The position numbers were made by a program, and so were the translations under genes. This document shows positions 1 to 56,734 of a stretch of 56,734 nucleotides of DNA, piece after piece. The notes beneath the pieces are model-generated. The model saw only the letters and a list, made by a program, of their open reading frames with translations. It did not search any database and was not told the origin of the DNA. The stretch lies in contig REEL01000112.1 in the NCBI GenBank assembly GCA_007695095.1, positions 1 to 56,734 of the forward strand, given 5' to 3'. This stretch comes from Chitinophagaceae bacterium (GTDB lineage Bacteria > Bacteroidota > Bacteroidia > Chitinophagales > REEL01). Each line of letters begins with the position of its first letter. Positions within the stretch are counted from its first letter, which is position 1.

Positions 1-93
1 TCGCGTGTAATAATCTCCTGAATAGAAAGAGCTGGAAATGGAAAAATTATGATGGAAAATGGCAAAGTTGTGAAAGTTCTACCCATTAATTCG

Positions 94-122
94 GAGATGC
101 TTCCTGACGTCAGCATGACAGG
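94..122. repeat. REP-like palindromic fragment
   Basis: A perfect 10-bp palindrome (CTGACGTCAG, 104-113) sits inside a longer imperfect inverted repeat. Read on the minus strand it begins GTCATGCTGA and ends AAGCATCTC. This resembles a short dispersed intergenic element found in many bacterial genomes, including Bacteroidota. That resemblance is from memory and is not tested here. No second copy was noticed in the window. The rest of 1-206 holds no gene I can support. Confidence 0.35.
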
Positions 123-206
123 TAGGGGGAGGGTTTTGCTTTTTAATAAAGGGGTTAGAACCAGCTCCCCTTTTGAAGCTCACTATTAGATTCCGGTTAA
201 AATAAA

Positions 207-252
207 TAAGCCGGAGTATAAGAGCAGATAAACTGCTATACACTCCGGCTTA
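207..252 (-). terminator. Rho-independent terminator of the dcw operon (after ftsZ)
   Basis: The outer arms AAGCCGGAGT (208-217) and ACTCCGGCTT (242-251) pair perfectly over 10 bp, with one more T-A pair outside. An inner GCAG/CTGC helix sits at the tip. On the minus strand the hairpin is followed by a T-rich tail (TTATTTATTTTAA). It lies 26 bp beyond the ftsZ stop, as expected for the end of the operon. Confidence 0.8.
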
Positions 253-262
253 ATGACCCAAC

Positions 263-281
263 CTAAACTAAACTAAACTAA
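263..281. repeat. CTAAA short tandem repeat at the ftsZ stop codon
   Basis: CTAAA is repeated almost four times in a row (263-281). The last unit contains the ftsZ stop codon, TAG on the minus strand. It could be a simple slippage product. No function is evident. Confidence 0.6.
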
Positions 282-1837
282 TCTATATTGTCATGCAAAA
301 ATGAATTTCTTTTATCTAAAGAAGGTCCGTTTTCATCATCGTCCTGATCAATTGAAAACTTGGAATAATCATTTTGAGAAGATTTGTAGCTTTCATCGTC
401 AAAATTCATTTTTTTTCGCTTGAAAGCAGGCTCCGTTTCATAATCTTCCACTTTGGCTTCATTTGACATCAGTTTCATGCTCAAACTCTTAAGTTTGCTC
501 TTTCTTTCTGATATTCCACTTAGACCCGAATATCTTTCTTCAGGTTTTGCTTCTGAATGTTCCGGTTCCGGGCTTTCCTCTTCTTCCGTTTTTTCGGTGT
601 TTTCAACTTCTTTTACCTTAAACAGGTCGTCAGATTCCGATTCATTTTCATCATCATCTCCAAACATGTTTCTTTCGTTAAAGTCATTTTCATCATCATC
701 ACTTGTAGAAAAATCATGAGCGTCATTTTCTATATCTAAATCAAGTTTGATCTGACTTTCATCTGCTTCTGATTTGGTTCTTTTTTTAGGGGAATACCTG
801 TTTTCATTTTGATTTTCATCTTCATCTTCTAAATCCAAAATAACTTTTTCATTTTCTACTGGTTTTTTGGTTTTTACATTTCTGTTTTCGGCAAAACCTG
901 TTGCAATAACAGTTACACTTAGTTGATCACCCATGTTTTCGTCAGTGCAAAGCCCCATTATAAAATCAGAAGAGCCTGTTAGTTTTTCAATATACTCCGT
1001 AATCTGATCGATTTCCTCCAGTTTTTCCTGTTGACTTCCCGTAGTAATATTTAATAAAATATTCTTAGCACCCTTGATGTTGTTTTCACTCAAAAGAGGG
1101 GAGGATAATGCCTTTTCAACGGCTTCTATTGCTCTGTTTTCGCCCTCTGCTATAGCAGAACCCATTATGGCCAGTCCGCTATCACGCATTACATATTCAA
1201 CATCGGCGAAATCGACATTTATATTTCCTTTTATGGTAATGATTTCAGAAATAGATTTAGCGGCTATAGCCAATATATTATCAGCTTGTGAAAAGGCCTC
1301 TGAGCGCGTCATTTTGTTGTAGATTTCCTTCAATCTTTCATTGGAAATAATGATATGTGCATCAGAATTTCTCTTCAGCTCTTCCAGCCCTTCCATTGCC
1401 TGTTCTAATTTTCTTTTCCCTTCAAATTTAAAAGGAGTGGTGACTATACTGACAGTCAGTATGCCCATGTCCTTAGCTGTTTGCGCTATTACGGGTGCCG
1501 CACCTGTTCCCGTTCCGCCACCCAGTCCGGTGGTTATAAAAACCATTTTTGTTTTCTTTTCAAGTATGTCCTTTATCTCACGAATTGATTCTTCGGCTGC
1601 TTTTCTGCCGACTTCCGGCCTGGAGCCGGCACCAAGACCTTCAGTGAGTTCAGGACCCAGTTGAATTTGGTTTGGTATTGGACTATCTTCAAGTGATTGT
1701 GCGTCTGTATTGCAAATAACAAAGTTTACTCCCTGTATTCCCTGATTATACATGTAGTTGACTGCGTTACATCCGCCTCCACCAACACCTATTACTTTGA
1801 TGATCGACGATTGGTCTTTTGGTAAATTGAATTCCAT
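278..1837 (-). CDS. ftsZ: Cell division protein FtsZ
   Basis: Tubulin-like GTPase that polymerises into the cytokinetic Z ring at midcell. The N-terminal 320 residues are a typical FtsZ core. They include the nucleotide-binding GGGGCNA (19-25) and the tubulin signature GGGTGTG (106-112). The remaining ~200 residues form a long, very acidic Asp/Glu/Asn/Ser-rich linker. The protein ends in a short tail with FLHDNID, which is the likely binding peptide for FtsA and other partners. At 519 residues it is longer than the E. coli protein (383), all in the linker, as is common in Bacteroidota. It is the last gene of the dcw operon, 27 bp after ftsA, and is followed by a hairpin terminator. Confidence 0.98.
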   Translation of the reverse strand: MEFNLPKDQSSIIKVIGVGGGGCNAVNYMYNQGIQGVNFVICNTDAQSLEDSPIPNQIQLGPELTEGLGAGSRPEVGRKAAEESIREIKDILEKKTKMVFITTGLGGGTGTGAAPVIAQTAKDMGILTVSIVTTPFKFEGKRKLEQAMEGLEELKRNSDAHIIISNERLKEIYNKMTRSEAFSQADNILAIAAKSISEIITIKGNINVDFADVEYVMRDSGLAIMGSAIAEGENRAIEAVEKALSSPLLSENNIKGAKNILLNITTGSQQEKLEEIDQITEYIEKLTGSSDFIMGLCTDENMGDQLSVTVIATGFAENRNVKTKKPVENEKVILDLEDEDENQNENRYSPKKRTKSEADESQIKLDLDIENDAHDFSTSDDDENDFNERNMFGDDDENESESDDLFKVKEVENTEKTEEEESPEPEHSEAKPEERYSGLSGISERKSKLKSLSMKLMSNEAKVEDYETEPAFKRKKMNFDDESYKSSQNDYSKFSIDQDDDENGPSLDKRNSFLHDNID

Positions 1838-1864
1838 AATTGTACTTTTTTGCTTTTAATAAAA

Positions 1865-3184
1865 TTAAAAATCGTTTTCGATGCCGTCCTCAAACCATTT
1901 TTTTATGCTTTTCCAAAACTTGGCCAAACCTTTTTTTTCTTTTAGAACCACATTAGGTTCTATCGTTTCATTTTCCGTTGTCTTTAAAGTCTCTTCTGAT
2001 TCTTCTTCTTCAAGTTCTGATTTGTTTTCTTCGAAACCTTTTAAGACTAATCCTATGCCTGTTGAATAAATCGGATTTTGTAAATTAGGTACTTCTGATT
2101 TTGCCAAATGTTCGTTTGGTAAACCAATTCTGGCATCCATGCCTGTGATATATTCAAAATGTGGTTTTACATTTTTTAGCATTGCACCTCCACCGGTAAG
2201 GACAATCCCACCGATAAGTGTTTTAGGGTAATCTTTATTAGCTGTTTCTATGTGAAACAAGACATCATGTATGATTTCTTCCATACGCGCATTAATAATG
2301 CCGGCCAGATTTTTTAAGGAAATTTCCTTTGCCGGACGCCCTTTCAGGGAAGGTATACTTACTACTTTGTTTTCAAAACTTTCTACCGGCAGGGAAGATC
2401 CGAATTTCAGTTTTAGTTTTTCTGCATGCTCTTTCAGCAGCTTGCATCCTTGTTGTATGTCGGACGTAACTATTTCTCCACCAAAGGGAATCACCGCAGT
2501 ATACCGAATGATGTTTTCCTTAAAAATTGTAATGTCAGTTGAGCCGCCTCCAATATCAACAAGAACTACCCCTGCTTCTTTCTCTTCTTCGCTTAGTACT
2601 GCCTCAGCAGATGCAATTGGTTCTAAGATGATATCTTCAACTTCAAGTCCGCTTTTGACGATACAACGCTGTATGTTTTTGGCTGCCGTAGCTTTTCCGG
2701 TAATGATATGAAAATTAGCTTCCAGGTTAGTGCCCGGATATCCCTCAGGATCTTTGATAAAGTGTTCACCATCTACTATAAATTCCTGAGGTAACACATG
2801 AATGATGAGATTCCCCTGCGGAACCGGCATCTTTTTCATCTGTTTGATCATTTCCTCTATATCTTTTCTGGAAATTTCATCCTCTGTATTATTTCTGACA
2901 ATGTTTCCTCTTTGTTGTTGGCAACGAATATGTTCGCCGGCAATTCCTACATATACTTTTTTGAAATCAATATCCACCTGGCTCTTGAGTTGCTCAACAG
3001 CCAGTTTAATAGATTCTACTGTTTTATCTATATTTGCTACCATACCACGACTAACCCCTTTGGAAAGACTTTTTCCAATTCCTAATATTTCCAGTTTGCC
3101 ATATTCGTTCAGTCTTCCGGCTACGGCACAAATTTTTGTTGTGCCAATATCAATTGCTACTATTGTTTCTTTTTTCTTTTCCAT
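1865..3184 (-). CDS. ftsA: Cell division protein FtsA
   Basis: Actin-like ATPase that tethers FtsZ filaments to the inner membrane and helps recruit the divisome. The phosphate-1 loop IDIGTTKICAV is at residues 11-21, a phosphate-2 type motif VDIGGGSTDI lies near residue 210, and an adenosine motif GGIVLTGGGA lies near 325. After an acidic linker, the last ~20 residues (starting GLAKFWKSIKKWF) form a probable amphipathic membrane-targeting helix. Length (439 residues) and position between ftsQ and ftsZ are standard. FtsQ ends 10 bp upstream. Confidence 0.97.
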   Translation of the reverse strand: MEKKKETIVAIDIGTTKICAVAGRLNEYGKLEILGIGKSLSKGVSRGMVANIDKTVESIKLAVEQLKSQVDIDFKKVYVGIAGEHIRCQQQRGNIVRNNTEDEISRKDIEEMIKQMKKMPVPQGNLIIHVLPQEFIVDGEHFIKDPEGYPGTNLEANFHIITGKATAAKNIQRCIVKSGLEVEDIILEPIASAEAVLSEEEKEAGVVLVDIGGGSTDITIFKENIIRYTAVIPFGGEIVTSDIQQGCKLLKEHAEKLKLKFGSSLPVESFENKVVSIPSLKGRPAKEISLKNLAGIINARMEEIIHDVLFHIETANKDYPKTLIGGIVLTGGGAMLKNVKPHFEYITGMDARIGLPNEHLAKSEVPNLQNPIYSTGIGLVLKGFEENKSELEEEESEETLKTTENETIEPNVVLKEKKGLAKFWKSIKKWFEDGIENDF

Positions 3185-3194
3185 GTATTGAAAT

Positions 3195-3971
3195 TTATAT
3201 TTTTGAACAAATAATCTGATTTTTATACTTTAGGTTTATGCTTTTGTATTTATCCCAGCTTCCGGTCTTAAGTCCTTCTCTGTAAAAAATGTATAGTTTA
3301 GTGAACTTTTCTTCCATACTTTCTATGTTTCCGAATATTATGTACTGATTTCCTAATCTGGGTATCAGTTCAAATTCACGATTTTCATTCACATATATCT
3401 GTTGTATAAAAGCAGACCAAAAATCAGATTCGTGTATAAATTGCCCTAATTCATATATTTCCAGCTGTATCAGGCTGTCTCTTTCGTGTTTATATTGGTT
3501 TTGATAAATAAATCCATTGACTACGGGAACTCTTGGAGTAAAATTATAAGATATAGGCATAGGATTTCCATTCATATCAAGATAATAACTCACATTGTTT
3601 TTGTTGATAACTCTGATTAGTGGCTTTCTCTGCTTAATATCGACGACTAATCTTCCATTGGGCTGAGCAAAAATTTGCGCATTTTTTATGAAAGGATTTG
3701 CATTTAATCTTCTTTCCATGGTATTTAATGGCAGAGTTCTTATCTTTTCATTTAAAATACCATTGCTGGTTTCATGATTTAATATTTCAAAAACTTCATC
3801 TTCCTGTATAAAAAATAAACCCGTATGATGGTCAATATTTACCACTAACTCTTTACATACAAAATCCTGCTGCTTGTTTTGAGAAGCTGCAATCAGAACG
3901 ACCCAAAGTGCAATTACACCTATGTAGCCTACTCCTTTTAGGGTTTGTAATATTTTCTTATTTATCTTCAT
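3195..3971 (-). CDS. ftsQ: Cell division protein FtsQ
   Basis: Bitopic divisome scaffold protein. A short cytoplasmic N-terminus is followed by one transmembrane helix (about residues 14-30, GYIGVIALWVVLIAAS). A periplasmic region of ~225 residues then matches the POTRA plus FtsQ domain layout, with a motif resembling the family's 'NPFIKNAQI' substrate-strand region near residue 92. Sequence is divergent, as usual for FtsQ. The assignment rests on topology, length (258 residues) and its place between murC and ftsA. Its start overlaps the murC end by 14 bp, which suggests translational coupling. Confidence 0.9.
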   Translation of the reverse strand: MKINKKILQTLKGVGYIGVIALWVVLIAASQNKQQDFVCKELVVNIDHHTGLFFIQEDEVFEILNHETSNGILNEKIRTLPLNTMERRLNANPFIKNAQIFAQPNGRLVVDIKQRKPLIRVINKNNVSYYLDMNGNPMPISYNFTPRVPVVNGFIYQNQYKHERDSLIQLEIYELGQFIHESDFWSAFIQQIYVNENREFELIPRLGNQYIIFGNIESMEEKFTKLYIFYREGLKTGSWDKYKSINLKYKNQIICSKI

Positions 3972-5352
3972 AACTATCTGCTATCAGATTTTTGTTTTTA
4001 TTTTCTAAAGTATTTTTAATCGGTTCAACTAATTTGTCAATATCACCTGCCCCGGCTGTGATTAAAATGTCAAGCTGCATTAAGTCTATTTGAGCAGTTA
4101 ACTCTTCTTTGGTCATTAGTTTATGGTTACCATGACTGATATACTTAGCTATCAGAGCGGCATTCACGTTTTCTATTGGTGCTTCCCGGGCCGGATAAAT
4201 ATCAAGTAAAATTACTTTGTCTGCATTTGAGAGGCTCTTCCCAAATTCTTCTGCCAAATCCCTTGTCCTGCTGTATAAATGTGGCTGAAAAATAATAGTG
4301 GTATGTCTTTTGGGATACTGTTCTTTTACAGATTTAAGCAAAGCATTAATTTCTGTTGGGTGATGTGCGTAGTCATCTATGTATAAAATATTTTCAGAGG
4401 CAAATACATATTCAAACCTTCTCTTCACGCCGCTAAAGCTTTGCAGGTTAACCTTAATTGTATTTTCATCCAAACCACTTTCTAATGCAGCTGTAATTGC
4501 TGCAATTGCATTTTCAAGATTATGAAGCCCCAGGGCAGGCATTTGAAATCCGCTTATTTTTCTTCCTTTATAGTTTAGTGAAAAATGGAGAAAAGTGTCC
4601 TTTTTTTCTATATCTGCCGGATATATATCTGCTGTATTATCCAAAGAGTAAGTGATAATCTCCGGGCAATCGAAATCCGAGTTGCGGTTAGCTTTTTCGT
4701 GTACTATCAGTTTACCTTCTTTAGGCAGCTTTCTGACAAAACTTTTGAAACTGTCGTATAAGTTGTCCATGGATTTGTAAATATCCATGTGGTCACTGTC
4801 AATTGATGACAGGATAATCATTTTAGGATAAAGTTTCAGAAAAGAATAGTCAAACTCATCTGCTTCCACTACAGCCCAGTCTTTTCCGGTTTTGAAATTA
4901 CTGCCAATATTGTTGGAAATACCTCCTAAAAAGGCATAGGGATTTATGGATGAATTGTGAAACAGATGTGTTAGCAGGGACGATATTGTCGTTTTTCCGT
5001 GAGAACCGGCAACGGCAATAGTGTTTAATCTTTGAGTTATCATCCCCAAAACCTCGGCTCTTTTGAGCACTTGTATTCCTTTTTGTTTAAAAAAGATAAG
5101 CAAAGGATGATCCGATGGAATGGCTGGTGTGTAAACAACCAAATCCAAATTGTCATTTATGTTTTCCGGTTTTATATCATACGCTATCTGAACCCCTCTT
5201 TCTTCCAGCTTACGAGTGATGGCAGATGAATTTTGATCATAGCCGCTAACACTAATATTGTTTTCAAGAAAATAATGGGCAAGGGCACTCATCCCGATTC
5301 CACCGATTCCGGCAAAGTACACTTTTGATATGTTTGATAATAATATTGACAT
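3958..5352 (-). CDS. murC: UDP-N-acetylmuramate-L-alanine ligase MurC
   Basis: Cytoplasmic ATP-dependent ligase that adds L-Ala to UDP-MurNAc, the first amino acid of the peptidoglycan stem peptide. It has the N-terminal Rossmann glycine motif GIGGIGMSALA, the Mur ligase P-loop GSHGKTT (about residues 116-122), and the downstream DDYAHHPTEI motif typical of MurC. I chose the ATG at 5352, giving 464 residues. It forms a TAATG overlap with the murG stop and places the conserved start MSILLSN correctly. An in-frame ATG 11 codons upstream would run into murG. No ddl or murB follows, unlike in many other phyla. Confidence 0.96.
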   Translation of the reverse strand: MSILLSNISKVYFAGIGGIGMSALAHYFLENNISVSGYDQNSSAITRKLEERGVQIAYDIKPENINDNLDLVVYTPAIPSDHPLLIFFKQKGIQVLKRAEVLGMITQRLNTIAVAGSHGKTTISSLLTHLFHNSSINPYAFLGGISNNIGSNFKTGKDWAVVEADEFDYSFLKLYPKMIILSSIDSDHMDIYKSMDNLYDSFKSFVRKLPKEGKLIVHEKANRNSDFDCPEIITYSLDNTADIYPADIEKKDTFLHFSLNYKGRKISGFQMPALGLHNLENAIAAITAALESGLDENTIKVNLQSFSGVKRRFEYVFASENILYIDDYAHHPTEINALLKSVKEQYPKRHTTIIFQPHLYSRTRDLAEEFGKSLSNADKVILLDIYPAREAPIENVNAALIAKYISHGNHKLMTKEELTAQIDLMQLDILITAGAGDIDKLVEPIKNTLENKNKNLIADSYEDK

Positions 5353-6461
5353 TAGGAATCCTTTTTTTCTAAAATTTGAATACAATTGTTTACGATATCC
5401 TGAACTGCATTTTCCTTTGCCATAGTTTTCGAAGCTTCACTTAGCGATTGTTGTGCTGCTTTGTTTTCACTTAGTGAAATAACTTCTTTTATAAGTTTTT
5501 CTTCAGCAATATGATCTTCAACTAATAAGGCGGCATTTTTTTTAACCAATGCCATTGCATTTTTATACTGATGATTTTCTGCCACATTTGGTGAAGGAAC
5601 CAAAACAACAGCTTTGCCCACCATGCATAATTCTGATATACTGAGCGCTCCGGCTCTTGAGATAATTATATCGGCAGCAGCATAAGCCATGTCCATCTCT
5701 TTTATAAAGTCAGTGACGAACAAGCCTTTTTTGTTAAACTTTTCTGCTTTGGGATAAAAACCTTTCCCGGTTTGCCAGATTAGCTGAAGGTTTTTGTCTA
5801 ATAATTCATCATGATTATTGTAAAGAGCTTTATTTATTGTTAATGCACCAAGGCTGCCACCGATTGAAAGTATAATAGTTTTGTTTTCATCCAAACCGAA
5901 AAATGCAGCTGCCTGAGATTTAGTAATATTTTTTCCTGATATATTTTTTCTTACCGGATTACCTGTGAAAATGATATTTTCTTTTGGAAAGTATTTATCC
6001 ATACCATCATATGCCACAAACACTTTTTTAGCTTTTTTGGCCAGAATTTTATTTGTGAGTCCGGCATAGGAATTTTGTTCCTGCAAAACATAAGGGACTT
6101 TCTTTTTACCTGCCATATATAAAACCGGTCCGCTGGCATATCCTCCTACGCCTATTGCCAGGTCAGGCTTAAAATCAGATATAATTTTACCCGCTTTTAA
6201 TAAAGATCTGATGACATGAAAAGGCAGCAGTAGATTTTTAAAAATAGCTTTTCTTTGAAGTCCTTTTATAGGTAAACCAATGATTTTAAAACCGCTTTCA
6301 GGGATTTTTTCCATCTCCATACGGCCTTCAGCACCTACGAACAGAAAGTCGGCAGCAGGTAATTGCTCTTTGAGTCCGTTTGCAATAGCTATTGCCGGAT
6401 AGATGTGGCCTCCTGTGCCACCCCCTGATATCAGGATTTTATATGGCTTTTGTTGCATCAA
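5352..6461 (-). CDS. murG: UDP-GlcNAc:undecaprenyl-pyrophosphoryl-MurNAc-pentapeptide transferase MurG
   Basis: Inner-leaflet GT28 glycosyltransferase that converts lipid I to lipid II. The glycine-rich GGGTGGH (13-19), needed for lipid I binding, is intact. The C-terminal domain has the donor-site segment SRAGALSISEL and later HQYKNA. Length is 369 residues. It overlaps the ftsW 3' end by 23 bp and shares a TAATG with murC. A second Met directly follows the first, so the exact start could be one codon later. Confidence 0.97.
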   Translation of the reverse strand: MMQQKPYKILISGGGTGGHIYPAIAIANGLKEQLPAADFLFVGAEGRMEMEKIPESGFKIIGLPIKGLQRKAIFKNLLLPFHVIRSLLKAGKIISDFKPDLAIGVGGYASGPVLYMAGKKKVPYVLQEQNSYAGLTNKILAKKAKKVFVAYDGMDKYFPKENIIFTGNPVRKNISGKNITKSQAAAFFGLDENKTIILSIGGSLGALTINKALYNNHDELLDKNLQLIWQTGKGFYPKAEKFNKKGLFVTDFIKEMDMAYAAADIIISRAGALSISELCMVGKAVVLVPSPNVAENHQYKNAMALVKKNAALLVEDHIAEEKLIKEVISLSENKAAQQSLSEASKTMAKENAVQDIVNNCIQILEKKDS

Positions 6462-7593
6462 TTTTTTTTCCTTCTAGTTCTTCAATATTTCTACTTATAC
6501 TTAAAATAATTCCTACCGACAGACTTGTGAACAGTAAAGATGTTCCTCCCATGCTTAAAAATGGAAGTGTTAAACCTGTAACAGGCAGTAAGTTTACTGT
6601 GACAGCCATATTTATCATTGCCTGTAAAACAAGGCTCAAACTCAGTCCAAATGCGAGTAAGGCCCCGAAAGCATTTGGCACCTTTAAGACAATCATAATA
6701 CACCGGTATAACAGCAGGATGTAGAGCAAAATCAAGATGCCCCCGCCCATCAGTCCGTATTCTTCAATAATTATGGCGTAAATAAAATCTGAGTAGGGGT
6801 GAGGCAAAAAGTTTCTTTGAGTACTTTTACCCGGTAAACTACCGAAAATTCCCCCTTTTGAAATGGCTATTTTTGCCTGTTGAACCTGATACGTATCCTG
6901 ACTACCGGTCATAAAGCTGTCGACTCTGCTTTGCCAGGTTCCTAATCTTCCCTGATTATCTGAAAATGAAAGTGTAAGAACAAGTAAACCTATTATCACA
7001 CCACCGGTAAGTGATAATCCGGCCAGATATAAAATTTTAACCCTGCCAATAAACATGAGTATAAAACAGGTTAAAAATAAAAGCAAAGCTGTTGATAAAT
7101 CTGCCGGAGCAATTAAGAGTGTAATAATTATTAAGGGTATGAAAATGGGCAAAAACCCTTTTTGAAAGTCTTTAATTTCATTTTGTTTGATCGATAGAAT
7201 TTTGGCTACATACATAATCAGTCCCAACTTAGCTAAATCTGAGGTTTGAAAAGAAAGGTTAATTACGGGTAGTGTAATCCACCTTTTAGCCTGGTTTAAA
7301 TCAGTTCCCATGAACAAGGTGAAAATCAATAGTGGTATGGATATCAGCATGATTAAATCACCAATTCTTGCATAGTATTTATAGTGAAGCAAATGTGCTA
7401 AAAACATAACCCCAAGGCTTAGGAAAACAAGCACAAGCTGGCGCATCAGGTAAAACTCCGTGTTACCTGTCTGATACCTATAAGCTAAGGTTCCTGTAGA
7501 GCTGTAAACAGCCAACAGGGATCCTATGGATAGTATAATTACTACCATCCAAATGTACCGATCTCCCTTTATGTTTTTAAATAATGCCTGCAT
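6439..7593 (-). CDS. ftsW: Lipid II glycosyltransferase FtsW (SEDS family)
   Basis: Polytopic SEDS-family peptidoglycan polymerase that acts with the FtsI transpeptidase at the septum. About ten hydrophobic segments are visible. The family-diagnostic stretch SDFIYAIIIEEYGLMG and the C-terminal GGTSLLFTSLSVGIIL are present. It could be RodA by sequence alone, but the position between murD and murG in the dcw operon indicates FtsW. It starts 3 bp after murD ends. Confidence 0.93.
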   Translation of the reverse strand: MQALFKNIKGDRYIWMVVIILSIGSLLAVYSSTGTLAYRYQTGNTEFYLMRQLVLVFLSLGVMFLAHLLHYKYYARIGDLIMLISIPLLIFTLFMGTDLNQAKRWITLPVINLSFQTSDLAKLGLIMYVAKILSIKQNEIKDFQKGFLPIFIPLIIITLLIAPADLSTALLLFLTCFILMFIGRVKILYLAGLSLTGGVIIGLLVLTLSFSDNQGRLGTWQSRVDSFMTGSQDTYQVQQAKIAISKGGIFGSLPGKSTQRNFLPHPYSDFIYAIIIEEYGLMGGGILILLYILLLYRCIMIVLKVPNAFGALLAFGLSLSLVLQAMINMAVTVNLLPVTGLTLPFLSMGGTSLLFTSLSVGIILSISRNIEELEGKKIDATKAI

Positions 7594-7596
7594 TTT

Positions 7597-8937
7597 TTAT
7601 AGCTCTATTACATGTTTTTTAAAGTGTTCACCACGTTTTTTATAATTTTCAAACAAATCAAAACTCGCGCATGCCGGAGACAACAAAACGGCATCTCCAT
7701 TTGTAGAAATCGCAGCAGCCATTTCCACCGCCTCTCTCATATTATCTGTATTCATCATCACATCCACATGCTTTGAGAATGCATTGTGTAAGGGGACATT
7801 ATTAGCGCCCAAACAAATGATTGCTTTCACTTTTTTTCTGATTAATGGAATGATTGAAGCATAGTCATTGCCTTTGTCAACTCCTCCGGCTATCCAAACT
7901 GTCGGTTTATTCATTGATTCCAAAGCATACCAGGCGGAATTTACATTTGTAGCTTTTGAGTCATTAATATATTCCACACCCCCGATTCTTGCTACAAACT
8001 CCAGACGGTGTTCCAGTCCTTTAAAGTCCATAAAACTCTCCCGGATGACTTCTTTTCTGAGGTCAAGCACTCTGGCTGAAATTCCGGCAGCCATAGAGTT
8101 GTAAATGTTGTGTTTGCCTTTAATTTTTAAGTCTGTAAGTTCCATTTCGAAAGGGTTTTCTTCGGCAATTATTAATTTGTTGTTTCTGGTAAAGGCTGTG
8201 AGTTCTTTTTTTTCTTCCATACCAAACCAAAGCTTTCTGGTATTCAATTGCTTTTTGTTGATGTGTTCAAGCAGAACCTTATCATCAAAATTGAGGATTA
8301 GTGTATCTTCTTTATCCATTAGCCTAGCTATGCTAAGTTTAGACTGTATATAGTTTTCAAATTTATCCTGGTATCTGTCCAAATGGTCTTCGGTAATGTT
8401 TAAGATTATGCTGATTTTTGGTTTAAATGTTTTGCAATCGTCTAATTGAAAACTGCTGACTTCCAGTACATAGTAATCCGTATCTTCTTCAGCATTTATC
8501 ACCAGTTTAGAAAATGCATCCCCGAGATTTCCTCCCACAGAAACTTTTAAGGAAGCTTTATCCAAAATGTGTCCAATCAGCCTGGTCGTTGTTGATTTTC
8601 CGTTTGTTCCTGTGATAGCAATCACCGGTTTGTCTGTATATCTGAAGGCCCATTCTATTTCAGAAATCAACTCGATTTTTTGTTTTCTTATGGTTTGAAC
8701 TATTTTTGTTGATTCGGGTACTCCCGGACTTTTAATTATCAGTTCAGAATCACAAATTTTATCAAGACTGTGCTCTCCCTCTTCAAAATCAATTTTATAT
8801 TGGTTCAGTATAGCTTTGTACTCGGCCGTAATATTTTTGCTGTCTGAAACAAAAGCATTCCAGCCTTTGAGGCTTGCTAAAACTGCTGCCCAAACCCCGC
8901 TTTCACCTGCTCCTAAAATGGTACATCTTTTTTCCAT
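7597..8937 (-). CDS. murD: UDP-N-acetylmuramoylalanine-D-glutamate ligase MurD
   Basis: Cytoplasmic ATP-dependent ligase adding D-Glu to UDP-MurNAc-L-Ala. It has the N-terminal UDP-binding glycine motif GAGESGVWAA (9-18), the P-loop GTNGKSTT (110-117) and a central LNITEDHLDRY. The C-terminal domain contains GGVDKGNDY and LLSPACASFD, both typical of MurD. Length is 446 residues. It abuts mraY with no spacer. Confidence 0.97.
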   Translation of the reverse strand: MEKRCTILGAGESGVWAAVLASLKGWNAFVSDSKNITAEYKAILNQYKIDFEEGEHSLDKICDSELIIKSPGVPESTKIVQTIRKQKIELISEIEWAFRYTDKPVIAITGTNGKSTTTRLIGHILDKASLKVSVGGNLGDAFSKLVINAEEDTDYYVLEVSSFQLDDCKTFKPKISIILNITEDHLDRYQDKFENYIQSKLSIARLMDKEDTLILNFDDKVLLEHINKKQLNTRKLWFGMEEKKELTAFTRNNKLIIAEENPFEMELTDLKIKGKHNIYNSMAAGISARVLDLRKEVIRESFMDFKGLEHRLEFVARIGGVEYINDSKATNVNSAWYALESMNKPTVWIAGGVDKGNDYASIIPLIRKKVKAIICLGANNVPLHNAFSKHVDVMMNTDNMREAVEMAAAISTNGDAVLLSPACASFDLFENYKKRGEHFKKHVIEL

Positions 8938-10203
8938 TTACCTCAGTTTTAATGTTATAATAGTCATGACAGCCAATAGTAGCCCTATAATCCAGAATCT
9001 GCTGACAATCTTAGATTCATGCATTCCTTTCTTTTGAAAATGATGATGAATAGGTGCCATCAGAAAAAAGCGTTTTCCTTCTCCGTAAACCATACGGGTA
9101 TATTTGAAATAAAAGACCTGTATGATTACGCTTAAATTTTCTAACAGGAAAATGCCGCAGAGAATAGGTAGCAGTAATTCTTTTCTCATGATAATAGCAA
9201 GGGCAGCTATGATGCCTCCAATTGCCAGACTTCCTGTGTCGCCCATGAATACCTGTGCCGGATATGCATTATGCCATAAAAAGCCTATACAGGCTCCTAT
9301 AAAGGCAGCGGTGAAGATTACCAGCTCTCCCGTAAACGGGATATACATTATATTTAGATAGTTCGCAAAAATGATATTACCGGAAACGTAGGCAAAAACT
9401 CCCAGAGTCGCCCCTATGATTGCAGAGGTGCCGGTTGCCAGTCCGTCAAGTCCATCAGTCATATTAGCTCCGTTAGAAACAGCTGTAACAATGAATATGA
9501 CAACCGGAATAAAAATGAGAAATGCCCATTTTTCGTAACCCGGGCCCAGAAATTTAAGTGGGGCAGAATAGTCTATTTCATGATTTTTGAGGAATGGAAT
9601 AGTCGTTACCGGTTTTTTGACATCTACCATGGTATGCTGATCTCCCATGAAATCGCTGATGGTAATTACATCACCATTTTGAAGAATTTCATTGCTTTCT
9701 ACTTCCTCTATAGTGGCAATATTTACCCTGACGATAACATCCTCATGGAAGAATAAAACAGAACCGACAATTAAGCCCAAACTGATTTGCCCGAAAATTT
9801 TAAACTTTCCGGCTAAACCTTTTTTATTTTTTTTGAAAACTTTGATGTAGTCGTCGAGAAATCCGATTAAACCCATCCATACAGTTACCAGAAGCATTAG
9901 TAAGATGTAAATATTATCAAGTTTGGCAAAAAGTAAGGTAGGAATAATGATAGCTGCCAGGATGATGAGTCCGCCCATAGTGGGAGTTCCTTCTTTTTCT
10001 TTTTGACCTTTGAGACCTAAATCTCTCACTGATTCTCCAACCTGTTTTCTATGAAGAAAGGCAACCAAACGGCCTCCGAACACAAGCGTTATCAGTAAAG
10101 AGAAGATAATGGCCATACCTGCTCTGAATGAGATAAACTGAAATACCCCGGCTCCGGGTATTCCAAATTGTTCATCCAACATGTTAAACAGATAATATAA
10201 CAT
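8938..10203 (-). CDS. mraY: Phospho-N-acetylmuramoyl-pentapeptide transferase MraY
   Basis: Integral membrane enzyme that transfers phospho-MurNAc-pentapeptide to undecaprenyl phosphate, making lipid I. Visible motifs are GTPTMGG (72-78), FLDDYIK (115-121), [10 protein letters not shown] (247-256) and the C-terminal HHHFQKKG. Compared with the ~360-residue E. coli enzyme it has an extra soluble segment of about 70 residues (roughly 153-225) between membrane helices. This insertion is typical of Bacteroidota MraY, and its role is unclear. Its ATG overlaps the murE stop as TAATG. Confidence 0.97.
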
Positions 10204-11672
10204 TATGTATTTAAAATTTTTAGTTCGTGTATTAAAATCAGCTTATCATCAAATGGATGCTTTTCGCCATTTATTTCCTGATATTTTTCATGTCCTTTGC
10301 CGGCTACCAGTATAATATCCTGATCTTTTGAAAGTGAGCAAGCCAGTTGTATCGCTTCCTTTCGATCGGGAATACTTAGTGCTTTTTTTTCTAAAGCAGG
10401 ATGAAGGCCGGCTTTCATTTCTTTTATAATTGCCTGTGGATCTTCATTTCTGGGATTATCACTGGTTAGGATTACTCTGTCGCTCATTTCAGCAGCAATT
10501 CTGGCCATTAGCGGTCTTTTTTCTTTGTCTCTGTTGCCTCCGCAGCCAATGACTGTAATTACTTGCTGTTTTTGATTTTTCATATTGTTTATTGCCGCCA
10601 GAGTGTTTTTAAGTGCATCCGGTGTATGGGCAAAATCAACAATTCCGGTAATTCCGTTTTTACTAATTTTTATATAATCAAATCTTCCTTCAGGAGCTTT
10701 AAGGGCAGACAGCGGTTCAAAAATTTCTTCTTCCGGAATACCAAGCTCAATGGCTACAGCAAAAACCGTTAGTAGATTCCAGGCATTATGTTCACCTAAA
10801 AGTAGAGAGAAAACTTCCTTACTATTTATGTTTACCAGCATTCCCTCAAAGCTTTGCTCCAGTAGTTTGCCTTTGTAATCTGCCATGGTGTATAAACTGA
10901 AAGTTCTTTTTCTGGCTTTGGTGTTTTGGAGCATTACCGTGCCTCTTTTATCATCTACATTTACCAATGCAAAAGACATAGAACCGAGGCTATCAAAGAG
11001 TTTCTTTTTAGCCGTTATATAGTTTTGAAAATTCAGGTGATAGTCCAAATGATCATGAGAGATATTTGTGAAAACTGCACCGGTAAATTTTAAACCGGCT
11101 ATTCTTTTTTGTTCAATGGCATGTGAGCTTACTTCCATAAAAACATACTCACAACCATTTTCAACCATTTCATGGAAAAGTTTATTTAGTTGAAGTGTAT
11201 CAGGTGTAGTAAAGCTTGAAGGATAGGTTTTATTTGCAATTTTATATTCCACAGTAGAAATCAAACCTACTTTAAAGCCCAGCTTTGTAAATAATTGAAA
11301 AAGCAGACTTACAACTGTTGTTTTTCCGTTCGTGCCGGTAACACCTATGAGTTTTAGCTTGTTTGCGGGTTGCCCAAAGTAATTTGCTGCCATTATACCC
11401 ATAGCAGCTTGCACATCTGCTACTTTGATATAGGTGATGTTTTCCTTGTAATTTTTAACTTGATCAGAGTGTACAATAGCTCTGACATTTTTCTTTTCAG
11501 CTTCCGGTATGAAGTCGTGGCCATCTGATTTCAAGCCTTTAATTGCAAAAAAGACATCATTATCGGCCAGTTTGCGGGAATCAAATTCAAGGGCATTGAT
11601 TTCACAAGCTGTGTTGCCATATACTTCATCTAATGGCACCGTGTATAATATGTCTTTTAAAAACTTTTTCAT
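10203..11672 (-). CDS. murE: UDP-MurNAc-L-Ala-D-Glu:meso-diaminopimelate ligase MurE
   Basis: Cytoplasmic Mur ligase adding the third residue of the stem peptide. The P-loop GTNGKTT is at 113-119. The C-terminal DNPR motif (405-408, within DNPRNEDP) is the known signature for meso-diaminopimelate rather than lysine as substrate, so a DAP-type peptidoglycan is inferred. Length is 489 residues. Its ATG overlaps the ftsI stop by 4 bp (ATGA). murF, the usual next step, is absent from this cluster. Confidence 0.97.
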
Positions 11673-13765
11673 CCCAGTTCAATAGTAATTTGAGTCGAGT
11701 TATTTAACATTTGTCCGGGAGTTAGTGATTGCCTGATTACTCTCCCGCGACTTCCAATGATTTCTACTGTTAGACCCATATTTTCCAGTAAATAAATTGC
11801 ATCTTTCAGACCCATCCCTCTTACGTCAGGTATATTTTCTTTATTGACGGATAGATTAGACAGGTGTATTTTGTTATTGGTAATTCTGGAGGATATCCAT
11901 TCTGTATCAGAATAATCTTCATACAGTAATCCCAGATTTTTTAACAGAAAGCGAGCATCATAGGCACTTCCGGGTCGTAAAATTGGAACGGACACGGTCT
12001 CCTCCTGTACATATAGGTTTACCGGCAAATGCATTGGTATACTCATTGAGTAAACATGGTCTGCTATTTCTTTAAAAACGGGGCCGGCAACATGTCCGCC
12101 ATAGTAAATTCCGGATGTTGGTTTTTGAATTACTACTATACAGGAATACTCCGGATTGTCAGCCGGGAAATATCCAACAAATGATGATTGATATTTATCG
12201 CTATAAGTGCCTGCATCTGCTATTTGTGTGGTACCGGTTTTTCCGGCAATTTTATAAGAATCAGAACGGATAACCCTGCCGGTACCGTTTTCTACTACGC
12301 TCTCCAAAAGTAAACGGATATCTTCCAATGTTTTTTGTGAAGTGATAGAACTATTTAAAACTTCCGGTTCAAAGCTTTCTATTACATTTCCGTATTGTTG
12401 AATAGATTGAACCAGATATGGTTTCATCATTTTTCCGTTATTAGCAATGGCATTATAAAATGCTAAAATTTGAATAGGAGCCAGTTGTAATTCATAACCT
12501 ACAGCCATCCAGGGCAATGTTGTTCCGCTCCAGTCAGGATTTGACGGGTCCTTTATAAATGGTGTAGCTTCCCCTCTTATCTCTATTCCAACGGGCTTGT
12601 CCAAGTCCATTTTTTTCAGATGATTTATAAATTTGTGAGGCTGACTTCCGTAATGTTGTTGAATCAATCTTGAAATGCCTACATTGGAAGACATGTCAAA
12701 GGCTCTTTGTATGGTAACTCTTCTGTTATCATGTTGCTCGGCATCTCTCATTACCAAATCAAAAAAGTTATACCTGCCCCGGTTTAGGTCAACACTGTCA
12801 TTAATATGTATATACCCGTCTTCCAAAAGGGCAATCATCGCAGCGGTTTTGAATGTAGAACCCGGCTCGGTTCCTTCACCGATAGCATAATTGTATTTTT
12901 CCCAGTAGCGCCCTTTTTCAATTTCACCTAAGTTGGCAATTGCCTTTATTTGCCCTGTACTTACTTCCATTAGAACTGCTGTTCCGTGACTTGCTCCATG
13001 TGTTTTTATTGCTTTTAAAAGTGCATTTTCTACAACATCCTGAAGGTTTACATCTATGGTCGTAACTATATCTTTACCATGTTGAGGCTTGATTTCATCT
13101 TCGTCATTGATAGGAACCCATGTGCCTCCTGATATTCTTTGCATAAGTCTTTTGCCTTCAACACCGGATAAATATTCATCGAATGCGCCTTCTAAGCCAA
13201 CGGGTTGCACATCCGGTCTTACGTAACCAATAGTTCTGTGAGCGAGTAGGCGAAAAGGAGTTACCCTTCTGTTTTGCTGAATAACAATCATGCCTCCTCT
13301 GAACCGGCCTTTTCGGAATATGGGCCAGCTCCTCATTTCCATTAATTCGTGGTAATTGGCATTTTGCTTTATTAATAAATAGCGATTGCCGTTTAGTCTT
13401 GCATTTACCAGCCTTCTTTTATATTCAATTTCTGAAGCATCACCAAAAAAAGCAGACATATTAAATGCGAGACTGTCAACTTTTGAATAGAATAATTCAT
13501 CTGTAATGGATTCGGTGTTTGGGTCAAAACGAACTTCAAAAAAAGGCAAAGAAGTAGCTAATAAACGACCATCAGCAGATAAGACATTTCCTCTTTCCGC
13601 TTCAATAGAAATATAGGCTGTGGTTAAACTGTCTGCAAAAGATTTCCAGTACTCACCTTCAGATACCTGAATTTGAACAGCTTTTACAAAGACAGCTCCC
13701 CCAAGAAGGCATATAAATATAAATGCCACCCAGATTCGCCATAATATTTCTTTTTTAATATTCAT
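11669..13765 (-). CDS. ftsI: Septal transpeptidase FtsI (class B PBP) with C-terminal PASTA domain
   Basis: Penicillin-binding protein that cross-links septal peptidoglycan, working with FtsW. There is one N-terminal membrane anchor (about 10-30), then a dimerisation domain and the transpeptidase domain. The catalytic STFK is at 303-306, SSN at 359-361 and KTGT at 509-512. A single PASTA domain fills the last ~65 residues (beginning PDVRGMGLKDA). A PASTA tail is absent from E. coli FtsI but occurs in Bacteroidota and Gram-positive PBPs. The start overlaps the ftsL-like gene by 11 bp. Confidence 0.96.
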   Translation of the reverse strand: MNIKKEILWRIWVAFIFICLLGGAVFVKAVQIQVSEGEYWKSFADSLTTAYISIEAERGNVLSADGRLLATSLPFFEVRFDPNTESITDELFYSKVDSLAFNMSAFFGDASEIEYKRRLVNARLNGNRYLLIKQNANYHELMEMRSWPIFRKGRFRGGMIVIQQNRRVTPFRLLAHRTIGYVRPDVQPVGLEGAFDEYLSGVEGKRLMQRISGGTWVPINDEDEIKPQHGKDIVTTIDVNLQDVVENALLKAIKTHGASHGTAVLMEVSTGQIKAIANLGEIEKGRYWEKYNYAIGEGTEPGSTFKTAAMIALLEDGYIHINDSVDLNRGRYNFFDLVMRDAEQHDNRRVTIQRAFDMSSNVGISRLIQQHYGSQPHKFINHLKKMDLDKPVGIEIRGEATPFIKDPSNPDWSGTTLPWMAVGYELQLAPIQILAFYNAIANNGKMMKPYLVQSIQQYGNVIESFEPEVLNSSITSQKTLEDIRLLLESVVENGTGRVIRSDSYKIAGKTGTTQIADAGTYSDKYQSSFVGYFPADNPEYSCIVVIQKPTSGIYYGGHVAGPVFKEIADHVYSMSIPMHLPVNLYVQEETVSVPILRPGSAYDARFLLKNLGLLYEDYSDTEWISSRITNNKIHLSNLSVNKENIPDVRGMGLKDAIYLLENMGLTVEIIGSRGRVIRQSLTPGQMLNNSTQITIELG

Positions 13766-14090
13766 TTCCTCTTACAATAATTTTATAAGGTGGTGATTGA
13801 ATTTCTTTTAAACCATAAGGAGCAACTTCCTTAGCTACTTCTGTTTGCTTGCTTTTATACATTAGCTCAGCTTTTGTGGTCATATACTCCCACCTCAATT
13901 CTTTTAGTTTTGGTTGTAATGTGTTCAGGTGGCGCATTTTCTTTTCAGCCATGTGCGTATTTCCTATGTATACTATCGCAAGCAATGAACAGAACAGGAC
14001 AAAAGGTAAATTAAGCAATAGCTTGTCAGGCTGGAAAATTGATTTTCCATCCCATCTTTTTAGCCACGATTTAATGTTCATTTTTTCCAT
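13755..14090 (-). CDS. ftsL: FtsL-like septum protein
   Basis: Small bitopic protein of 111 residues. It has a basic N-terminus, one transmembrane helix (about 27-43, LPFVLFCSLLAIVYIG) and a helical periplasmic tail with heptad-like hydrophobic spacing, consistent with a coiled coil. Primary sequence of FtsL is poorly conserved, so the call rests on size, topology and its place between rsmH and ftsI. Translation could start at the first Met or at Met4. It probably stabilises the FtsW-FtsI complex. Confidence 0.8.
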   Translation of the reverse strand: MEKMNIKSWLKRWDGKSIFQPDKLLLNLPFVLFCSLLAIVYIGNTHMAEKKMRHLNTLQPKLKELRWEYMTTKAELMYKSKQTEVAKEVAPYGLKEIQSPPYKIIVRGNEY

Positions 14091-14093
14091 CTT

Positions 14094-15032
14094 CTACTCT
14101 TTTAATACAAATGCTGTTTTATCTAAATTTTGTGCAGTTCTCTCAGCTATTCTGAGTTTTGCACTTCTTGCTCTTTTATTTTCATTTGTTTCTTCTTCAG
14201 TTGCTGTAATAGGTTTTTTAGTTATTTCTTTAAATATTTTATAAGGATTACCATAAAGGTCTTTTGAAACTGTCCCTTCAAAATTGCCAGACTTTATAAA
14301 GTTTTTAACAAGCCGGTCTTCCAGGGAATGGTATGACATAACTACCAGTCTTCCATTTTCAGCTAACACCTCTGCTGATTGTTCTAGTAAATCTCTCAGA
14401 CTCCCCATTTCATCATTCACTTCAATTCTTAAGGCCTGATACACTTTTGCCAAATACTGCGAAGGTTTTTTTCCGGCATATTTAACTGTAAGCTCTCTGA
14501 AAGCCTTCCCTTCGGTGAGAGGAAAACCCTCTCTTGTATTTACTATACCTGATGTAAGTGCGCTTGCATTATTTATCTCACCATACAGTCTGAATATATT
14601 CTTCAGGTTAGCAAATGAGTAGCTGTTTAGTATATCAGCGGCACTATGAGGTAAGTCTTTTGACATTCGCATATCGAGCGTATCGTCATATCTGGTCGAA
14701 AAACCTCTTTCCGGGGTATCTATTTGATGAGAAGAAACACCTAAGTCAGCTAAAATTCCATCTACTTTTTTTATACCGTTCAGCCTTAAAAATCTTTTTA
14801 AATGCCTGAAGTTTTGTTGTATAAAAATGAACCGGGGGTCTTCAGGAATGTTTCTTAGAGCATCTTCATCCTGGTCAAAGCCAATAAGTTTTCCATTTTC
14901 ACCAAGGTTGTCTAAGATTGCTTTTGAATGACCGCCGCCACCAAAAGTTACATCTACATAAATACCATCTTCTTTTACAGCTAATCCCTCTATACATTTA
15001 TTTAAAAGAACGGGCCTGTGATAACTATTCAT
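14094..15032 (-). CDS. rsmH: 16S rRNA m4C1402 methyltransferase RsmH (MraW)
   Basis: SAM-dependent methyltransferase that modifies C1402 in the ribosomal P site. The N-terminal HRPVLL, the SAM-binding FGGGGHS and FDQD, and the later ADLGVSSHQ and MSYHSLEDR motifs are all present. I chose the ATG at 15032 (312 residues) because conserved homology begins at NSYHRPVLL. An in-frame ATG eight codons upstream lies deeper in mraZ. With this start the gene overlaps mraZ by 8 bp. Confidence 0.97.
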   Translation of the reverse strand: MNSYHRPVLLNKCIEGLAVKEDGIYVDVTFGGGGHSKAILDNLGENGKLIGFDQDEDALRNIPEDPRFIFIQQNFRHLKRFLRLNGIKKVDGILADLGVSSHQIDTPERGFSTRYDDTLDMRMSKDLPHSAADILNSYSFANLKNIFRLYGEINNASALTSGIVNTREGFPLTEGKAFRELTVKYAGKKPSQYLAKVYQALRIEVNDEMGSLRDLLEQSAEVLAENGRLVVMSYHSLEDRLVKNFIKSGNFEGTVSKDLYGNPYKIFKEITKKPITATEEETNENKRARSAKLRIAERTAQNLDKTAFVLKE

Positions 15033-15492
15033 CGTTATCCTCTTTTGACAGATCACCCATTACATCTTCTGCCAGGTCTGAAAAGTCTGCCGGTTCATCA
15101 TCCAGCAATCCTTCGTATTCTTCTTTGTTCCAAATCTCTATTCTGTTTGAGTAGGCAAATAGCACTACATCTTTTTTTAAGTTTGCATATTCCATTAGTG
15201 ATTTTGGAAAAAGTATTCTGTTGTTGGAATCCGGAGATAATTCTGTAGCTCCCCTGTAGAAATATCTTACAAATTGCCTGTTTTTCTTTACGTACAGGTT
15301 GAGTCTGTTAATTTCAGAACTTATTTTTTCCCACTCGTTAAAAGGATAAAGAACCAAATGTTTCTCAAAGCCACGATTTACAACAAACCGATCCCGGGCC
15401 TCCGGAAGCAACTGTTTGTTCAGTCCGGAGGGAATCATGAGACGCCCTTTGGCATCTACTTTGCATTCATATTCCCCAAGAAACCTGGTCAT
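15025..15492 (-). CDS. mraZ: Transcriptional regulator MraZ
   Basis: First gene of the dcw operon. It encodes a DNA-binding protein with two SpoVT/AbrB-like beta-barrel half-domains: GEYECKVDAKGRLMIPSGL near the N-terminus and a second around SPDSNNRILFPKSL. The acidic C-terminal tail ends in DNDE. In E. coli MraZ binds TGGGN repeats upstream of its own gene and represses the operon. The matching operator is present here 35 bp upstream of the start. Length of 155 residues is normal. Confidence 0.96.
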   Translation of the reverse strand: MTRFLGEYECKVDAKGRLMIPSGLNKQLLPEARDRFVVNRGFEKHLVLYPFNEWEKISSEINRLNLYVKKNRQFVRYFYRGATELSPDSNNRILFPKSLMEYANLKKDVVLFAYSNRIEIWNKEEYEGLLDDEPADFSDLAEDVMGDLSKEDNDE

Positions 15493-15526
15493 TTTTTATC
15501 GTTTAAGAGTAAATTTATAATATTTT

Positions 15527-15551
15527 TCCCACAATTTCCCACTTTCTCCCA
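15527..15551 (-). promoter_or_regulatory. MraZ operator: three TGGGA boxes
   Basis: On the minus strand the sequence reads TGGGA, 5 nt, TGGGA, 5 nt, TGGGA (plus-strand TCCCA at 15527-15531, 15537-15541 and 15547-15551). Three direct TGGGN repeats with 5-nt spacers upstream of mraZ are the established binding site of MraZ. The array lies just downstream of, and next to, the -7 element, so bound MraZ would cover the transcription start. Confidence 0.88.
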
Positions 15552-15559
15552 CAAAATTA
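15552..15559 (-). promoter_or_regulatory. Putative dcw operon promoter -7 element
   Basis: TAATTTTG on the minus strand matches the Bacteroidota -7 consensus TAnnTTTG. It lies directly upstream of the MraZ boxes and about 60 bp before the mraZ start. I see no convincing TTTG at the -33 position. Confidence 0.5.
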
Positions 15560-15696
15560 TACAAAAAAAATTACTAGTACATAGTGGAATGAAAGATATC
15601 CTGCTGAAAAAAGTAATTTGAAGCAATTTGAGACGGGGTGTTTAGCTGAGATTCAGGAGTAGCAATTGGTACAGAAAAGCATCTGAAAAGAAAAAG

Positions 15697-15705
15697 TTAT
15701 CCACA
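15697..15705 (+). promoter_or_regulatory. Single consensus DnaA box
   Basis: TTATCCACA is an exact match to the DnaA box consensus. It stands alone in the 464-bp gap between mraZ and the PKD-repeat gene, so it is not by itself an origin of replication. The rest of the gap beyond about 15,600 is AT-rich and shows no other feature I can name. Confidence 0.4.
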
Positions 15706-15956
15706 ATCAATCATGAAGCGGTCAGTTAAAAGTTTTGTCCAATTTCTTTTAATTCAAATTTTATGCTATGGTAAGTTTTTAAAATGCTTGTTTAAAAACT
15801 TAAATGTTTTTTTATTCATGTATAGCAAGGGGGCTAAAGCTTTAGGTTGCCCATATTCTTCTTTATTTCAAAAAAAATAAAACTTTTGAAAATCAACTCC
15901 GTATACAAGCACAACTTAACCGTTATAACCAAATTTTTCAACCAAAATATTTAATC

Positions 15957-18900
15957 ATGATACGCATAACTATTTATGCGGTAATGTTACTTTTTTCTGT
16001 CTCAACTATAAGCTTACAAGCACAGGTAGTTGCAGATTTTACCGCAAACAAATCAGCGGCTTGTAGTCCGTTAGTCGTTCAGTTTACTGATAATTCTCAG
16101 GGGAATATTACCTCCTGGTTTTGGAATTTCGGAAACGGAAATACATCTACGCAACAGAATCCCGGTGCTATTTATATACAATCCGGGGATTATCATGTGA
16201 CGCTGATTGTATCAGATGGAAATGTGTCAGATACTATTGTTAAGACTGACTTTATTTCTGTTTATTATCCACCTCAGACTGAATTTACAGTTGATGCACT
16301 AAGTGGATGTGCTCCGATGACAGTTAATTTTCAGGATTTAAGTGTTGCAGGGTCATCAAATATTCAAAACTGGGCATGGAATTTTAGTGATGGTGGAGAT
16401 AGTTATAGTCAAAACCCAACACATACTTTTACGCAGCCCGGAACTTATGATGTGACATTAATGGTTTTTGATGCAAATGGTTGTCAGCATTCGGTAACAT
16501 ATACAGATTATATAACTGTAAATCCGGAGCCTGTAGCGGATTTTGTTTCTGATATAAATAATTCATGCATAGCTCCCCTGAGTGTTAATTTTACTAATTT
16601 ATCGACAGGTAACAATTTAACATATCATTGGGATTTTGGGAATGGGCAAACCACATCTGTGGAAACTCCTTCAATGACTTATAATCAACAAGGAAATTAT
16701 ACAGTAAATCTTACTGTAACTGATAGTGATGGTTGCATATCTTCAGTTTCAAAAAGTAATTTTATAAATATAGAAGAGTTTACCGCTGATTTTGAATCTG
16801 ATTTAACGAATGTTTGTATTGGTGAAACGGTTTCATTTACCAATTTAAGTAATTTGCCTGCCAATGACTTTATATGGGATTTTGGAAATGGTGAAACTTC
16901 CACCGCAGAAAACCCTCAAATCGTATATAATTTACCGGGAACCTATACAGTAAGCATGATAGCTACAACTCCGGGTGGATGTATAGATACTATTGTTTAT
17001 GCAAACTACATAGAAGTCAGCGCACCTCAGGCGATTAATATTTCGTTGTCAGATATTTTTAGTTGTCAAACTCCATTAACTGTAAACTTTACTTCAGATG
17101 CACCGGCTGGTTCTCAGTTAAACTGGGATTTTGGTGATGGAACAACCAGTAATGATCTTAACCCGGTACACACTTATACTCAATATGGAGAATTTGATGT
17201 ATCATTAGAAGTTACCAATCCAAACAATTGTAGTGTCTTAGTAAATTATGATACCCCGGTTGTAATTACTGCTCCGGTGGGAGATTTTGTAGCAGATACA
17301 ACTATGGGTTGTGTCCCGCTGGATGTTAACTTCACAAGTACTACAACTGCTGTGCCTGATATTACAAGCTGGGAATGGGATTTTGGGGATGGTAATACCT
17401 CAACAGATGAACATCCGGTACATACTTATGCTACTGAAGGTATTTTTCATGTAAGTTTAATTATTACAAATGATAATGGTTGCAGTGATACAATTGTAAA
17501 GAATAATTATGTGAGGGCAGGGAATCAGCCAACAGCAAATTTTGAGGCTACACCTCTAGTCTCTTGTATTAATTCACCAATTTCGTTTACGAATTTGTCA
17601 GACAGTGCAAATATTTATTTTTGGGGTTTTGGTGACGGTGGATTTTCGAATCTGATTGAACCAGTTTATACATATAGTGATACCGGATATTTCGATGTTA
17701 CCTTAATAGCCTTAAATAATGGATGTCCAGATACTTTGATTCTGGAGGATTATATTTACATTTATCCTCCATTAGCTGATTTTTCATACACACTGAATTG
17801 TTCAGACCCTTATACCGTAGTGTTTACGGATAATTCATTTGCTCCGGATAGCTGGAATTGGTCATTCGGTGACGGAAGTGTTTCAACAGATATAAGTCCG
17901 GTTCATACTTTTTTCAATACAGGTACATACACTATAACGTTAGAGACCGGACATAGCCCAAGCGGATGTATGGACCAAATAAGCTATAATATTACAATTG
18001 CTGAACCCATAGCTGATTTTCATGCTATAGAAACTGAAGGCTGTGCCCCTTTTAATTTTGATTTACAGGATGATTCTCAGGATGCAGTTTCCTGGCTTTG
18101 GTTAGTAGATGGAATGACATCAACTCAGCAAAACCCACAATTTACAATTTCTACACCCGGTTCGTATGATGTACGCCTTATAATAGAAGATATAAATGGT
18201 TGCAAGGACACTATTGTTAAAAATGAATATATAGTTGTAAATGGACCTGTTGCTGATTTTACAGCTACCCCAACTCAGGGTTGTGCTCCATTAGATGTTC
18301 AGTTTGAAGATAATTCTACTCCATATATGGGTAATATTACCCAATGGGGTTGGGATTTTGGAGACGGTAATACCGGTACAGGCCCATTCCCTTTGCATAC
18401 TTATCAAAATAGTGGCAGTTACACGGTTTCATTAACTGTTGTGGATGATAATGGTTGCAGTCATACAAGTACAAAAAATTATTTTATAGAGCCGACATTT
18501 CCGGAGCCTGATTTTACTTTTGATAATACTTCATGCACGGCTACACCAGTTTCATTTCAAAATACGTCAAATGGTACCGGCCTGAGTTATTTCTGGAATT
18601 TTGGAGACGGGAATACATCTACAGATACAAATCCGACACACCTTTACTCAGTTGAAGGAATATATTCTGTATCATTAACAGTTACAGATGTGAATGGATG
18701 TGACAGCACACTTACAATCCAAAATGCAATAAATATCAGCAATCCAATTGCATCTTTTACTGCCGACACCACCTTTTCACCTTGTCCGCCTCTTTTAGTT
18801 AATTTTGAGGATCAAAGTACCGGTGATATAGTTGCATGGAATTGGAACTTTGGGGATGGCAAAACTTCCAATCTGGAAAATCCGACTCATGTATATTTAA

Positions 18901-21662
18901 CACCCGGAAATTTTGATGTAACGCTTGTGGTAACAAGTATTCATGGATGTAAAGACACTATTCATGTTACTGACCATACTGTGGTTTTGGGACCTTATGG
19001 TACATTTGATTTCAACCCTCAGCAGGGATGTACCGATTTGGTAGTAGATTTTATTTCATCAACTACGAACACCGTAAGCTGGACTTGGGATTTTGGAGAT
19101 GGGACAGTGATTTATGATACTGATTCTGTAATTCAGCATACCTATCAGAGTGTTGGGAATTACAGCCCTGTTATGATACTTGACGATGGTTTAGGTTGCT
19201 TATTTTCAGTGGAAACTACTGATACGGTAAAAACCGGTAGTCTGACATCAGATTTTGCAGCAAGTACAGAATATTTATGTAAAGAAGGTGAGGTGCATTT
19301 TGGAAGTATAATACAATCTTCTCATTCTCAAATAGATTATTTGTGGGATTTTGGAGATGGAAATACTTCTACAGATGCAAATCCAATTAACTTCTACAGC
19401 ACTCCGGGAATTTATACCGTTAGTCTTATTGTAGACAATGGATTTTGCGCAGATACTATCATCAAACAAAATTTAATAGAGGTAGATCCGGGACCTAATG
19501 TATCATTTTCAGCATCTGATACTGTTTCCTGTGACCCTATGATGGTTCAGTTTACTGATTTAACAATATCAGCTTATGCTATTCAAAGCTGGGAGTGGGA
19601 TTTTGATAATGGTACTATTGATAGCATACCTAACCCTCAGGTTTTCTTTTCTGATACAGGTGTGTATACTGTTTCTTTGACAGTTACTTCTGAAACAGGC
19701 TGCAGCAATACAGAATTTATAGATATAATTATTCATAGTTTGCCGGTAGCATCTGCCGGTAATGATCAGCAAATATGCTTTGGAGATTCAATTGAGCTGA
19801 ACGGAAGCGGTGGAATAATTTATGAATGGTCTTCAACAGGTGGAATGTCTGATCCAAATATTCAGAATCCGGTAGCATTCCCTCAACAAAGTTCGACATA
19901 TAATTTAACGGTAACGGATCAAAACGGATGTCAAAGCTCAACTCATGTAAATGTGATAGTAATGCCATTGCCAACGATAACAGTTAGTCAGGATACTGCT
20001 GTTTGTTTGGGAGAAACTACTGAGTTGATGGTAAGCGGAGCTAATACCTATTTATGGACGCCTTCATCTTCTCTGGATTGTGAAAATTGTCAAAAAGTAA
20101 TTGCTTCTCCAACTTCTACTACTACTTATGTAGTTAAAGGCACAGATTTAAATGGCTGTCAAATGGAAGATTCAGTTACTGTAAACGTGAATCCGATTCC
20201 TGAAGGAATAGTAACAGATAACCAAACGATTTGTATAGGTGAAAGTGTTGAGATTGAAGTGGTTGGCGGAATAACTTATAACTGGCAAAATACAAACGGA
20301 TTGTCCTGCACTACTTGTCCTGATCCGATTGCACAGCCACAGGTTTCTACACAATATTTTCTGGAAACGATAAATGAATTTGGTTGCAGTAGTCTTACTG
20401 ACATTGCAATTGCCGTGAATCCTTTACCGGAGGCAAGCATAATAGCTGATACTGCTATTTGTTTTGGTGAATCAGTTGAATTAACAGTAAGTGGAGGAAC
20501 ATCTTATCAGTGGGATACAACAGTTAGCGGATTGAGTTGCTATGATTGTGAAAATCCTATGGTTACACCACAAGGCACTACTGATTATTATGTGGAGGTA
20601 TTCAACCAGTTCAATTGCAGTGTTCAAAAGGAAGTAAATGTAGTCGTAAATGATAATCCATTTGTTAATATTGAAAGTGGTGCAACTATTTGTGCAGGAG
20701 AAGTATTTGCTCCTACGGTTGACTTTTCTTCAGATATAACCTCATGGAACTGGAATCCGAATGATTACATGAGTGGAAACGGAATTGCAAATACTGAATT
20801 ATTCCCGGAGGTTCCGACACTATTTATAATAGAAGTTGAAAATGAAAATAATTGTACATCTTCAGATAGTGTTTTCGTTGATGTAATAAATAACATAGCC
20901 ACAAATTCAGTTAATTCGCATGCTGTATGTGAAAAAGATATAGTTGAGTTAGAGGTTACATTGCTACAATATTCAGATTTGTCTGAAGTGACTTTTACAT
21001 GGGTTGATGCAGATGGGCAAATAATTAGCAATAATGAGAGTCTTACGGTTTTAGCAGACTATGATAAAGAATATACATTAATTGTTGAAGGTGGAGCTTG
21101 CGTACCTGATACAGTTATGTATGAAGTAATTGCAAACCCGTTACCTTATGTAAGCGCTGGTGAAGACAGACATGTTGTTTCCGGAACTCAAATCACATTA
21201 GACGCTACTTCAGACTCAGAAAATGTAAGTATTGGCTGGTCTGACGGAGTTTTCTGGTCATGTGAGGATTGTAATGGAGAGTGGGTGACTGTTGATGTGC
21301 AAACTACTTATACCACAACGGCCGTAAATGAATTTGGATGTATATCTCAGGATAGCAAAACCATTAAAGTTATTGAAAATTGCGGAGCTGATATCTTCAT
21401 TCCAAATACGTTCACTCCTGATGGAAATGAAATAAATGATAAGTTATATGTGCGAAGTTTAGCTGTTGAAGAAATTAAATTCTTTAGAATTTATGACCGC
21501 TGGGGAAGACTTGTTTTCGAAACAAAAGATTTGAATCAGGGATGGGATGGTCGCTTCAATGGACAGATGATGAATACAGGAGTTTATGTTTTTCAGCTTG
21601 AAGCACTTTGTACAAATGGAATTATAATTCAAAAAGAAGGTAATGTTACCTTACTCAGGTAA
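15957..21662 (+). CDS. Giant secreted PKD-repeat protein with type B T9SS sorting domain
   Basis: Very large (1,901 residues) cell-surface or secreted protein. A signal peptide ends around residue 22 (…SLQAQ). About 15 PKD-like modules follow (roughly 25-1,262), each marked by a variant of WxWDFGDGxTS…NPxHxY and most with a Cys near the start and a Cys in an 'NGC' near the end, suggesting one disulfide per module. Next come several Ig-like repeats (about 1,267-1,640) with ICxGExxxL and many with CxxC pairs. The last ~90 residues, from IFIPNTFTPDGNEINDKL to the end, are a gliding-motility type C-terminal domain, the type B signal for type IX secretion. The function is probably adhesion or matrix, but no ligand can be inferred. 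It is monocistronic and followed by a strong terminator. Confidence 0.92.
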   Translation: MIRITIYAVMLLFSVSTISLQAQVVADFTANKSAACSPLVVQFTDNSQGNITSWFWNFGNGNTSTQQNPGAIYIQSGDYHVTLIVSDGNVSDTIVKTDFISVYYPPQTEFTVDALSGCAPMTVNFQDLSVAGSSNIQNWAWNFSDGGDSYSQNPTHTFTQPGTYDVTLMVFDANGCQHSVTYTDYITVNPEPVADFVSDINNSCIAPLSVNFTNLSTGNNLTYHWDFGNGQTTSVETPSMTYNQQGNYTVNLTVTDSDGCISSVSKSNFINIEEFTADFESDLTNVCIGETVSFTNLSNLPANDFIWDFGNGETSTAENPQIVYNLPGTYTVSMIATTPGGCIDTIVYANYIEVSAPQAINISLSDIFSCQTPLTVNFTSDAPAGSQLNWDFGDGTTSNDLNPVHTYTQYGEFDVSLEVTNPNNCSVLVNYDTPVVITAPVGDFVADTTMGCVPLDVNFTSTTTAVPDITSWEWDFGDGNTSTDEHPVHTYATEGIFHVSLIITNDNGCSDTIVKNNYVRAGNQPTANFEATPLVSCINSPISFTNLSDSANIYFWGFGDGGFSNLIEPVYTYSDTGYFDVTLIALNNGCPDTLILEDYIYIYPPLADFSYTLNCSDPYTVVFTDNSFAPDSWNWSFGDGSVSTDISPVHTFFNTGTYTITLETGHSPSGCMDQISYNITIAEPIADFHAIETEGCAPFNFDLQDDSQDAVSWLWLVDGMTSTQQNPQFTISTPGSYDVRLIIEDINGCKDTIVKNEYIVVNGPVADFTATPTQGCAPLDVQFEDNSTPYMGNITQWGWDFGDGNTGTGPFPLHTYQNSGSYTVSLTVVDDNGCSHTSTKNYFIEPTFPEPDFTFDNTSCTATPVSFQNTSNGTGLSYFWNFGDGNTSTDTNPTHLYSVEGIYSVSLTVTDVNGCDSTLTIQNAINISNPIASFTADTTFSPCPPLLVNFEDQSTGDIVAWNWNFGDGKTSNLENPTHVYLTPGNFDVTLVVTSIHGCKDTIHVTDHTVVLGPYGTFDFNPQQGCTDLVVDFISSTTNTVSWTWDFGDGTVIYDTDSVIQHTYQSVGNYSPVMILDDGLGCLFSVETTDTVKTGSLTSDFAASTEYLCKEGEVHFGSIIQSSHSQIDYLWDFGDGNTSTDANPINFYSTPGIYTVSLIVDNGFCADTIIKQNLIEVDPGPNVSFSASDTVSCDPMMVQFTDLTISAYAIQSWEWDFDNGTIDSIPNPQVFFSDTGVYTVSLTVTSETGCSNTEFIDIIIHSLPVASAGNDQQICFGDSIELNGSGGIIYEWSSTGGMSDPNIQNPVAFPQQSSTYNLTVTDQNGCQSSTHVNVIVMPLPTITVSQDTAVCLGETTELMVSGANTYLWTPSSSLDCENCQKVIASPTSTTTYVVKGTDLNGCQMEDSVTVNVNPIPEGIVTDNQTICIGESVEIEVVGGITYNWQNTNGLSCTTCPDPIAQPQVSTQYFLETINEFGCSSLTDIAIAVNPLPEASIIADTAICFGESVELTVSGGTSYQWDTTVSGLSCYDCENPMVTPQGTTDYYVEVFNQFNCSVQKEVNVVVNDNPFVNIESGATICAGEVFAPTVDFSSDITSWNWNPNDYMSGNGIANTELFPEVPTLFIIEVENENNCTSSDSVFVDVINNIATNSVNSHAVCEKDIVELEVTLLQYSDLSEVTFTWVDADGQIISNNESLTVLADYDKEYTLIVEGGACVPDTVMYEVIANPLPYVSAGEDRHVVSGTQITLDATSDSENVSIGWSDGVFWSCEDCNGEWVTVDVQTTYTTTAVNEFGCISQDSKTIKVIENCGADIFIPNTFTPDGNEINDKLYVRSLAVEEIKFFRIYDRWGRLVFETKDLNQGWDGRFNGQMMNTGVYVFQLEALCTNGIIIQKEGNVTLLR

Positions 21663-21705
21663 CTCAAGATACTATTTTGGTTGATAGTAGTTTTGGTTAA
21701 GTAAG

Positions 21706-21729
21706 GCAGGCTTGAAATTTCAAGCCTGC
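21706..21729 (+). terminator. Rho-independent terminator after the PKD-repeat gene
   Basis: GCAGGCTTGA and TCAAGCCTGC form a perfect 10-bp stem with an AATT loop, followed by TTTTCTTCTTTTT. It lies 44 bp after the stop codon. Confidence 0.9.
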
Positions 21730-21776
21730 TTTTCTTCTTTTTGAACTTTTTTTAAGCATATAAAGTTAAAGGTGTT

Positions 21777-22229
21777 ATGAAAATTGCCCAAAGCATATCT
21801 GTGTTGTTTTTGGCCTTTATGTTGATTTTTTCAACTACGGGTTTAGCAATTTATACGCATTATTGTAATGCAAAAAATACCGCTACTGCCAATTTATTTC
21901 AGGAAGCTAAATGTTGCGGTACCTCTCATAGTCAGCATAAAGCAATTAGTTGCTGTTCTGAATCCGAAACACATGACTCTACAGAAAATATAAGTAATCA
22001 ACAATGCTGCGAACACAATCTAAACTTCGTAAAAGTTGATTCAGAGTTTTTGATTACTAAAAAATCACATTTATCTTCAGATGATATGCCGATTAAATTC
22101 GGTTTTGTTTTAAATATTCTTTCCGAGAACAAGCATTCAGAGAAAAATATTTCTACCACTTACCATGGACCTCTGCTATACGTCAACAGCAGGGATATTT
22201 TACAATTAACTTCAGTTCTGCTTATTTGA
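21777..22229 (+). CDS. Cys/His-rich HYC_CC_PP-type small secreted protein
   Basis: 150-residue protein with an N-terminal signal peptide or anchor (about 1-25). A likely metal-binding region follows: HYC (28-30), then CC pairs at 46-47, 59-60 and 77-78, with several His between them (for example HSQH, 51-54). This matches the Bacteroidota HYC_CC_PP family as I remember it, whose members sit next to TonB receptor and HMA genes. Here exactly those two genes follow. A role in periplasmic metal binding, probably copper, is inferred from residues and neighbours and is not proven. The 144 bp after it contain no clear promoter or terminator. Confidence 0.75.
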   Translation: MKIAQSISVLFLAFMLIFSTTGLAIYTHYCNAKNTATANLFQEAKCCGTSHSQHKAISCCSESETHDSTENISNQQCCEHNLNFVKVDSEFLITKKSHLSSDDMPIKFGFVLNILSENKHSEKNISTTYHGPLLYVNSRDILQLTSVLLI

Positions 22230-22373
22230 TAAAGTATTTATAAGTTAAAGTACTGTGTAGTAATCTTTTTTATGTAAAGGAAAACACTACAGGTAATTAA
22301 GCTATTTAAATGCATTTTATTAAATTTAATATTTTGATACGCTAGATAAGCGTGTTAATCATAAAAACAGAAA

Positions 22374-24608
22374 ATGAAGACGTATAAATATTTATTAATT
22401 TTTTTAGCAACCATTGTAACCCTGGAGGTGAGTAGTCAGCAGATTACGGGTAATATAAAAGTGGTTGATGCCGGAGAGCAGTCCCCGGCAACCGGTGCAA
22501 ATATTTTTTTACCGGATTTAAGCAGAGGAACAGCAGCTGATGATGAGGGTAATTTTAAATTAGAGTTACCAAAAACCTCTGTTCCCGAATTTTTTATCGT
22601 AAGTTTTATCGGTTTTGAAAACGATACTTTTGCATTGGAAAAAGATAAATTTTACGAGATTTTATTGGATAAATCTACTTCCATTGCTGAGGTTACCGTC
22701 AGAACGAGCACTCCACCTACTTTTACGGCAGTATACAGACCAATTAACAGAGTAACAATCAGCGAAAGGGAGTTGCAAAAAGCAGCTTGTTGCAATTTGG
22801 CTGAAAGTTTTGAGACCAATCCAACAGTAGATATCAGCTACAGTGATGCAGTTTCTGGAGCACGCAAAATTCAAATGTTAGGTTTGGATGGGAAGTATGT
22901 TCAGATTGGTTTTGAAAATATTCCTATAGGAGACGGGCTTAACTATACTTATGGTTTAACACATATACCCGGTCCCTGGTTGGATAATATTCACATTACC
23001 AAAGGGGCGGGCTCGGTTTATCATGGATTTAATGCCATGACCGGTCAGATTATGCTGGATTTTAAAAGACCTGAGCGAGTAGAAGACCCTTTATACTTTA
23101 ATGCGTATGTAGATCATTCCAGCAGAACAGAAGCGAATGTCTTGCTACACCGTAACTTTGGACATAAATGGTCCGGTTTGGTTTTGTTTCATGGAAATTA
23201 CAATTTTCTGAGAATGGACATGAATGGAAACAACTTCATGGATATGCCTTTAAACAGACAGCTTAATATAATGAATCGCTGGACTTATGATTCACATGAC
23301 AGGATTTTATGGCAATTTGGTGTTTCCGGTGTAATTGAAGACAGACAGGGTGGAGAGATGGACTTTAGAAAAGATGAACATCTTGGAACAGATGAATATT
23401 ATGGTATTGTAATCGATCACCAAAAATATAGTGCATTTTCCAAATTGGCTTATTTATTTCCGGAGAAACCTTATAAAAGCATAGGCTGGATTGCCCGGGC
23501 AAATTATTTGAAGCAGAATTCGGTTTTTGGATTAAAAGAGCATAATGGTGAGCAGATAAGTCTGTATCAAAATTTAGTCTATCAAAGTATAATTTCCAAT
23601 ACAAATCATGTTATACGTACCGGAACATCTTTACAGGCTGACTTTTATAATGAGAGTTATGCGGACAGATTGAATGAAAATGAGTTTGAATATGATAACT
23701 CGTATATTATTCCGGGCGTATTTGCAGAGTATACCTATACTTTTTTAGATCAGTTTAGTTTGGTGGCAGGCTTGAGAGCTGATTATTTTGAGCAGCAAGG
23801 AATAAAACCGACTCCAAGGATTCATTTAAGATATCAGCCATTAGAAAGAACAACTATCAGGTTATCAGCAGGTACTGGTTGGAGAATCCCATATTTTATT
23901 CCTGAAAATTTAAACTTTATGGCTACCTCTAAAATAATTGAACTTCCGGGAGTGTTGAGACCTGAAGAAAGCAGAAATTATGGTATCAGCCTTCATCAAT
24001 CGTTTAATATGTTGGAAAGACCGGCCTATTTTTCTGTAGATTTCTACAGGACTGATTTTGACTTCAGATGGTTGACAAACTGGGATGAAGATCCTGACAA
24101 ACTAGTTTTTACGCCACTTGAAAATGCTTCATATGCGAATAGTTTTCAGGCTGAGCTTTTCTTTGAACCAATTGAAAATCTGGAGTTGAAGATAGCCTAC
24201 AAATGGGATGATGTAAAAGTAAAGTTGGATGATAGCTATGTAGCAGAAACTTTTGTTCCTAAGCATCAGGGGCTTTTTAATCTTTCTTATAGTACTGCAT
24301 TTGATCGCTGGCAGTTTGATTTCACTACAAAACTCAATGGCTCTATGAGATTACCTGATTGGGATGAAGAATCAGATGTTGCTGCCTACCAAAACTATTC
24401 ACCGGTATTTACTACCTTTAATTCTCAGATTACCCATCGCTTGAGAAAGTTAGATATTTATGTTGGAGCAGAAAATATAGGTAATTTTAAGCAAAAAGAT
24501 CCGGTTATTGGATATGAAGAGCCTTTTGGTAAGGATTTTGATGCTACACAAGTGTGGGGTCCTGTATTCGGAGCAAAAATTTATGCGGGTATTCGCTTAA
24601 CACTTTAA
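22374..24608 (+). CDS. TonB-dependent receptor, probable metal (copper) uptake
   Basis: Outer-membrane active transporter of 744 residues. A signal peptide (about 1-22) is followed by a carboxypeptidase-regulatory-like beta-sandwich (about 23-100), then a plug domain from about 120 and a C-terminal 22-stranded barrel. The plug begins with an unusual Cys-Cys (139-140, in KAACCNLAESFETNP), and RKIQMLGLDG follows. This cysteine-containing plug occurs in a receptor subfamily I associate with metal modules. Flanking genes encode a Cys/His-rich protein and an HMA protein 14 bp downstream, so metal uptake is the best guess. The substrate is not determined by sequence. Confidence 0.85.
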   Translation: MKTYKYLLIFLATIVTLEVSSQQITGNIKVVDAGEQSPATGANIFLPDLSRGTAADDEGNFKLELPKTSVPEFFIVSFIGFENDTFALEKDKFYEILLDKSTSIAEVTVRTSTPPTFTAVYRPINRVTISERELQKAACCNLAESFETNPTVDISYSDAVSGARKIQMLGLDGKYVQIGFENIPIGDGLNYTYGLTHIPGPWLDNIHITKGAGSVYHGFNAMTGQIMLDFKRPERVEDPLYFNAYVDHSSRTEANVLLHRNFGHKWSGLVLFHGNYNFLRMDMNGNNFMDMPLNRQLNIMNRWTYDSHDRILWQFGVSGVIEDRQGGEMDFRKDEHLGTDEYYGIVIDHQKYSAFSKLAYLFPEKPYKSIGWIARANYLKQNSVFGLKEHNGEQISLYQNLVYQSIISNTNHVIRTGTSLQADFYNESYADRLNENEFEYDNSYIIPGVFAEYTYTFLDQFSLVAGLRADYFEQQGIKPTPRIHLRYQPLERTTIRLSAGTGWRIPYFIPENLNFMATSKIIELPGVLRPEESRNYGISLHQSFNMLERPAYFSVDFYRTDFDFRWLTNWDEDPDKLVFTPLENASYANSFQAELFFEPIENLELKIAYKWDDVKVKLDDSYVAETFVPKHQGLFNLSYSTAFDRWQFDFTTKLNGSMRLPDWDEESDVAAYQNYSPVFTTFNSQITHRLRKLDIYVGAENIGNFKQKDPVIGYEEPFGKDFDATQVWGPVFGAKIYAGIRLTL

Positions 24609-24622
24609 AATTAAAAAAAATT

Positions 24623-24976
24623 ATGAAAAAATTATTAAAATATTCGGCTTTTACATTATTTTTTATTATTATGTACTCTACAAGTTTACAAGCGCAGAGA
24701 AATGTTGCAGAAGTAGATATAAAGAGTTCTGTATTATGCAAAACTTGTGAAAAAATTATATTAGAAGCATTGGCTTTTGAACGGGGAGTTCGTTCAGCAG
24801 AAGTTGATATTGAAAATAAAATTATTACTGTACGTTATAATGAACGCAGAACAGATATTGATCAGATTAGAGAAGCCATTTCTAAAGTCGGTTATGATGC
24901 CGACCATGTAAAGGCTGATGCTGAGGCATATAAAAATTTACCTTTTTGTTGCAAAATAGAAAGTGGTGTACACTAA
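24623..24976 (+). CDS. Secreted heavy-metal-associated (HMA) domain protein
   Basis: 117-residue periplasmic protein. A signal peptide ends near residue 25 (SLQAQ), and the rest is one ferredoxin-like HMA fold. The metal site CxxC is C39-K-T-C42, lacking the usual GMT lead. A second Cys pair, C109-C110, is near the C-terminus. The pattern 'ISKVGYDAD' is typical of HMA domains. It is likely a metallochaperone that accepts or delivers the ion handled by the receptor just upstream (14-bp gap, same operon). I chose the ATG at 24623 because it begins the signal peptide. An upstream in-frame ATG lies inside the receptor gene. Confidence 0.85.
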   Translation: MKKLLKYSAFTLFFIIMYSTSLQAQRNVAEVDIKSSVLCKTCEKIILEALAFERGVRSAEVDIENKIITVRYNERRTDIDQIREAISKVGYDADHVKADAEAYKNLPFCCKIESGVH

Positions 24977-25110
24977 ATTGACAATAGTGTCTGATAGAAT
25001 GTGTAAAGATATTTTTTGGAAAGAACTTAAATTCTGCTAATTTGTTATAAATTTAGCGTCTGTTGCATTTAGTAATGGAAAGAATTTAGTATTAAAAGGA
25101 CAATTATTTT

Positions 25111-27666
25111 ATGGAAGCAAAATTTTCACCAAAGGTTAAAGAAGTAATAACCTATAGCAGGGAGGAAGCACTCAGGCTTGGTCATGACTATATTGGCATT
25201 GAGCACCTGGTGTTGGGATTAATCAGGGAAGGAGAATGCTTAGCAATAAGGATTCTGAAAAATCTTGATAAAGACTTGGTTAAACTTAGAAGAGATATAG
25301 AAAATGCAATAAACGGTAAGATATCAAAATCTGTTTATAACGCCAGCAGTTTGCCACTAACAAAGCAAGCTGAAAAAGTATTGAAAATTACGGTGCTGGA
25401 AGCAAAAGTTATGAAAAGTGAGTTGATTGGAACCGAACATTTGTTTTTATCTATTTTAAAAAATAAGGATAACGTAGCGGTACAAATTATGGATAATCAA
25501 AGTATTGGCTACGATGAATTCAAGGAGGAGTTAGATTTTCTGAAAGATGACTTTACGGATAGCATGTCTAATGATCCGCCGGATGACGATCCTTTTGATG
25601 AAGAATCAAAATCCAGAAAGCCTGGTGGGTTTGGAAGTAGTGAGCCACGTAAAGGTGGTGCTAAGTCCCGGACTCCGGTTTTAGATAATTTTGGCAGAGA
25701 TGTTACCAAGTTGGCAGAAGATGACAATTTAGATCCTATTGTTGGACGGGAGACTGAAATAGAAAGAGTTTCTCAGATATTGAGTAGAAGAAAAAAGAAT
25801 AATCCAATATTAATTGGTGAGCCGGGTGTTGGTAAAACGGCAATTGTCGAAGGCCTTGCACTAAGAATAGTTCAGAGAAAGGTTTCAAGAGTACTTTTTG
25901 ATAAGCGAATTGTTATGCTCGATTTAGCTGCATTAGTAGCCGGAACGAAATACAGAGGACAGTTTGAAGAGCGCATGAAAGCTATCATGAATGAGTTGGA
26001 GAAAAACAAGGATGTAATTCTTTTTATAGATGAGATTCATACGATAGTAGGTGCAGGTGGAGCTACCGGTTCACTGGATGCTTCTAATATTTTCAAACCG
26101 GCTTTGGCCCGTGGAGATTTACAATGCATAGGAGCTTCAACCTTGGATGAATATCGTCAATACATAGAAAAAGATGGTGCTTTAGATCGTAGATTCCAAA
26201 AGGTTATTGTAGATCCGCCTTCTCCGGAAGAAACGGAACATATACTTACCAATATTCAAAATAAGTATGAAGATTATCATAATGTAACTTACTCTCCGGA
26301 ATCGATTAAAAATTGTGTTTCATTGAGTAACCGCTACATTACCGATCGATTTTTACCGGATAAGGCTATTGATGTTATGGATGAAGCGGGTGCCAGAGTG
26401 CATCTAAAAAATATTCACGTTCCCAAGAATATTGTAGAATTGGAAGCAAAGATTGAGGACGTGAAAGTGGAAAAAACAAAAGTGGTAAAAAGTCAGCGCT
26501 ATGAAGAAGCGGCAGAACTAAGAGATAAGGAGAAAAAACTGCTTGAAGAGCTCACCAATGCTAAGAAAGAATGGGAAGAAGAGGCTAAGACTAAGAAGTA
26601 TCCGGTAAGTGAAGAAGATATTGCAGAAGTAATTGCAATGATGACAGGTATACCTGTTAAGCGTGTGGCTCAAAGTGAAAGTGCGAAGTTGTTGCACATG
26701 AAAGATGATTTGAAAGCTGAAGTCATCGGACAGGATGACGCTATTCAGAAAGTTACTAAAGCTATACAGCGTAACAGAGTTGGATTAAAAGATCCAAAAA
26801 AACCTATCGGTAGCTTTATTTTTCTCGGACCAACCGGTGTTGGGAAAACAGAGTTAGCCAGAGCATTATCCAGATATTTATTTGATTCAGAAGATTCTCT
26901 TATCAGAATTGATATGAGTGAGTATATGGAGAAATTTTCAATTTCAAGATTAATTGGAGCTCCTCCGGGATATGTTGGTTATGAAGAAGGCGGACAATTA
27001 ACGGAAAAAGTTCGTAGAAAACCTTACTCAGTAATATTATTGGATGAAATTGAAAAAGCACACCCGGATGTTTACAATATCTTATTGCAAGTATTGGACG
27101 ATGGTATGCTTACAGACGGGTTAGGTAGAAAAGTAGATTTCAAAAATACCTTGATAATTATGACTTCAAATATTGGAGTAAGACAACTTAAGGATTTTGG
27201 AACCGGTGTTGGATTTACAACATCTGCTCAGGTTACCAGTACAGAAGATGTTTCAAGAGGTATTATTGAAAAAGCCCTGAAACGGACTTTTGCACCGGAA
27301 TTTTTAAATAGAATTGATGATGTAGTAATCTTTAATTCACTAGATGAAGGACACATTTTGCAAGTTATAGATATCGTTCTTAAAGATGTTTATAAGAGAA
27401 TTGAGTCTATCGGCTACAAATTGAAAATTTCTGATGAAGCTAAAAAGTTTTTAGTTAGAAAAGGTTATGATCCGCAGTATGGCGCCAGACCTTTACATAG
27501 AGCAATTCAAAAATACCTGGAAGATCCTTTGGCAGAAGAAATTTTACATGCCAAAATAAAAGAAGGACATGTTTTTCATATAGAGTATGATAAAAAACAG
27601 GAAAGTCTTATCATTTCTGCCAAGGCTACGAGAAAGAAAACTCAAAAACCTTCGGATAGTAAGTAA
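25111..27666 (+). CDS. clpC: ATP-dependent Clp protease ATPase ClpC
   Basis: AAA+ unfoldase that feeds proteins to ClpP. The Clp_R double repeat is at about 4-145, followed by an acidic linker. The first AAA+ domain has Walker A GEPGVGKT at 236-243. A UVR-type coiled coil lies around 445-490, and the second AAA+ domain has Walker A GPTGVGKT at 573-580. The C-terminal D2-small domain ends in a basic tail. The N-domain plus UVR motif distinguishes it from ClpA and ClpB. Length is 851 residues. It is followed by a strong terminator. Confidence 0.97.
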
Positions 27667-27688
27667 AGACCTTTTAGATAATGATTTT

Positions 27689-27718
27689 AAAGGGAGATGT
27701 GATTTCACATCTCCCTTT
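27689..27718. terminator. Bidirectional terminator between clpC and the mscS-type gene
   Basis: AAAGGGAGATGTGA (27689-27702) and TCACATCTCCCTTT (27705-27718) are perfectly complementary. The hairpin is followed by T8 on the plus strand and by a short T run on the minus strand. It sits between the two convergent stop codons. Confidence 0.92.
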
Positions 27719-27721
27719 TTT

Positions 27722-29368
27722 TTATTTATTCATCAGTTTACTTTTCTGAACATAAGCAGCTAACTGGCTTTTAAGGTGCTGCTCCTCAAGATTGTATTCA
27801 GGAGTAGAACTAGTCTTTTCAGGAAAATCTTCAATGTGAATAGTTTCTGTAGGAAAGGCAAAGCGAACACCTAATGTTTTTGCGAGAGAAATCGTTTCCA
27901 TTATTATTTCATGTCTGGCTTTTAACTCCAGAGACCATGTCGGTACTTTAAAGAAAACATAAAACATGATATCTAAAGAGTGACTTCCCAGATTATTCAA
28001 ATGAATTTCATAAAAGTCTTTTCGTGTATTCGGGTGTTTTTCAATTATTTTCCTCAATCCGTCTACAAAAGTTTGAATAACTGCCGGAGGGGTATCATAT
28101 GTAATAGCAATTGTTGTAAAGAACCTTCTGTAATTTCTTTTTCCAAAGTTATCTACAACCATGTCAACAATTCGGCCATTTGGTACACTCACTAGTGTGT
28201 TTGCAAATGTCCGGACTCTGGTAGAGCGAAACCCCACTTCTTCAACCATACCGTCAACCCCCTGAAAATTTATCCAATCACCTATTTGAAAGGGTTTATC
28301 TGCAAAAATCATTAGTGAACCGAAAAAGTTCTTAATCATATCCTGAGCGGCTAATGCAAATGCAAGACCACCTATGGAAAGTCCTGCAAGTAAAGCAGTA
28401 ATATTAAAGTTTAAATTTTGGAGAATAAATAATACTCCTGTGATTACAACAAATACTTTAAGTGATTTTCTCAAAAGAGGAACCAACATATCATCAAGGG
28501 TATTTGCTGTTTTTGAGGCCTGTCTTTCAAAATACAAGGAAACTAAGTCAACTCCTCTGTATAGCGCTATTGCTCCAAAGAGAGGCGTGAGCGCATTTAG
28601 TGTTAGAATAATGTATCTGCCGGTTGTAATAGGTAATTGAACGAGAGGAACCAGAGCAGCGACGACCAGGGTTAATATTAAATAGCTAACAGGTATTGCA
28701 ATCCTATGTACAATTTTTACGTGATCTTTACCTTCTTTATATCTTTTAGTAAGCCTATTAATTACAAACTCAATAAGTAAGGTTAAGATTTTGTGGAGAA
28801 TAAAGGCGATTATTATAATCAATAAAATACCTAAATGCTGCCAGACCTGGAGTCCGAAAAATTCTTTTTGCCCGTATCTTGGAATCAGATTCATTAATAA
28901 ATCGCTGCCAAAGGGATAAACCTGGCGGTGTAGATTGGGTATTTCATTTACGGTTCGTGATGAGTAATACCAATTATCGCCTACTTTCTCTACATAGATT
29001 TCATCGTAGTTTTTAAAAAGATAATACCGGTTACGGTTGGTTGCCGTGTCTATATAGTCAGACTCACGGGGAATAATATCCATATCTATATAATAACCCT
29101 TACCGTCATAGAATTGCTTCAGCATTATAGCCAGCCGCTCTGCATCCTTGTCTGCCACATCTTCCGGTCTGAATACTCTGGCAGCTATTTCAGCATCATA
29201 GTTTTCGGGCATCAAGAAATACAAATGAGTATATATAGTGTGATAGGGAGTGTTTAGCTCTGCCCGGTCAATAACCAAAGTGTCCTGAGCAATTGTTGGT
29301 AATGAAAGTAATGAAAGAAATAAAAAAACTAAATACAGACAAAAAGATTTCAATTTCAGCATATACAT
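27722..29368 (-). CDS. Mechanosensitive ion channel, MscS family
   Basis: Inner-membrane channel of 548 residues that probably releases solutes on osmotic downshock. A signal-like N-terminus and a periplasmic domain of ~160 residues precede about four transmembrane helices. The pore-lining TM3 (near 325-345, GLSIGGLAFALAAQDMIKN) and the beta-domain sequence GDWINFQG, then the C-terminal cytoplasmic domain, are typical MscS. It is larger than E. coli MscS (286) because of the N-terminal region. The start abuts the htpG stop with no spacer, so it is probably cotranscribed with htpG. Translation could start at Met1 or Met3. Confidence 0.92.
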   Translation of the reverse strand: MYMLKLKSFCLYLVFLFLSLLSLPTIAQDTLVIDRAELNTPYHTIYTHLYFLMPENYDAEIAARVFRPEDVADKDAERLAIMLKQFYDGKGYYIDMDIIPRESDYIDTATNRNRYYLFKNYDEIYVEKVGDNWYYSSRTVNEIPNLHRQVYPFGSDLLMNLIPRYGQKEFFGLQVWQHLGILLIIIIAFILHKILTLLIEFVINRLTKRYKEGKDHVKIVHRIAIPVSYLILTLVVAALVPLVQLPITTGRYIILTLNALTPLFGAIALYRGVDLVSLYFERQASKTANTLDDMLVPLLRKSLKVFVVITGVLFILQNLNFNITALLAGLSIGGLAFALAAQDMIKNFFGSLMIFADKPFQIGDWINFQGVDGMVEEVGFRSTRVRTFANTLVSVPNGRIVDMVVDNFGKRNYRRFFTTIAITYDTPPAVIQTFVDGLRKIIEKHPNTRKDFYEIHLNNLGSHSLDIMFYVFFKVPTWSLELKARHEIIMETISLAKTLGVRFAFPTETIHIEDFPEKTSSTPEYNLEEQHLKSQLAAYVQKSKLMNK

Positions 29369-31183
29369 TTATTTTATAAGATTCAGACTTTTCTTCAAAA
29401 ATGAAGAAAGCTTTTCTCCTTTAAGCTCGTTTTGCGAAAGTAAGGCTAAATCATATAAATATGAAATTATTTCTTTTTGCTTTTCTGCAGAAGGTTCTAC
29501 AAGAACTTTTCCCATAATCGGGTGATTTGCATTTATTACCAGATGATTTTTATCAGGCATGCCACCCAAAACATCCATGCCACCTTGCTGTGCAGCCATT
29601 TCTTTCATTCTGCGTTCCCATTCGGGTTTTACTAATTTAACCGGTTCATCTTCAGGACTTAGCGAACGTACACTTGCGTTCATTTCCTTTTCCTGAATGT
29701 TATCTTCAAATATTTTCTTTAACTTTTCTTCCTCGTCTTTATTTAGTACTGATTCGGCATTATCTTCTTTTTCAACTAATTTGTCCGGTGTGTCAGCATC
29801 TACTCTGACAAAGGACACATTTTCTTCTTTCCTTTCCAAATGACTGATAAAGTGTTGATCGATTATTCTGTCGACTTCAATCACTTCGTAATTATATTTT
29901 TTTGCTGCCTCAATATAAGTGTGCTGCCCCTCCGGATTATCCGTATAGATAAAAATCAGCTTCTTGTTTTTGTCTGTTTGAATATCAGCTATTTTGGTTT
30001 TAAGCTCTTCCGTGGTAAAGTGAGCCCCTTCTATATTTTTTAGTAAAACAATGTTTTTGGCTCTTTCTTCAAATTTAGGCTCAGAGATTATTCCATACTT
30101 CACAAAAACTCCTATGTCAGACCATTTTTCTTCATAAGCTTTTCTGTCTGCTTTGAATAATTCCGAAAGTTTATCGGCGACTTTTTTTGTAATGTGATTA
30201 TTGATTTTTTTAACATTCGGATCTCCCTGCAGATAACTTCTGGAAACATTTAATGGGATATCCGGAGAGTCAATAACACCGTGGAGGTATGTCAGAAAAT
30301 CAGGCACAACTCCCTCTACATGATCAGTTACAAAAACTTGTCTGCTGTAAAGCTGAATTTTATTTTTTGATGGTTCGAAATTGCTTTTCAGCTTAGGAAA
30401 ATACAATATACCGGTTAAATTAAATGGATAATCCACATTCAGGTGTATCCAAAAAAGCGGAGGCTCGGAAAAAGGATAAATCTTTTTATAAAATTCCTGA
30501 TAATCGGTATCTTTTAAATCAGTCGGTTGCTTAATCCATATCGGGTCAGTTTCATTTATTTGCTCCCCTTCCAATTTTACAGGAATGGGTAAAAACCGGC
30601 AAAACCTGTTTAAGATATTTTGCAATCTGGTTTTCTCAGTAAATTCTTTAGCATCATCATTTAACTTCAGGATTATCTCTGTACCTCTGTCTTCTTTATC
30701 ATACTCCTCCATGCTAAACTCTGTAGTTCCGTCGCAAACCCACTTTACACCTTTTGCTTTTGGATTAAAAGATTTTGAAAGTATGGTAACTTCAGAAGAA
30801 ACCATAAAGGCAGAATAAAATCCCAATCCAAAGTTTCCGATTAATTGCTCTTTATCGTCTTCTTTCTGAAACTTTTCGACAAATTCTTTGGCACCGGAAA
30901 AAGCTATCTGATTGATATACTTTTTGACTTCAGTTGCAGACATACCCACACCTCGGTCTTTAATGGTCAACTCATTTTTTTCAGGATTTGCAATTACTTC
31001 AATGCTTAAATCTCCTAACTCACCTTTGAATGTACCCAGTGAAGCAAGTTTTTTTAATTTTTTTGATGCATCAACAGCGTTTGATACCAGCTCTCTGATA
31101 AAAATTTCCTGTTCTGAATATAGAAATTTCTTAATGATGGGAAATATATTTTCCGTTTGTACACCGATTTTACCTTTTTCCAT
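29369..31183 (-). CDS. htpG: Molecular chaperone HtpG (Hsp90)
   Basis: Cytosolic ATP-dependent chaperone. The GHKL ATPase domain has ELVSNAVDASKKL near residue 33, DRGVGMS and GNFGLGFYSAFM motifs. The middle and dimerisation domains follow to 604 residues, and the length is normal. No obvious heat-shock operator is visible upstream. A 13-bp palindrome lies in the short gap to the preceding peptidase gene. Confidence 0.97.
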   Translation of the reverse strand: MEKGKIGVQTENIFPIIKKFLYSEQEIFIRELVSNAVDASKKLKKLASLGTFKGELGDLSIEVIANPEKNELTIKDRGVGMSATEVKKYINQIAFSGAKEFVEKFQKEDDKEQLIGNFGLGFYSAFMVSSEVTILSKSFNPKAKGVKWVCDGTTEFSMEEYDKEDRGTEIILKLNDDAKEFTEKTRLQNILNRFCRFLPIPVKLEGEQINETDPIWIKQPTDLKDTDYQEFYKKIYPFSEPPLFWIHLNVDYPFNLTGILYFPKLKSNFEPSKNKIQLYSRQVFVTDHVEGVVPDFLTYLHGVIDSPDIPLNVSRSYLQGDPNVKKINNHITKKVADKLSELFKADRKAYEEKWSDIGVFVKYGIISEPKFEERAKNIVLLKNIEGAHFTTEELKTKIADIQTDKNKKLIFIYTDNPEGQHTYIEAAKKYNYEVIEVDRIIDQHFISHLERKEENVSFVRVDADTPDKLVEKEDNAESVLNKDEEEKLKKIFEDNIQEKEMNASVRSLSPEDEPVKLVKPEWERRMKEMAAQQGGMDVLGGMPDKNHLVINANHPIMGKVLVEPSAEKQKEIISYLYDLALLSQNELKGEKLSSFLKKSLNLIK

Positions 31184-31247
31184 TTCTTTGTTTTTTTGAT
31201 GTGCGTTTCAAATTCTGTACCGTTATAAACATTTGCCAAATTGGCAC

Positions 31248-32942
31248 TTATAGCTCTGAATCATTGACAGATTCCAACCATTTTTCTGCTTTTTCCGATA
31301 CTTCTGCCAGACTGCCTTCTTTAAAAGGGGATTTCAATCCGGCTGTTTCAACAAGTTTTAAGAAAGGTAAACTGCCACCTCTTTTACAAAGGTCCAGATA
31401 GTCTGCCCAGGCTTTTTCATGATTTTTTGAATCTTTTACCCAAAATTGTAGTGCGCAAACTCCGGCCAAGGTGTAATCAATGTAATAAAAGGGAACCTGA
31501 TAGATATGTTTTTGTTTTTGCCAAAACCCGCCATTTTCTAAAAAAGGAATATTGTCGTAATTTCTACCCGGTAAATATTTTTCTTCCATTTGCTTCCAAA
31601 ACTGATTTCTTTCTTCAGGTGTAGCGTCCGGATTTTCATAAACTAAATGCTGAAATTCATCTACAGCAACTCCATAAGGTAAGAAGTTAAAAGATTGCTC
31701 AAGGTGCAAAAACTTATACTTTAGGACTTCATCCTCAAAAAATAAATCCATGTATGGCCATGTAAAATATTCCATACTCATGGAGTGGATTTCCGCTGCC
31801 TCTGCTGTAGGGAAATAGTACTCCGGTATGTCAAAATGCCGGCTTTCGTAGCATTGAAAAGCGTGACCGGCTTCATGAGTCATAACATCAATATCACCGG
31901 AGGTACCATTGAAATTTGCGAAAATAAATGGAAATTTGAAGTCCGGCAAATAGTTACAATAACCTCCGGGAGACTTTCCGTCTTTAGTTAAAACATCCAT
32001 TAAGTCATTCTCAACCATAAAATTGAAAAATTCAGAAGTTTCGGTTGAAAGCTCCTGATACATTTTGTCGGCCTGTTTTAAAATCCATTCAGGGTCCCCT
32101 TTTGGCTTTGGATTACCACTTAGAAAGTGGATGCTTTCATCATAAAAATACAGTTTGTCAAGCTCCAGTCTTTTGCGTTGTTTGTCTTTTAACCATTTTG
32201 ACAATGGAACGACCTTATCCAGAACCTCTTTGCGAAATGCAGCCACTTCTTTTGGGCCATAGTCTGTTCTGCCCATACGAAGGTATCCAACTTCCGTAAA
32301 GTTTTTAAAACCTAAGTCTAAGGCTATTTTATGCCGGGTTTTAACCAGTTTGTCATAAAATGTATCTAACTCCTTTTTATTTTTTTCAAAGAATTTATAC
32401 TTTGCTTCAGAAGCTGCTTTTCTGACTTTTCTGTCTTTATCCATTTCATAAGGTGTCATTTGGGAAAGGTTTAGCGTTTTTCCCTGAAATTCAATTTCTG
32501 CGCCTGAAAGTAATTTGTCATACTGTGTACTAAGTCTGTTTTCTTCCTGAAGTAAAGGAATTATTTTATCAGAAAAACACTTTACACTGGTTTCTGCTAT
32601 GTCAAATAAATGTTTCCCGAATTTTTCTTCTAAAGATATTCTATTTTTAGTCTTTAACAAGAGCTTGTTGAGTCTAAACTCCAACGACTGATATTCCGGG
32701 TAAAACTCATCATAAAAATCTTTTTCATCATTGTAAAAAGCATCCTTTGTGTTAATTGAATGTCTTATGCTGGCTAAGTTTGCTGTATTTGAGAAAGTGT
32801 TTCTCAGTGCATTTATTTTATGCAGTATTTCTATTTCTTTTTCAGGATTTTCTGAATTGCTAAAAGACTCTAAAAGCTCATTAAATTCTTTAGTTAAAGC
32901 AGCTTTATCAATTCGGGTATATTTTTTATCTGTAAGTTTCAT
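31248..32942 (-). CDS. M3 family oligoendopeptidase (PepF-like)
   Basis: Cytoplasmic zinc peptidase of 564 residues. The catalytic HEAGH is at 356-360 and the downstream Glu ligand is in AEIHSMSMEY about 25 residues later. The fold is almost wholly helical, as in M3 enzymes. No signal peptide is seen. It probably degrades short peptides downstream of Clp and other proteases. It lies 64 bp upstream of htpG on the same strand and may share its transcript. Confidence 0.93.
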   Translation of the reverse strand: MKLTDKKYTRIDKAALTKEFNELLESFSNSENPEKEIEILHKINALRNTFSNTANLASIRHSINTKDAFYNDEKDFYDEFYPEYQSLEFRLNKLLLKTKNRISLEEKFGKHLFDIAETSVKCFSDKIIPLLQEENRLSTQYDKLLSGAEIEFQGKTLNLSQMTPYEMDKDRKVRKAASEAKYKFFEKNKKELDTFYDKLVKTRHKIALDLGFKNFTEVGYLRMGRTDYGPKEVAAFRKEVLDKVVPLSKWLKDKQRKRLELDKLYFYDESIHFLSGNPKPKGDPEWILKQADKMYQELSTETSEFFNFMVENDLMDVLTKDGKSPGGYCNYLPDFKFPFIFANFNGTSGDIDVMTHEAGHAFQCYESRHFDIPEYYFPTAEAAEIHSMSMEYFTWPYMDLFFEDEVLKYKFLHLEQSFNFLPYGVAVDEFQHLVYENPDATPEERNQFWKQMEEKYLPGRNYDNIPFLENGGFWQKQKHIYQVPFYYIDYTLAGVCALQFWVKDSKNHEKAWADYLDLCKRGGSLPFLKLVETAGLKSPFKEGSLAEVSEKAEKWLESVNDSEL

Positions 32943-33020
32943 AGAAATAAATTTTAGAATAGTGATAGTGCACTAAAAGTGGTTAAAAAAAGTATTAATA
33001 AATGTATCTAAAAGTGAAAC

Positions 33021-33028
33021 CAAAATTA
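33021..33028 (-). promoter_or_regulatory. Putative -7 element for the M3 peptidase gene
   Basis: TAATTTTG on the minus strand (TAnnTTTG consensus), about 80 bp upstream of the peptidase start. No -33 element is evident. Confidence 0.3.
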
Positions 33029-33058
33029 AGCTTAAGCGTAAAGAGTTTAAAACTTCAG

Positions 33059-33964
33059 ATGAAAAAAATCTATCTTTTAGCTCTATTATCTCTTATTTTC
33101 TCTTTTACTGTTCTTCTGGGCTCTATTCAGGATTCTTTTTTTCCTAATTTTTTAATAAAGAGTGAATCTTACGATTATAAATTTATAGAAAAAGTTGACT
33201 TTAAAGACAATTGGAAGCCGTTGACCGGACAATTGTCCAGAGATGGTCTGCATATGTATATTTGTGCATTAGATAATCAGGGCTCTCATCGTTTAGTACA
33301 AATGAAGAGAAGTTCAAATTTTGGTAGATTTTCAGGAATGAAATTGATAAACGGCCAGATAAACGAGCGTTTCAATCCACTAATGGCTACTGTAAATTAT
33401 GACAATAATCAAATAGTTTTTGTCCATAGCGCTACCAATAGAGAAGCTGATAACAGATTGTATTTGGCTTCCAGAACAAATCCACTGCAATCATTTAATG
33501 ATATCAGACCGCTGAATGAATTACATAGTTCGGGATATGCTTTCAAATATCCATGGATTTCAGCAGATGGACTCAGGTTGTATTATACCATTCAGTCAGG
33601 TAGTTTTCTTGAGCTTCGCTATGCAGAGAGAAATTCGACGAGAGATAATTTTTTAGAAAGAGGACCGGTAGTTGATGGTTTTGATAAAATCAGTAACAAT
33701 TTGAGTGCTCAGCTAAGTGGGGATGAGAAAGAAATATTCGTTCTTTCCGGTCAGAATCTGTATTATAGCGTTAGAGAAGATATGGAAAAACCATTCCCCA
33801 CTCCTTTGAAAATTGATGAATTTGAAGTGGAGGGTTATGTAAACTCAATCACTTTTACTAACGATTTCGATCAAATGATTGCTTTTTATGCAAATACAGA
33901 CTTTGATTTGGAAGTACTCCATTTTAAAAATATTTCTGAAACTCAAATCAGTTCAGTAGAGTAG
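33059..33964 (+). CDS. Exported beta-propeller-like protein of unknown function
   Basis: 301 residues starting at the ATG at 33059, where a membrane-spanning signal sequence begins (MKKIYLLALLSLIFSF). An earlier in-frame ATG at 33002 would add 19 basic residues and is less likely. At least three segments resemble PD40/TolB-type blades: LSRDGLHMYICAL, ISADGLRLYYTI and LSGDEKEIFVLSG. No catalytic residues, OmpA domain or T9SS tail was seen. It is divergent from the peptidase gene and 105 bp from aroK. It may be a periplasmic binding or scaffold protein, but I do not recognise it. Confidence 0.6.
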   Translation: MKKIYLLALLSLIFSFTVLLGSIQDSFFPNFLIKSESYDYKFIEKVDFKDNWKPLTGQLSRDGLHMYICALDNQGSHRLVQMKRSSNFGRFSGMKLINGQINERFNPLMATVNYDNNQIVFVHSATNREADNRLYLASRTNPLQSFNDIRPLNELHSSGYAFKYPWISADGLRLYYTIQSGSFLELRYAERNSTRDNFLERGPVVDGFDKISNNLSAQLSGDEKEIFVLSGQNLYYSVREDMEKPFPTPLKIDEFEVEGYVNSITFTNDFDQMIAFYANTDFDLEVLHFKNISETQISSVE

Positions 33965-34045
33965 AATAGTGTCGAGCACGTAGGTTTTAATATGTGTAGC
34001 TACAAATTTTGAAGTTTAAAATTTCCTGTTTTGCTACGTCAGTCA

Positions 34046-34053
34046 TAGATTTG
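34046..34053 (+). promoter_or_regulatory. Putative -7 element for aroK
   Basis: TAGATTTG matches TAnnTTTG and lies 16 bp before the aroK start, which would give a very short leader. The -33 box is not evident. Confidence 0.3.
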
Positions 34054-34069
34054 TAATTCAAGTATTTGT

Positions 34070-34597
34070 ATGTCTGAAAGAAAAAAAATTATTTTAATTG
34101 GTATGCCTTCCATAGGTAAAAGCTATTGGGGTAAACAAATTGCAGAGGCATATAATCTGAAGTTTATTGATTTGGATGCTGAAATTGAGAAGATAAGCGG
34201 TTTGAAGATTTCCGATATGTTTGAAAGTTTTGGTGAAGATTATTTTAGAGATAAGGAACATAAGATACTTAAAGTGATTTTGTTACAAAGTGAAAAGGCA
34301 GTGATAGCAACGGGTGGGGGAACGCCTTGTTTTTTTAACAATCTGGATTTGATGAAGGATTCCGGCTTGGTTGTTTATTTAAAAGCAGATATTGACTTTA
34401 TTTATCAAAATTTGGAAAAAGCCGGACAGGCTAAGCGGCCTCTTCTTTCAAGCCCGGATTCTGAAAGTGATGGAATTCAAAAGCTTCATGATTTATTTGA
34501 ACAACGAAGAGGTTTTTATGAAAAGGCAGATTTACAGATAGACGTAACAGAAAAAACCCTCAGCCAAATAATAAAAATCATTTCTGCTGAGGGCTAA
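34070..34597 (+). CDS. aroK: Shikimate kinase AroK
   Basis: Cytoplasmic kinase that phosphorylates shikimate in the chorismate pathway. The P-loop is GMPSIGKS (residues 11-18), slightly unusual in having Ser where many homologues have Gly. The shikimate-binding DLDAEIE, FRDKEH and ATGGGTP segments and the lid RPLL are all present. Length of 175 residues is normal. The last codons also encode the terminator of the convergent sigma-factor gene. Confidence 0.93.
   Translation: MSERKKIILIGMPSIGKSYWGKQIAEAYNLKFIDLDAEIEKISGLKISDMFESFGEDYFRDKEHKILKVILLQSEKAVIATGGGTPCFFNNLDLMKDSGLVVYLKADIDFIYQNLEKAGQAKRPLLSSPDSESDGIQKLHDLFEQRRGFYEKADLQIDVTEKTLSQIIKIISAEG
34557..34593 (-). terminator. Terminator of the sigma-factor gene, inside the aroK 3' end
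   Basis: CCCTCAGC (34557-34564) and GCTGAGGG (34586-34593) form an 8-bp stem with a 21-nt loop. On the minus strand the hairpin is followed by TTTTTT, so it can end sigma-factor transcripts. The whole structure lies within the last codons of convergent aroK. Confidence 0.7.
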
Positions 34598-34599
34598 AA

Positions 34600-34615
34600 A
34601 ATTGAGCGGTCAATT
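34600..34615. terminator. Small hairpin between aroK and the sigma-factor gene
   Basis: AATTGA-GCGG-TCAATT is a perfect 6-bp stem with a tetraloop between the two convergent stop codons, flanked by A and T runs. It is too weak to be certain as a terminator. Confidence 0.35.
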
Positions 34616-34620
34616 AAATT

Positions 34621-35490
34621 TTAATGGCCTAAATATGTTTTTAAGGCTTTGGTATTTCCGCTTCTTCTTAATTTTTCAATCGCTTTGTCTTTGATTTGGC
34701 GAACTCTTTCACGGGTAAGACCCATTCTCGCACCAATGTCTTCAAGACTCATTGGATGAGCAACACCAATACCAAAATACAATTTGATAACTTCTTTTTG
34801 TTTGTCAGACAATACAGATAAAGTTCTTTCTGTTTCAACCCTTAGTGAATCACCATAACTCACTTTTTCATCGGTAGAGCCACCTTCTTTATCAGACAAG
34901 ACATCTAAAAGCGATGAGCTCTCGTCTTCCTGAAACGGTGCATCTACTGAAACGTGGTTTCCGGATGAACTCATTAAGTTATTCACCTCTTCAACAGTAA
35001 TGTCAAGCATTTTAGCTATCTCTTCAGCAGAAGGTTCACGTTCAAACTTTTGTTCCAATTCGGCGAAAGCCTTATGAACTTTAGAAAGAGCTCCGATTTT
35101 GTTAAGAGGTAAACGAACCATTCTGCTTTGTTCTGCAAGTGCCTGCATAATAGATTGACGAATCCACCATACTGCATAAGAAATAAACTTAAAACCTTTT
35201 GTTTCGTCAAAACGTTGTGCTGCTTTTACTAAGCCTAAGTTTCCTTCATTGATTAAATCATTCAATGAAAGGTTTCTGTTTTGATATTGTTTTGCTACGG
35301 AAACAACAAATCTTAAGTTTGCGCTAACTAATCTTTCCAAAGCAATCTGATCGCCTTGTTTAATTCTTTTAGCTAACTCTACTTCTTCCTCGGGTGTGAT
35401 TAAATCGACTTTAGCGATTTCTTGCAAATACTTTTCAATTGACTGACTTTCTCTGTTCGTAATTGATTGGGTAATTTTTAACTGTCTCAT
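34621..35490 (-). CDS. rpoD: Primary RNA polymerase sigma factor (RpoD/SigA family)
   Basis: Sigma-70 family factor of 289 residues. Region 1.2 starts at about residue 17. Region 2 has NLRFVVSVAKQYQ, DLINEGNLGLVKAA and YAVWWIRQSI. Region 3 follows, and region 4.2 has the helix-turn-helix SLEDIGARMGLTRERVRQI, ending in KALKTYLGH. It has no region 1.1 and no non-conserved insert, which is the normal form of the Bacteroidota housekeeping sigma factor. That factor recognises TTTG/TAnnTTTG rather than the E. coli -35/-10. Several such -7 elements occur in this window. It could be an alternative group 2 factor, but this is less likely. Confidence 0.92.
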   Translation of the reverse strand: MRQLKITQSITNRESQSIEKYLQEIAKVDLITPEEEVELAKRIKQGDQIALERLVSANLRFVVSVAKQYQNRNLSLNDLINEGNLGLVKAAQRFDETKGFKFISYAVWWIRQSIMQALAEQSRMVRLPLNKIGALSKVHKAFAELEQKFEREPSAEEIAKMLDITVEEVNNLMSSSGNHVSVDAPFQEDESSSLLDVLSDKEGGSTDEKVSYGDSLRVETERTLSVLSDKQKEVIKLYFGIGVAHPMSLEDIGARMGLTRERVRQIKDKAIEKLRRSGNTKALKTYLGH

Positions 35491-35714
35491 GTTTTTTATT
35501 AGATGAAAAAAATAATCTTTCAGATATTAACTGCAAATTAACATCCGCGTTAAATAAAATCCACTTTATTTTATAAAATAATTAAAATTTTGGTTTAAAA
35601 TTAACCAACTGATTGATTTGGGGATATTGAAATTTGTATTTTTAACGCACACAGAATTAGAAACTTATATTTCATGATTTTAGTTTCCTAACCGGCATGT
35701 TTTTTTAAAAAAAT

Positions 35715-35722
35715 TATTTTTG
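35715..35722 (+). promoter_or_regulatory. Putative -7 element for glpK
   Basis: TATTTTTG matches TAnnTTTG, 22 bp upstream of the glpK start. No clear -33 box. The rest of the 254-bp gap is AT-rich without other visible features. Confidence 0.35.
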
Positions 35723-35744
35723 TGAATCAAAAAAAGACTTAATT

Positions 35745-37226
35745 ATGTCTAAATATATCTTATCAATAGATCAGGGAACGACTAGCTCCAGAGCTATTTT
35801 GTTTAACACATCAGGAGAAATCGTAAAAGTAGCTCAAAAAGAGTTTACGCAATTTTATCCTAAAACAGGATGGGTAGAGCATGATGCCATGGAAATATGG
35901 CAAACGCAGCTTGATGTTATTCTTCAGGTACTTAGGGAAAGCAAAATCGCATCTAAAGACATTCTTACCATAGGAATTACGAATCAGAGGGAGACTGTAG
36001 TTGTCTGGGATAAACATAGTGGAAAGCCGGTTTACAATGCCATAGTGTGGCAGGATAAGCGTACCGGTCAAAGATGTAATGAAATTAAAAAGAGTGGTTA
36101 CTCTAAAGATATTTTTTTAAAAACAGGCTTAGTGACAGATTCTTATTTTTCTGCAACCAAGATTGAATGGATTTTACAACAAAATCCTGCATATGCAAAA
36201 ATGGCTGAAAAAGGTCAGCTGCTAACAGGAACAATAGACAGTTGGCTGATTTGGAATTTAACCGGAGGTGCAGCACATTTAACGGATTTTTCCAATGCAT
36301 CCAGAACGATGTTGTTCAATATTAATACCTTAAAATGGGATCGGGAATTGCTTGAGTATTTTAATATTCCTGAAAAAATGCTGCCTCTTGTGAAAGAAAG
36401 CTCTGACAATTTCGGGCAAACATTGCCGGGACTTACCGGTGGGGTTTCCATTCCTATTAACGGTGTCGCCGGAGATCAGCAATCTGCATTGTTTGGGCAG
36501 GCTTGCCTGAAAAAGGGCATGGGAAAAAACACCTATGGTACCGGCTGTTTTTTGCTTATGAATACCGGTAAAAAGCCTATTTTTTCTAAAAACGGCTTGC
36601 TGACTACTATAGCCTGGAAATTAGACGGTAAAGTTACTTATGCCCTTGAAGGGAGCGTATTTATTACAGGCGCGGCTGTTCAATGGCTGAGAGATGGCCT
36701 TAAGATTATTTCAAATGCTGAAGAAACGGAATCGATTGCTAATTCGGTTGAGGATACAAAGGAAGTCTTTTTTGTGCCTGCATTTTCCGGTTTGGGAGCT
36801 CCTTACTGGGATATGGATGCAAAAGGAGCAATAATCGGACTTACAAGGGGAGTGGAAGATGCGCATATAGTTAGAGCAACGCTTGAAGCTATAGCATATC
36901 AGACTAAAGATGTGGTTTCAATTATGGAAAAAGAATCAGGAATAGCTTTGAAAAGCCTCAGAGTTGACGGCGGTTCATCTGCCAATAATTTTTTGATGCA
37001 GTTTCAGTCAGACATGTTAAATGCAGTAGTAGAAAGACCTGAAAACATTGAAATAACAGCTTATGGAGCAGCTTTGTTAGCACTAATGTATGTTGACAGA
37101 AATGCTTTTGATAAGCTGATTAAAGAAAGTAAAAATATGAATAAGTTTCATCCCCAAATGAGTAGTGAAAAAAGAGAAAAACTCTATTCAGGCTGGAAAA
37201 AAGCATTATCCCGAATCAGGGGGTAA
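35745..37226 (+). CDS. glpK: Glycerol kinase GlpK
   Basis: FGGY-family kinase that phosphorylates glycerol to glycerol-3-phosphate. The N-terminal phosphate loop [12 protein letters not shown] (8-19), the GWVEHD segment, [19 protein letters not shown] and the C-terminal [12 protein letters not shown] motif are all present. Length of 493 residues is normal. No glpF or glpD is adjacent. Its stop lies only 3 bp from the convergent glmS stop. Confidence 0.97.
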
Positions 37227-37229
37227 ATT

Positions 37230-39068
37230 TTATTCTACTGTAACTGATTTTGCCAGATTTCTTGGCTGATCAACATTACATCCTCTCATTACCGCAATAT
37301 GGTATGAAAGAAGCTGTAAAGGAATCACGCTCAATAATGGCGATAAAGGTTCTTCAGTTTCCGGAATTTCTATGGTGAAATCAGCTAAATCTTTGATAAT
37401 GGTATCCCCTTCAGAAACTATAGCTATAACTCTTCCTTTTCTGGCTTTTACTTCCTGAATATTACTTAAAATCTTGTCATAAGCACTTTTGTTCGTAGCT
37501 AAGAAAACGACTGGCATTTCCTCATCTATTAGCGCAATAGGGCCGTGTTTCATTTCAGCAGCAGGATAACCCTCAGCATGTATGTAAGAAATTTCTTTTA
37601 ATTTTAAGGCACCTTCCAAAGCAACCGGGAAATTATAACCTCTACCCAGATATAAAAAGTTTGTAGAGTCTTTAAAAATTTCTGAAATGTATTTTATTTG
37701 ATCATTGGTTTTTAAAACCTCTGAAATCTTTTGAGGAATTTTATCCAGCGCATTGATTATCTGCTGAAATCTGGATTCAGATAATGTGCCTTTACTTTGA
37801 GCTATTGAAAGAGCCAGTAATGTAAGTAAAGTTACCTGAGCTGTAAATGCTTTTGTTGAAGCAACACCAATTTCGGGACCGGCATGCGTATAGGATCCGG
37901 CATCTGTTAATCTTGAAATACTTGAACCAACTACATTGCAAATACCCAATATAGTAGCACCTTTACTTTTTGCCAATTCCAGAGCAGCCAAAGTATCAGC
38001 TGTTTCTCCGGATTGAGAAATGGCTAAAACTATATCGTTTTCAGTGATAACAGGATTTCTGTAACGGAATTCTGAAGCGTATTCAACTTCTACATTAACT
38101 CTTGCTAAATCTTCTAAAAGGTATTCACCAACTATGCCGGCATGCCATGAAGTTCCGCAGCCAATTATTATAATTCTTTTTGAATTTGCCAGTTTTTGTT
38201 TGTAATCAACTAAACCACCCAGGGCAACTATCCCTTTGTTTAAAAGCAATCTTCCTCTGAGGCTGTCTCTGATTGAGCTCGGTTGTTCATAAATTTCTTT
38301 TAACATAAAATGCTCATAACCGCCTTTCTCAAGCATTTCCAACTGCATTTCTAATTTTTGAACATAGGGTGTTTTTGCTTTATTTTGCACAGTCTTAATA
38401 GACATGTCGCCGTTTCTGTTGACATAAACAATCTCCTCATCATTCAGATAAACTACTTTTTTTGTAAACTCAATGATTGGGGTTGCATCTGATGCAATAA
38501 AAAATTCTTTTTCTCCAATACCAATTACCAGAGGGCTGCCTTTTTTTGCAGCAATCAACATATCAGGATTGTCTTCGGATAGTATTACAATGGCATAAGC
38601 ACCAATAACTTGATTTAGAGCAACTCTTACAGCTTCTCGCAAATCCAGGTTTTCATTTAGTTTGATATCCTCGATAAGGTGAATCAAAACTTCAGTATCT
38701 GTTTGTGTTGAGAATTTATGCCCCCGATTTATTAATTCTTCCTTGAGTACAGCATAATTTTCTATAATACCATTGTGGATAATTGCCAGGCTCCCGGATT
38801 GAGACAAATGTGGGTGAGCATTTATATCGTTAGGTTCACCGTGAGTTGCCCAGCGAGTATGCCCGATACCTATAGTGCCTCTTATGTCACTACTTTTTGT
38901 AAACTCTTCCAGTTCGGTTACTTTTCCAACACATTTATATACATTAAGTTGGTCTTTTAATAAAGCTATACCTGCACTGTCATATCCTCTGTATTCCAAC
39001 CTTTTTAGGCCTTTTATTAAAATTGGATATGCTTCTCTTTCACCTATATAAGCTACTATTCCACACAT
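37230..39068 (-). CDS. glmS: Glucosamine-6-phosphate synthase GlmS (isomerising)
   Basis: Makes glucosamine-6-phosphate from fructose-6-phosphate and glutamine, feeding UDP-GlcNAc for peptidoglycan and LPS. The N-terminal nucleophile Cys2 (MCGIVAYIG) marks the class II glutaminase domain (1-~240). Two SIS sugar-isomerase domains follow, and the C-terminus DQPRNLAKSVTVE is the canonical active-site tail. Length is 612 residues. It is the last gene of a three-gene operon, 1 bp after the DUF4270 gene. Confidence 0.97.
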   Translation of the reverse strand: MCGIVAYIGEREAYPILIKGLKRLEYRGYDSAGIALLKDQLNVYKCVGKVTELEEFTKSSDIRGTIGIGHTRWATHGEPNDINAHPHLSQSGSLAIIHNGIIENYAVLKEELINRGHKFSTQTDTEVLIHLIEDIKLNENLDLREAVRVALNQVIGAYAIVILSEDNPDMLIAAKKGSPLVIGIGEKEFFIASDATPIIEFTKKVVYLNDEEIVYVNRNGDMSIKTVQNKAKTPYVQKLEMQLEMLEKGGYEHFMLKEIYEQPSSIRDSLRGRLLLNKGIVALGGLVDYKQKLANSKRIIIIGCGTSWHAGIVGEYLLEDLARVNVEVEYASEFRYRNPVITENDIVLAISQSGETADTLAALELAKSKGATILGICNVVGSSISRLTDAGSYTHAGPEIGVASTKAFTAQVTLLTLLALSIAQSKGTLSESRFQQIINALDKIPQKISEVLKTNDQIKYISEIFKDSTNFLYLGRGYNFPVALEGALKLKEISYIHAEGYPAAEMKHGPIALIDEEMPVVFLATNKSAYDKILSNIQEVKARKGRVIAIVSEGDTIIKDLADFTIEIPETEEPLSPLLSVIPLQLLSYHIAVMRGCNVDQPRNLAKSVTVE

Positions 39069-39069
39069 G

Positions 39070-40395
39070 TTAATCTATATTTGTATAAGTAATTTTTAAG
39101 CGTATTGCACTTGAAAACTCAGATCCTCCTCCCACTAATGCTCTGTTAGCCGTTCTTTCACCCGGAAAATTAAATAAATACAAGTATTTTTCATGAGTTT
39201 CAAGGTTATCTTTACGTAAAAGTTCCTGAATGTGTCTGCCTACGTTAAACCGATAAATTATTTTATTTACGCCATCAACCTCTGTTTCTTCTTTAAATCC
39301 TCCAAAGTAATCAACACTAAGGAATTGATCTAAAATGAAATCATTGCTGCCATCCTCATTTACTGCATTTAAAGACATTCTGTCCGGTGCGGTATATAAA
39401 GAGTCAAGTCCAAGAGGGTCAGATTTTAGTTCTACAATTAGTTCTGCTCTGTTAACAGCCTTGCCCTTTAATTCTCCTAAATGTGGAAATTTCAACATTC
39501 CAACAGTTCCTGTCAATGGTTTTAAAAATAGAACTGAATCATTTTGCCCTTCCACACTTTCTTGAATAAAATCATTTATCACAGCATTTTGAAAGTTATG
39601 CTTATGGTTATTTACCTTAACTGATTCATTTGAAATTTGAAGTTCGAATGTCTCAGGTTCATTATTACTGTCTCTGTAATAAAACACAACTTTTGAAAAA
39701 GGTGATACCAGATTTATGTAATAAATAGCGCTGTTTACTGTATTTGAGTCGGCTGATATGTGTATGCCGTTTAGAAAGTTTAAAAAGTTTGTATTACCTG
39801 TCATGTTAGATGTCCCTGACTGACTTAGGATATTATTTCCGAAGCTCTGACTAAGAGGAATTCTAATATGAGGAGGTTTAAGCTCTCCATTAATACTGAT
39901 ACTGTCTTCAAAATTGATAATGGTATTTTCCAACATCCCGATTTCTGTAGATCCGGTACTGAAAGTTTTATTTGAAAAATATTCTTCTCCGGATAGCATA
40001 GATTCAGTCATCTCTTTAACTACAAAGGTGGAAGGCGCAGATATATCTCCATAAGCACCGGTTACTCTAAGCATTAATACAACAGAATCAAGCGAGAGGT
40101 TATTACCAATGTCAACATTGTTAAAAGGTAGTCTTAAATGCGTGTAAATCGAAGAATTTGTACTTCCGAAAACATTTTCATCTATCCTTCCAAGAGTATA
40201 AGAAGATAGATTGTCTGTTCTTAGGGGATTCGATTTTACAGTTGTTGCATTAATCGTTAAGGTATCAGTAAGATTGAACTTTAAATTTTCATCATCACCC
40301 AATAAGCTATCATCTTCAATTATTGTTTTTTTACAAGAAAATAACAATATTAAACACAGCATCGGTAGTAGTCGATGCAAATAAGTAAGATTCAT
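39070..40395 (-). CDS. DUF4270 family lipoprotein
   Basis: 441-residue predicted lipoprotein. The signal peptide ends in a lipobox LFSC with lipidated Cys21, then KK. The body is beta-rich with segments such as YTLGRIDENVFGSTNSSIYTH typical of DUF4270, a family largely confined to Bacteroidota with no known function. It lies between the half-length glycogen synthase-like gene (14-bp gap) and glmS (1-bp gap), an arrangement I recall as recurrent in this phylum. Surface or outer-membrane location is inferred from the lipobox. Confidence 0.82.
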   Translation of the reverse strand: MNLTYLHRLLPMLCLILLFSCKKTIIEDDSLLGDDENLKFNLTDTLTINATTVKSNPLRTDNLSSYTLGRIDENVFGSTNSSIYTHLRLPFNNVDIGNNLSLDSVVLMLRVTGAYGDISAPSTFVVKEMTESMLSGEEYFSNKTFSTGSTEIGMLENTIINFEDSISINGELKPPHIRIPLSQSFGNNILSQSGTSNMTGNTNFLNFLNGIHISADSNTVNSAIYYINLVSPFSKVVFYYRDSNNEPETFELQISNESVKVNNHKHNFQNAVINDFIQESVEGQNDSVLFLKPLTGTVGMLKFPHLGELKGKAVNRAELIVELKSDPLGLDSLYTAPDRMSLNAVNEDGSNDFILDQFLSVDYFGGFKEETEVDGVNKIIYRFNVGRHIQELLRKDNLETHEKYLYLFNFPGERTANRALVGGGSEFSSAIRLKITYTNID

Positions 40396-40409
40396 AGAAT
40401 TTAAAATAG

Positions 40410-41222
40410 TTAAACTTTTAACAAAGATTCATAAAATTCGGGACATGCTTCAATCAAAGCTTCATCTTCACGGTAATCTAATGTTGGTTTGTTATGCTTT
40501 TTCAGCAAACTGGTAACATCATTATGTAAAGAAGGCGAACCAAGAATTACTCCGTCAGAGTATTGAATAGCCCCGCAATTTAACGCAGAACAATCTGCAT
40601 TCTTATATAAGTTCAACGCATTTACATCAATTGAATCGGAAACCGGCGCTTTCAGTAAGAAAGATTCATTTAATTTTTCTGAAAAATCATTATCATAAAG
40701 AGAGTAAACGACCTTACTATTCATAAAAATCGGGTCATTTTTATAGGCTGTTTTCAAATAAAGAGGGAGTATACTTGTCATCCATCCGTGAAGGTGAACG
40801 ATGTCCGGAGCCCATCCAAATTTTTTAACGGTTTCCAACACACCTTTGCAGAAAAAAATCATTCTTTCGGCATTATCAGGGTGGAAATTCTTTTCTTCGT
40901 CCCTAAAAACCGTTTTTCTTTTAAAAAAGTCTTCATTGTCTAAAAAGTAAACCTGCATTCTTGTACCCGGCATACTAGCTACTTTTATCATCAAAGGGTA
41001 GTCATCATCTGCCATGACTATATTGATACCGGATAAACGAACAACTTCGTGGAGTCTGTGTCTTCTTTCATTAATAGTTCCGAATCTTGGCATTAAAACT
41101 CTTATTTCCATTCCTGCGTCTTGCATGTGCTGTGGAAGAGCTCTTGCAACATTTGCAATTTTAGTCAAACTTAGATAAGGATTCATTTCTTGTGTTACGA
41201 AAAGAACGCGATTTTTTTCCAT
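40410..41222 (-). CDS. Half-length glycogen/starch synthase-like protein (GT5 N-terminal domain only)
   Basis: 270 residues corresponding only to the N-terminal Rossmann domain of GT5 glycogen synthases. Visible homology includes LFVTQEMNPYL, EIRVLMPRFG, YFLDNEDFF, FFCKGVLE and DIVHLHGWMTS. The ADP-glucose binding motif KxGGL is replaced by SLTKIANVARALP, and the C-terminal GT-B domain is missing. It is therefore probably not an active glycogen synthase. Such short proteins annotated 'glycogen/starch synthase' are common next to panC in Bacteroidota. It heads an operon with DUF4270 and glmS. Confidence 0.8.
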   Translation of the reverse strand: MEKNRVLFVTQEMNPYLSLTKIANVARALPQHMQDAGMEIRVLMPRFGTINERRHRLHEVVRLSGINIVMADDDYPLMIKVASMPGTRMQVYFLDNEDFFKRKTVFRDEEKNFHPDNAERMIFFCKGVLETVKKFGWAPDIVHLHGWMTSILPLYLKTAYKNDPIFMNSKVVYSLYDNDFSEKLNESFLLKAPVSDSIDVNALNLYKNADCSALNCGAIQYSDGVILGSPSLHNDVTSLLKKHNKPTLDYREDEALIEACPEFYESLLKV

Positions 41223-41271
41223 ACTTTAACTTTGTGTTAGAAATACTGAAATTCAAAATAAATTCCAAATA

Positions 41272-41279
41272 CAAAAATA
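41272..41279 (-). promoter_or_regulatory. Putative -7 element for the glgA-like/DUF4270/glmS operon
   Basis: TATTTTTG on the minus strand (TAnnTTTG), about 50 bp upstream of the first gene. The 348-bp divergent gap to panC is extremely AT-rich and includes a 14-bp A/T palindrome (41405-41418). It otherwise shows nothing I can name. Confidence 0.4.
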
Positions 41280-41532
41280 GTAAAAAAAAAGGAGAAATAA
41301 AAGAAATTGTTTTGAACAAATCGAAACCTCTATCTTTTAAATTGCTATAATACAGAAAAATACAAATACACTAAAATAATTATATAATACAGTTACTAAA
41401 AATAAAATAATTATTTTAAAAAATTAGTTTCAAGTCTATTTTTAATCTTAAAATATTGATTTACTACTAGTTGTATTGTTTTTGCTTGAAGTATTGTCTA
41501 ATTTAGCCTTTTATGTAAAGATTAAAATAGTT

Positions 41533-41540
41533 TAATTTTG
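41533..41540 (+). promoter_or_regulatory. Putative -7 element for the panC operon
   Basis: TAATTTTG matches TAnnTTTG, 30 bp upstream of the panC start. The -33 position does not show a clear TTTG. Confidence 0.4.
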
Positions 41541-41570
41541 AGCACACTTTGCTAAAATTCAAGCAGATAT

Positions 41571-42416
41571 ATGCAGGTTATAAAAAAATCAGATAGATTA
41601 ATAGAAATATGTCGTTTTTATACAAATCAAAAAATGACTATTGGATTTGTTCCAACTATGGGAGCGTTACATCAGGGTCATTTGTCGTTAGTTCAGGAAG
41701 CTCAAAAACTTAGTGACATAGTTGTGACAAGTATTTTTGTAAACCCTGCTCAGTTTAATAATTCTGATGATTTAAAAAATTATCCGAGAACTATTTCAAA
41801 TGACTTGATTTTACTTGAAAAAGTAGGTTGTAATATAGTTTTTATACCGGATGTGGAAGAGGTTTATCCATCTGATTTAACATTTCCGGAGTTTGATTTG
41901 GCACATTTAGATAAAATAATGGAGGGATCTTACCGTCCGGGTCACTTTGAAGGTGTAGCTAAGGTTGTTTATCGTTTTTTAGATTTACTAAAGCCTCACA
42001 AACTTTTTTTAGGTCAAAAAGATTACCAGCAAGTCAAAGTTATTGAATCTTTAATTAATCAAACTACTTTACAGACAAAAGTTTATATGTGTCCAACGGT
42101 TAGAAATTCTAACGGTTTAGCGAAAAGTTCCAGAAATACCAGACTTTCTGAAAGTGAGAAAGTTAATGCTTCTTATATATATGAGGCACTAAAAGCTTTA
42201 ATTGAAAGTTTAGAATACGAGCCTTTGAATGTTTCTGAAAAAAAAGCTATACAGTTGATAGAGGAGAAGACAGCCGGTGAGGTTGAGTATCTGGAAGTTT
42301 ATGATTTGGAACTAAAAAATAAAATGATTGATTATAAACCCGGAAAACAAGCTATTGTTTGTGTAGCTGTTAAAGTTGGAGATGTCAGGTTGATAGATAA
42401 TCTCATTATTTCGTAA
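41571..42416 (+). CDS. panC: Pantothenate synthetase PanC
   Basis: Condenses pantoate with beta-alanine using ATP, the last step of vitamin B5 synthesis. The adenylate-forming [13 protein letters not shown] (about 28-40) is intact. So are FVNPAQF, the pantoate-binding [10 protein letters not shown] and FLGQKDYQQ, and the lid segment [13 protein letters not shown]. Length of 281 residues is normal. panD follows 10 bp later, so the enzymes that supply and use beta-alanine are cotranscribed. Confidence 0.97.
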
Positions 42417-42426
42417 TTTTGCATTT

Positions 42427-42774
42427 ATGATGATTGAAGTATTTAAATCAAAAATTCACAGAGCTACTGTAACTCAGTGTGAACTGCACTATGTTGGAAG
42501 TATTACCATTGATGAAGAGTTAATGGATGCTGCTCATTTAATAGAGAACGAGAAAGTACAAGTGGTTAATATTAACAACGGGGAACGTTTTGAGACTTAT
42601 GTGATAAAAGGTGAAAAAGGCAGTGGTGTTATAGGCTTAAATGGAGCTGCTGCAAGATTAGCCTGCAAGGGAGATTTGGTAATTATAATTTCTTACGCTT
42701 TAATGGAAATCGAAGAAGCGAAAAAATTTAAACCCTCAGCTGTTTTTCCCGATGAGGATAACCGTTTAAGTTAA
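42427..42774 (+). CDS. panD: Aspartate 1-decarboxylase PanD
   Basis: Pyruvoyl enzyme that makes beta-alanine from L-aspartate for PanC. The self-cleavage site Gly24-Ser25 in HYVGSITID is intact; Ser25 becomes the pyruvoyl group. The catalytic ERFETY-type segment and GAAARL motif are also present. Length of 115 residues is normal for a proenzyme. Two Met codons start the protein. Using the first gives cleavage-site numbering identical to E. coli. Confidence 0.96.
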
Positions 42775-42786
42775 GACCAGCCAGCC

Positions 42787-43794
42787 TTGAAAAAAAATCT
42801 ATATACATTTCTACGTATTTCATTCTTTTTAGGGATAGCAGCACTTCTGATTTGGTTGGCTTTGAGACCGATGGATGAATCGGATTATCAAAAGATAAGA
42901 GATTCCTTTGTTCAGGCCAATTACTTTTGGGTTTTAGTCTGCATAATTCTGGGTGTTTTCAGTCACGTCAGCAGGACTATCAGATGGCAAATCCTTTTGG
43001 AACCTTTAGGAAAGAAAGTTGGCTTTTGGAATACCTTTGCAGCTATAATGATAAGCTATGTTGCTAATCTTGCATTGCCCAGGCTGGGAGAAGTTGTGAG
43101 ATGTACTATTTTAAAAAAATACGAAGATATTCCTGTTAACAAATCTTTGGGTACTGTAGTTGCTGAAAGAGTAGCTGATACGGCAACTCTTTTTATTTTA
43201 TTTTGCATAGTATTAATCACACAGTTTAGCTTGTTAAGCAACTATGCCACTCAAAAAGTATTTATTCCTTTAAGTGAGAAGTTCGGAAATTTAACCGGAA
43301 ATTTTTCTTTTTGGTTAATTGTATTTGCAGGTTTGATTATAACTTTTCTGGTAGGTATATATATTCACAGTAAGCGAAAAAGTAAGTTTGGAAACAAGGT
43401 TAAAATGATCTTAGTTGGTTTTTGGGAGGGTATTCAGTCCTTTAAAAAAATGAAAAAACCCGGATTATTTCTTTTTCATTCTGTACTTATCTGGGCCTTA
43501 TATATAGCTTCAGTTTTAATTGCTTTTCAGGCACTTGAAGAATTATCATCTTTTGGGCTTATGCCTGCTTTAGCTTCTTTAGTATTTGGAACTTTTGGAA
43601 TTATTGCAGCACCCGGTGGAATAGGGGCTTACCCTGTCTTGGTAATGGAAACTCTCCATCTTTATGGCTTATCTTCGGCTTCCGGTTTTGCTTTTGGTTG
43701 GATATTATGGACAGCACAAACAGTAAGTATTTTAGTTTTAGGATTAATATCTTTTTTATATTTGCCATTGATAAATCGCAAAATCGTTAAATAA
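42787..43794 (+). CDS. Flippase-like integral membrane protein (UPF0104 / AglD2 family)
   Basis: 335 residues with about eight to nine transmembrane helices. It belongs to the lysylphosphatidylglycerol synthase transmembrane (UPF0104) family, with characteristic SHVSRTIRWQILL, ALPRLGEVVRC, ERVADT and APGGIGAYP segments. There is no soluble aminoacyl-transfer domain, so it is probably a lipid or lipid-linked sugar translocase rather than a synthetase. The start codon is TTG at 42787. The next Met would cut off the first helix. It lies 12 bp after panD. Confidence 0.85.
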   Translation: MKKNLYTFLRISFFLGIAALLIWLALRPMDESDYQKIRDSFVQANYFWVLVCIILGVFSHVSRTIRWQILLEPLGKKVGFWNTFAAIMISYVANLALPRLGEVVRCTILKKYEDIPVNKSLGTVVAERVADTATLFILFCIVLITQFSLLSNYATQKVFIPLSEKFGNLTGNFSFWLIVFAGLIITFLVGIYIHSKRKSKFGNKVKMILVGFWEGIQSFKKMKKPGLFLFHSVLIWALYIASVLIAFQALEELSSFGLMPALASLVFGTFGIIAAPGGIGAYPVLVMETLHLYGLSSASGFAFGWILWTAQTVSILVLGLISFLYLPLINRKIVK

Positions 43795-43838
43795 GCTTTA
43801 ACTATTCCTGCTTTTTTTTGTTCATTAAAAAAATAAAC

Positions 43839-44339
43839 ATGCCTAAAATTGATTTTGTAAAAAGCAAGATTGCCGATGCGGATGCATTAATGAGACTAAT
43901 AAATGTTTGGCGATTTCAATCTAATAAAATTGTATTTACTAATGGCTGTTTTGATTTGTTACATAAAGGTCATTTACATTTACTTTTAAATGCAACAAAT
44001 TCTGATGAAAAATTGATTGTTGCCATTAATTCAGATAAGTCGGTTCGCAAATTAAAAGGCTCAAGCCGGCCAATAATGGATGAAGAAAGCAGACTGTTAT
44101 TGGTTGCCTCATTATCTTACGTGGATGCAGTGATATTATTTGAAGAAGATACTCCCTTAGAGTTAATAAAACTTATCAAACCGGATTTTATAGTCAAAGG
44201 TGGAGACTATAAGGAAGAAGACGTTGTTGGTGCCGATTTTATAAAGGAATATAATGGTGAGGTCAGAATAATTGATTTACTGGAAGGGTTTGCTACATCC
44301 AGTATTGAAGAAAAAATTAGAAATGCTTCAGAATCTTGA
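43839..44339 (+). CDS. rfaE2: D-glycero-beta-D-manno-heptose 1-phosphate adenylyltransferase RfaE2
   Basis: Nucleotidyltransferase making ADP-heptose for the LPS inner core. The cytidylyltransferase-like signature TNGCFDLLHKGHLHLL carries the HxGH motif, and the later INSDKSVRKLKG, RPIMDEE and VKGGDY segments fit HldE C-terminal domains. Only this half is present; the kinase half must be encoded elsewhere. I chose the ATG at 43839 (166 residues) over a TTG seven codons upstream because conserved homology starts later and ATG is normal here. Confidence 0.92.
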   Translation: MPKIDFVKSKIADADALMRLINVWRFQSNKIVFTNGCFDLLHKGHLHLLLNATNSDEKLIVAINSDKSVRKLKGSSRPIMDEESRLLLVASLSYVDAVILFEEDTPLELIKLIKPDFIVKGGDYKEEDVVGADFIKEYNGEVRIIDLLEGFATSSIEEKIRNASES

Positions 44340-44374
44340 GAAACCTATTAATTTTGAAATAAAAAAAAAGAGAA

Positions 44375-45514
44375 ATGAATTTTCAACTACAGGAAGAACA
44401 CTTTATGATACAAAAAGCTGCCAGAGACTTTGCTCAAAATGAGTTGAAGCAGGGAGCTATAGAAAGAGATGAGAAAATGGAATTCCCCGATTCACTAAAG
44501 AGAAGAATGGGTGAATTGGGTTTTATGGGCATGATGGTAGATCCCAAATATAACGGAGGTGGTATGGATACCATTTCTTATGTTTTGGCGATGGAAGAGA
44601 TTTCTAAAGTGGACAACTCAGCATCTGTTATGATGTCTGTTAACAACTCCCTTGTTTGCTGGGGTATAGAAACTTTTGGAACAGAAGAGCAAAAGGAAAA
44701 ATATCTTAAACGTTTAGCAACCGGAGAAATAATCGGAGCATTCTGCCTTTCTGAGCCTGAGGCAGGTTCAGACGCAACTCAGCAATCTACTGAGGCTATT
44801 TTGAATGGAGATCATTATGTATTAAATGGTACAAAAAATTGGATTACAAACGGGAGTACAGCTTCTGTATATTTAGTAATTGCCCAAAGTGACAGAGGAT
44901 TAAAGCATAAAGGTATAAATGCCTTTATAGTGGAAAAAAATTGGGATGGCGTAACGGTTAATCCAAAGGAAAATAAAATGGGAATCAGGGCATCTGATAC
45001 GCACTCAATAAACTTTTCTGATGTAAAAGTACCGGTTGAAAATCGCATCGGCGAAGACGGTTTCGGTTTTAAATTTGCCATGAAAACTCTTTCCGGAGGT
45101 CGTATCGGAATTGCGGCACAAGCTTTAGGTATCGCATCAGGAGCTATGGAATTAAGTATAGCTTACTCCAAAGAGAGAAAAGCTTTTGGAACCGAAATTG
45201 CTAATCATCAGGCTATACAGTTTAAACTGGCAGATATGGCTACTGAGGTTGAGATTTCGCGTTTGCTTTGTTTAAAAGCTGCCTGGCTGAAAGACAATGG
45301 AGAAGATTATACTACAGCCAGCGCTATGGCTAAGGTTTTTGCTTCTGAAACAGCTATGAAAGTTTCTACTGAAGCAGTCCAGGTACATGGCGGTTATGGC
45401 TATGTGAAAGAATATCATGTGGAAAGATTAATGCGTGATGCAAAAATTACGCAAATTTATGAAGGCACTTCCGAGGTACAAAGAATTGTAATTTCAAGGG
45501 CTCTTCTAAAATAA
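44375..45514 (+). CDS. Acyl-CoA dehydrogenase
   Basis: Flavoenzyme of 379 residues that oxidises acyl-CoA to enoyl-CoA, passing electrons to ETF. FAD-binding AFCLSEPEAGSDA and NGTKNWITNG, a RIGIAAQALGIA segment, and the C-terminal VHGGYGYVKEYHVERLMRD and IYEGTSEVQRIVISR are typical of short/medium-chain enzymes. The probable catalytic Glu is in the YEGTSE segment. It is followed by a strong terminator, so it ends the panC operon unit. Chain-length preference cannot be read from sequence. Confidence 0.95.
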   Translation: MNFQLQEEHFMIQKAARDFAQNELKQGAIERDEKMEFPDSLKRRMGELGFMGMMVDPKYNGGGMDTISYVLAMEEISKVDNSASVMMSVNNSLVCWGIETFGTEEQKEKYLKRLATGEIIGAFCLSEPEAGSDATQQSTEAILNGDHYVLNGTKNWITNGSTASVYLVIAQSDRGLKHKGINAFIVEKNWDGVTVNPKENKMGIRASDTHSINFSDVKVPVENRIGEDGFGFKFAMKTLSGGRIGIAAQALGIASGAMELSIAYSKERKAFGTEIANHQAIQFKLADMATEVEISRLLCLKAAWLKDNGEDYTTASAMAKVFASETAMKVSTEAVQVHGGYGYVKEYHVERLMRDAKITQIYEGTSEVQRIVISRALLK

Positions 45515-45537
45515 TCTAAAAAGTTTTTATAATTTGT

Positions 45538-45567
45538 AAGCCACCTTTAAAGGGTGGCTTTTTTTTG
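45538..45567 (+). terminator. Rho-independent terminator after the acyl-CoA dehydrogenase gene
   Basis: AAGCCACC (45538-45545) and GGTGGCTT (45553-45560) form an 8-bp stem with a 7-nt loop, followed by a run of T. Confidence 0.9.
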
Positions 45568-45642
45568 CTTAATTTTAGAAAAAATTCAATAAATAATCTG
45601 TCCGGAATGATTTTATGCCGGAAAATGAAAAATTAATAAAAT

Positions 45643-47163
45643 ATGGATACAACATTTTTAAAAAAACTGAATCTTGAGGAAAGTAATAAAGGAACTTCAA
45701 CCGGTTCTGATTGGTATGACAGTAAGGATTATATAAGTTCTTTCTCGCCGGCAGACGGAAAATTGATTGGTAAAGTAGGAATTACTTCTAATGAACAATA
45801 TAATGAAGTAGTTGCAGCCGGTCAAACAGCCTTTGAGAAATGGAGATTGATGCCGGCTCCTCAGAGAGGAGAAATCGTCAGACAGATTGGAAATGTTTTA
45901 CGTGAAAACAAACATGAACTGGGCAGTTTGGTCAGTTATGAAATGGGTAAAATTTACCAGGAAGGTCTTGGCGAAGTACAGGAAATGATTGATATATGTG
46001 ATTTTGCCGTTGGTTTATCCAGACAACTTTACGGATTCACTATGCATTCTGAAAGACCGGTTCACAGGATGTATGAACAATGGCATCCACTTGGAATAAC
46101 AGGTATTATTACTGCCTTTAACTTTCCGGTAGCCGTTTGGGCATGGAATGCAATGATTGCGATGGTTTGTGGCAATACAGTTATTTGGAAACCCTCTGAG
46201 AAAACACCCTTATGCGCTGTTGTTATCCAAAAATTGATGAAAGAGGTACTTAAGAAAAATGATTTAGATGAAGGTATTATAAATCTGGTAAATGGAGATT
46301 ATAAAGTAGGAGAGTGGTTGACAAAAGACCCGAGGGTTGCTTTAATTTCTGCTACAGGCTCAATCCGTATGGGTAAAATTGTAGCACAGACTGTTGGTGA
46401 GAGGTTAGGCAAGACAATACTTGAGCTGGGAGGAAATAATGCATTAATTATTTCAGATAAATCAAACAGAGATTTGGCATTAATGGCAGTGTTATTCGGT
46501 GCTGTTGGAACTGCCGGACAAAGATGCACTTCAACCAGAAGAGTCTTTATACAGGAGGATGTATATGACAGCTTTTTAGAAAAATTGATAAAAGCTTACA
46601 AACAATTGAGAATAGGTCACCCTTTAGATGAGAAAACTCATGTAGGTCCTTTAATTGATAAAGATGCCGTTAATCAATTTTTGAAAGCACAAAAAACTTT
46701 AAAATCAGAAGGTGGGAAAATATTATATGGTGGTGAGTTAGCTGAAAATGCTCACGATGGGTTTTATGTAACACCTTGTATAGCAGAAGCACAAAATCAT
46801 TTTGAAATTGTTCAGGAAGAAACTTTTGCTCCGATTTTATACATTATGAAGTACAAAAAACTCGAGGAAGCTATACAAATGCAGAATGGAGTTAAGCAAG
46901 GCCTTTCATCAGCTATCTTCACGGATAATTTACAAGAAGCCGAAACCTTTCTATCTCACGCCGGTTCTGACTGTGGAATTGCCAATGTGAACATTGGAAC
47001 TTCCGGAGCTGAAATTGGTGGAGCATTTGGTGGAGAAAAAGAAACAGGTGGAGGAAGAGAAGCCGGTTCTGATGCATGGAAAGCATATATGCGCCGACAA
47101 ACAAATACCATCAATTATTCTAAAAATTTACCACTTGCTCAGGGAATAAAATTTGATATTTAA
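45643..47163 (+). CDS. Aldehyde dehydrogenase, ALDH7-type (aminoadipate-semialdehyde dehydrogenase-like)
   Basis: NAD(P)-dependent dehydrogenase of 506 residues. The Rossmann segment is WKPSEKTPLCA, the general-base region is ELGGNNALI, and the catalytic Cys is in AGQRCTSTRR. The N- and C-terminal regions (EIGGAFGGEKETGGGREAGSD) match the ALDH7A1/AmaB group acting on alpha-aminoadipate semialdehyde in lysine catabolism. Substrate is inferred from family only. It lies 12 bp upstream of egtB and may share its transcript. Confidence 0.9.
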   Translation: MDTTFLKKLNLEESNKGTSTGSDWYDSKDYISSFSPADGKLIGKVGITSNEQYNEVVAAGQTAFEKWRLMPAPQRGEIVRQIGNVLRENKHELGSLVSYEMGKIYQEGLGEVQEMIDICDFAVGLSRQLYGFTMHSERPVHRMYEQWHPLGITGIITAFNFPVAVWAWNAMIAMVCGNTVIWKPSEKTPLCAVVIQKLMKEVLKKNDLDEGIINLVNGDYKVGEWLTKDPRVALISATGSIRMGKIVAQTVGERLGKTILELGGNNALIISDKSNRDLALMAVLFGAVGTAGQRCTSTRRVFIQEDVYDSFLEKLIKAYKQLRIGHPLDEKTHVGPLIDKDAVNQFLKAQKTLKSEGGKILYGGELAENAHDGFYVTPCIAEAQNHFEIVQEETFAPILYIMKYKKLEEAIQMQNGVKQGLSSAIFTDNLQEAETFLSHAGSDCGIANVNIGTSGAEIGGAFGGEKETGGGREAGSDAWKAYMRRQTNTINYSKNLPLAQGIKFDI

Positions 47164-47175
47164 GAACGTATAGAA

Positions 47176-48387
47176 GTGAAACCTATGTCTTTTCAATACC
47201 CGGAAGAAAAGTTAATTAAATTGCTAACAGAAAGAGTTCTAAAGGTCAGAAATGATACTATAGAAATTTGCCGCCCTCTAAAAACTGAGGATTATGTCTT
47301 ACAGGTAAGCGATTTTGCCAGTCCGGCAAAATGGCATTTGGGTCATACAAGCTGGTTTTTTGAAACTTTTATCCTCAAAGAATTTTATCCTGAATATAAA
47401 GAGTTTGACAGCAAATTTGGATTTGTCTTTAACAGCTATTATTTGTCTGCCGGTGAAAAAGTAGCCCGTGATAAAAGGGGAAATATAAGCAGACCTACTG
47501 TTAAAGAAGTCTATGAATACAGAGATTACGTGGATAAACATTTATTGAAACTTACCGAGTTTCAAATTGATGACAGCAATTTGAAAAGACTTAAATATTT
47601 GCTGGAAATTGGATTAAACCATGAGCAGCAGCATCAGGAATTACTTTATATGGATATTAAGTATTCTTTTTTCTATAATCCGCTAAAACCGGTATTCGAC
47701 TCCAAATCAAAAGTTGATGAGCCGGATTTTAATAATGAAGAAGTTGTTGAGTGGATAAGTATGGAAGAAGGGGTTTATGATATCGGACATTCAGGCAATC
47801 AATTTTGTTATGATAATGAGTTGGAGAAGCATAAAGTTTATCTAAATGATTTTCAAATATCTTCTGCTTTGGTGACCAATAAGGACTTTGCTGAGTTTAT
47901 AAGTGAGGGAGGGTATAAAAATTTTGTTCACTGGCACGATGAAGGGTGGAAATGGGTACAGGAAAATAATATTGAAGCACCTCTCTATTGGATAAAGGAG
48001 AGAAATGGTTGGTTTCAATTTACATTACAAGGTATTCATCCCATTTTGCCAAATGATAAACTAAAGCATATTTCTTACTATGAGGCATCTGCATTTGCTT
48101 CATGGAAAGGATTAAGGTTGCCTACTGAGTTTGAATGGGAAGCCGCTTCCGGCAAATTTAAAAAAGGAAGTCATTGGGAATGGACAAATAGTGCTTATCT
48201 ACCTTATCCCGGCTTCAAAATTGCCAAAGGTGCACTGGGGGAATATAATGGTAAGTTTATGATTAATCAAATGGTTTTGAGAGGTGCCTCAAAGTTTACT
48301 CCTGAAGGACACTCACGTGATACGTACAGAAATTTTTTTCACCCTTATCTTTCCTGGCAAATGAGTGGAATCCGCCTGGCTAAATAA
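47176..48387 (+). CDS. egtB: Ergothioneine sulfoxide synthase EgtB
   Basis: Non-haem iron enzyme that uses O2 to join a thiol donor to hercynine. The N-terminal DinB-like domain supplies the iron ligands: His57 (in KWHLGHTSW), His149 and His153 (HEQQH). The C-terminal formylglycine-enzyme-like domain (about 190-403) has EWISMEEGVYDIG and ends in SGIRLAK. Length of 403 residues is typical. The start is GTG; an ATG three codons later is an alternative. egtD follows directly. Because no egtC or egtA is present, the thiol donor (cysteine or gamma-glutamylcysteine) cannot be decided here. Confidence 0.93.
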   Translation: MKPMSFQYPEEKLIKLLTERVLKVRNDTIEICRPLKTEDYVLQVSDFASPAKWHLGHTSWFFETFILKEFYPEYKEFDSKFGFVFNSYYLSAGEKVARDKRGNISRPTVKEVYEYRDYVDKHLLKLTEFQIDDSNLKRLKYLLEIGLNHEQQHQELLYMDIKYSFFYNPLKPVFDSKSKVDEPDFNNEEVVEWISMEEGVYDIGHSGNQFCYDNELEKHKVYLNDFQISSALVTNKDFAEFISEGGYKNFVHWHDEGWKWVQENNIEAPLYWIKERNGWFQFTLQGIHPILPNDKLKHISYYEASAFASWKGLRLPTEFEWEAASGKFKKGSHWEWTNSAYLPYPGFKIAKGALGEYNGKFMINQMVLRGASKFTPEGHSRDTYRNFFHPYLSWQMSGIRLAK

Positions 48388-48396
48388 TTGCATGTC

Positions 48397-49350
48397 ATGA
48401 ATAAAAAAAATAAAGATAGTTTTAAGCAGGGAATCCTGGAAGGATTAACATCTCAGCCGAGATATTTCAATTCAAAGTATTTTTATGATAAATCAGGAGA
48501 TATACTCTTTCAGCAAATTATGAATTTGCCTGAATACTACCTGACTAATTGTGAATCAGAAATCTTAAAAAAACAAAGTAAGGAAATCGTTTCTAACATA
48601 GATGCACCTGACGGAAAGGTAAATATCATTGAACTAGGTGCCGGAGACGGAGCAAAGACTCAATATTTATTAGATGCATTTATAAAATCCGATTTGAAAC
48701 CGGTTTTTATCCCTATTGATATTTCAAATAATGCTATAGATTTTATAACAAAACGTATGGAATCGAAATTTCCTGATCTTGAAATGAATCCGCAGGTGGG
48801 TGAGTATTTTGAAGGTTTAAATAGATTGACAGAGATAGAGGGGACTAAATTGATTTTATTTTTAGGTGGAAATATCGGTAATTTTAGTGCGGAGGTTAAC
48901 AACAAATTCTTAAAAAAAATAAATTCCTTTATTGAAAAAGGAGACTACTTATTTACAGGATTTGACCTTGTGAAAAACCCCTGGTTGATTTATAATGCTT
49001 ATAATGATTCTAAAGGAATTACAAGAGAATTTAATTTAAATTTGTTAAAAAGGTTGAACCGAGAGTTACAGGCAAATTTTATAGTTGAAAACTTTGACCA
49101 TTACCCGGTATATGATCCTATTGAAAAAACAGCTAAAAGTTTTTTAGTGAGTCTGACAGACCAAAATGTTTACATTAAAGAATATGATGAAACATTTTAT
49201 TTTTATACCGGAGAGACTATTTTTACAGAGGTTTCCAGGAAATTCAATTTACAGGATATATCTGTAATGGCTAAAAAATCAAAATTCAGGGAAGTGAAAA
49301 ACTTTTTTGATTCGAAATCTTATTTCTGTGATGCTCTTTGGAAGAAGTGA
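48397..49350 (+). CDS. egtD: L-histidine N-alpha-methyltransferase EgtD
   Basis: SAM-dependent enzyme that trimethylates histidine to hercynine, the EgtB substrate. The N-terminal YFYDKSGDILFQQI and LPEYYLTNCE segments are typical of the DUF2260/EgtD family, and SAM-binding ELGAGDGAKT is at 79-88. FLGGNIGNF follows. I chose the ATG at 48397 (317 residues); the alternative TTG at 48388 adds three residues. It is in an operon with egtB, 9 bp away. The stop is 5 bp from the convergent metalloprotease gene. Confidence 0.94.
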   Translation: MNKKNKDSFKQGILEGLTSQPRYFNSKYFYDKSGDILFQQIMNLPEYYLTNCESEILKKQSKEIVSNIDAPDGKVNIIELGAGDGAKTQYLLDAFIKSDLKPVFIPIDISNNAIDFITKRMESKFPDLEMNPQVGEYFEGLNRLTEIEGTKLILFLGGNIGNFSAEVNNKFLKKINSFIEKGDYLFTGFDLVKNPWLIYNAYNDSKGITREFNLNLLKRLNRELQANFIVENFDHYPVYDPIEKTAKSFLVSLTDQNVYIKEYDETFYFYTGETIFTEVSRKFNLQDISVMAKKSKFREVKNFFDSKSYFCDALWKK

Positions 49351-49355
49351 TTCTA

Positions 49356-51467
49356 TTAATTTGTTTCAATTTTCCCGTTATCTTCAAAAGACCAGATAGC
49401 ACCGGGTTGTAAAATTACTTCTGCACTTGGTTCAATGATGAGTTTTCCGTTGTTTTTAACCAGAACTTCAGAAAATTTACCGAAAGTAATATTCCCTCTT
49501 ATTATCATTTTGGCATTATCTTCAATGATGATTTTTGCATAATCCTGAACTTCAGCTGATGAATGTTCGCTGATAATAAACTCTGAATCATCTCTTATGT
49601 GCAAACGGCTGTCATCTTTGAATGCACAATAAGCATCTTCGGTAAGTTGCAGAAATGTGGGACTGCTAAAAACCTTTTGATAGTTAAAACTGTCCGGTTC
49701 AACAGGACGGGTAGGAGTAAATCCTCTTTCCAGAGAAATTCTGTCAAAATTATGAGCAATAAGACTATCATGAAGTAAAATCGGCCCGCACCATCTTACA
49801 TTTTCATTTAAAAAAGTATTGTTAAAGATGATTCTGATTAAAACCTCACTTCCTTTACTCTGATTGTTTTCTATAACATCTTTTACTTCTACTTTTATGC
49901 CGTTTAAATGTATATGTCTGTTATCAAAAGTTCGGGCTGTATTTCGGGGTAGACCTCTTCTGGGCATTTCGTATGTAAGAATAGGTGAAGAAGAGGGATT
50001 GCTTCCCATGCTGATTACTCTTCCATTTTGAAAGGTGTCCCAGTCATTTCCAAATATAGTATACTGTCTGTATCTAAATTTAGACTCATCAACTTCAGTT
50101 CCATCTATATAGACCTTTTGAGCAAGAAAATGATCTTCACCTCTGATTACATTCATTCCTTCCTGTGGAAGTGCGTATTCTTTAGACATATTATATCCCG
50201 TCAATGGGTTTTGTTTCCAGGTGTCGATTGAAAGAATACTTTCTTCATTTTGAAAATCTATATCGAAATTGCCTTTAGCATTTAGAAACCATATGTAATT
50301 ATTGGCTTCATCAAAAGTTTTTAGATTTTCTTTGCCGATTTGCAGGTATGCATATATTCCTTTGGAAGAGCTCCCACCATGGTCAACAACCCGGTCTACT
50401 ATTTGTCTGTTTTCTAACCAAAGAAATTGCCTGTCAACTGTTGAATCAACCTTTTGAAGGTGGGGTAATTCAATTCTTAAAGCATCTCCGTAAGTGACAA
50501 AGTCTCTTAATAAAATTTCTATAGTATCTTGTTCAGGGTAATTGTCTAATGTAAAATCAGTATTTACTGAAGTCCTGTTTTCCGGGTTTAAACCGCTGAC
50601 CGGAGATGAGTGTTCTGCTTCATTTACCCATCCTAAACGGTATCTGTCATAAGCATTAAAGCTGCCTGATATGGAAGCATGGCTACTCAATATTCCATAA
50701 CCTCCGGGAATTGGTAAAACTTTTCTGTTACCTGCTCCGCCTTGAGTATGGAAATTATTTCCTCCGACTAAAGCATGTGCAAACTCGTGGCGTATAATTC
50801 TGAGACCATTATTTCTGGAGCTGACAAAGCGGGACATAGAGACAAAGCCTTTCATTTCTTTCAAAGGTAATTTCCTGGCCCATAAACTGATACTCCCACT
50901 ATTATCAGAACGACTGATAGTAGGATTTTTTCTCCATATAATCATTGCCAGATCTATCATGCCATCGGGAGCAAATTCTTTTTGTATTCCTTTTACATTT
51001 CTGTCTGTGGCCGTTATTTTGTCAAAAGCATTACTATTTAAACTAAAACCATTTGCAGTAATTATATCATCACCCGGAAGGTTTTGCAGAAATCTGATAA
51101 CATCATCGTCCCGGGTTTGACCTTTGCTGTAATCTAAGGTGACAATGGTATCTATGTAATCGCCTAAAACAAAGTAGTTTCCAAATGATGCCTGATAAAA
51201 GTACCGGGTCAAAAAACCGGCATTTTCAGTAGTATCAGCAAATGGAGAAAGATAAACATCCGGATTTGACGGTAATTGTCCTTTTGGCCAATTGGGATTA
51301 CCTCTTAAGTCACCATCATAGTTATCAAGTTCTGCATAAATGAGTAAAATTCTGAGCGTATCTTGTACCGGCAGCCAATATCCGTTATGAGCATGAGTGT
51401 TTTGACTATTTGCTTTATTTAAAAACAAAATTAAAAAGCAAAGCAAAAAAAAGATGGTGCGGTTCAT
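49356..51467 (-). CDS. Secreted HExxH metalloprotease, M6-like
   Basis: 703-residue exported protein. A signal peptide ends near residue 22 (…NKANSQ). The catalytic domain has HEFAH at 227-231, with His240 as a possible third zinc ligand (HExxHxxxGxxxxH pattern). Earlier RILLIYAELDNYDGDLRG and later GILSSHASISGSFNAYDR resemble M6-type immune-inhibitor peptidases, but no family is certain. The C-terminal ~75 residues are short beta repeats (IIIEDNAKMIIRG, VLVKNNGKLIIEP) suggesting a solenoid. I do not see a type A or B T9SS sorting domain. The ATG at 51467 is chosen because it begins the signal peptide. An in-frame ATG upstream would read through the icd terminator. Confidence 0.75.
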   Translation of the reverse strand: MNRTIFFLLCFLILFLNKANSQNTHAHNGYWLPVQDTLRILLIYAELDNYDGDLRGNPNWPKGQLPSNPDVYLSPFADTTENAGFLTRYFYQASFGNYFVLGDYIDTIVTLDYSKGQTRDDDVIRFLQNLPGDDIITANGFSLNSNAFDKITATDRNVKGIQKEFAPDGMIDLAMIIWRKNPTISRSDNSGSISLWARKLPLKEMKGFVSMSRFVSSRNNGLRIIRHEFAHALVGGNNFHTQGGAGNRKVLPIPGGYGILSSHASISGSFNAYDRYRLGWVNEAEHSSPVSGLNPENRTSVNTDFTLDNYPEQDTIEILLRDFVTYGDALRIELPHLQKVDSTVDRQFLWLENRQIVDRVVDHGGSSSKGIYAYLQIGKENLKTFDEANNYIWFLNAKGNFDIDFQNEESILSIDTWKQNPLTGYNMSKEYALPQEGMNVIRGEDHFLAQKVYIDGTEVDESKFRYRQYTIFGNDWDTFQNGRVISMGSNPSSSPILTYEMPRRGLPRNTARTFDNRHIHLNGIKVEVKDVIENNQSKGSEVLIRIIFNNTFLNENVRWCGPILLHDSLIAHNFDRISLERGFTPTRPVEPDSFNYQKVFSSPTFLQLTEDAYCAFKDDSRLHIRDDSEFIISEHSSAEVQDYAKIIIEDNAKMIIRGNITFGKFSEVLVKNNGKLIIEPSAEVILQPGAIWSFEDNGKIETN

Positions 51468-51483
51468 AATTAAAAATATAAAA

Positions 51484-51509
51484 AAAGGGTTGCTTTTGGG
51501 CAACCCTTT
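51484..51509 (-). terminator. Rho-independent terminator of icd
   Basis: AAAGGGTTGC (51484-51493) and GCAACCCTTT (51500-51509) form a perfect 10-bp stem. On the minus strand it is followed by TTTTTATATTTTT. It lies 23 bp after the icd stop codon. Confidence 0.92.
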
Positions 51510-51531
51510 GTAAAATATTATGAAATAATTA

Positions 51532-52800
51532 TTACATATTTTTGATGATCTCATCACCAAATTCACTGCATTTTTTTAGTTCGGCGCCTTCCATCAAGCG
51601 GTGAAAGTCATAAGTAACTTTTTTAGAAGCAATTGCTCCGGAAAGTCCTTTCTGAATCAATTCTCCGGCTTCGTCCCAACCTAAGTATTCCATCATCATT
51701 GCCGCACTTAAAATAACTGAACTCGGATTTACTTTATCCTGATTCGCATATTTAGGAGCTGTTCCATGTGTAGCTTCAAAAATAGCGTGGCCGGTTTGAT
51801 AATTAATATTTGCACCGGGAGCGATTCCTATTCCACCAACAGAAGCTGCAAGAGCATCAGAAACGTAATCTCCATTTAAGTTTAGTGTAGCAATAACATC
51901 GTATTCTTTTGGTCGTAACTGTATTTGCTGTAAAAAAGCATCTGCGATAGAATCTTTTATAATTATTTTTCCTTCAGACTCTGCTTTGCTTTGTGCATTA
52001 TTTGCAGCAGCTTCACCTTCTGCATCCTTAATCCTGTCATATTGAGCCCAGGTAAATACTTTATCACCATATTCGCGTTCAGCCAGTTCATAACCCCAGC
52101 TTTTGAAAGCTCCCTCGGTGAATTTCATGATGTTGCCTTTGTGTACGAGTGTTACGCTCTTTCTTCCTTTTAAAATTGCATAGTTAATTGCTGATCTGAT
52201 TAAGCGCTCACTTCCTTCAATTGAAACCGGTTTTACACCAATGGATGAGGTTTCAGGAAAGCGAATTTGATTAACGCCCATCTCATCCTGAAAGAATTTA
52301 ATCACTTTTTTTACTTCCGGAGTTCCTGCCATCCACTCAATGCCAGCGTAAATATCTTCCGTATTTTCTCTGAAAATTACCATATCTATCCAACCCGGAT
52401 TGATCATAGGAGAAGGAACGCCTTCAAACCATCTTACCGGTCTGATGCAAGCGTACAAATCTAATTGCTGTCTTAATGCGACATTTAGTGAGCGTATTCC
52501 GCCACCAACCGGTGTGGTTAAAGGACCTTTGATAGCCACTAAATATTCTTTAATAGAATCTAATGTTTCATCCGGCAACCAGCTTCCGCTTTGTTTGAAA
52601 GCCTTTTCTCCTGCTAAAACTTCTTTCCATTCAATCTTTTTTTCGCCGTTGTAAGCTTTATTTACTGCGGCATCAATCACTTTTTTGGAGGATGCCCAAA
52701 TATCAGGACCTGTTCCATCTCCTTCAATAAATGGAATAATCGGATTAGAAGGAACGTTTAATATTCCGTCTTTAATGGTAATTTTAGAAGCTTGAGACAT
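51532..52800 (-). CDS. icd: Isocitrate dehydrogenase (NADP+)
   Basis: TCA-cycle enzyme oxidising isocitrate to 2-oxoglutarate. Substrate-binding RSLNVALRQ is conserved, including the Ser phosphorylated by AceK in E. coli. [31 protein letters not shown], and cofactor-site [14 protein letters not shown] follow. I chose the ATG at 52800 (422 residues, start MSQASKITI), with a -7 element 33 bp upstream. An in-frame ATG 23 codons further up is unlikely. Confidence 0.96.
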
Positions 52801-52832
52801 GTTAAATTTTATTTTGTTGTTAGAATTGTGTG

Positions 52833-52840
52833 CAAATTTA
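52833..52840 (-). promoter_or_regulatory. Putative -7 element for icd
   Basis: TAAATTTG on the minus strand matches TAnnTTTG, 33 bp upstream of the chosen icd start. This supports the shorter start. No -33 box is visible. Confidence 0.4.
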
Positions 52841-52900
52841 AGATTAATTAAAGAATTTTTTGACTGCACACTCTAAAATATCTTCACTTATAAAATTAAG

Positions 52901-52933
52901 TTGCCTGCTTTCAAACTTTTTAGTATAATTTTG
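52901..52933 (+). promoter_or_regulatory. Putative ruvB promoter
   Basis: A -7 element TAATTTTG at 52926-52933 is preceded by TTG at 52901-52903 with a 22-nt spacer, slightly longer than the usual 19-21. The ruvB start is 15 bp downstream. Confidence 0.4.
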
Positions 52934-52948
52934 TCATAAATCAATTTC

Positions 52949-53989
52949 ATGCGTGATCAAATTACAGATGCTGAAAAAAATAACCTGGATCCACAGGAAA
53001 AAGAATTTGAAAATGTTTTGCGACCCGATCAGCTTGATGAATTCAGGGGGCAGGGGCAAATAATTGATAATATTAAAATTTTTATCGCTGCTGCCAAACA
53101 AAGAGCTGAAGCTTTAGACCATGTGCTTTTGCATGGCCCTCCGGGTTTAGGTAAAACTACTTTATCACATATAATTTCTAATGAACTGGGCGTAGGAATT
53201 AAGATTACTTCCGGTCCGGTACTTGAAAAACCGGGTGATTTAGCCGGCTTACTTACAGGATTAGAGAACAGAGATGTTTTATTTATTGATGAAATTCATC
53301 GTTTGAGTCCGGTAGTTGAAGAGTATTTATATGCGGCAATGGAAGATTATAAGATTGATATTATGATTGAGTCCGGTCCTAGTGCGCGATCGGTACAAAT
53401 TCAAATCAATCCTTTTACTCTAGTAGGAGCAACCACTCGTTCCGGTTTATTGACAGCTCCTTTGCGCTCTCGTTTTGGTATTACCTGCCGTCTGGAATAT
53501 TATAGTGCAGATGTTTTAAAAAGAATAATTATTCGTTCTTCTAAAATTTTAAAAACACCTATTGAAGATGCCGGAGCCGAAGAAATTGCCAGAAGAAGCA
53601 GAGGTACTCCAAGAATTGCAAACTTATTGCTGAAAAGAGTTCGCGATTTTGCTCAAATAAAAGGAAATGGAACCATAGATAAGGAAATTGCTCAGATTGC
53701 CCTTACAGCTTTAAATGTAGATGAAAATGGTTTGGATCAGATGGATAATAAGATTTTAGTCTCCATTATTGATAAGTTTGCCGGTGGACCGGTAGGTATC
53801 ACAACTATTGCTACAGCTGTAGGTGAAGAAGCTGGGACGCTGGAAGAGGTTTATGAACCCTATTTAATCATGGAAGGCTATCTCCAAAGAACTCCAAGGG
53901 GAAGAACCGCTACTCCAAAAGCATATAAGCATCTTGGAAAAAAAATACCCGGCAAACCGGGATCTCTGTTTGATGATGAACTGCTTTGA
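52949..53989 (+). CDS. ruvB: Holliday junction branch migration helicase RuvB
   Basis: AAA+ motor of the RuvAB complex that moves Holliday junctions during recombination repair. Walker A GPPGLGKT is at 63-70, Walker B FIDEIHRL near 112-119, and the sensor and arginine-finger regions follow. A C-terminal winged helix contains [11 protein letters not shown]. Length of 346 residues is standard. ruvA and ruvC are not adjacent. The stop is 2 bp from the convergent beta-barrel gene. Confidence 0.97.
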
Positions 53990-53991
53990 GT

Positions 53992-54606
53992 TTAAAGAAA
54001 ATAAAAGACTCTCAAAGAAAATAAGTTATTGAATTGTATACTTCTCCAGAAATCTTGTTGAGAAGGTGGTGCCGGCCTAACCGGAATTATTGAATAGGCA
54101 AAGCGTAGTTGTGCCCCAAAATCTTCTGTAAATAAAAAACCTGCACTCGCAAGTGCATTTAAGTCAAATCTGGAATAAGGTGTCGATTCAACTTCATGAA
54201 CCGGAAAATCATTTATTATCTCCCGATACCGGACTTGTGCATTAACTGATAATCCTGCACCTAAGAGAACCCTTTCAAAGTCATGGTATTGAAAAACAAC
54301 AGGCACATCAATGTAATCCAATTGAAGAAAATAAGATTTGTCCGGAGCTGTGTTTTCCAATGTGCTTTTTGCACCTTTTTGTGAATATGCAATGTCAATA
54401 TTCAGGGAGAATTTTTCACTTAGGTTTATCATAGAAGTAATTCCGCCATTAAAGCCAAACTTATTATACCCTCTTATTCGGTCACCATCTACCTGGCTGG
54501 CATTAAAACCGGCTACAAAACCTGCCCTGAAAATGCTGTTATTATCAGTAAAGGCAGAGTTTGAAAATGATATGAATAGGATGAATATTATTAGGTTTTT
54601 AAACAT
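53992..54606 (-). CDS. Outer-membrane beta-barrel protein (PorT-like family)
   Basis: 204-residue protein with a signal peptide (about 1-20) and alternating beta-strand pattern over the rest, as in the OMP_b-brl_2/PorT-like small barrels: RAGFVAGFNASQVDGD, GFNGGITSMINLS, FSLNIDIAYSQKGA, and a final aromatic residue pattern ending LRVFYFL. The family includes PorT of the type IX secretion system, but membership does not show that function. It is weakly linked to a T9SS cargo gene upstream (72-bp gap, same strand). Confidence 0.75.
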   Translation of the reverse strand: MFKNLIIFILFISFSNSAFTDNNSIFRAGFVAGFNASQVDGDRIRGYNKFGFNGGITSMINLSEKFSLNIDIAYSQKGAKSTLENTAPDKSYFLQLDYIDVPVVFQYHDFERVLLGAGLSVNAQVRYREIINDFPVHEVESTPYSRFDLNALASAGFLFTEDFGAQLRFAYSIIPVRPAPPSQQDFWRSIQFNNLFSLRVFYFL

Positions 54607-54678
54607 AGTGGAATGGACTGCTTTAAAATTAAATCAGTTAAATAAGATTTAATATACAAAGAAAGGAATCGAAAAATA

Positions 54679-56427
54679 TTATTCAGCAATTAACTTTTTT
54701 AAGTAAAACTCTCCGTTTTGTTTGTCGGTAATTTTTAAAATATAAACTCCAGCTGACATATTAGAAACATCCAGTACGGTATTTTCTCCACTAAGATGTT
54801 TATTAAACAAAGTTTGTCCGGTCAGATTAAACCATTCCACAAGATAATCACTTCCTTGCAAACCACTAATTGAAATATGATTTGTAAATGGATTGGGAAA
54901 AACGTTTAAATTTTTAAAAGAAGAAAATTCAGATATACCGGTAGGAGTATTCGTTGTTCCGGGAGTCGGCTCGCTAAAAAATACCCATGTTGGACCACCA
55001 TCCGGTAATCGTCCCTGAGAGATATCTGTTGCTTGCGGACCAAAAGTTAGTGTATCTATTGGAGTGAGACCATCCGGTGCATAAATTCCAACTTGCTCAC
55101 CCCCGGCAGAAAGCCTGAAATTTGTATGTAATGGACCTCTTGATACATCTCCACTTGCCCAAATTAATAAAAAACCACCGGCCGGAATAATTGTTTCCTG
55201 AATTCCTATTGGAAGCTGATGCATATCCGGCTCACTTAGGTCATCAGTTAAATAAAATCCACCGATATTCACAGCCGTATCTTCAGCATTATAAATTTCT
55301 ATCCAGTCTTCATATTCGCCTGTCACATCAGCTATTGTATTGTTGTTAGATGCCATAAACTCATTAACAAAGAGATTAGGAAATGTAGTAACAGAGAATG
55401 ACTGTCCGTTTAAAGTTATTTGAACCGGAGTAGCAGATGCACTTTCAATAAGCAGAACTTCAGAATGAGTACCGGAACTTACAGGTGAGTATCTTACAAA
55501 AATATCAAGGGGACCGACAGAACCTGCTGTTTCGTCTAAAACAAGTGAATTTGAGTAAGGGCCACCGGCATTTTCACTAATTTCAAAAGGAGCATTGACC
55601 GTTAAATTTACATTATCTGTTAATAAAGTACCGCTAACACTTATGGTTGACGGGTCAGAAGGTGTTCCTGCTTCTGTATTGAATGTAGGTACACTTAATG
55701 GTAATGCAGTTATAGATGGTCCGCTAAGGCTTTGTGAGTTTACCTGAATTTGGTTTATACCAATTCTTGGTCTGGCTCCTCCGTCATTTGCGGCTTCCTG
55801 ATAGTAAAACCATCTTAATTCAACTGTTGGAAAGTTTTCAGCATCACCCGGTAAGGTAACATTGAAGTTTTCCGTATCTCCATCATTCTTTCCACTACTT
55901 GTATAAATCACAGGAGTGCTTAAATCCTGCCAGCTTCCTGAAGCACCTAATCTATATTGAAACCTTAGATGATATTCTCTGGGTGTTGGTGTACCTAAGC
56001 CTTGTTGATCCAAAAAAACTTCAAAACTTACTTCTATATTTTCCCTGTCTGTAGTGTTTAACGCTAAAACTGCTGCACCCAAATTTTGTCCGGTAACAGC
56101 ATTTCCACAATCTGAAGGATCCTGAGCTGTATTTGTGTTTATGAAAACAAAACCATTTGCACCTAAACCAATAATTCTGGATCTGTTTTTTAAATTATAT
56201 ACACATGCCCAATCTGAGTCCGGCTCGTCAGTAAATCCGGGATTAGAGACATTTAAAAACTGATGAAAAATCATATTTGCAGGATAGGTGCCGGCAAAAG
56301 CCAGTGAATCCCAAAATGTAAAGTTGTAGCTGCCGGTAGATAAATCAAATGGGGTAGGGCTGCTTTGTGAAAAAGATGAAGAATTTATAGTAAAAGCCAA
56401 TACAAATAATAAAATTAGTTTTTTCAT
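54679..56427 (-). CDS. Lamin-tail domain protein with type A T9SS sorting domain
   Basis: 582-residue secreted protein. A signal peptide ends near residue 21. A beta-rich region and a BACON/choice-of-anchor-like module (about 240-340) follow. A lamin-tail domain spans about 350-480, marked by LFVNEFMASN and DWIEIYNAEDTAVNIGGFYL and a DTLTFGPQATDISQGR-type end. The last ~75 residues (from LNVFPNPFTNHISIS) are the classical type A sorting domain for type IX secretion. Function is unknown; similar proteins are surface-anchored or extracellular. Confidence 0.9.
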   Translation of the reverse strand: MKKLILLFVLAFTINSSSFSQSSPTPFDLSTGSYNFTFWDSLAFAGTYPANMIFHQFLNVSNPGFTDEPDSDWACVYNLKNRSRIIGLGANGFVFINTNTAQDPSDCGNAVTGQNLGAAVLALNTTDRENIEVSFEVFLDQQGLGTPTPREYHLRFQYRLGASGSWQDLSTPVIYTSSGKNDGDTENFNVTLPGDAENFPTVELRWFYYQEAANDGGARPRIGINQIQVNSQSLSGPSITALPLSVPTFNTEAGTPSDPSTISVSGTLLTDNVNLTVNAPFEISENAGGPYSNSLVLDETAGSVGPLDIFVRYSPVSSGTHSEVLLIESASATPVQITLNGQSFSVTTFPNLFVNEFMASNNNTIADVTGEYEDWIEIYNAEDTAVNIGGFYLTDDLSEPDMHQLPIGIQETIIPAGGFLLIWASGDVSRGPLHTNFRLSAGGEQVGIYAPDGLTPIDTLTFGPQATDISQGRLPDGGPTWVFFSEPTPGTTNTPTGISEFSSFKNLNVFPNPFTNHISISGLQGSDYLVEWFNLTGQTLFNKHLSGENTVLDVSNMSAGVYILKITDKQNGEFYLKKLIAE

Positions 56428-56478
56428 AGGTGTAGTTTAATCAGAGTGAGAATGTTTTATTTAGTTTGATTTAAGCAA

Positions 56479-56510
56479 CAAAATTAATGTAATTATCATT
56501 GGTATTCAAA
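56479..56510 (-). promoter_or_regulatory. Full Bacteroidota-type promoter for the lamin-tail gene
   Basis: On the minus strand TTTG (56510-56507), a 20-nt spacer and TAATTTTG (56486-56479) match the -33/-7 consensus TTTG-N19-21-TAnnTTTG exactly. The start codon is about 52 bp further down. This is the best promoter match in the window. Confidence 0.65.
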
Positions 56511-56572
56511 AATACTATTTTATGTGAATGTTAACTACTCATTAAAAAAATAAAATTGTTGAATTATAAAAG

Positions 56573-56580
56573 TAGTTTTG
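56573..56580 (+). promoter_or_regulatory. Putative -7 element for the MFS transporter gene
   Basis: TAGTTTTG matches TAnnTTTG, 30 bp upstream of the ATG at 56611. No -33 box at the expected distance. Confidence 0.35.
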
Positions 56581-56610
56581 CATTTCAAATCAAAATTGAT
56601 AGATAATCTG

Positions 56611-56734
56611 ATGAAAGAGTACCTTGAACTGTTTAGGAAAAATAAAGAAGTTTTAGCCTTTGGAATTTTATTGACGTTTTTCAGCAGTTTCGGTCAAACT
56701 TTCCTGCTTAGTCTCTATTTGCCTTCTCTAAAGG
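56611..56734 (+). CDS. MFS transporter, N-terminal fragment (cut by window edge)
   Basis: The reading frame is open from the ATG to the window end, giving 41 codons. The N-terminus (ELFRKNKEVLAFG, then LLTFFSSFGQTFLLSLY) matches the first membrane helix of Bacteroidota major facilitator proteins, with the common FSSFGQTF motif. Substrate cannot be judged from this fragment. Confidence 0.65.
   Translation, partial: MKEYLELFRKNKEVLAFGILLTFFSSFGQTFLLSLYLPSLK

Follow-up and report, generated by a model that had tools for sequence, protein, structure and literature searches.

The closest described counterparts of the locus analysed here are copper operons headed by a gene for an exported leader protein. 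In Rhodobacter capsulatus, CutF is the leader of cutFOG; it senses copper during its own export and controls a masked start (PMC9973294). CutF is a small exported protein with metal-binding cysteines and a C-terminal proline motif, it is encoded by the first gene of its operon, and a stem-loop in a short spacer masks the start of the next gene (PMC9973294). Such proteins are widespread ahead of copper genes, and CutF-like proteins have been reported in Bacteroidota, with TonB-like neighbours too (PMC9973294). In Bordetella pertussis, CruR is the leader of bfrG/crtA and heads a three-gene copper TonB-receptor operon; this leader ORF, which has a C-terminal PP as well as cysteines that sense copper, stands before the TonB-dependent receptor (PMC9426467, PMC12914433).

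The window studied here (the whole stretch of DNA that was analysed, 56,734 nucleotides of contig REEL01000112.1, assembly GCA_007695095.1, from a Chitinophagaceae bacterium of the Bacteroidota) contains three adjacent cysteine-rich genes that resemble these systems in outline. They encode a small protein of the HYC_CC_PP family, a TonB-dependent receptor with a cysteine pair in its plug (CC-plug receptor) and an exported HMA protein. The HYC layout of signal peptide, invariant cysteines and C-terminal PP is that of CutF and CruR, and the HYC protein is best read as a leader. The families are nevertheless distinct: CutF and CruR belong to DUF2946 (PF11162), which none of 37 HYC proteins matches at E 0.1, and the length and PP filter of the CutF paper (PMC9973294) passes only 8 of 106 HYC proteins, so the CutF-like and HYC sets overlap at best partly. 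The CutF helix masks the Shine-Dalgarno sequence, whereas in the HYC helix described below 1-11 nt separate the helix end from the start, and the 5' strand and the leader stop overlap. CruR also differs in carrying CXXC and RAPP and in acting through Rho-dependent termination across a 162-bp spacer, and the third gene of its operon encodes a PepSY_TM protein where the trio has HMA (PMC9426467, PMC12914433). The initial annotation of the window knew of no characterised example; this holds for the trio itself, which is described in no paper found by our literature search, and the literature searched contained no Bacteroidota system of such kind, but for the leader there are characterised analogues in CutF and CruR.

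Our preferred reading, to which we give a probability of about 0.58, is that the trio is a copper-handling operon in which HYC acts in cis as a leader controlling the receptor, a transporter, and the HMA protein, a periplasmic carrier.

Gene layout and recurrence of the trio

All three genes were found where the initial annotation had placed them, with the HYC motif, CC pairs, plug CC, CxxC and terminal CC that it had listed and with the 14-bp gap it gave between the receptor and HMA genes.

21703-21732, plus strand: terminator-like hairpin, 13 pairs with a T-rich tail, between the PKD-repeat gene and the HYC gene
21777-22229, plus strand: HYC_CC_PP family gene, 150 aa, proposed exported leader protein
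22374-24608, plus strand: TonB-dependent receptor gene, 744 aa, with CarbopepD_reg_2, plug and barrel
22788-22793, plus strand: codons of plug Cys139-Cys140
24623-24976, plus strand: exported HMA protein gene, 117 aa, with CxxC and terminal CC, proposed periplasmic copper carrier
24737-24748, plus strand: codons of the HMA CxxC (residues 39-42)
24947-24952, plus strand: codons of the HMA terminal CC (residues 109-110)

The hairpin is the strongest of six terminator-like sites in the region, where 1.7 are expected, and it closes the upstream gene, so HYC is probably the first gene of its transcription unit. The product of that upstream gene (15957-21662) is secreted and 1901 aa long; it contains 15 PKD_4 domains along with a CHU_C type IX secretion signal. 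On the other side, 134 bp past the HMA gene, a ClpC-like AAA protein is encoded on the same strand (25111-27666), and a minus-strand cluster at 278-15492 includes genes identified as FtsA, a Mur ligase and a PASTA-domain penicillin-binding protein.

A first search of 40 relatives and the genome itself (41 genomes), in which the CC motif was not used, found the receptor in 32 genomes. Eighty further loci came from named genomes, with two search patterns, one of which contains CC. HYC genes occur in 74 of 81 receptor loci and HMA genes likewise in 74 of 81, nearly always directly beside the receptor, and no third gene family recurs as often around these loci. Three layouts are seen: HYC-receptor-HMA, as in the window; HYC-HMA-receptor; and HYC followed by an HMA-receptor fusion. 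The trio thus recurs across Bacteroidota, as the initial annotation had required of its proposal, and the three cysteine-rich genes are a true operon that occurs throughout it. A small regulator with an HMA-like N terminus and an AraC-type end is also encoded beside the trio and beside Cus operons (L042, L044, L046, L047, L055, L057, L060, L068).

The receptor, the HMA protein and their copper context

The window receptor matches the Pfam Plug (PF07715) and barrel (PF00593) models above cut-off, and CarbopepD_reg_2 was also matched. Its Cys139-Cys140 pair, whose conservation was another point on which the earlier proposal hung, is invariant in all 31 alignable homologues found without the CC motif and is missing from seven more distant TonB receptors; its invariance in the 80 genome loci is not independent evidence, since CC was part of the search pattern. 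The receptor family also has His273 (99 of 101) and an almost invariant, calcium-site-like DxNxDxFxDxP stretch at residues 282-292. The copper receptors OprC/NosA and CrtA share the fold class of the window receptor but differ from it in detail. Against TIGR01778 (TonB-copper receptor OprC/NosA) the window receptor scores 20.4 bits, far below the cut-off of 472, and in place of OprC/NosA features it has the plug CC, His273 and the DxNxDxFxDxP loop; the OprC-type CxxxM-HxM site was not found among its conserved residues, and the barrel has no conserved Met or Cys. CrtA has an essential histidine, and a plug CC is not reported for it (PMC9426467, PMC12914433).

The cysteine pair may possibly be a metal gate, as the initial annotation suggested from the sequence. 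The window plug, modelled from 18 sequences, has pLDDT values of only 25-50 around the plug; this model is unreliable, so no geometry is claimed for Cys139/140. In a deeper model of a fused relative, the plug reaches a pLDDT of about 61-85 around the cysteines, and the CC lies just ahead of the first plug helix. The genome to which the window belongs encodes a second CC-plug receptor (G000:C118:144395-146593; L002, L038), which is 31% identical and of a CCDLxGCF subtype also present in L031 and L033.

The window HMA protein matches PF00403 with 44.9 bits and carries CKTC at residues 39-42 and FCCK with the CC at 109-110. In a set of 20 HMA proteins of the family, every member keeps the CxxC and over 90% keep the terminal CC; among solved structures, those closest to the domain come mostly from copper chaperones and from the domains of copper ATPases. 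At least 12 loci (12 flagged) encode a receptor with HMA fused onto its N terminus, with one more case among the relatives (L028), and three HMA matches of 852-854 aa (L073, L074, L076) are probably fusions also. The model of the fused relative, a Segetibacter protein, shows a confident N-terminal HMA fold (pLDDT 92-96) followed by the receptor. Because the two are fused into a single protein in at least 12 loci, HMA and receptor share one function, and this part of the envelope relay proposed in the initial annotation stands. The N terminus of TonB receptors faces the periplasm, so the fused HMA domain is placed where the plug could pass metal to it. The receptor and HMA protein look like an outer-membrane copper transporter and a periplasmic copper carrier, and Cys139/140 may be the hand-over site between them.

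The cargo could instead be another soft metal or a metal chelate such as a siderophore, with Cys139-140 forming a structural disulphide, which we regard as somewhat unlikely. Structure searches with the receptor returned receptors for cobalamin, siderophores, zinc and copper to a similar extent and singled out no cargo, its best sequence matches are not copper receptors, and the second CC-plug receptor of the genome has no HYC or HMA gene adjoining. Against this account, the HMA and HYC neighbours and the Cus context indicate copper or silver, and in the fusions a soft-metal site lies where the receptor opens to the periplasm. Every one of the 40 sampled genomes with the receptor carries a COX1-family (heme-copper-type) oxidase gene, yet so do 62 that lack the receptor (p 0.046), and since heme-copper oxidases occur in 102 of the 109 genomes sampled, this correlation says almost nothing.

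The copper link made in the initial annotation is backed by genomic context, in that CusA-type efflux operons, like copper P-type ATPases, are headed or joined by genes of the HYC and HMA families. Outside the trio, most HYC genes open CusA-type efflux operons that include CPMHP-type adaptors, often together with an HMA protein and an HMA-AraC regulator, and in five loci the trio has copper-type (CPC) P-ATPases nearby. Copper is thus assigned by association, through the neighbouring HMA, HYC and Cus genes, and silver or another soft metal may possibly take its place. In the genome studied here, the CusA-type operon (G000:C96:2678-11747; L182) has no HYC gene ahead of it, and its P-type ATPase is split over two frames.

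The occurrence of one leader family ahead of CusA-type efflux operons, like the copper ATPases near five trio loci, would also suit a receptor that serves the copper-excess response by capturing or removing copper complexes, with copper turning on both kinds of HYC operon. This is unlikely, given that TonB receptors are known as importers (PMC12914433) and that the CruR-led receptor operon of Bordetella is shut off by copper (PMC9426467). If the receptor of the trio imports scarce copper, the sign of the response would differ between the two kinds of operon, as one leader family stands before a presumed importer and before efflux pumps.

HYC genes and the helix from stop to start

The window HYC protein scores 45.1 bits against NCBIfam NF047658 (HYC_CC_PP; cut-off 28) and is a member of this family, as are 35 of 36 relatives; the NCBIfam entry gives a family name and assigns no function. 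It contains H28-Y29-C30, three CC pairs and an N terminus judged hydrophobic by eye. Family members (n=106) have a hydrophobic leader and four cysteines conserved at 99-100%, and C30, C47 and C77-C78 of the window protein fall in these (nearly) invariant columns. PP is found in 88 of the 106, mostly 15-17 residues before the C-terminal end; the window protein has P132-L-L where the family has PPP, and only P132 of the PP is kept. The codons of the PP are some 48 nt ahead of the stop and are not part of the paired strand of the helix, so its conservation is not a by-product of that helix.

The position of HYC is far more constant than its company. A same-strand gene follows in 102 of 105 HYC genes with a neighbour (background 72%, p 5e-11), at gaps of 30-150 nt in 88% (background 34%), and this gene may encode a CC-receptor, an HMA protein, an HMA-receptor fusion or a CusA-type pump. 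HYC genes collected independently, with nothing but the HYC model, gave the same picture: all 30 are followed by a same-strand gene at a gap of 35-138, with eight CC-receptors and otherwise mostly CusA-type pumps as next genes. A constant place before changing partners predicts a cis-acting element, and the RNA between the HYC stop and the next start has the corresponding features, which in the window are as follows.

22210-22220, plus strand: helix 5' strand, CUUCA and UUCUG, 10-20 nt before the end of the HYC stop codon
22230-22373, plus strand: structured spacer between HYC and receptor
22368-22379, plus strand: helix 3' strand, CAGAA and UGAAG, covering the receptor start codon

The segment 22200-22400 folds at -41.3 kcal/mol (z -3.56), and none of 200 shuffles is as stable. 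The 150 nt around and after HYC stops have a mean z of -2.68, compared with -0.85 after receptors and -1.18 after other genes. The duplex between the HYC end and the next start reaches -12.7 kcal/mol, compared with -8.3 kcal/mol in 411 control gene pairs (p 1e-17), and HYC ends generally pair better with their own partner than with those of other loci (median rank 0.075 vs 0.52), which is covariation in a simple form; in the independent HYC set the median rank is 0.069. Pairing peaks at -17 to +14 of the stop for the 5' strand and at -24 to +3 of the start for the 3' strand. Helices of at least 9 bp occur in 72% of cases, compared with 20% of controls and 37% when partners are swapped, and the top 60 comprise 57 different helices. 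Eleven Flavobacterium-type loci share a 13-pair helix in which 89% of cells are paired, falling to at most 50% when the strands are slid; five of its pairs have changed on both sides, and its covariation score is reached by none of 500 shuffles.

In the window, the receptor start region is paired with the HYC end at a mean probability of 0.58, and its own partner is in the best 2.5%. The window helix is shorter, with two 5-bp blocks and no long uninterrupted helix standing out; a narrow pairing window misses it and a wider one detects it. Pairing is also weaker where the HMA gene comes next. Rfam gave no match at its thresholds, and a consensus alignment of Winogradskyella-type spacers, which mixes loci with different next genes, yielded no structure. 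Of the hallmarks of a CutF-like leader, the export signal (with the N terminus judged by eye), the conserved cysteines and the start-masking spacer structure are thus present, the last of them more weakly in the window. HYC probably serves as a leader that senses copper, its end pairing with the start of the gene behind it.

That all three proteins act in the envelope, with HYC as a periplasmic copper carrier or sensor working in trans, is quite unlikely. It would fit an exported protein with four conserved cysteines that is conserved together with HMA and receptor, but a protein acting in trans need not always directly precede the next gene, whichever gene that is, nor does it need a stop region that pairs with the next start. 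The fixed place of HYC and the stop-to-start pairing point to a cis-acting leader, and the earlier idea of HYC as one protein of a three-protein envelope relay is not supported in that form. Plain translational coupling, common in operons, in which the helix ties receptor synthesis to HYC translation with no metal sensing, would by the helix alone account for the gene order but is improbable, since the helix is not seen in the 411 control gene pairs of the same loci, the cysteines are encoded at a distance from the helix and the PP is outside its paired strand, so that both are conserved at the protein level, and HYC genes outside the trio mostly lead metal-efflux operons.

A proposed leader mechanism and its implications

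In a copper-sensing leader operon, HYC would be translated as a leader whose product enters the export pathway while still being synthesized, with its cysteines sensing copper, and where the ribosome stands at the HYC 3' end would set whether the following gene has its start hidden by the helix. While a ribosome is held at the HYC stop, the 5' strand (about -17 to +14) would be occupied and the next initiation region left free; once the ribosome leaves, the helix would close. Copper bound to the nascent exported chain may lengthen or shorten the stay of the ribosome. The TonB-dependent receptor would then carry copper, or a complex containing it, through the outer membrane, and the HMA protein, fused to the receptor in some families, would pick up the metal where the plug faces the periplasm. 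We give about even odds to the wider proposal that, Bacteroidota-wide, one family of exported cysteine-rich leaders sets, through a stop-to-start helix, the synthesis of two copper systems with opposite tasks, namely CC-plug receptors that pass copper on to an HMA carrier (in some cases fused to them) and CusA-type efflux pumps.

New here are the proposed Bacteroidota-wide leader with its stop-to-start helix, the CC-plug receptor family and its fusion to HMA. Knowledge of how copper passes the outer membrane is limited to few bacteria, and the operon supplies a candidate receptor with an invariant cysteine pair together with a matched periplasmic carrier, the two being fused in some species. 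If HYC is indeed a leader, it would extend metal sensing by nascent exported proteins beyond DUF2946.
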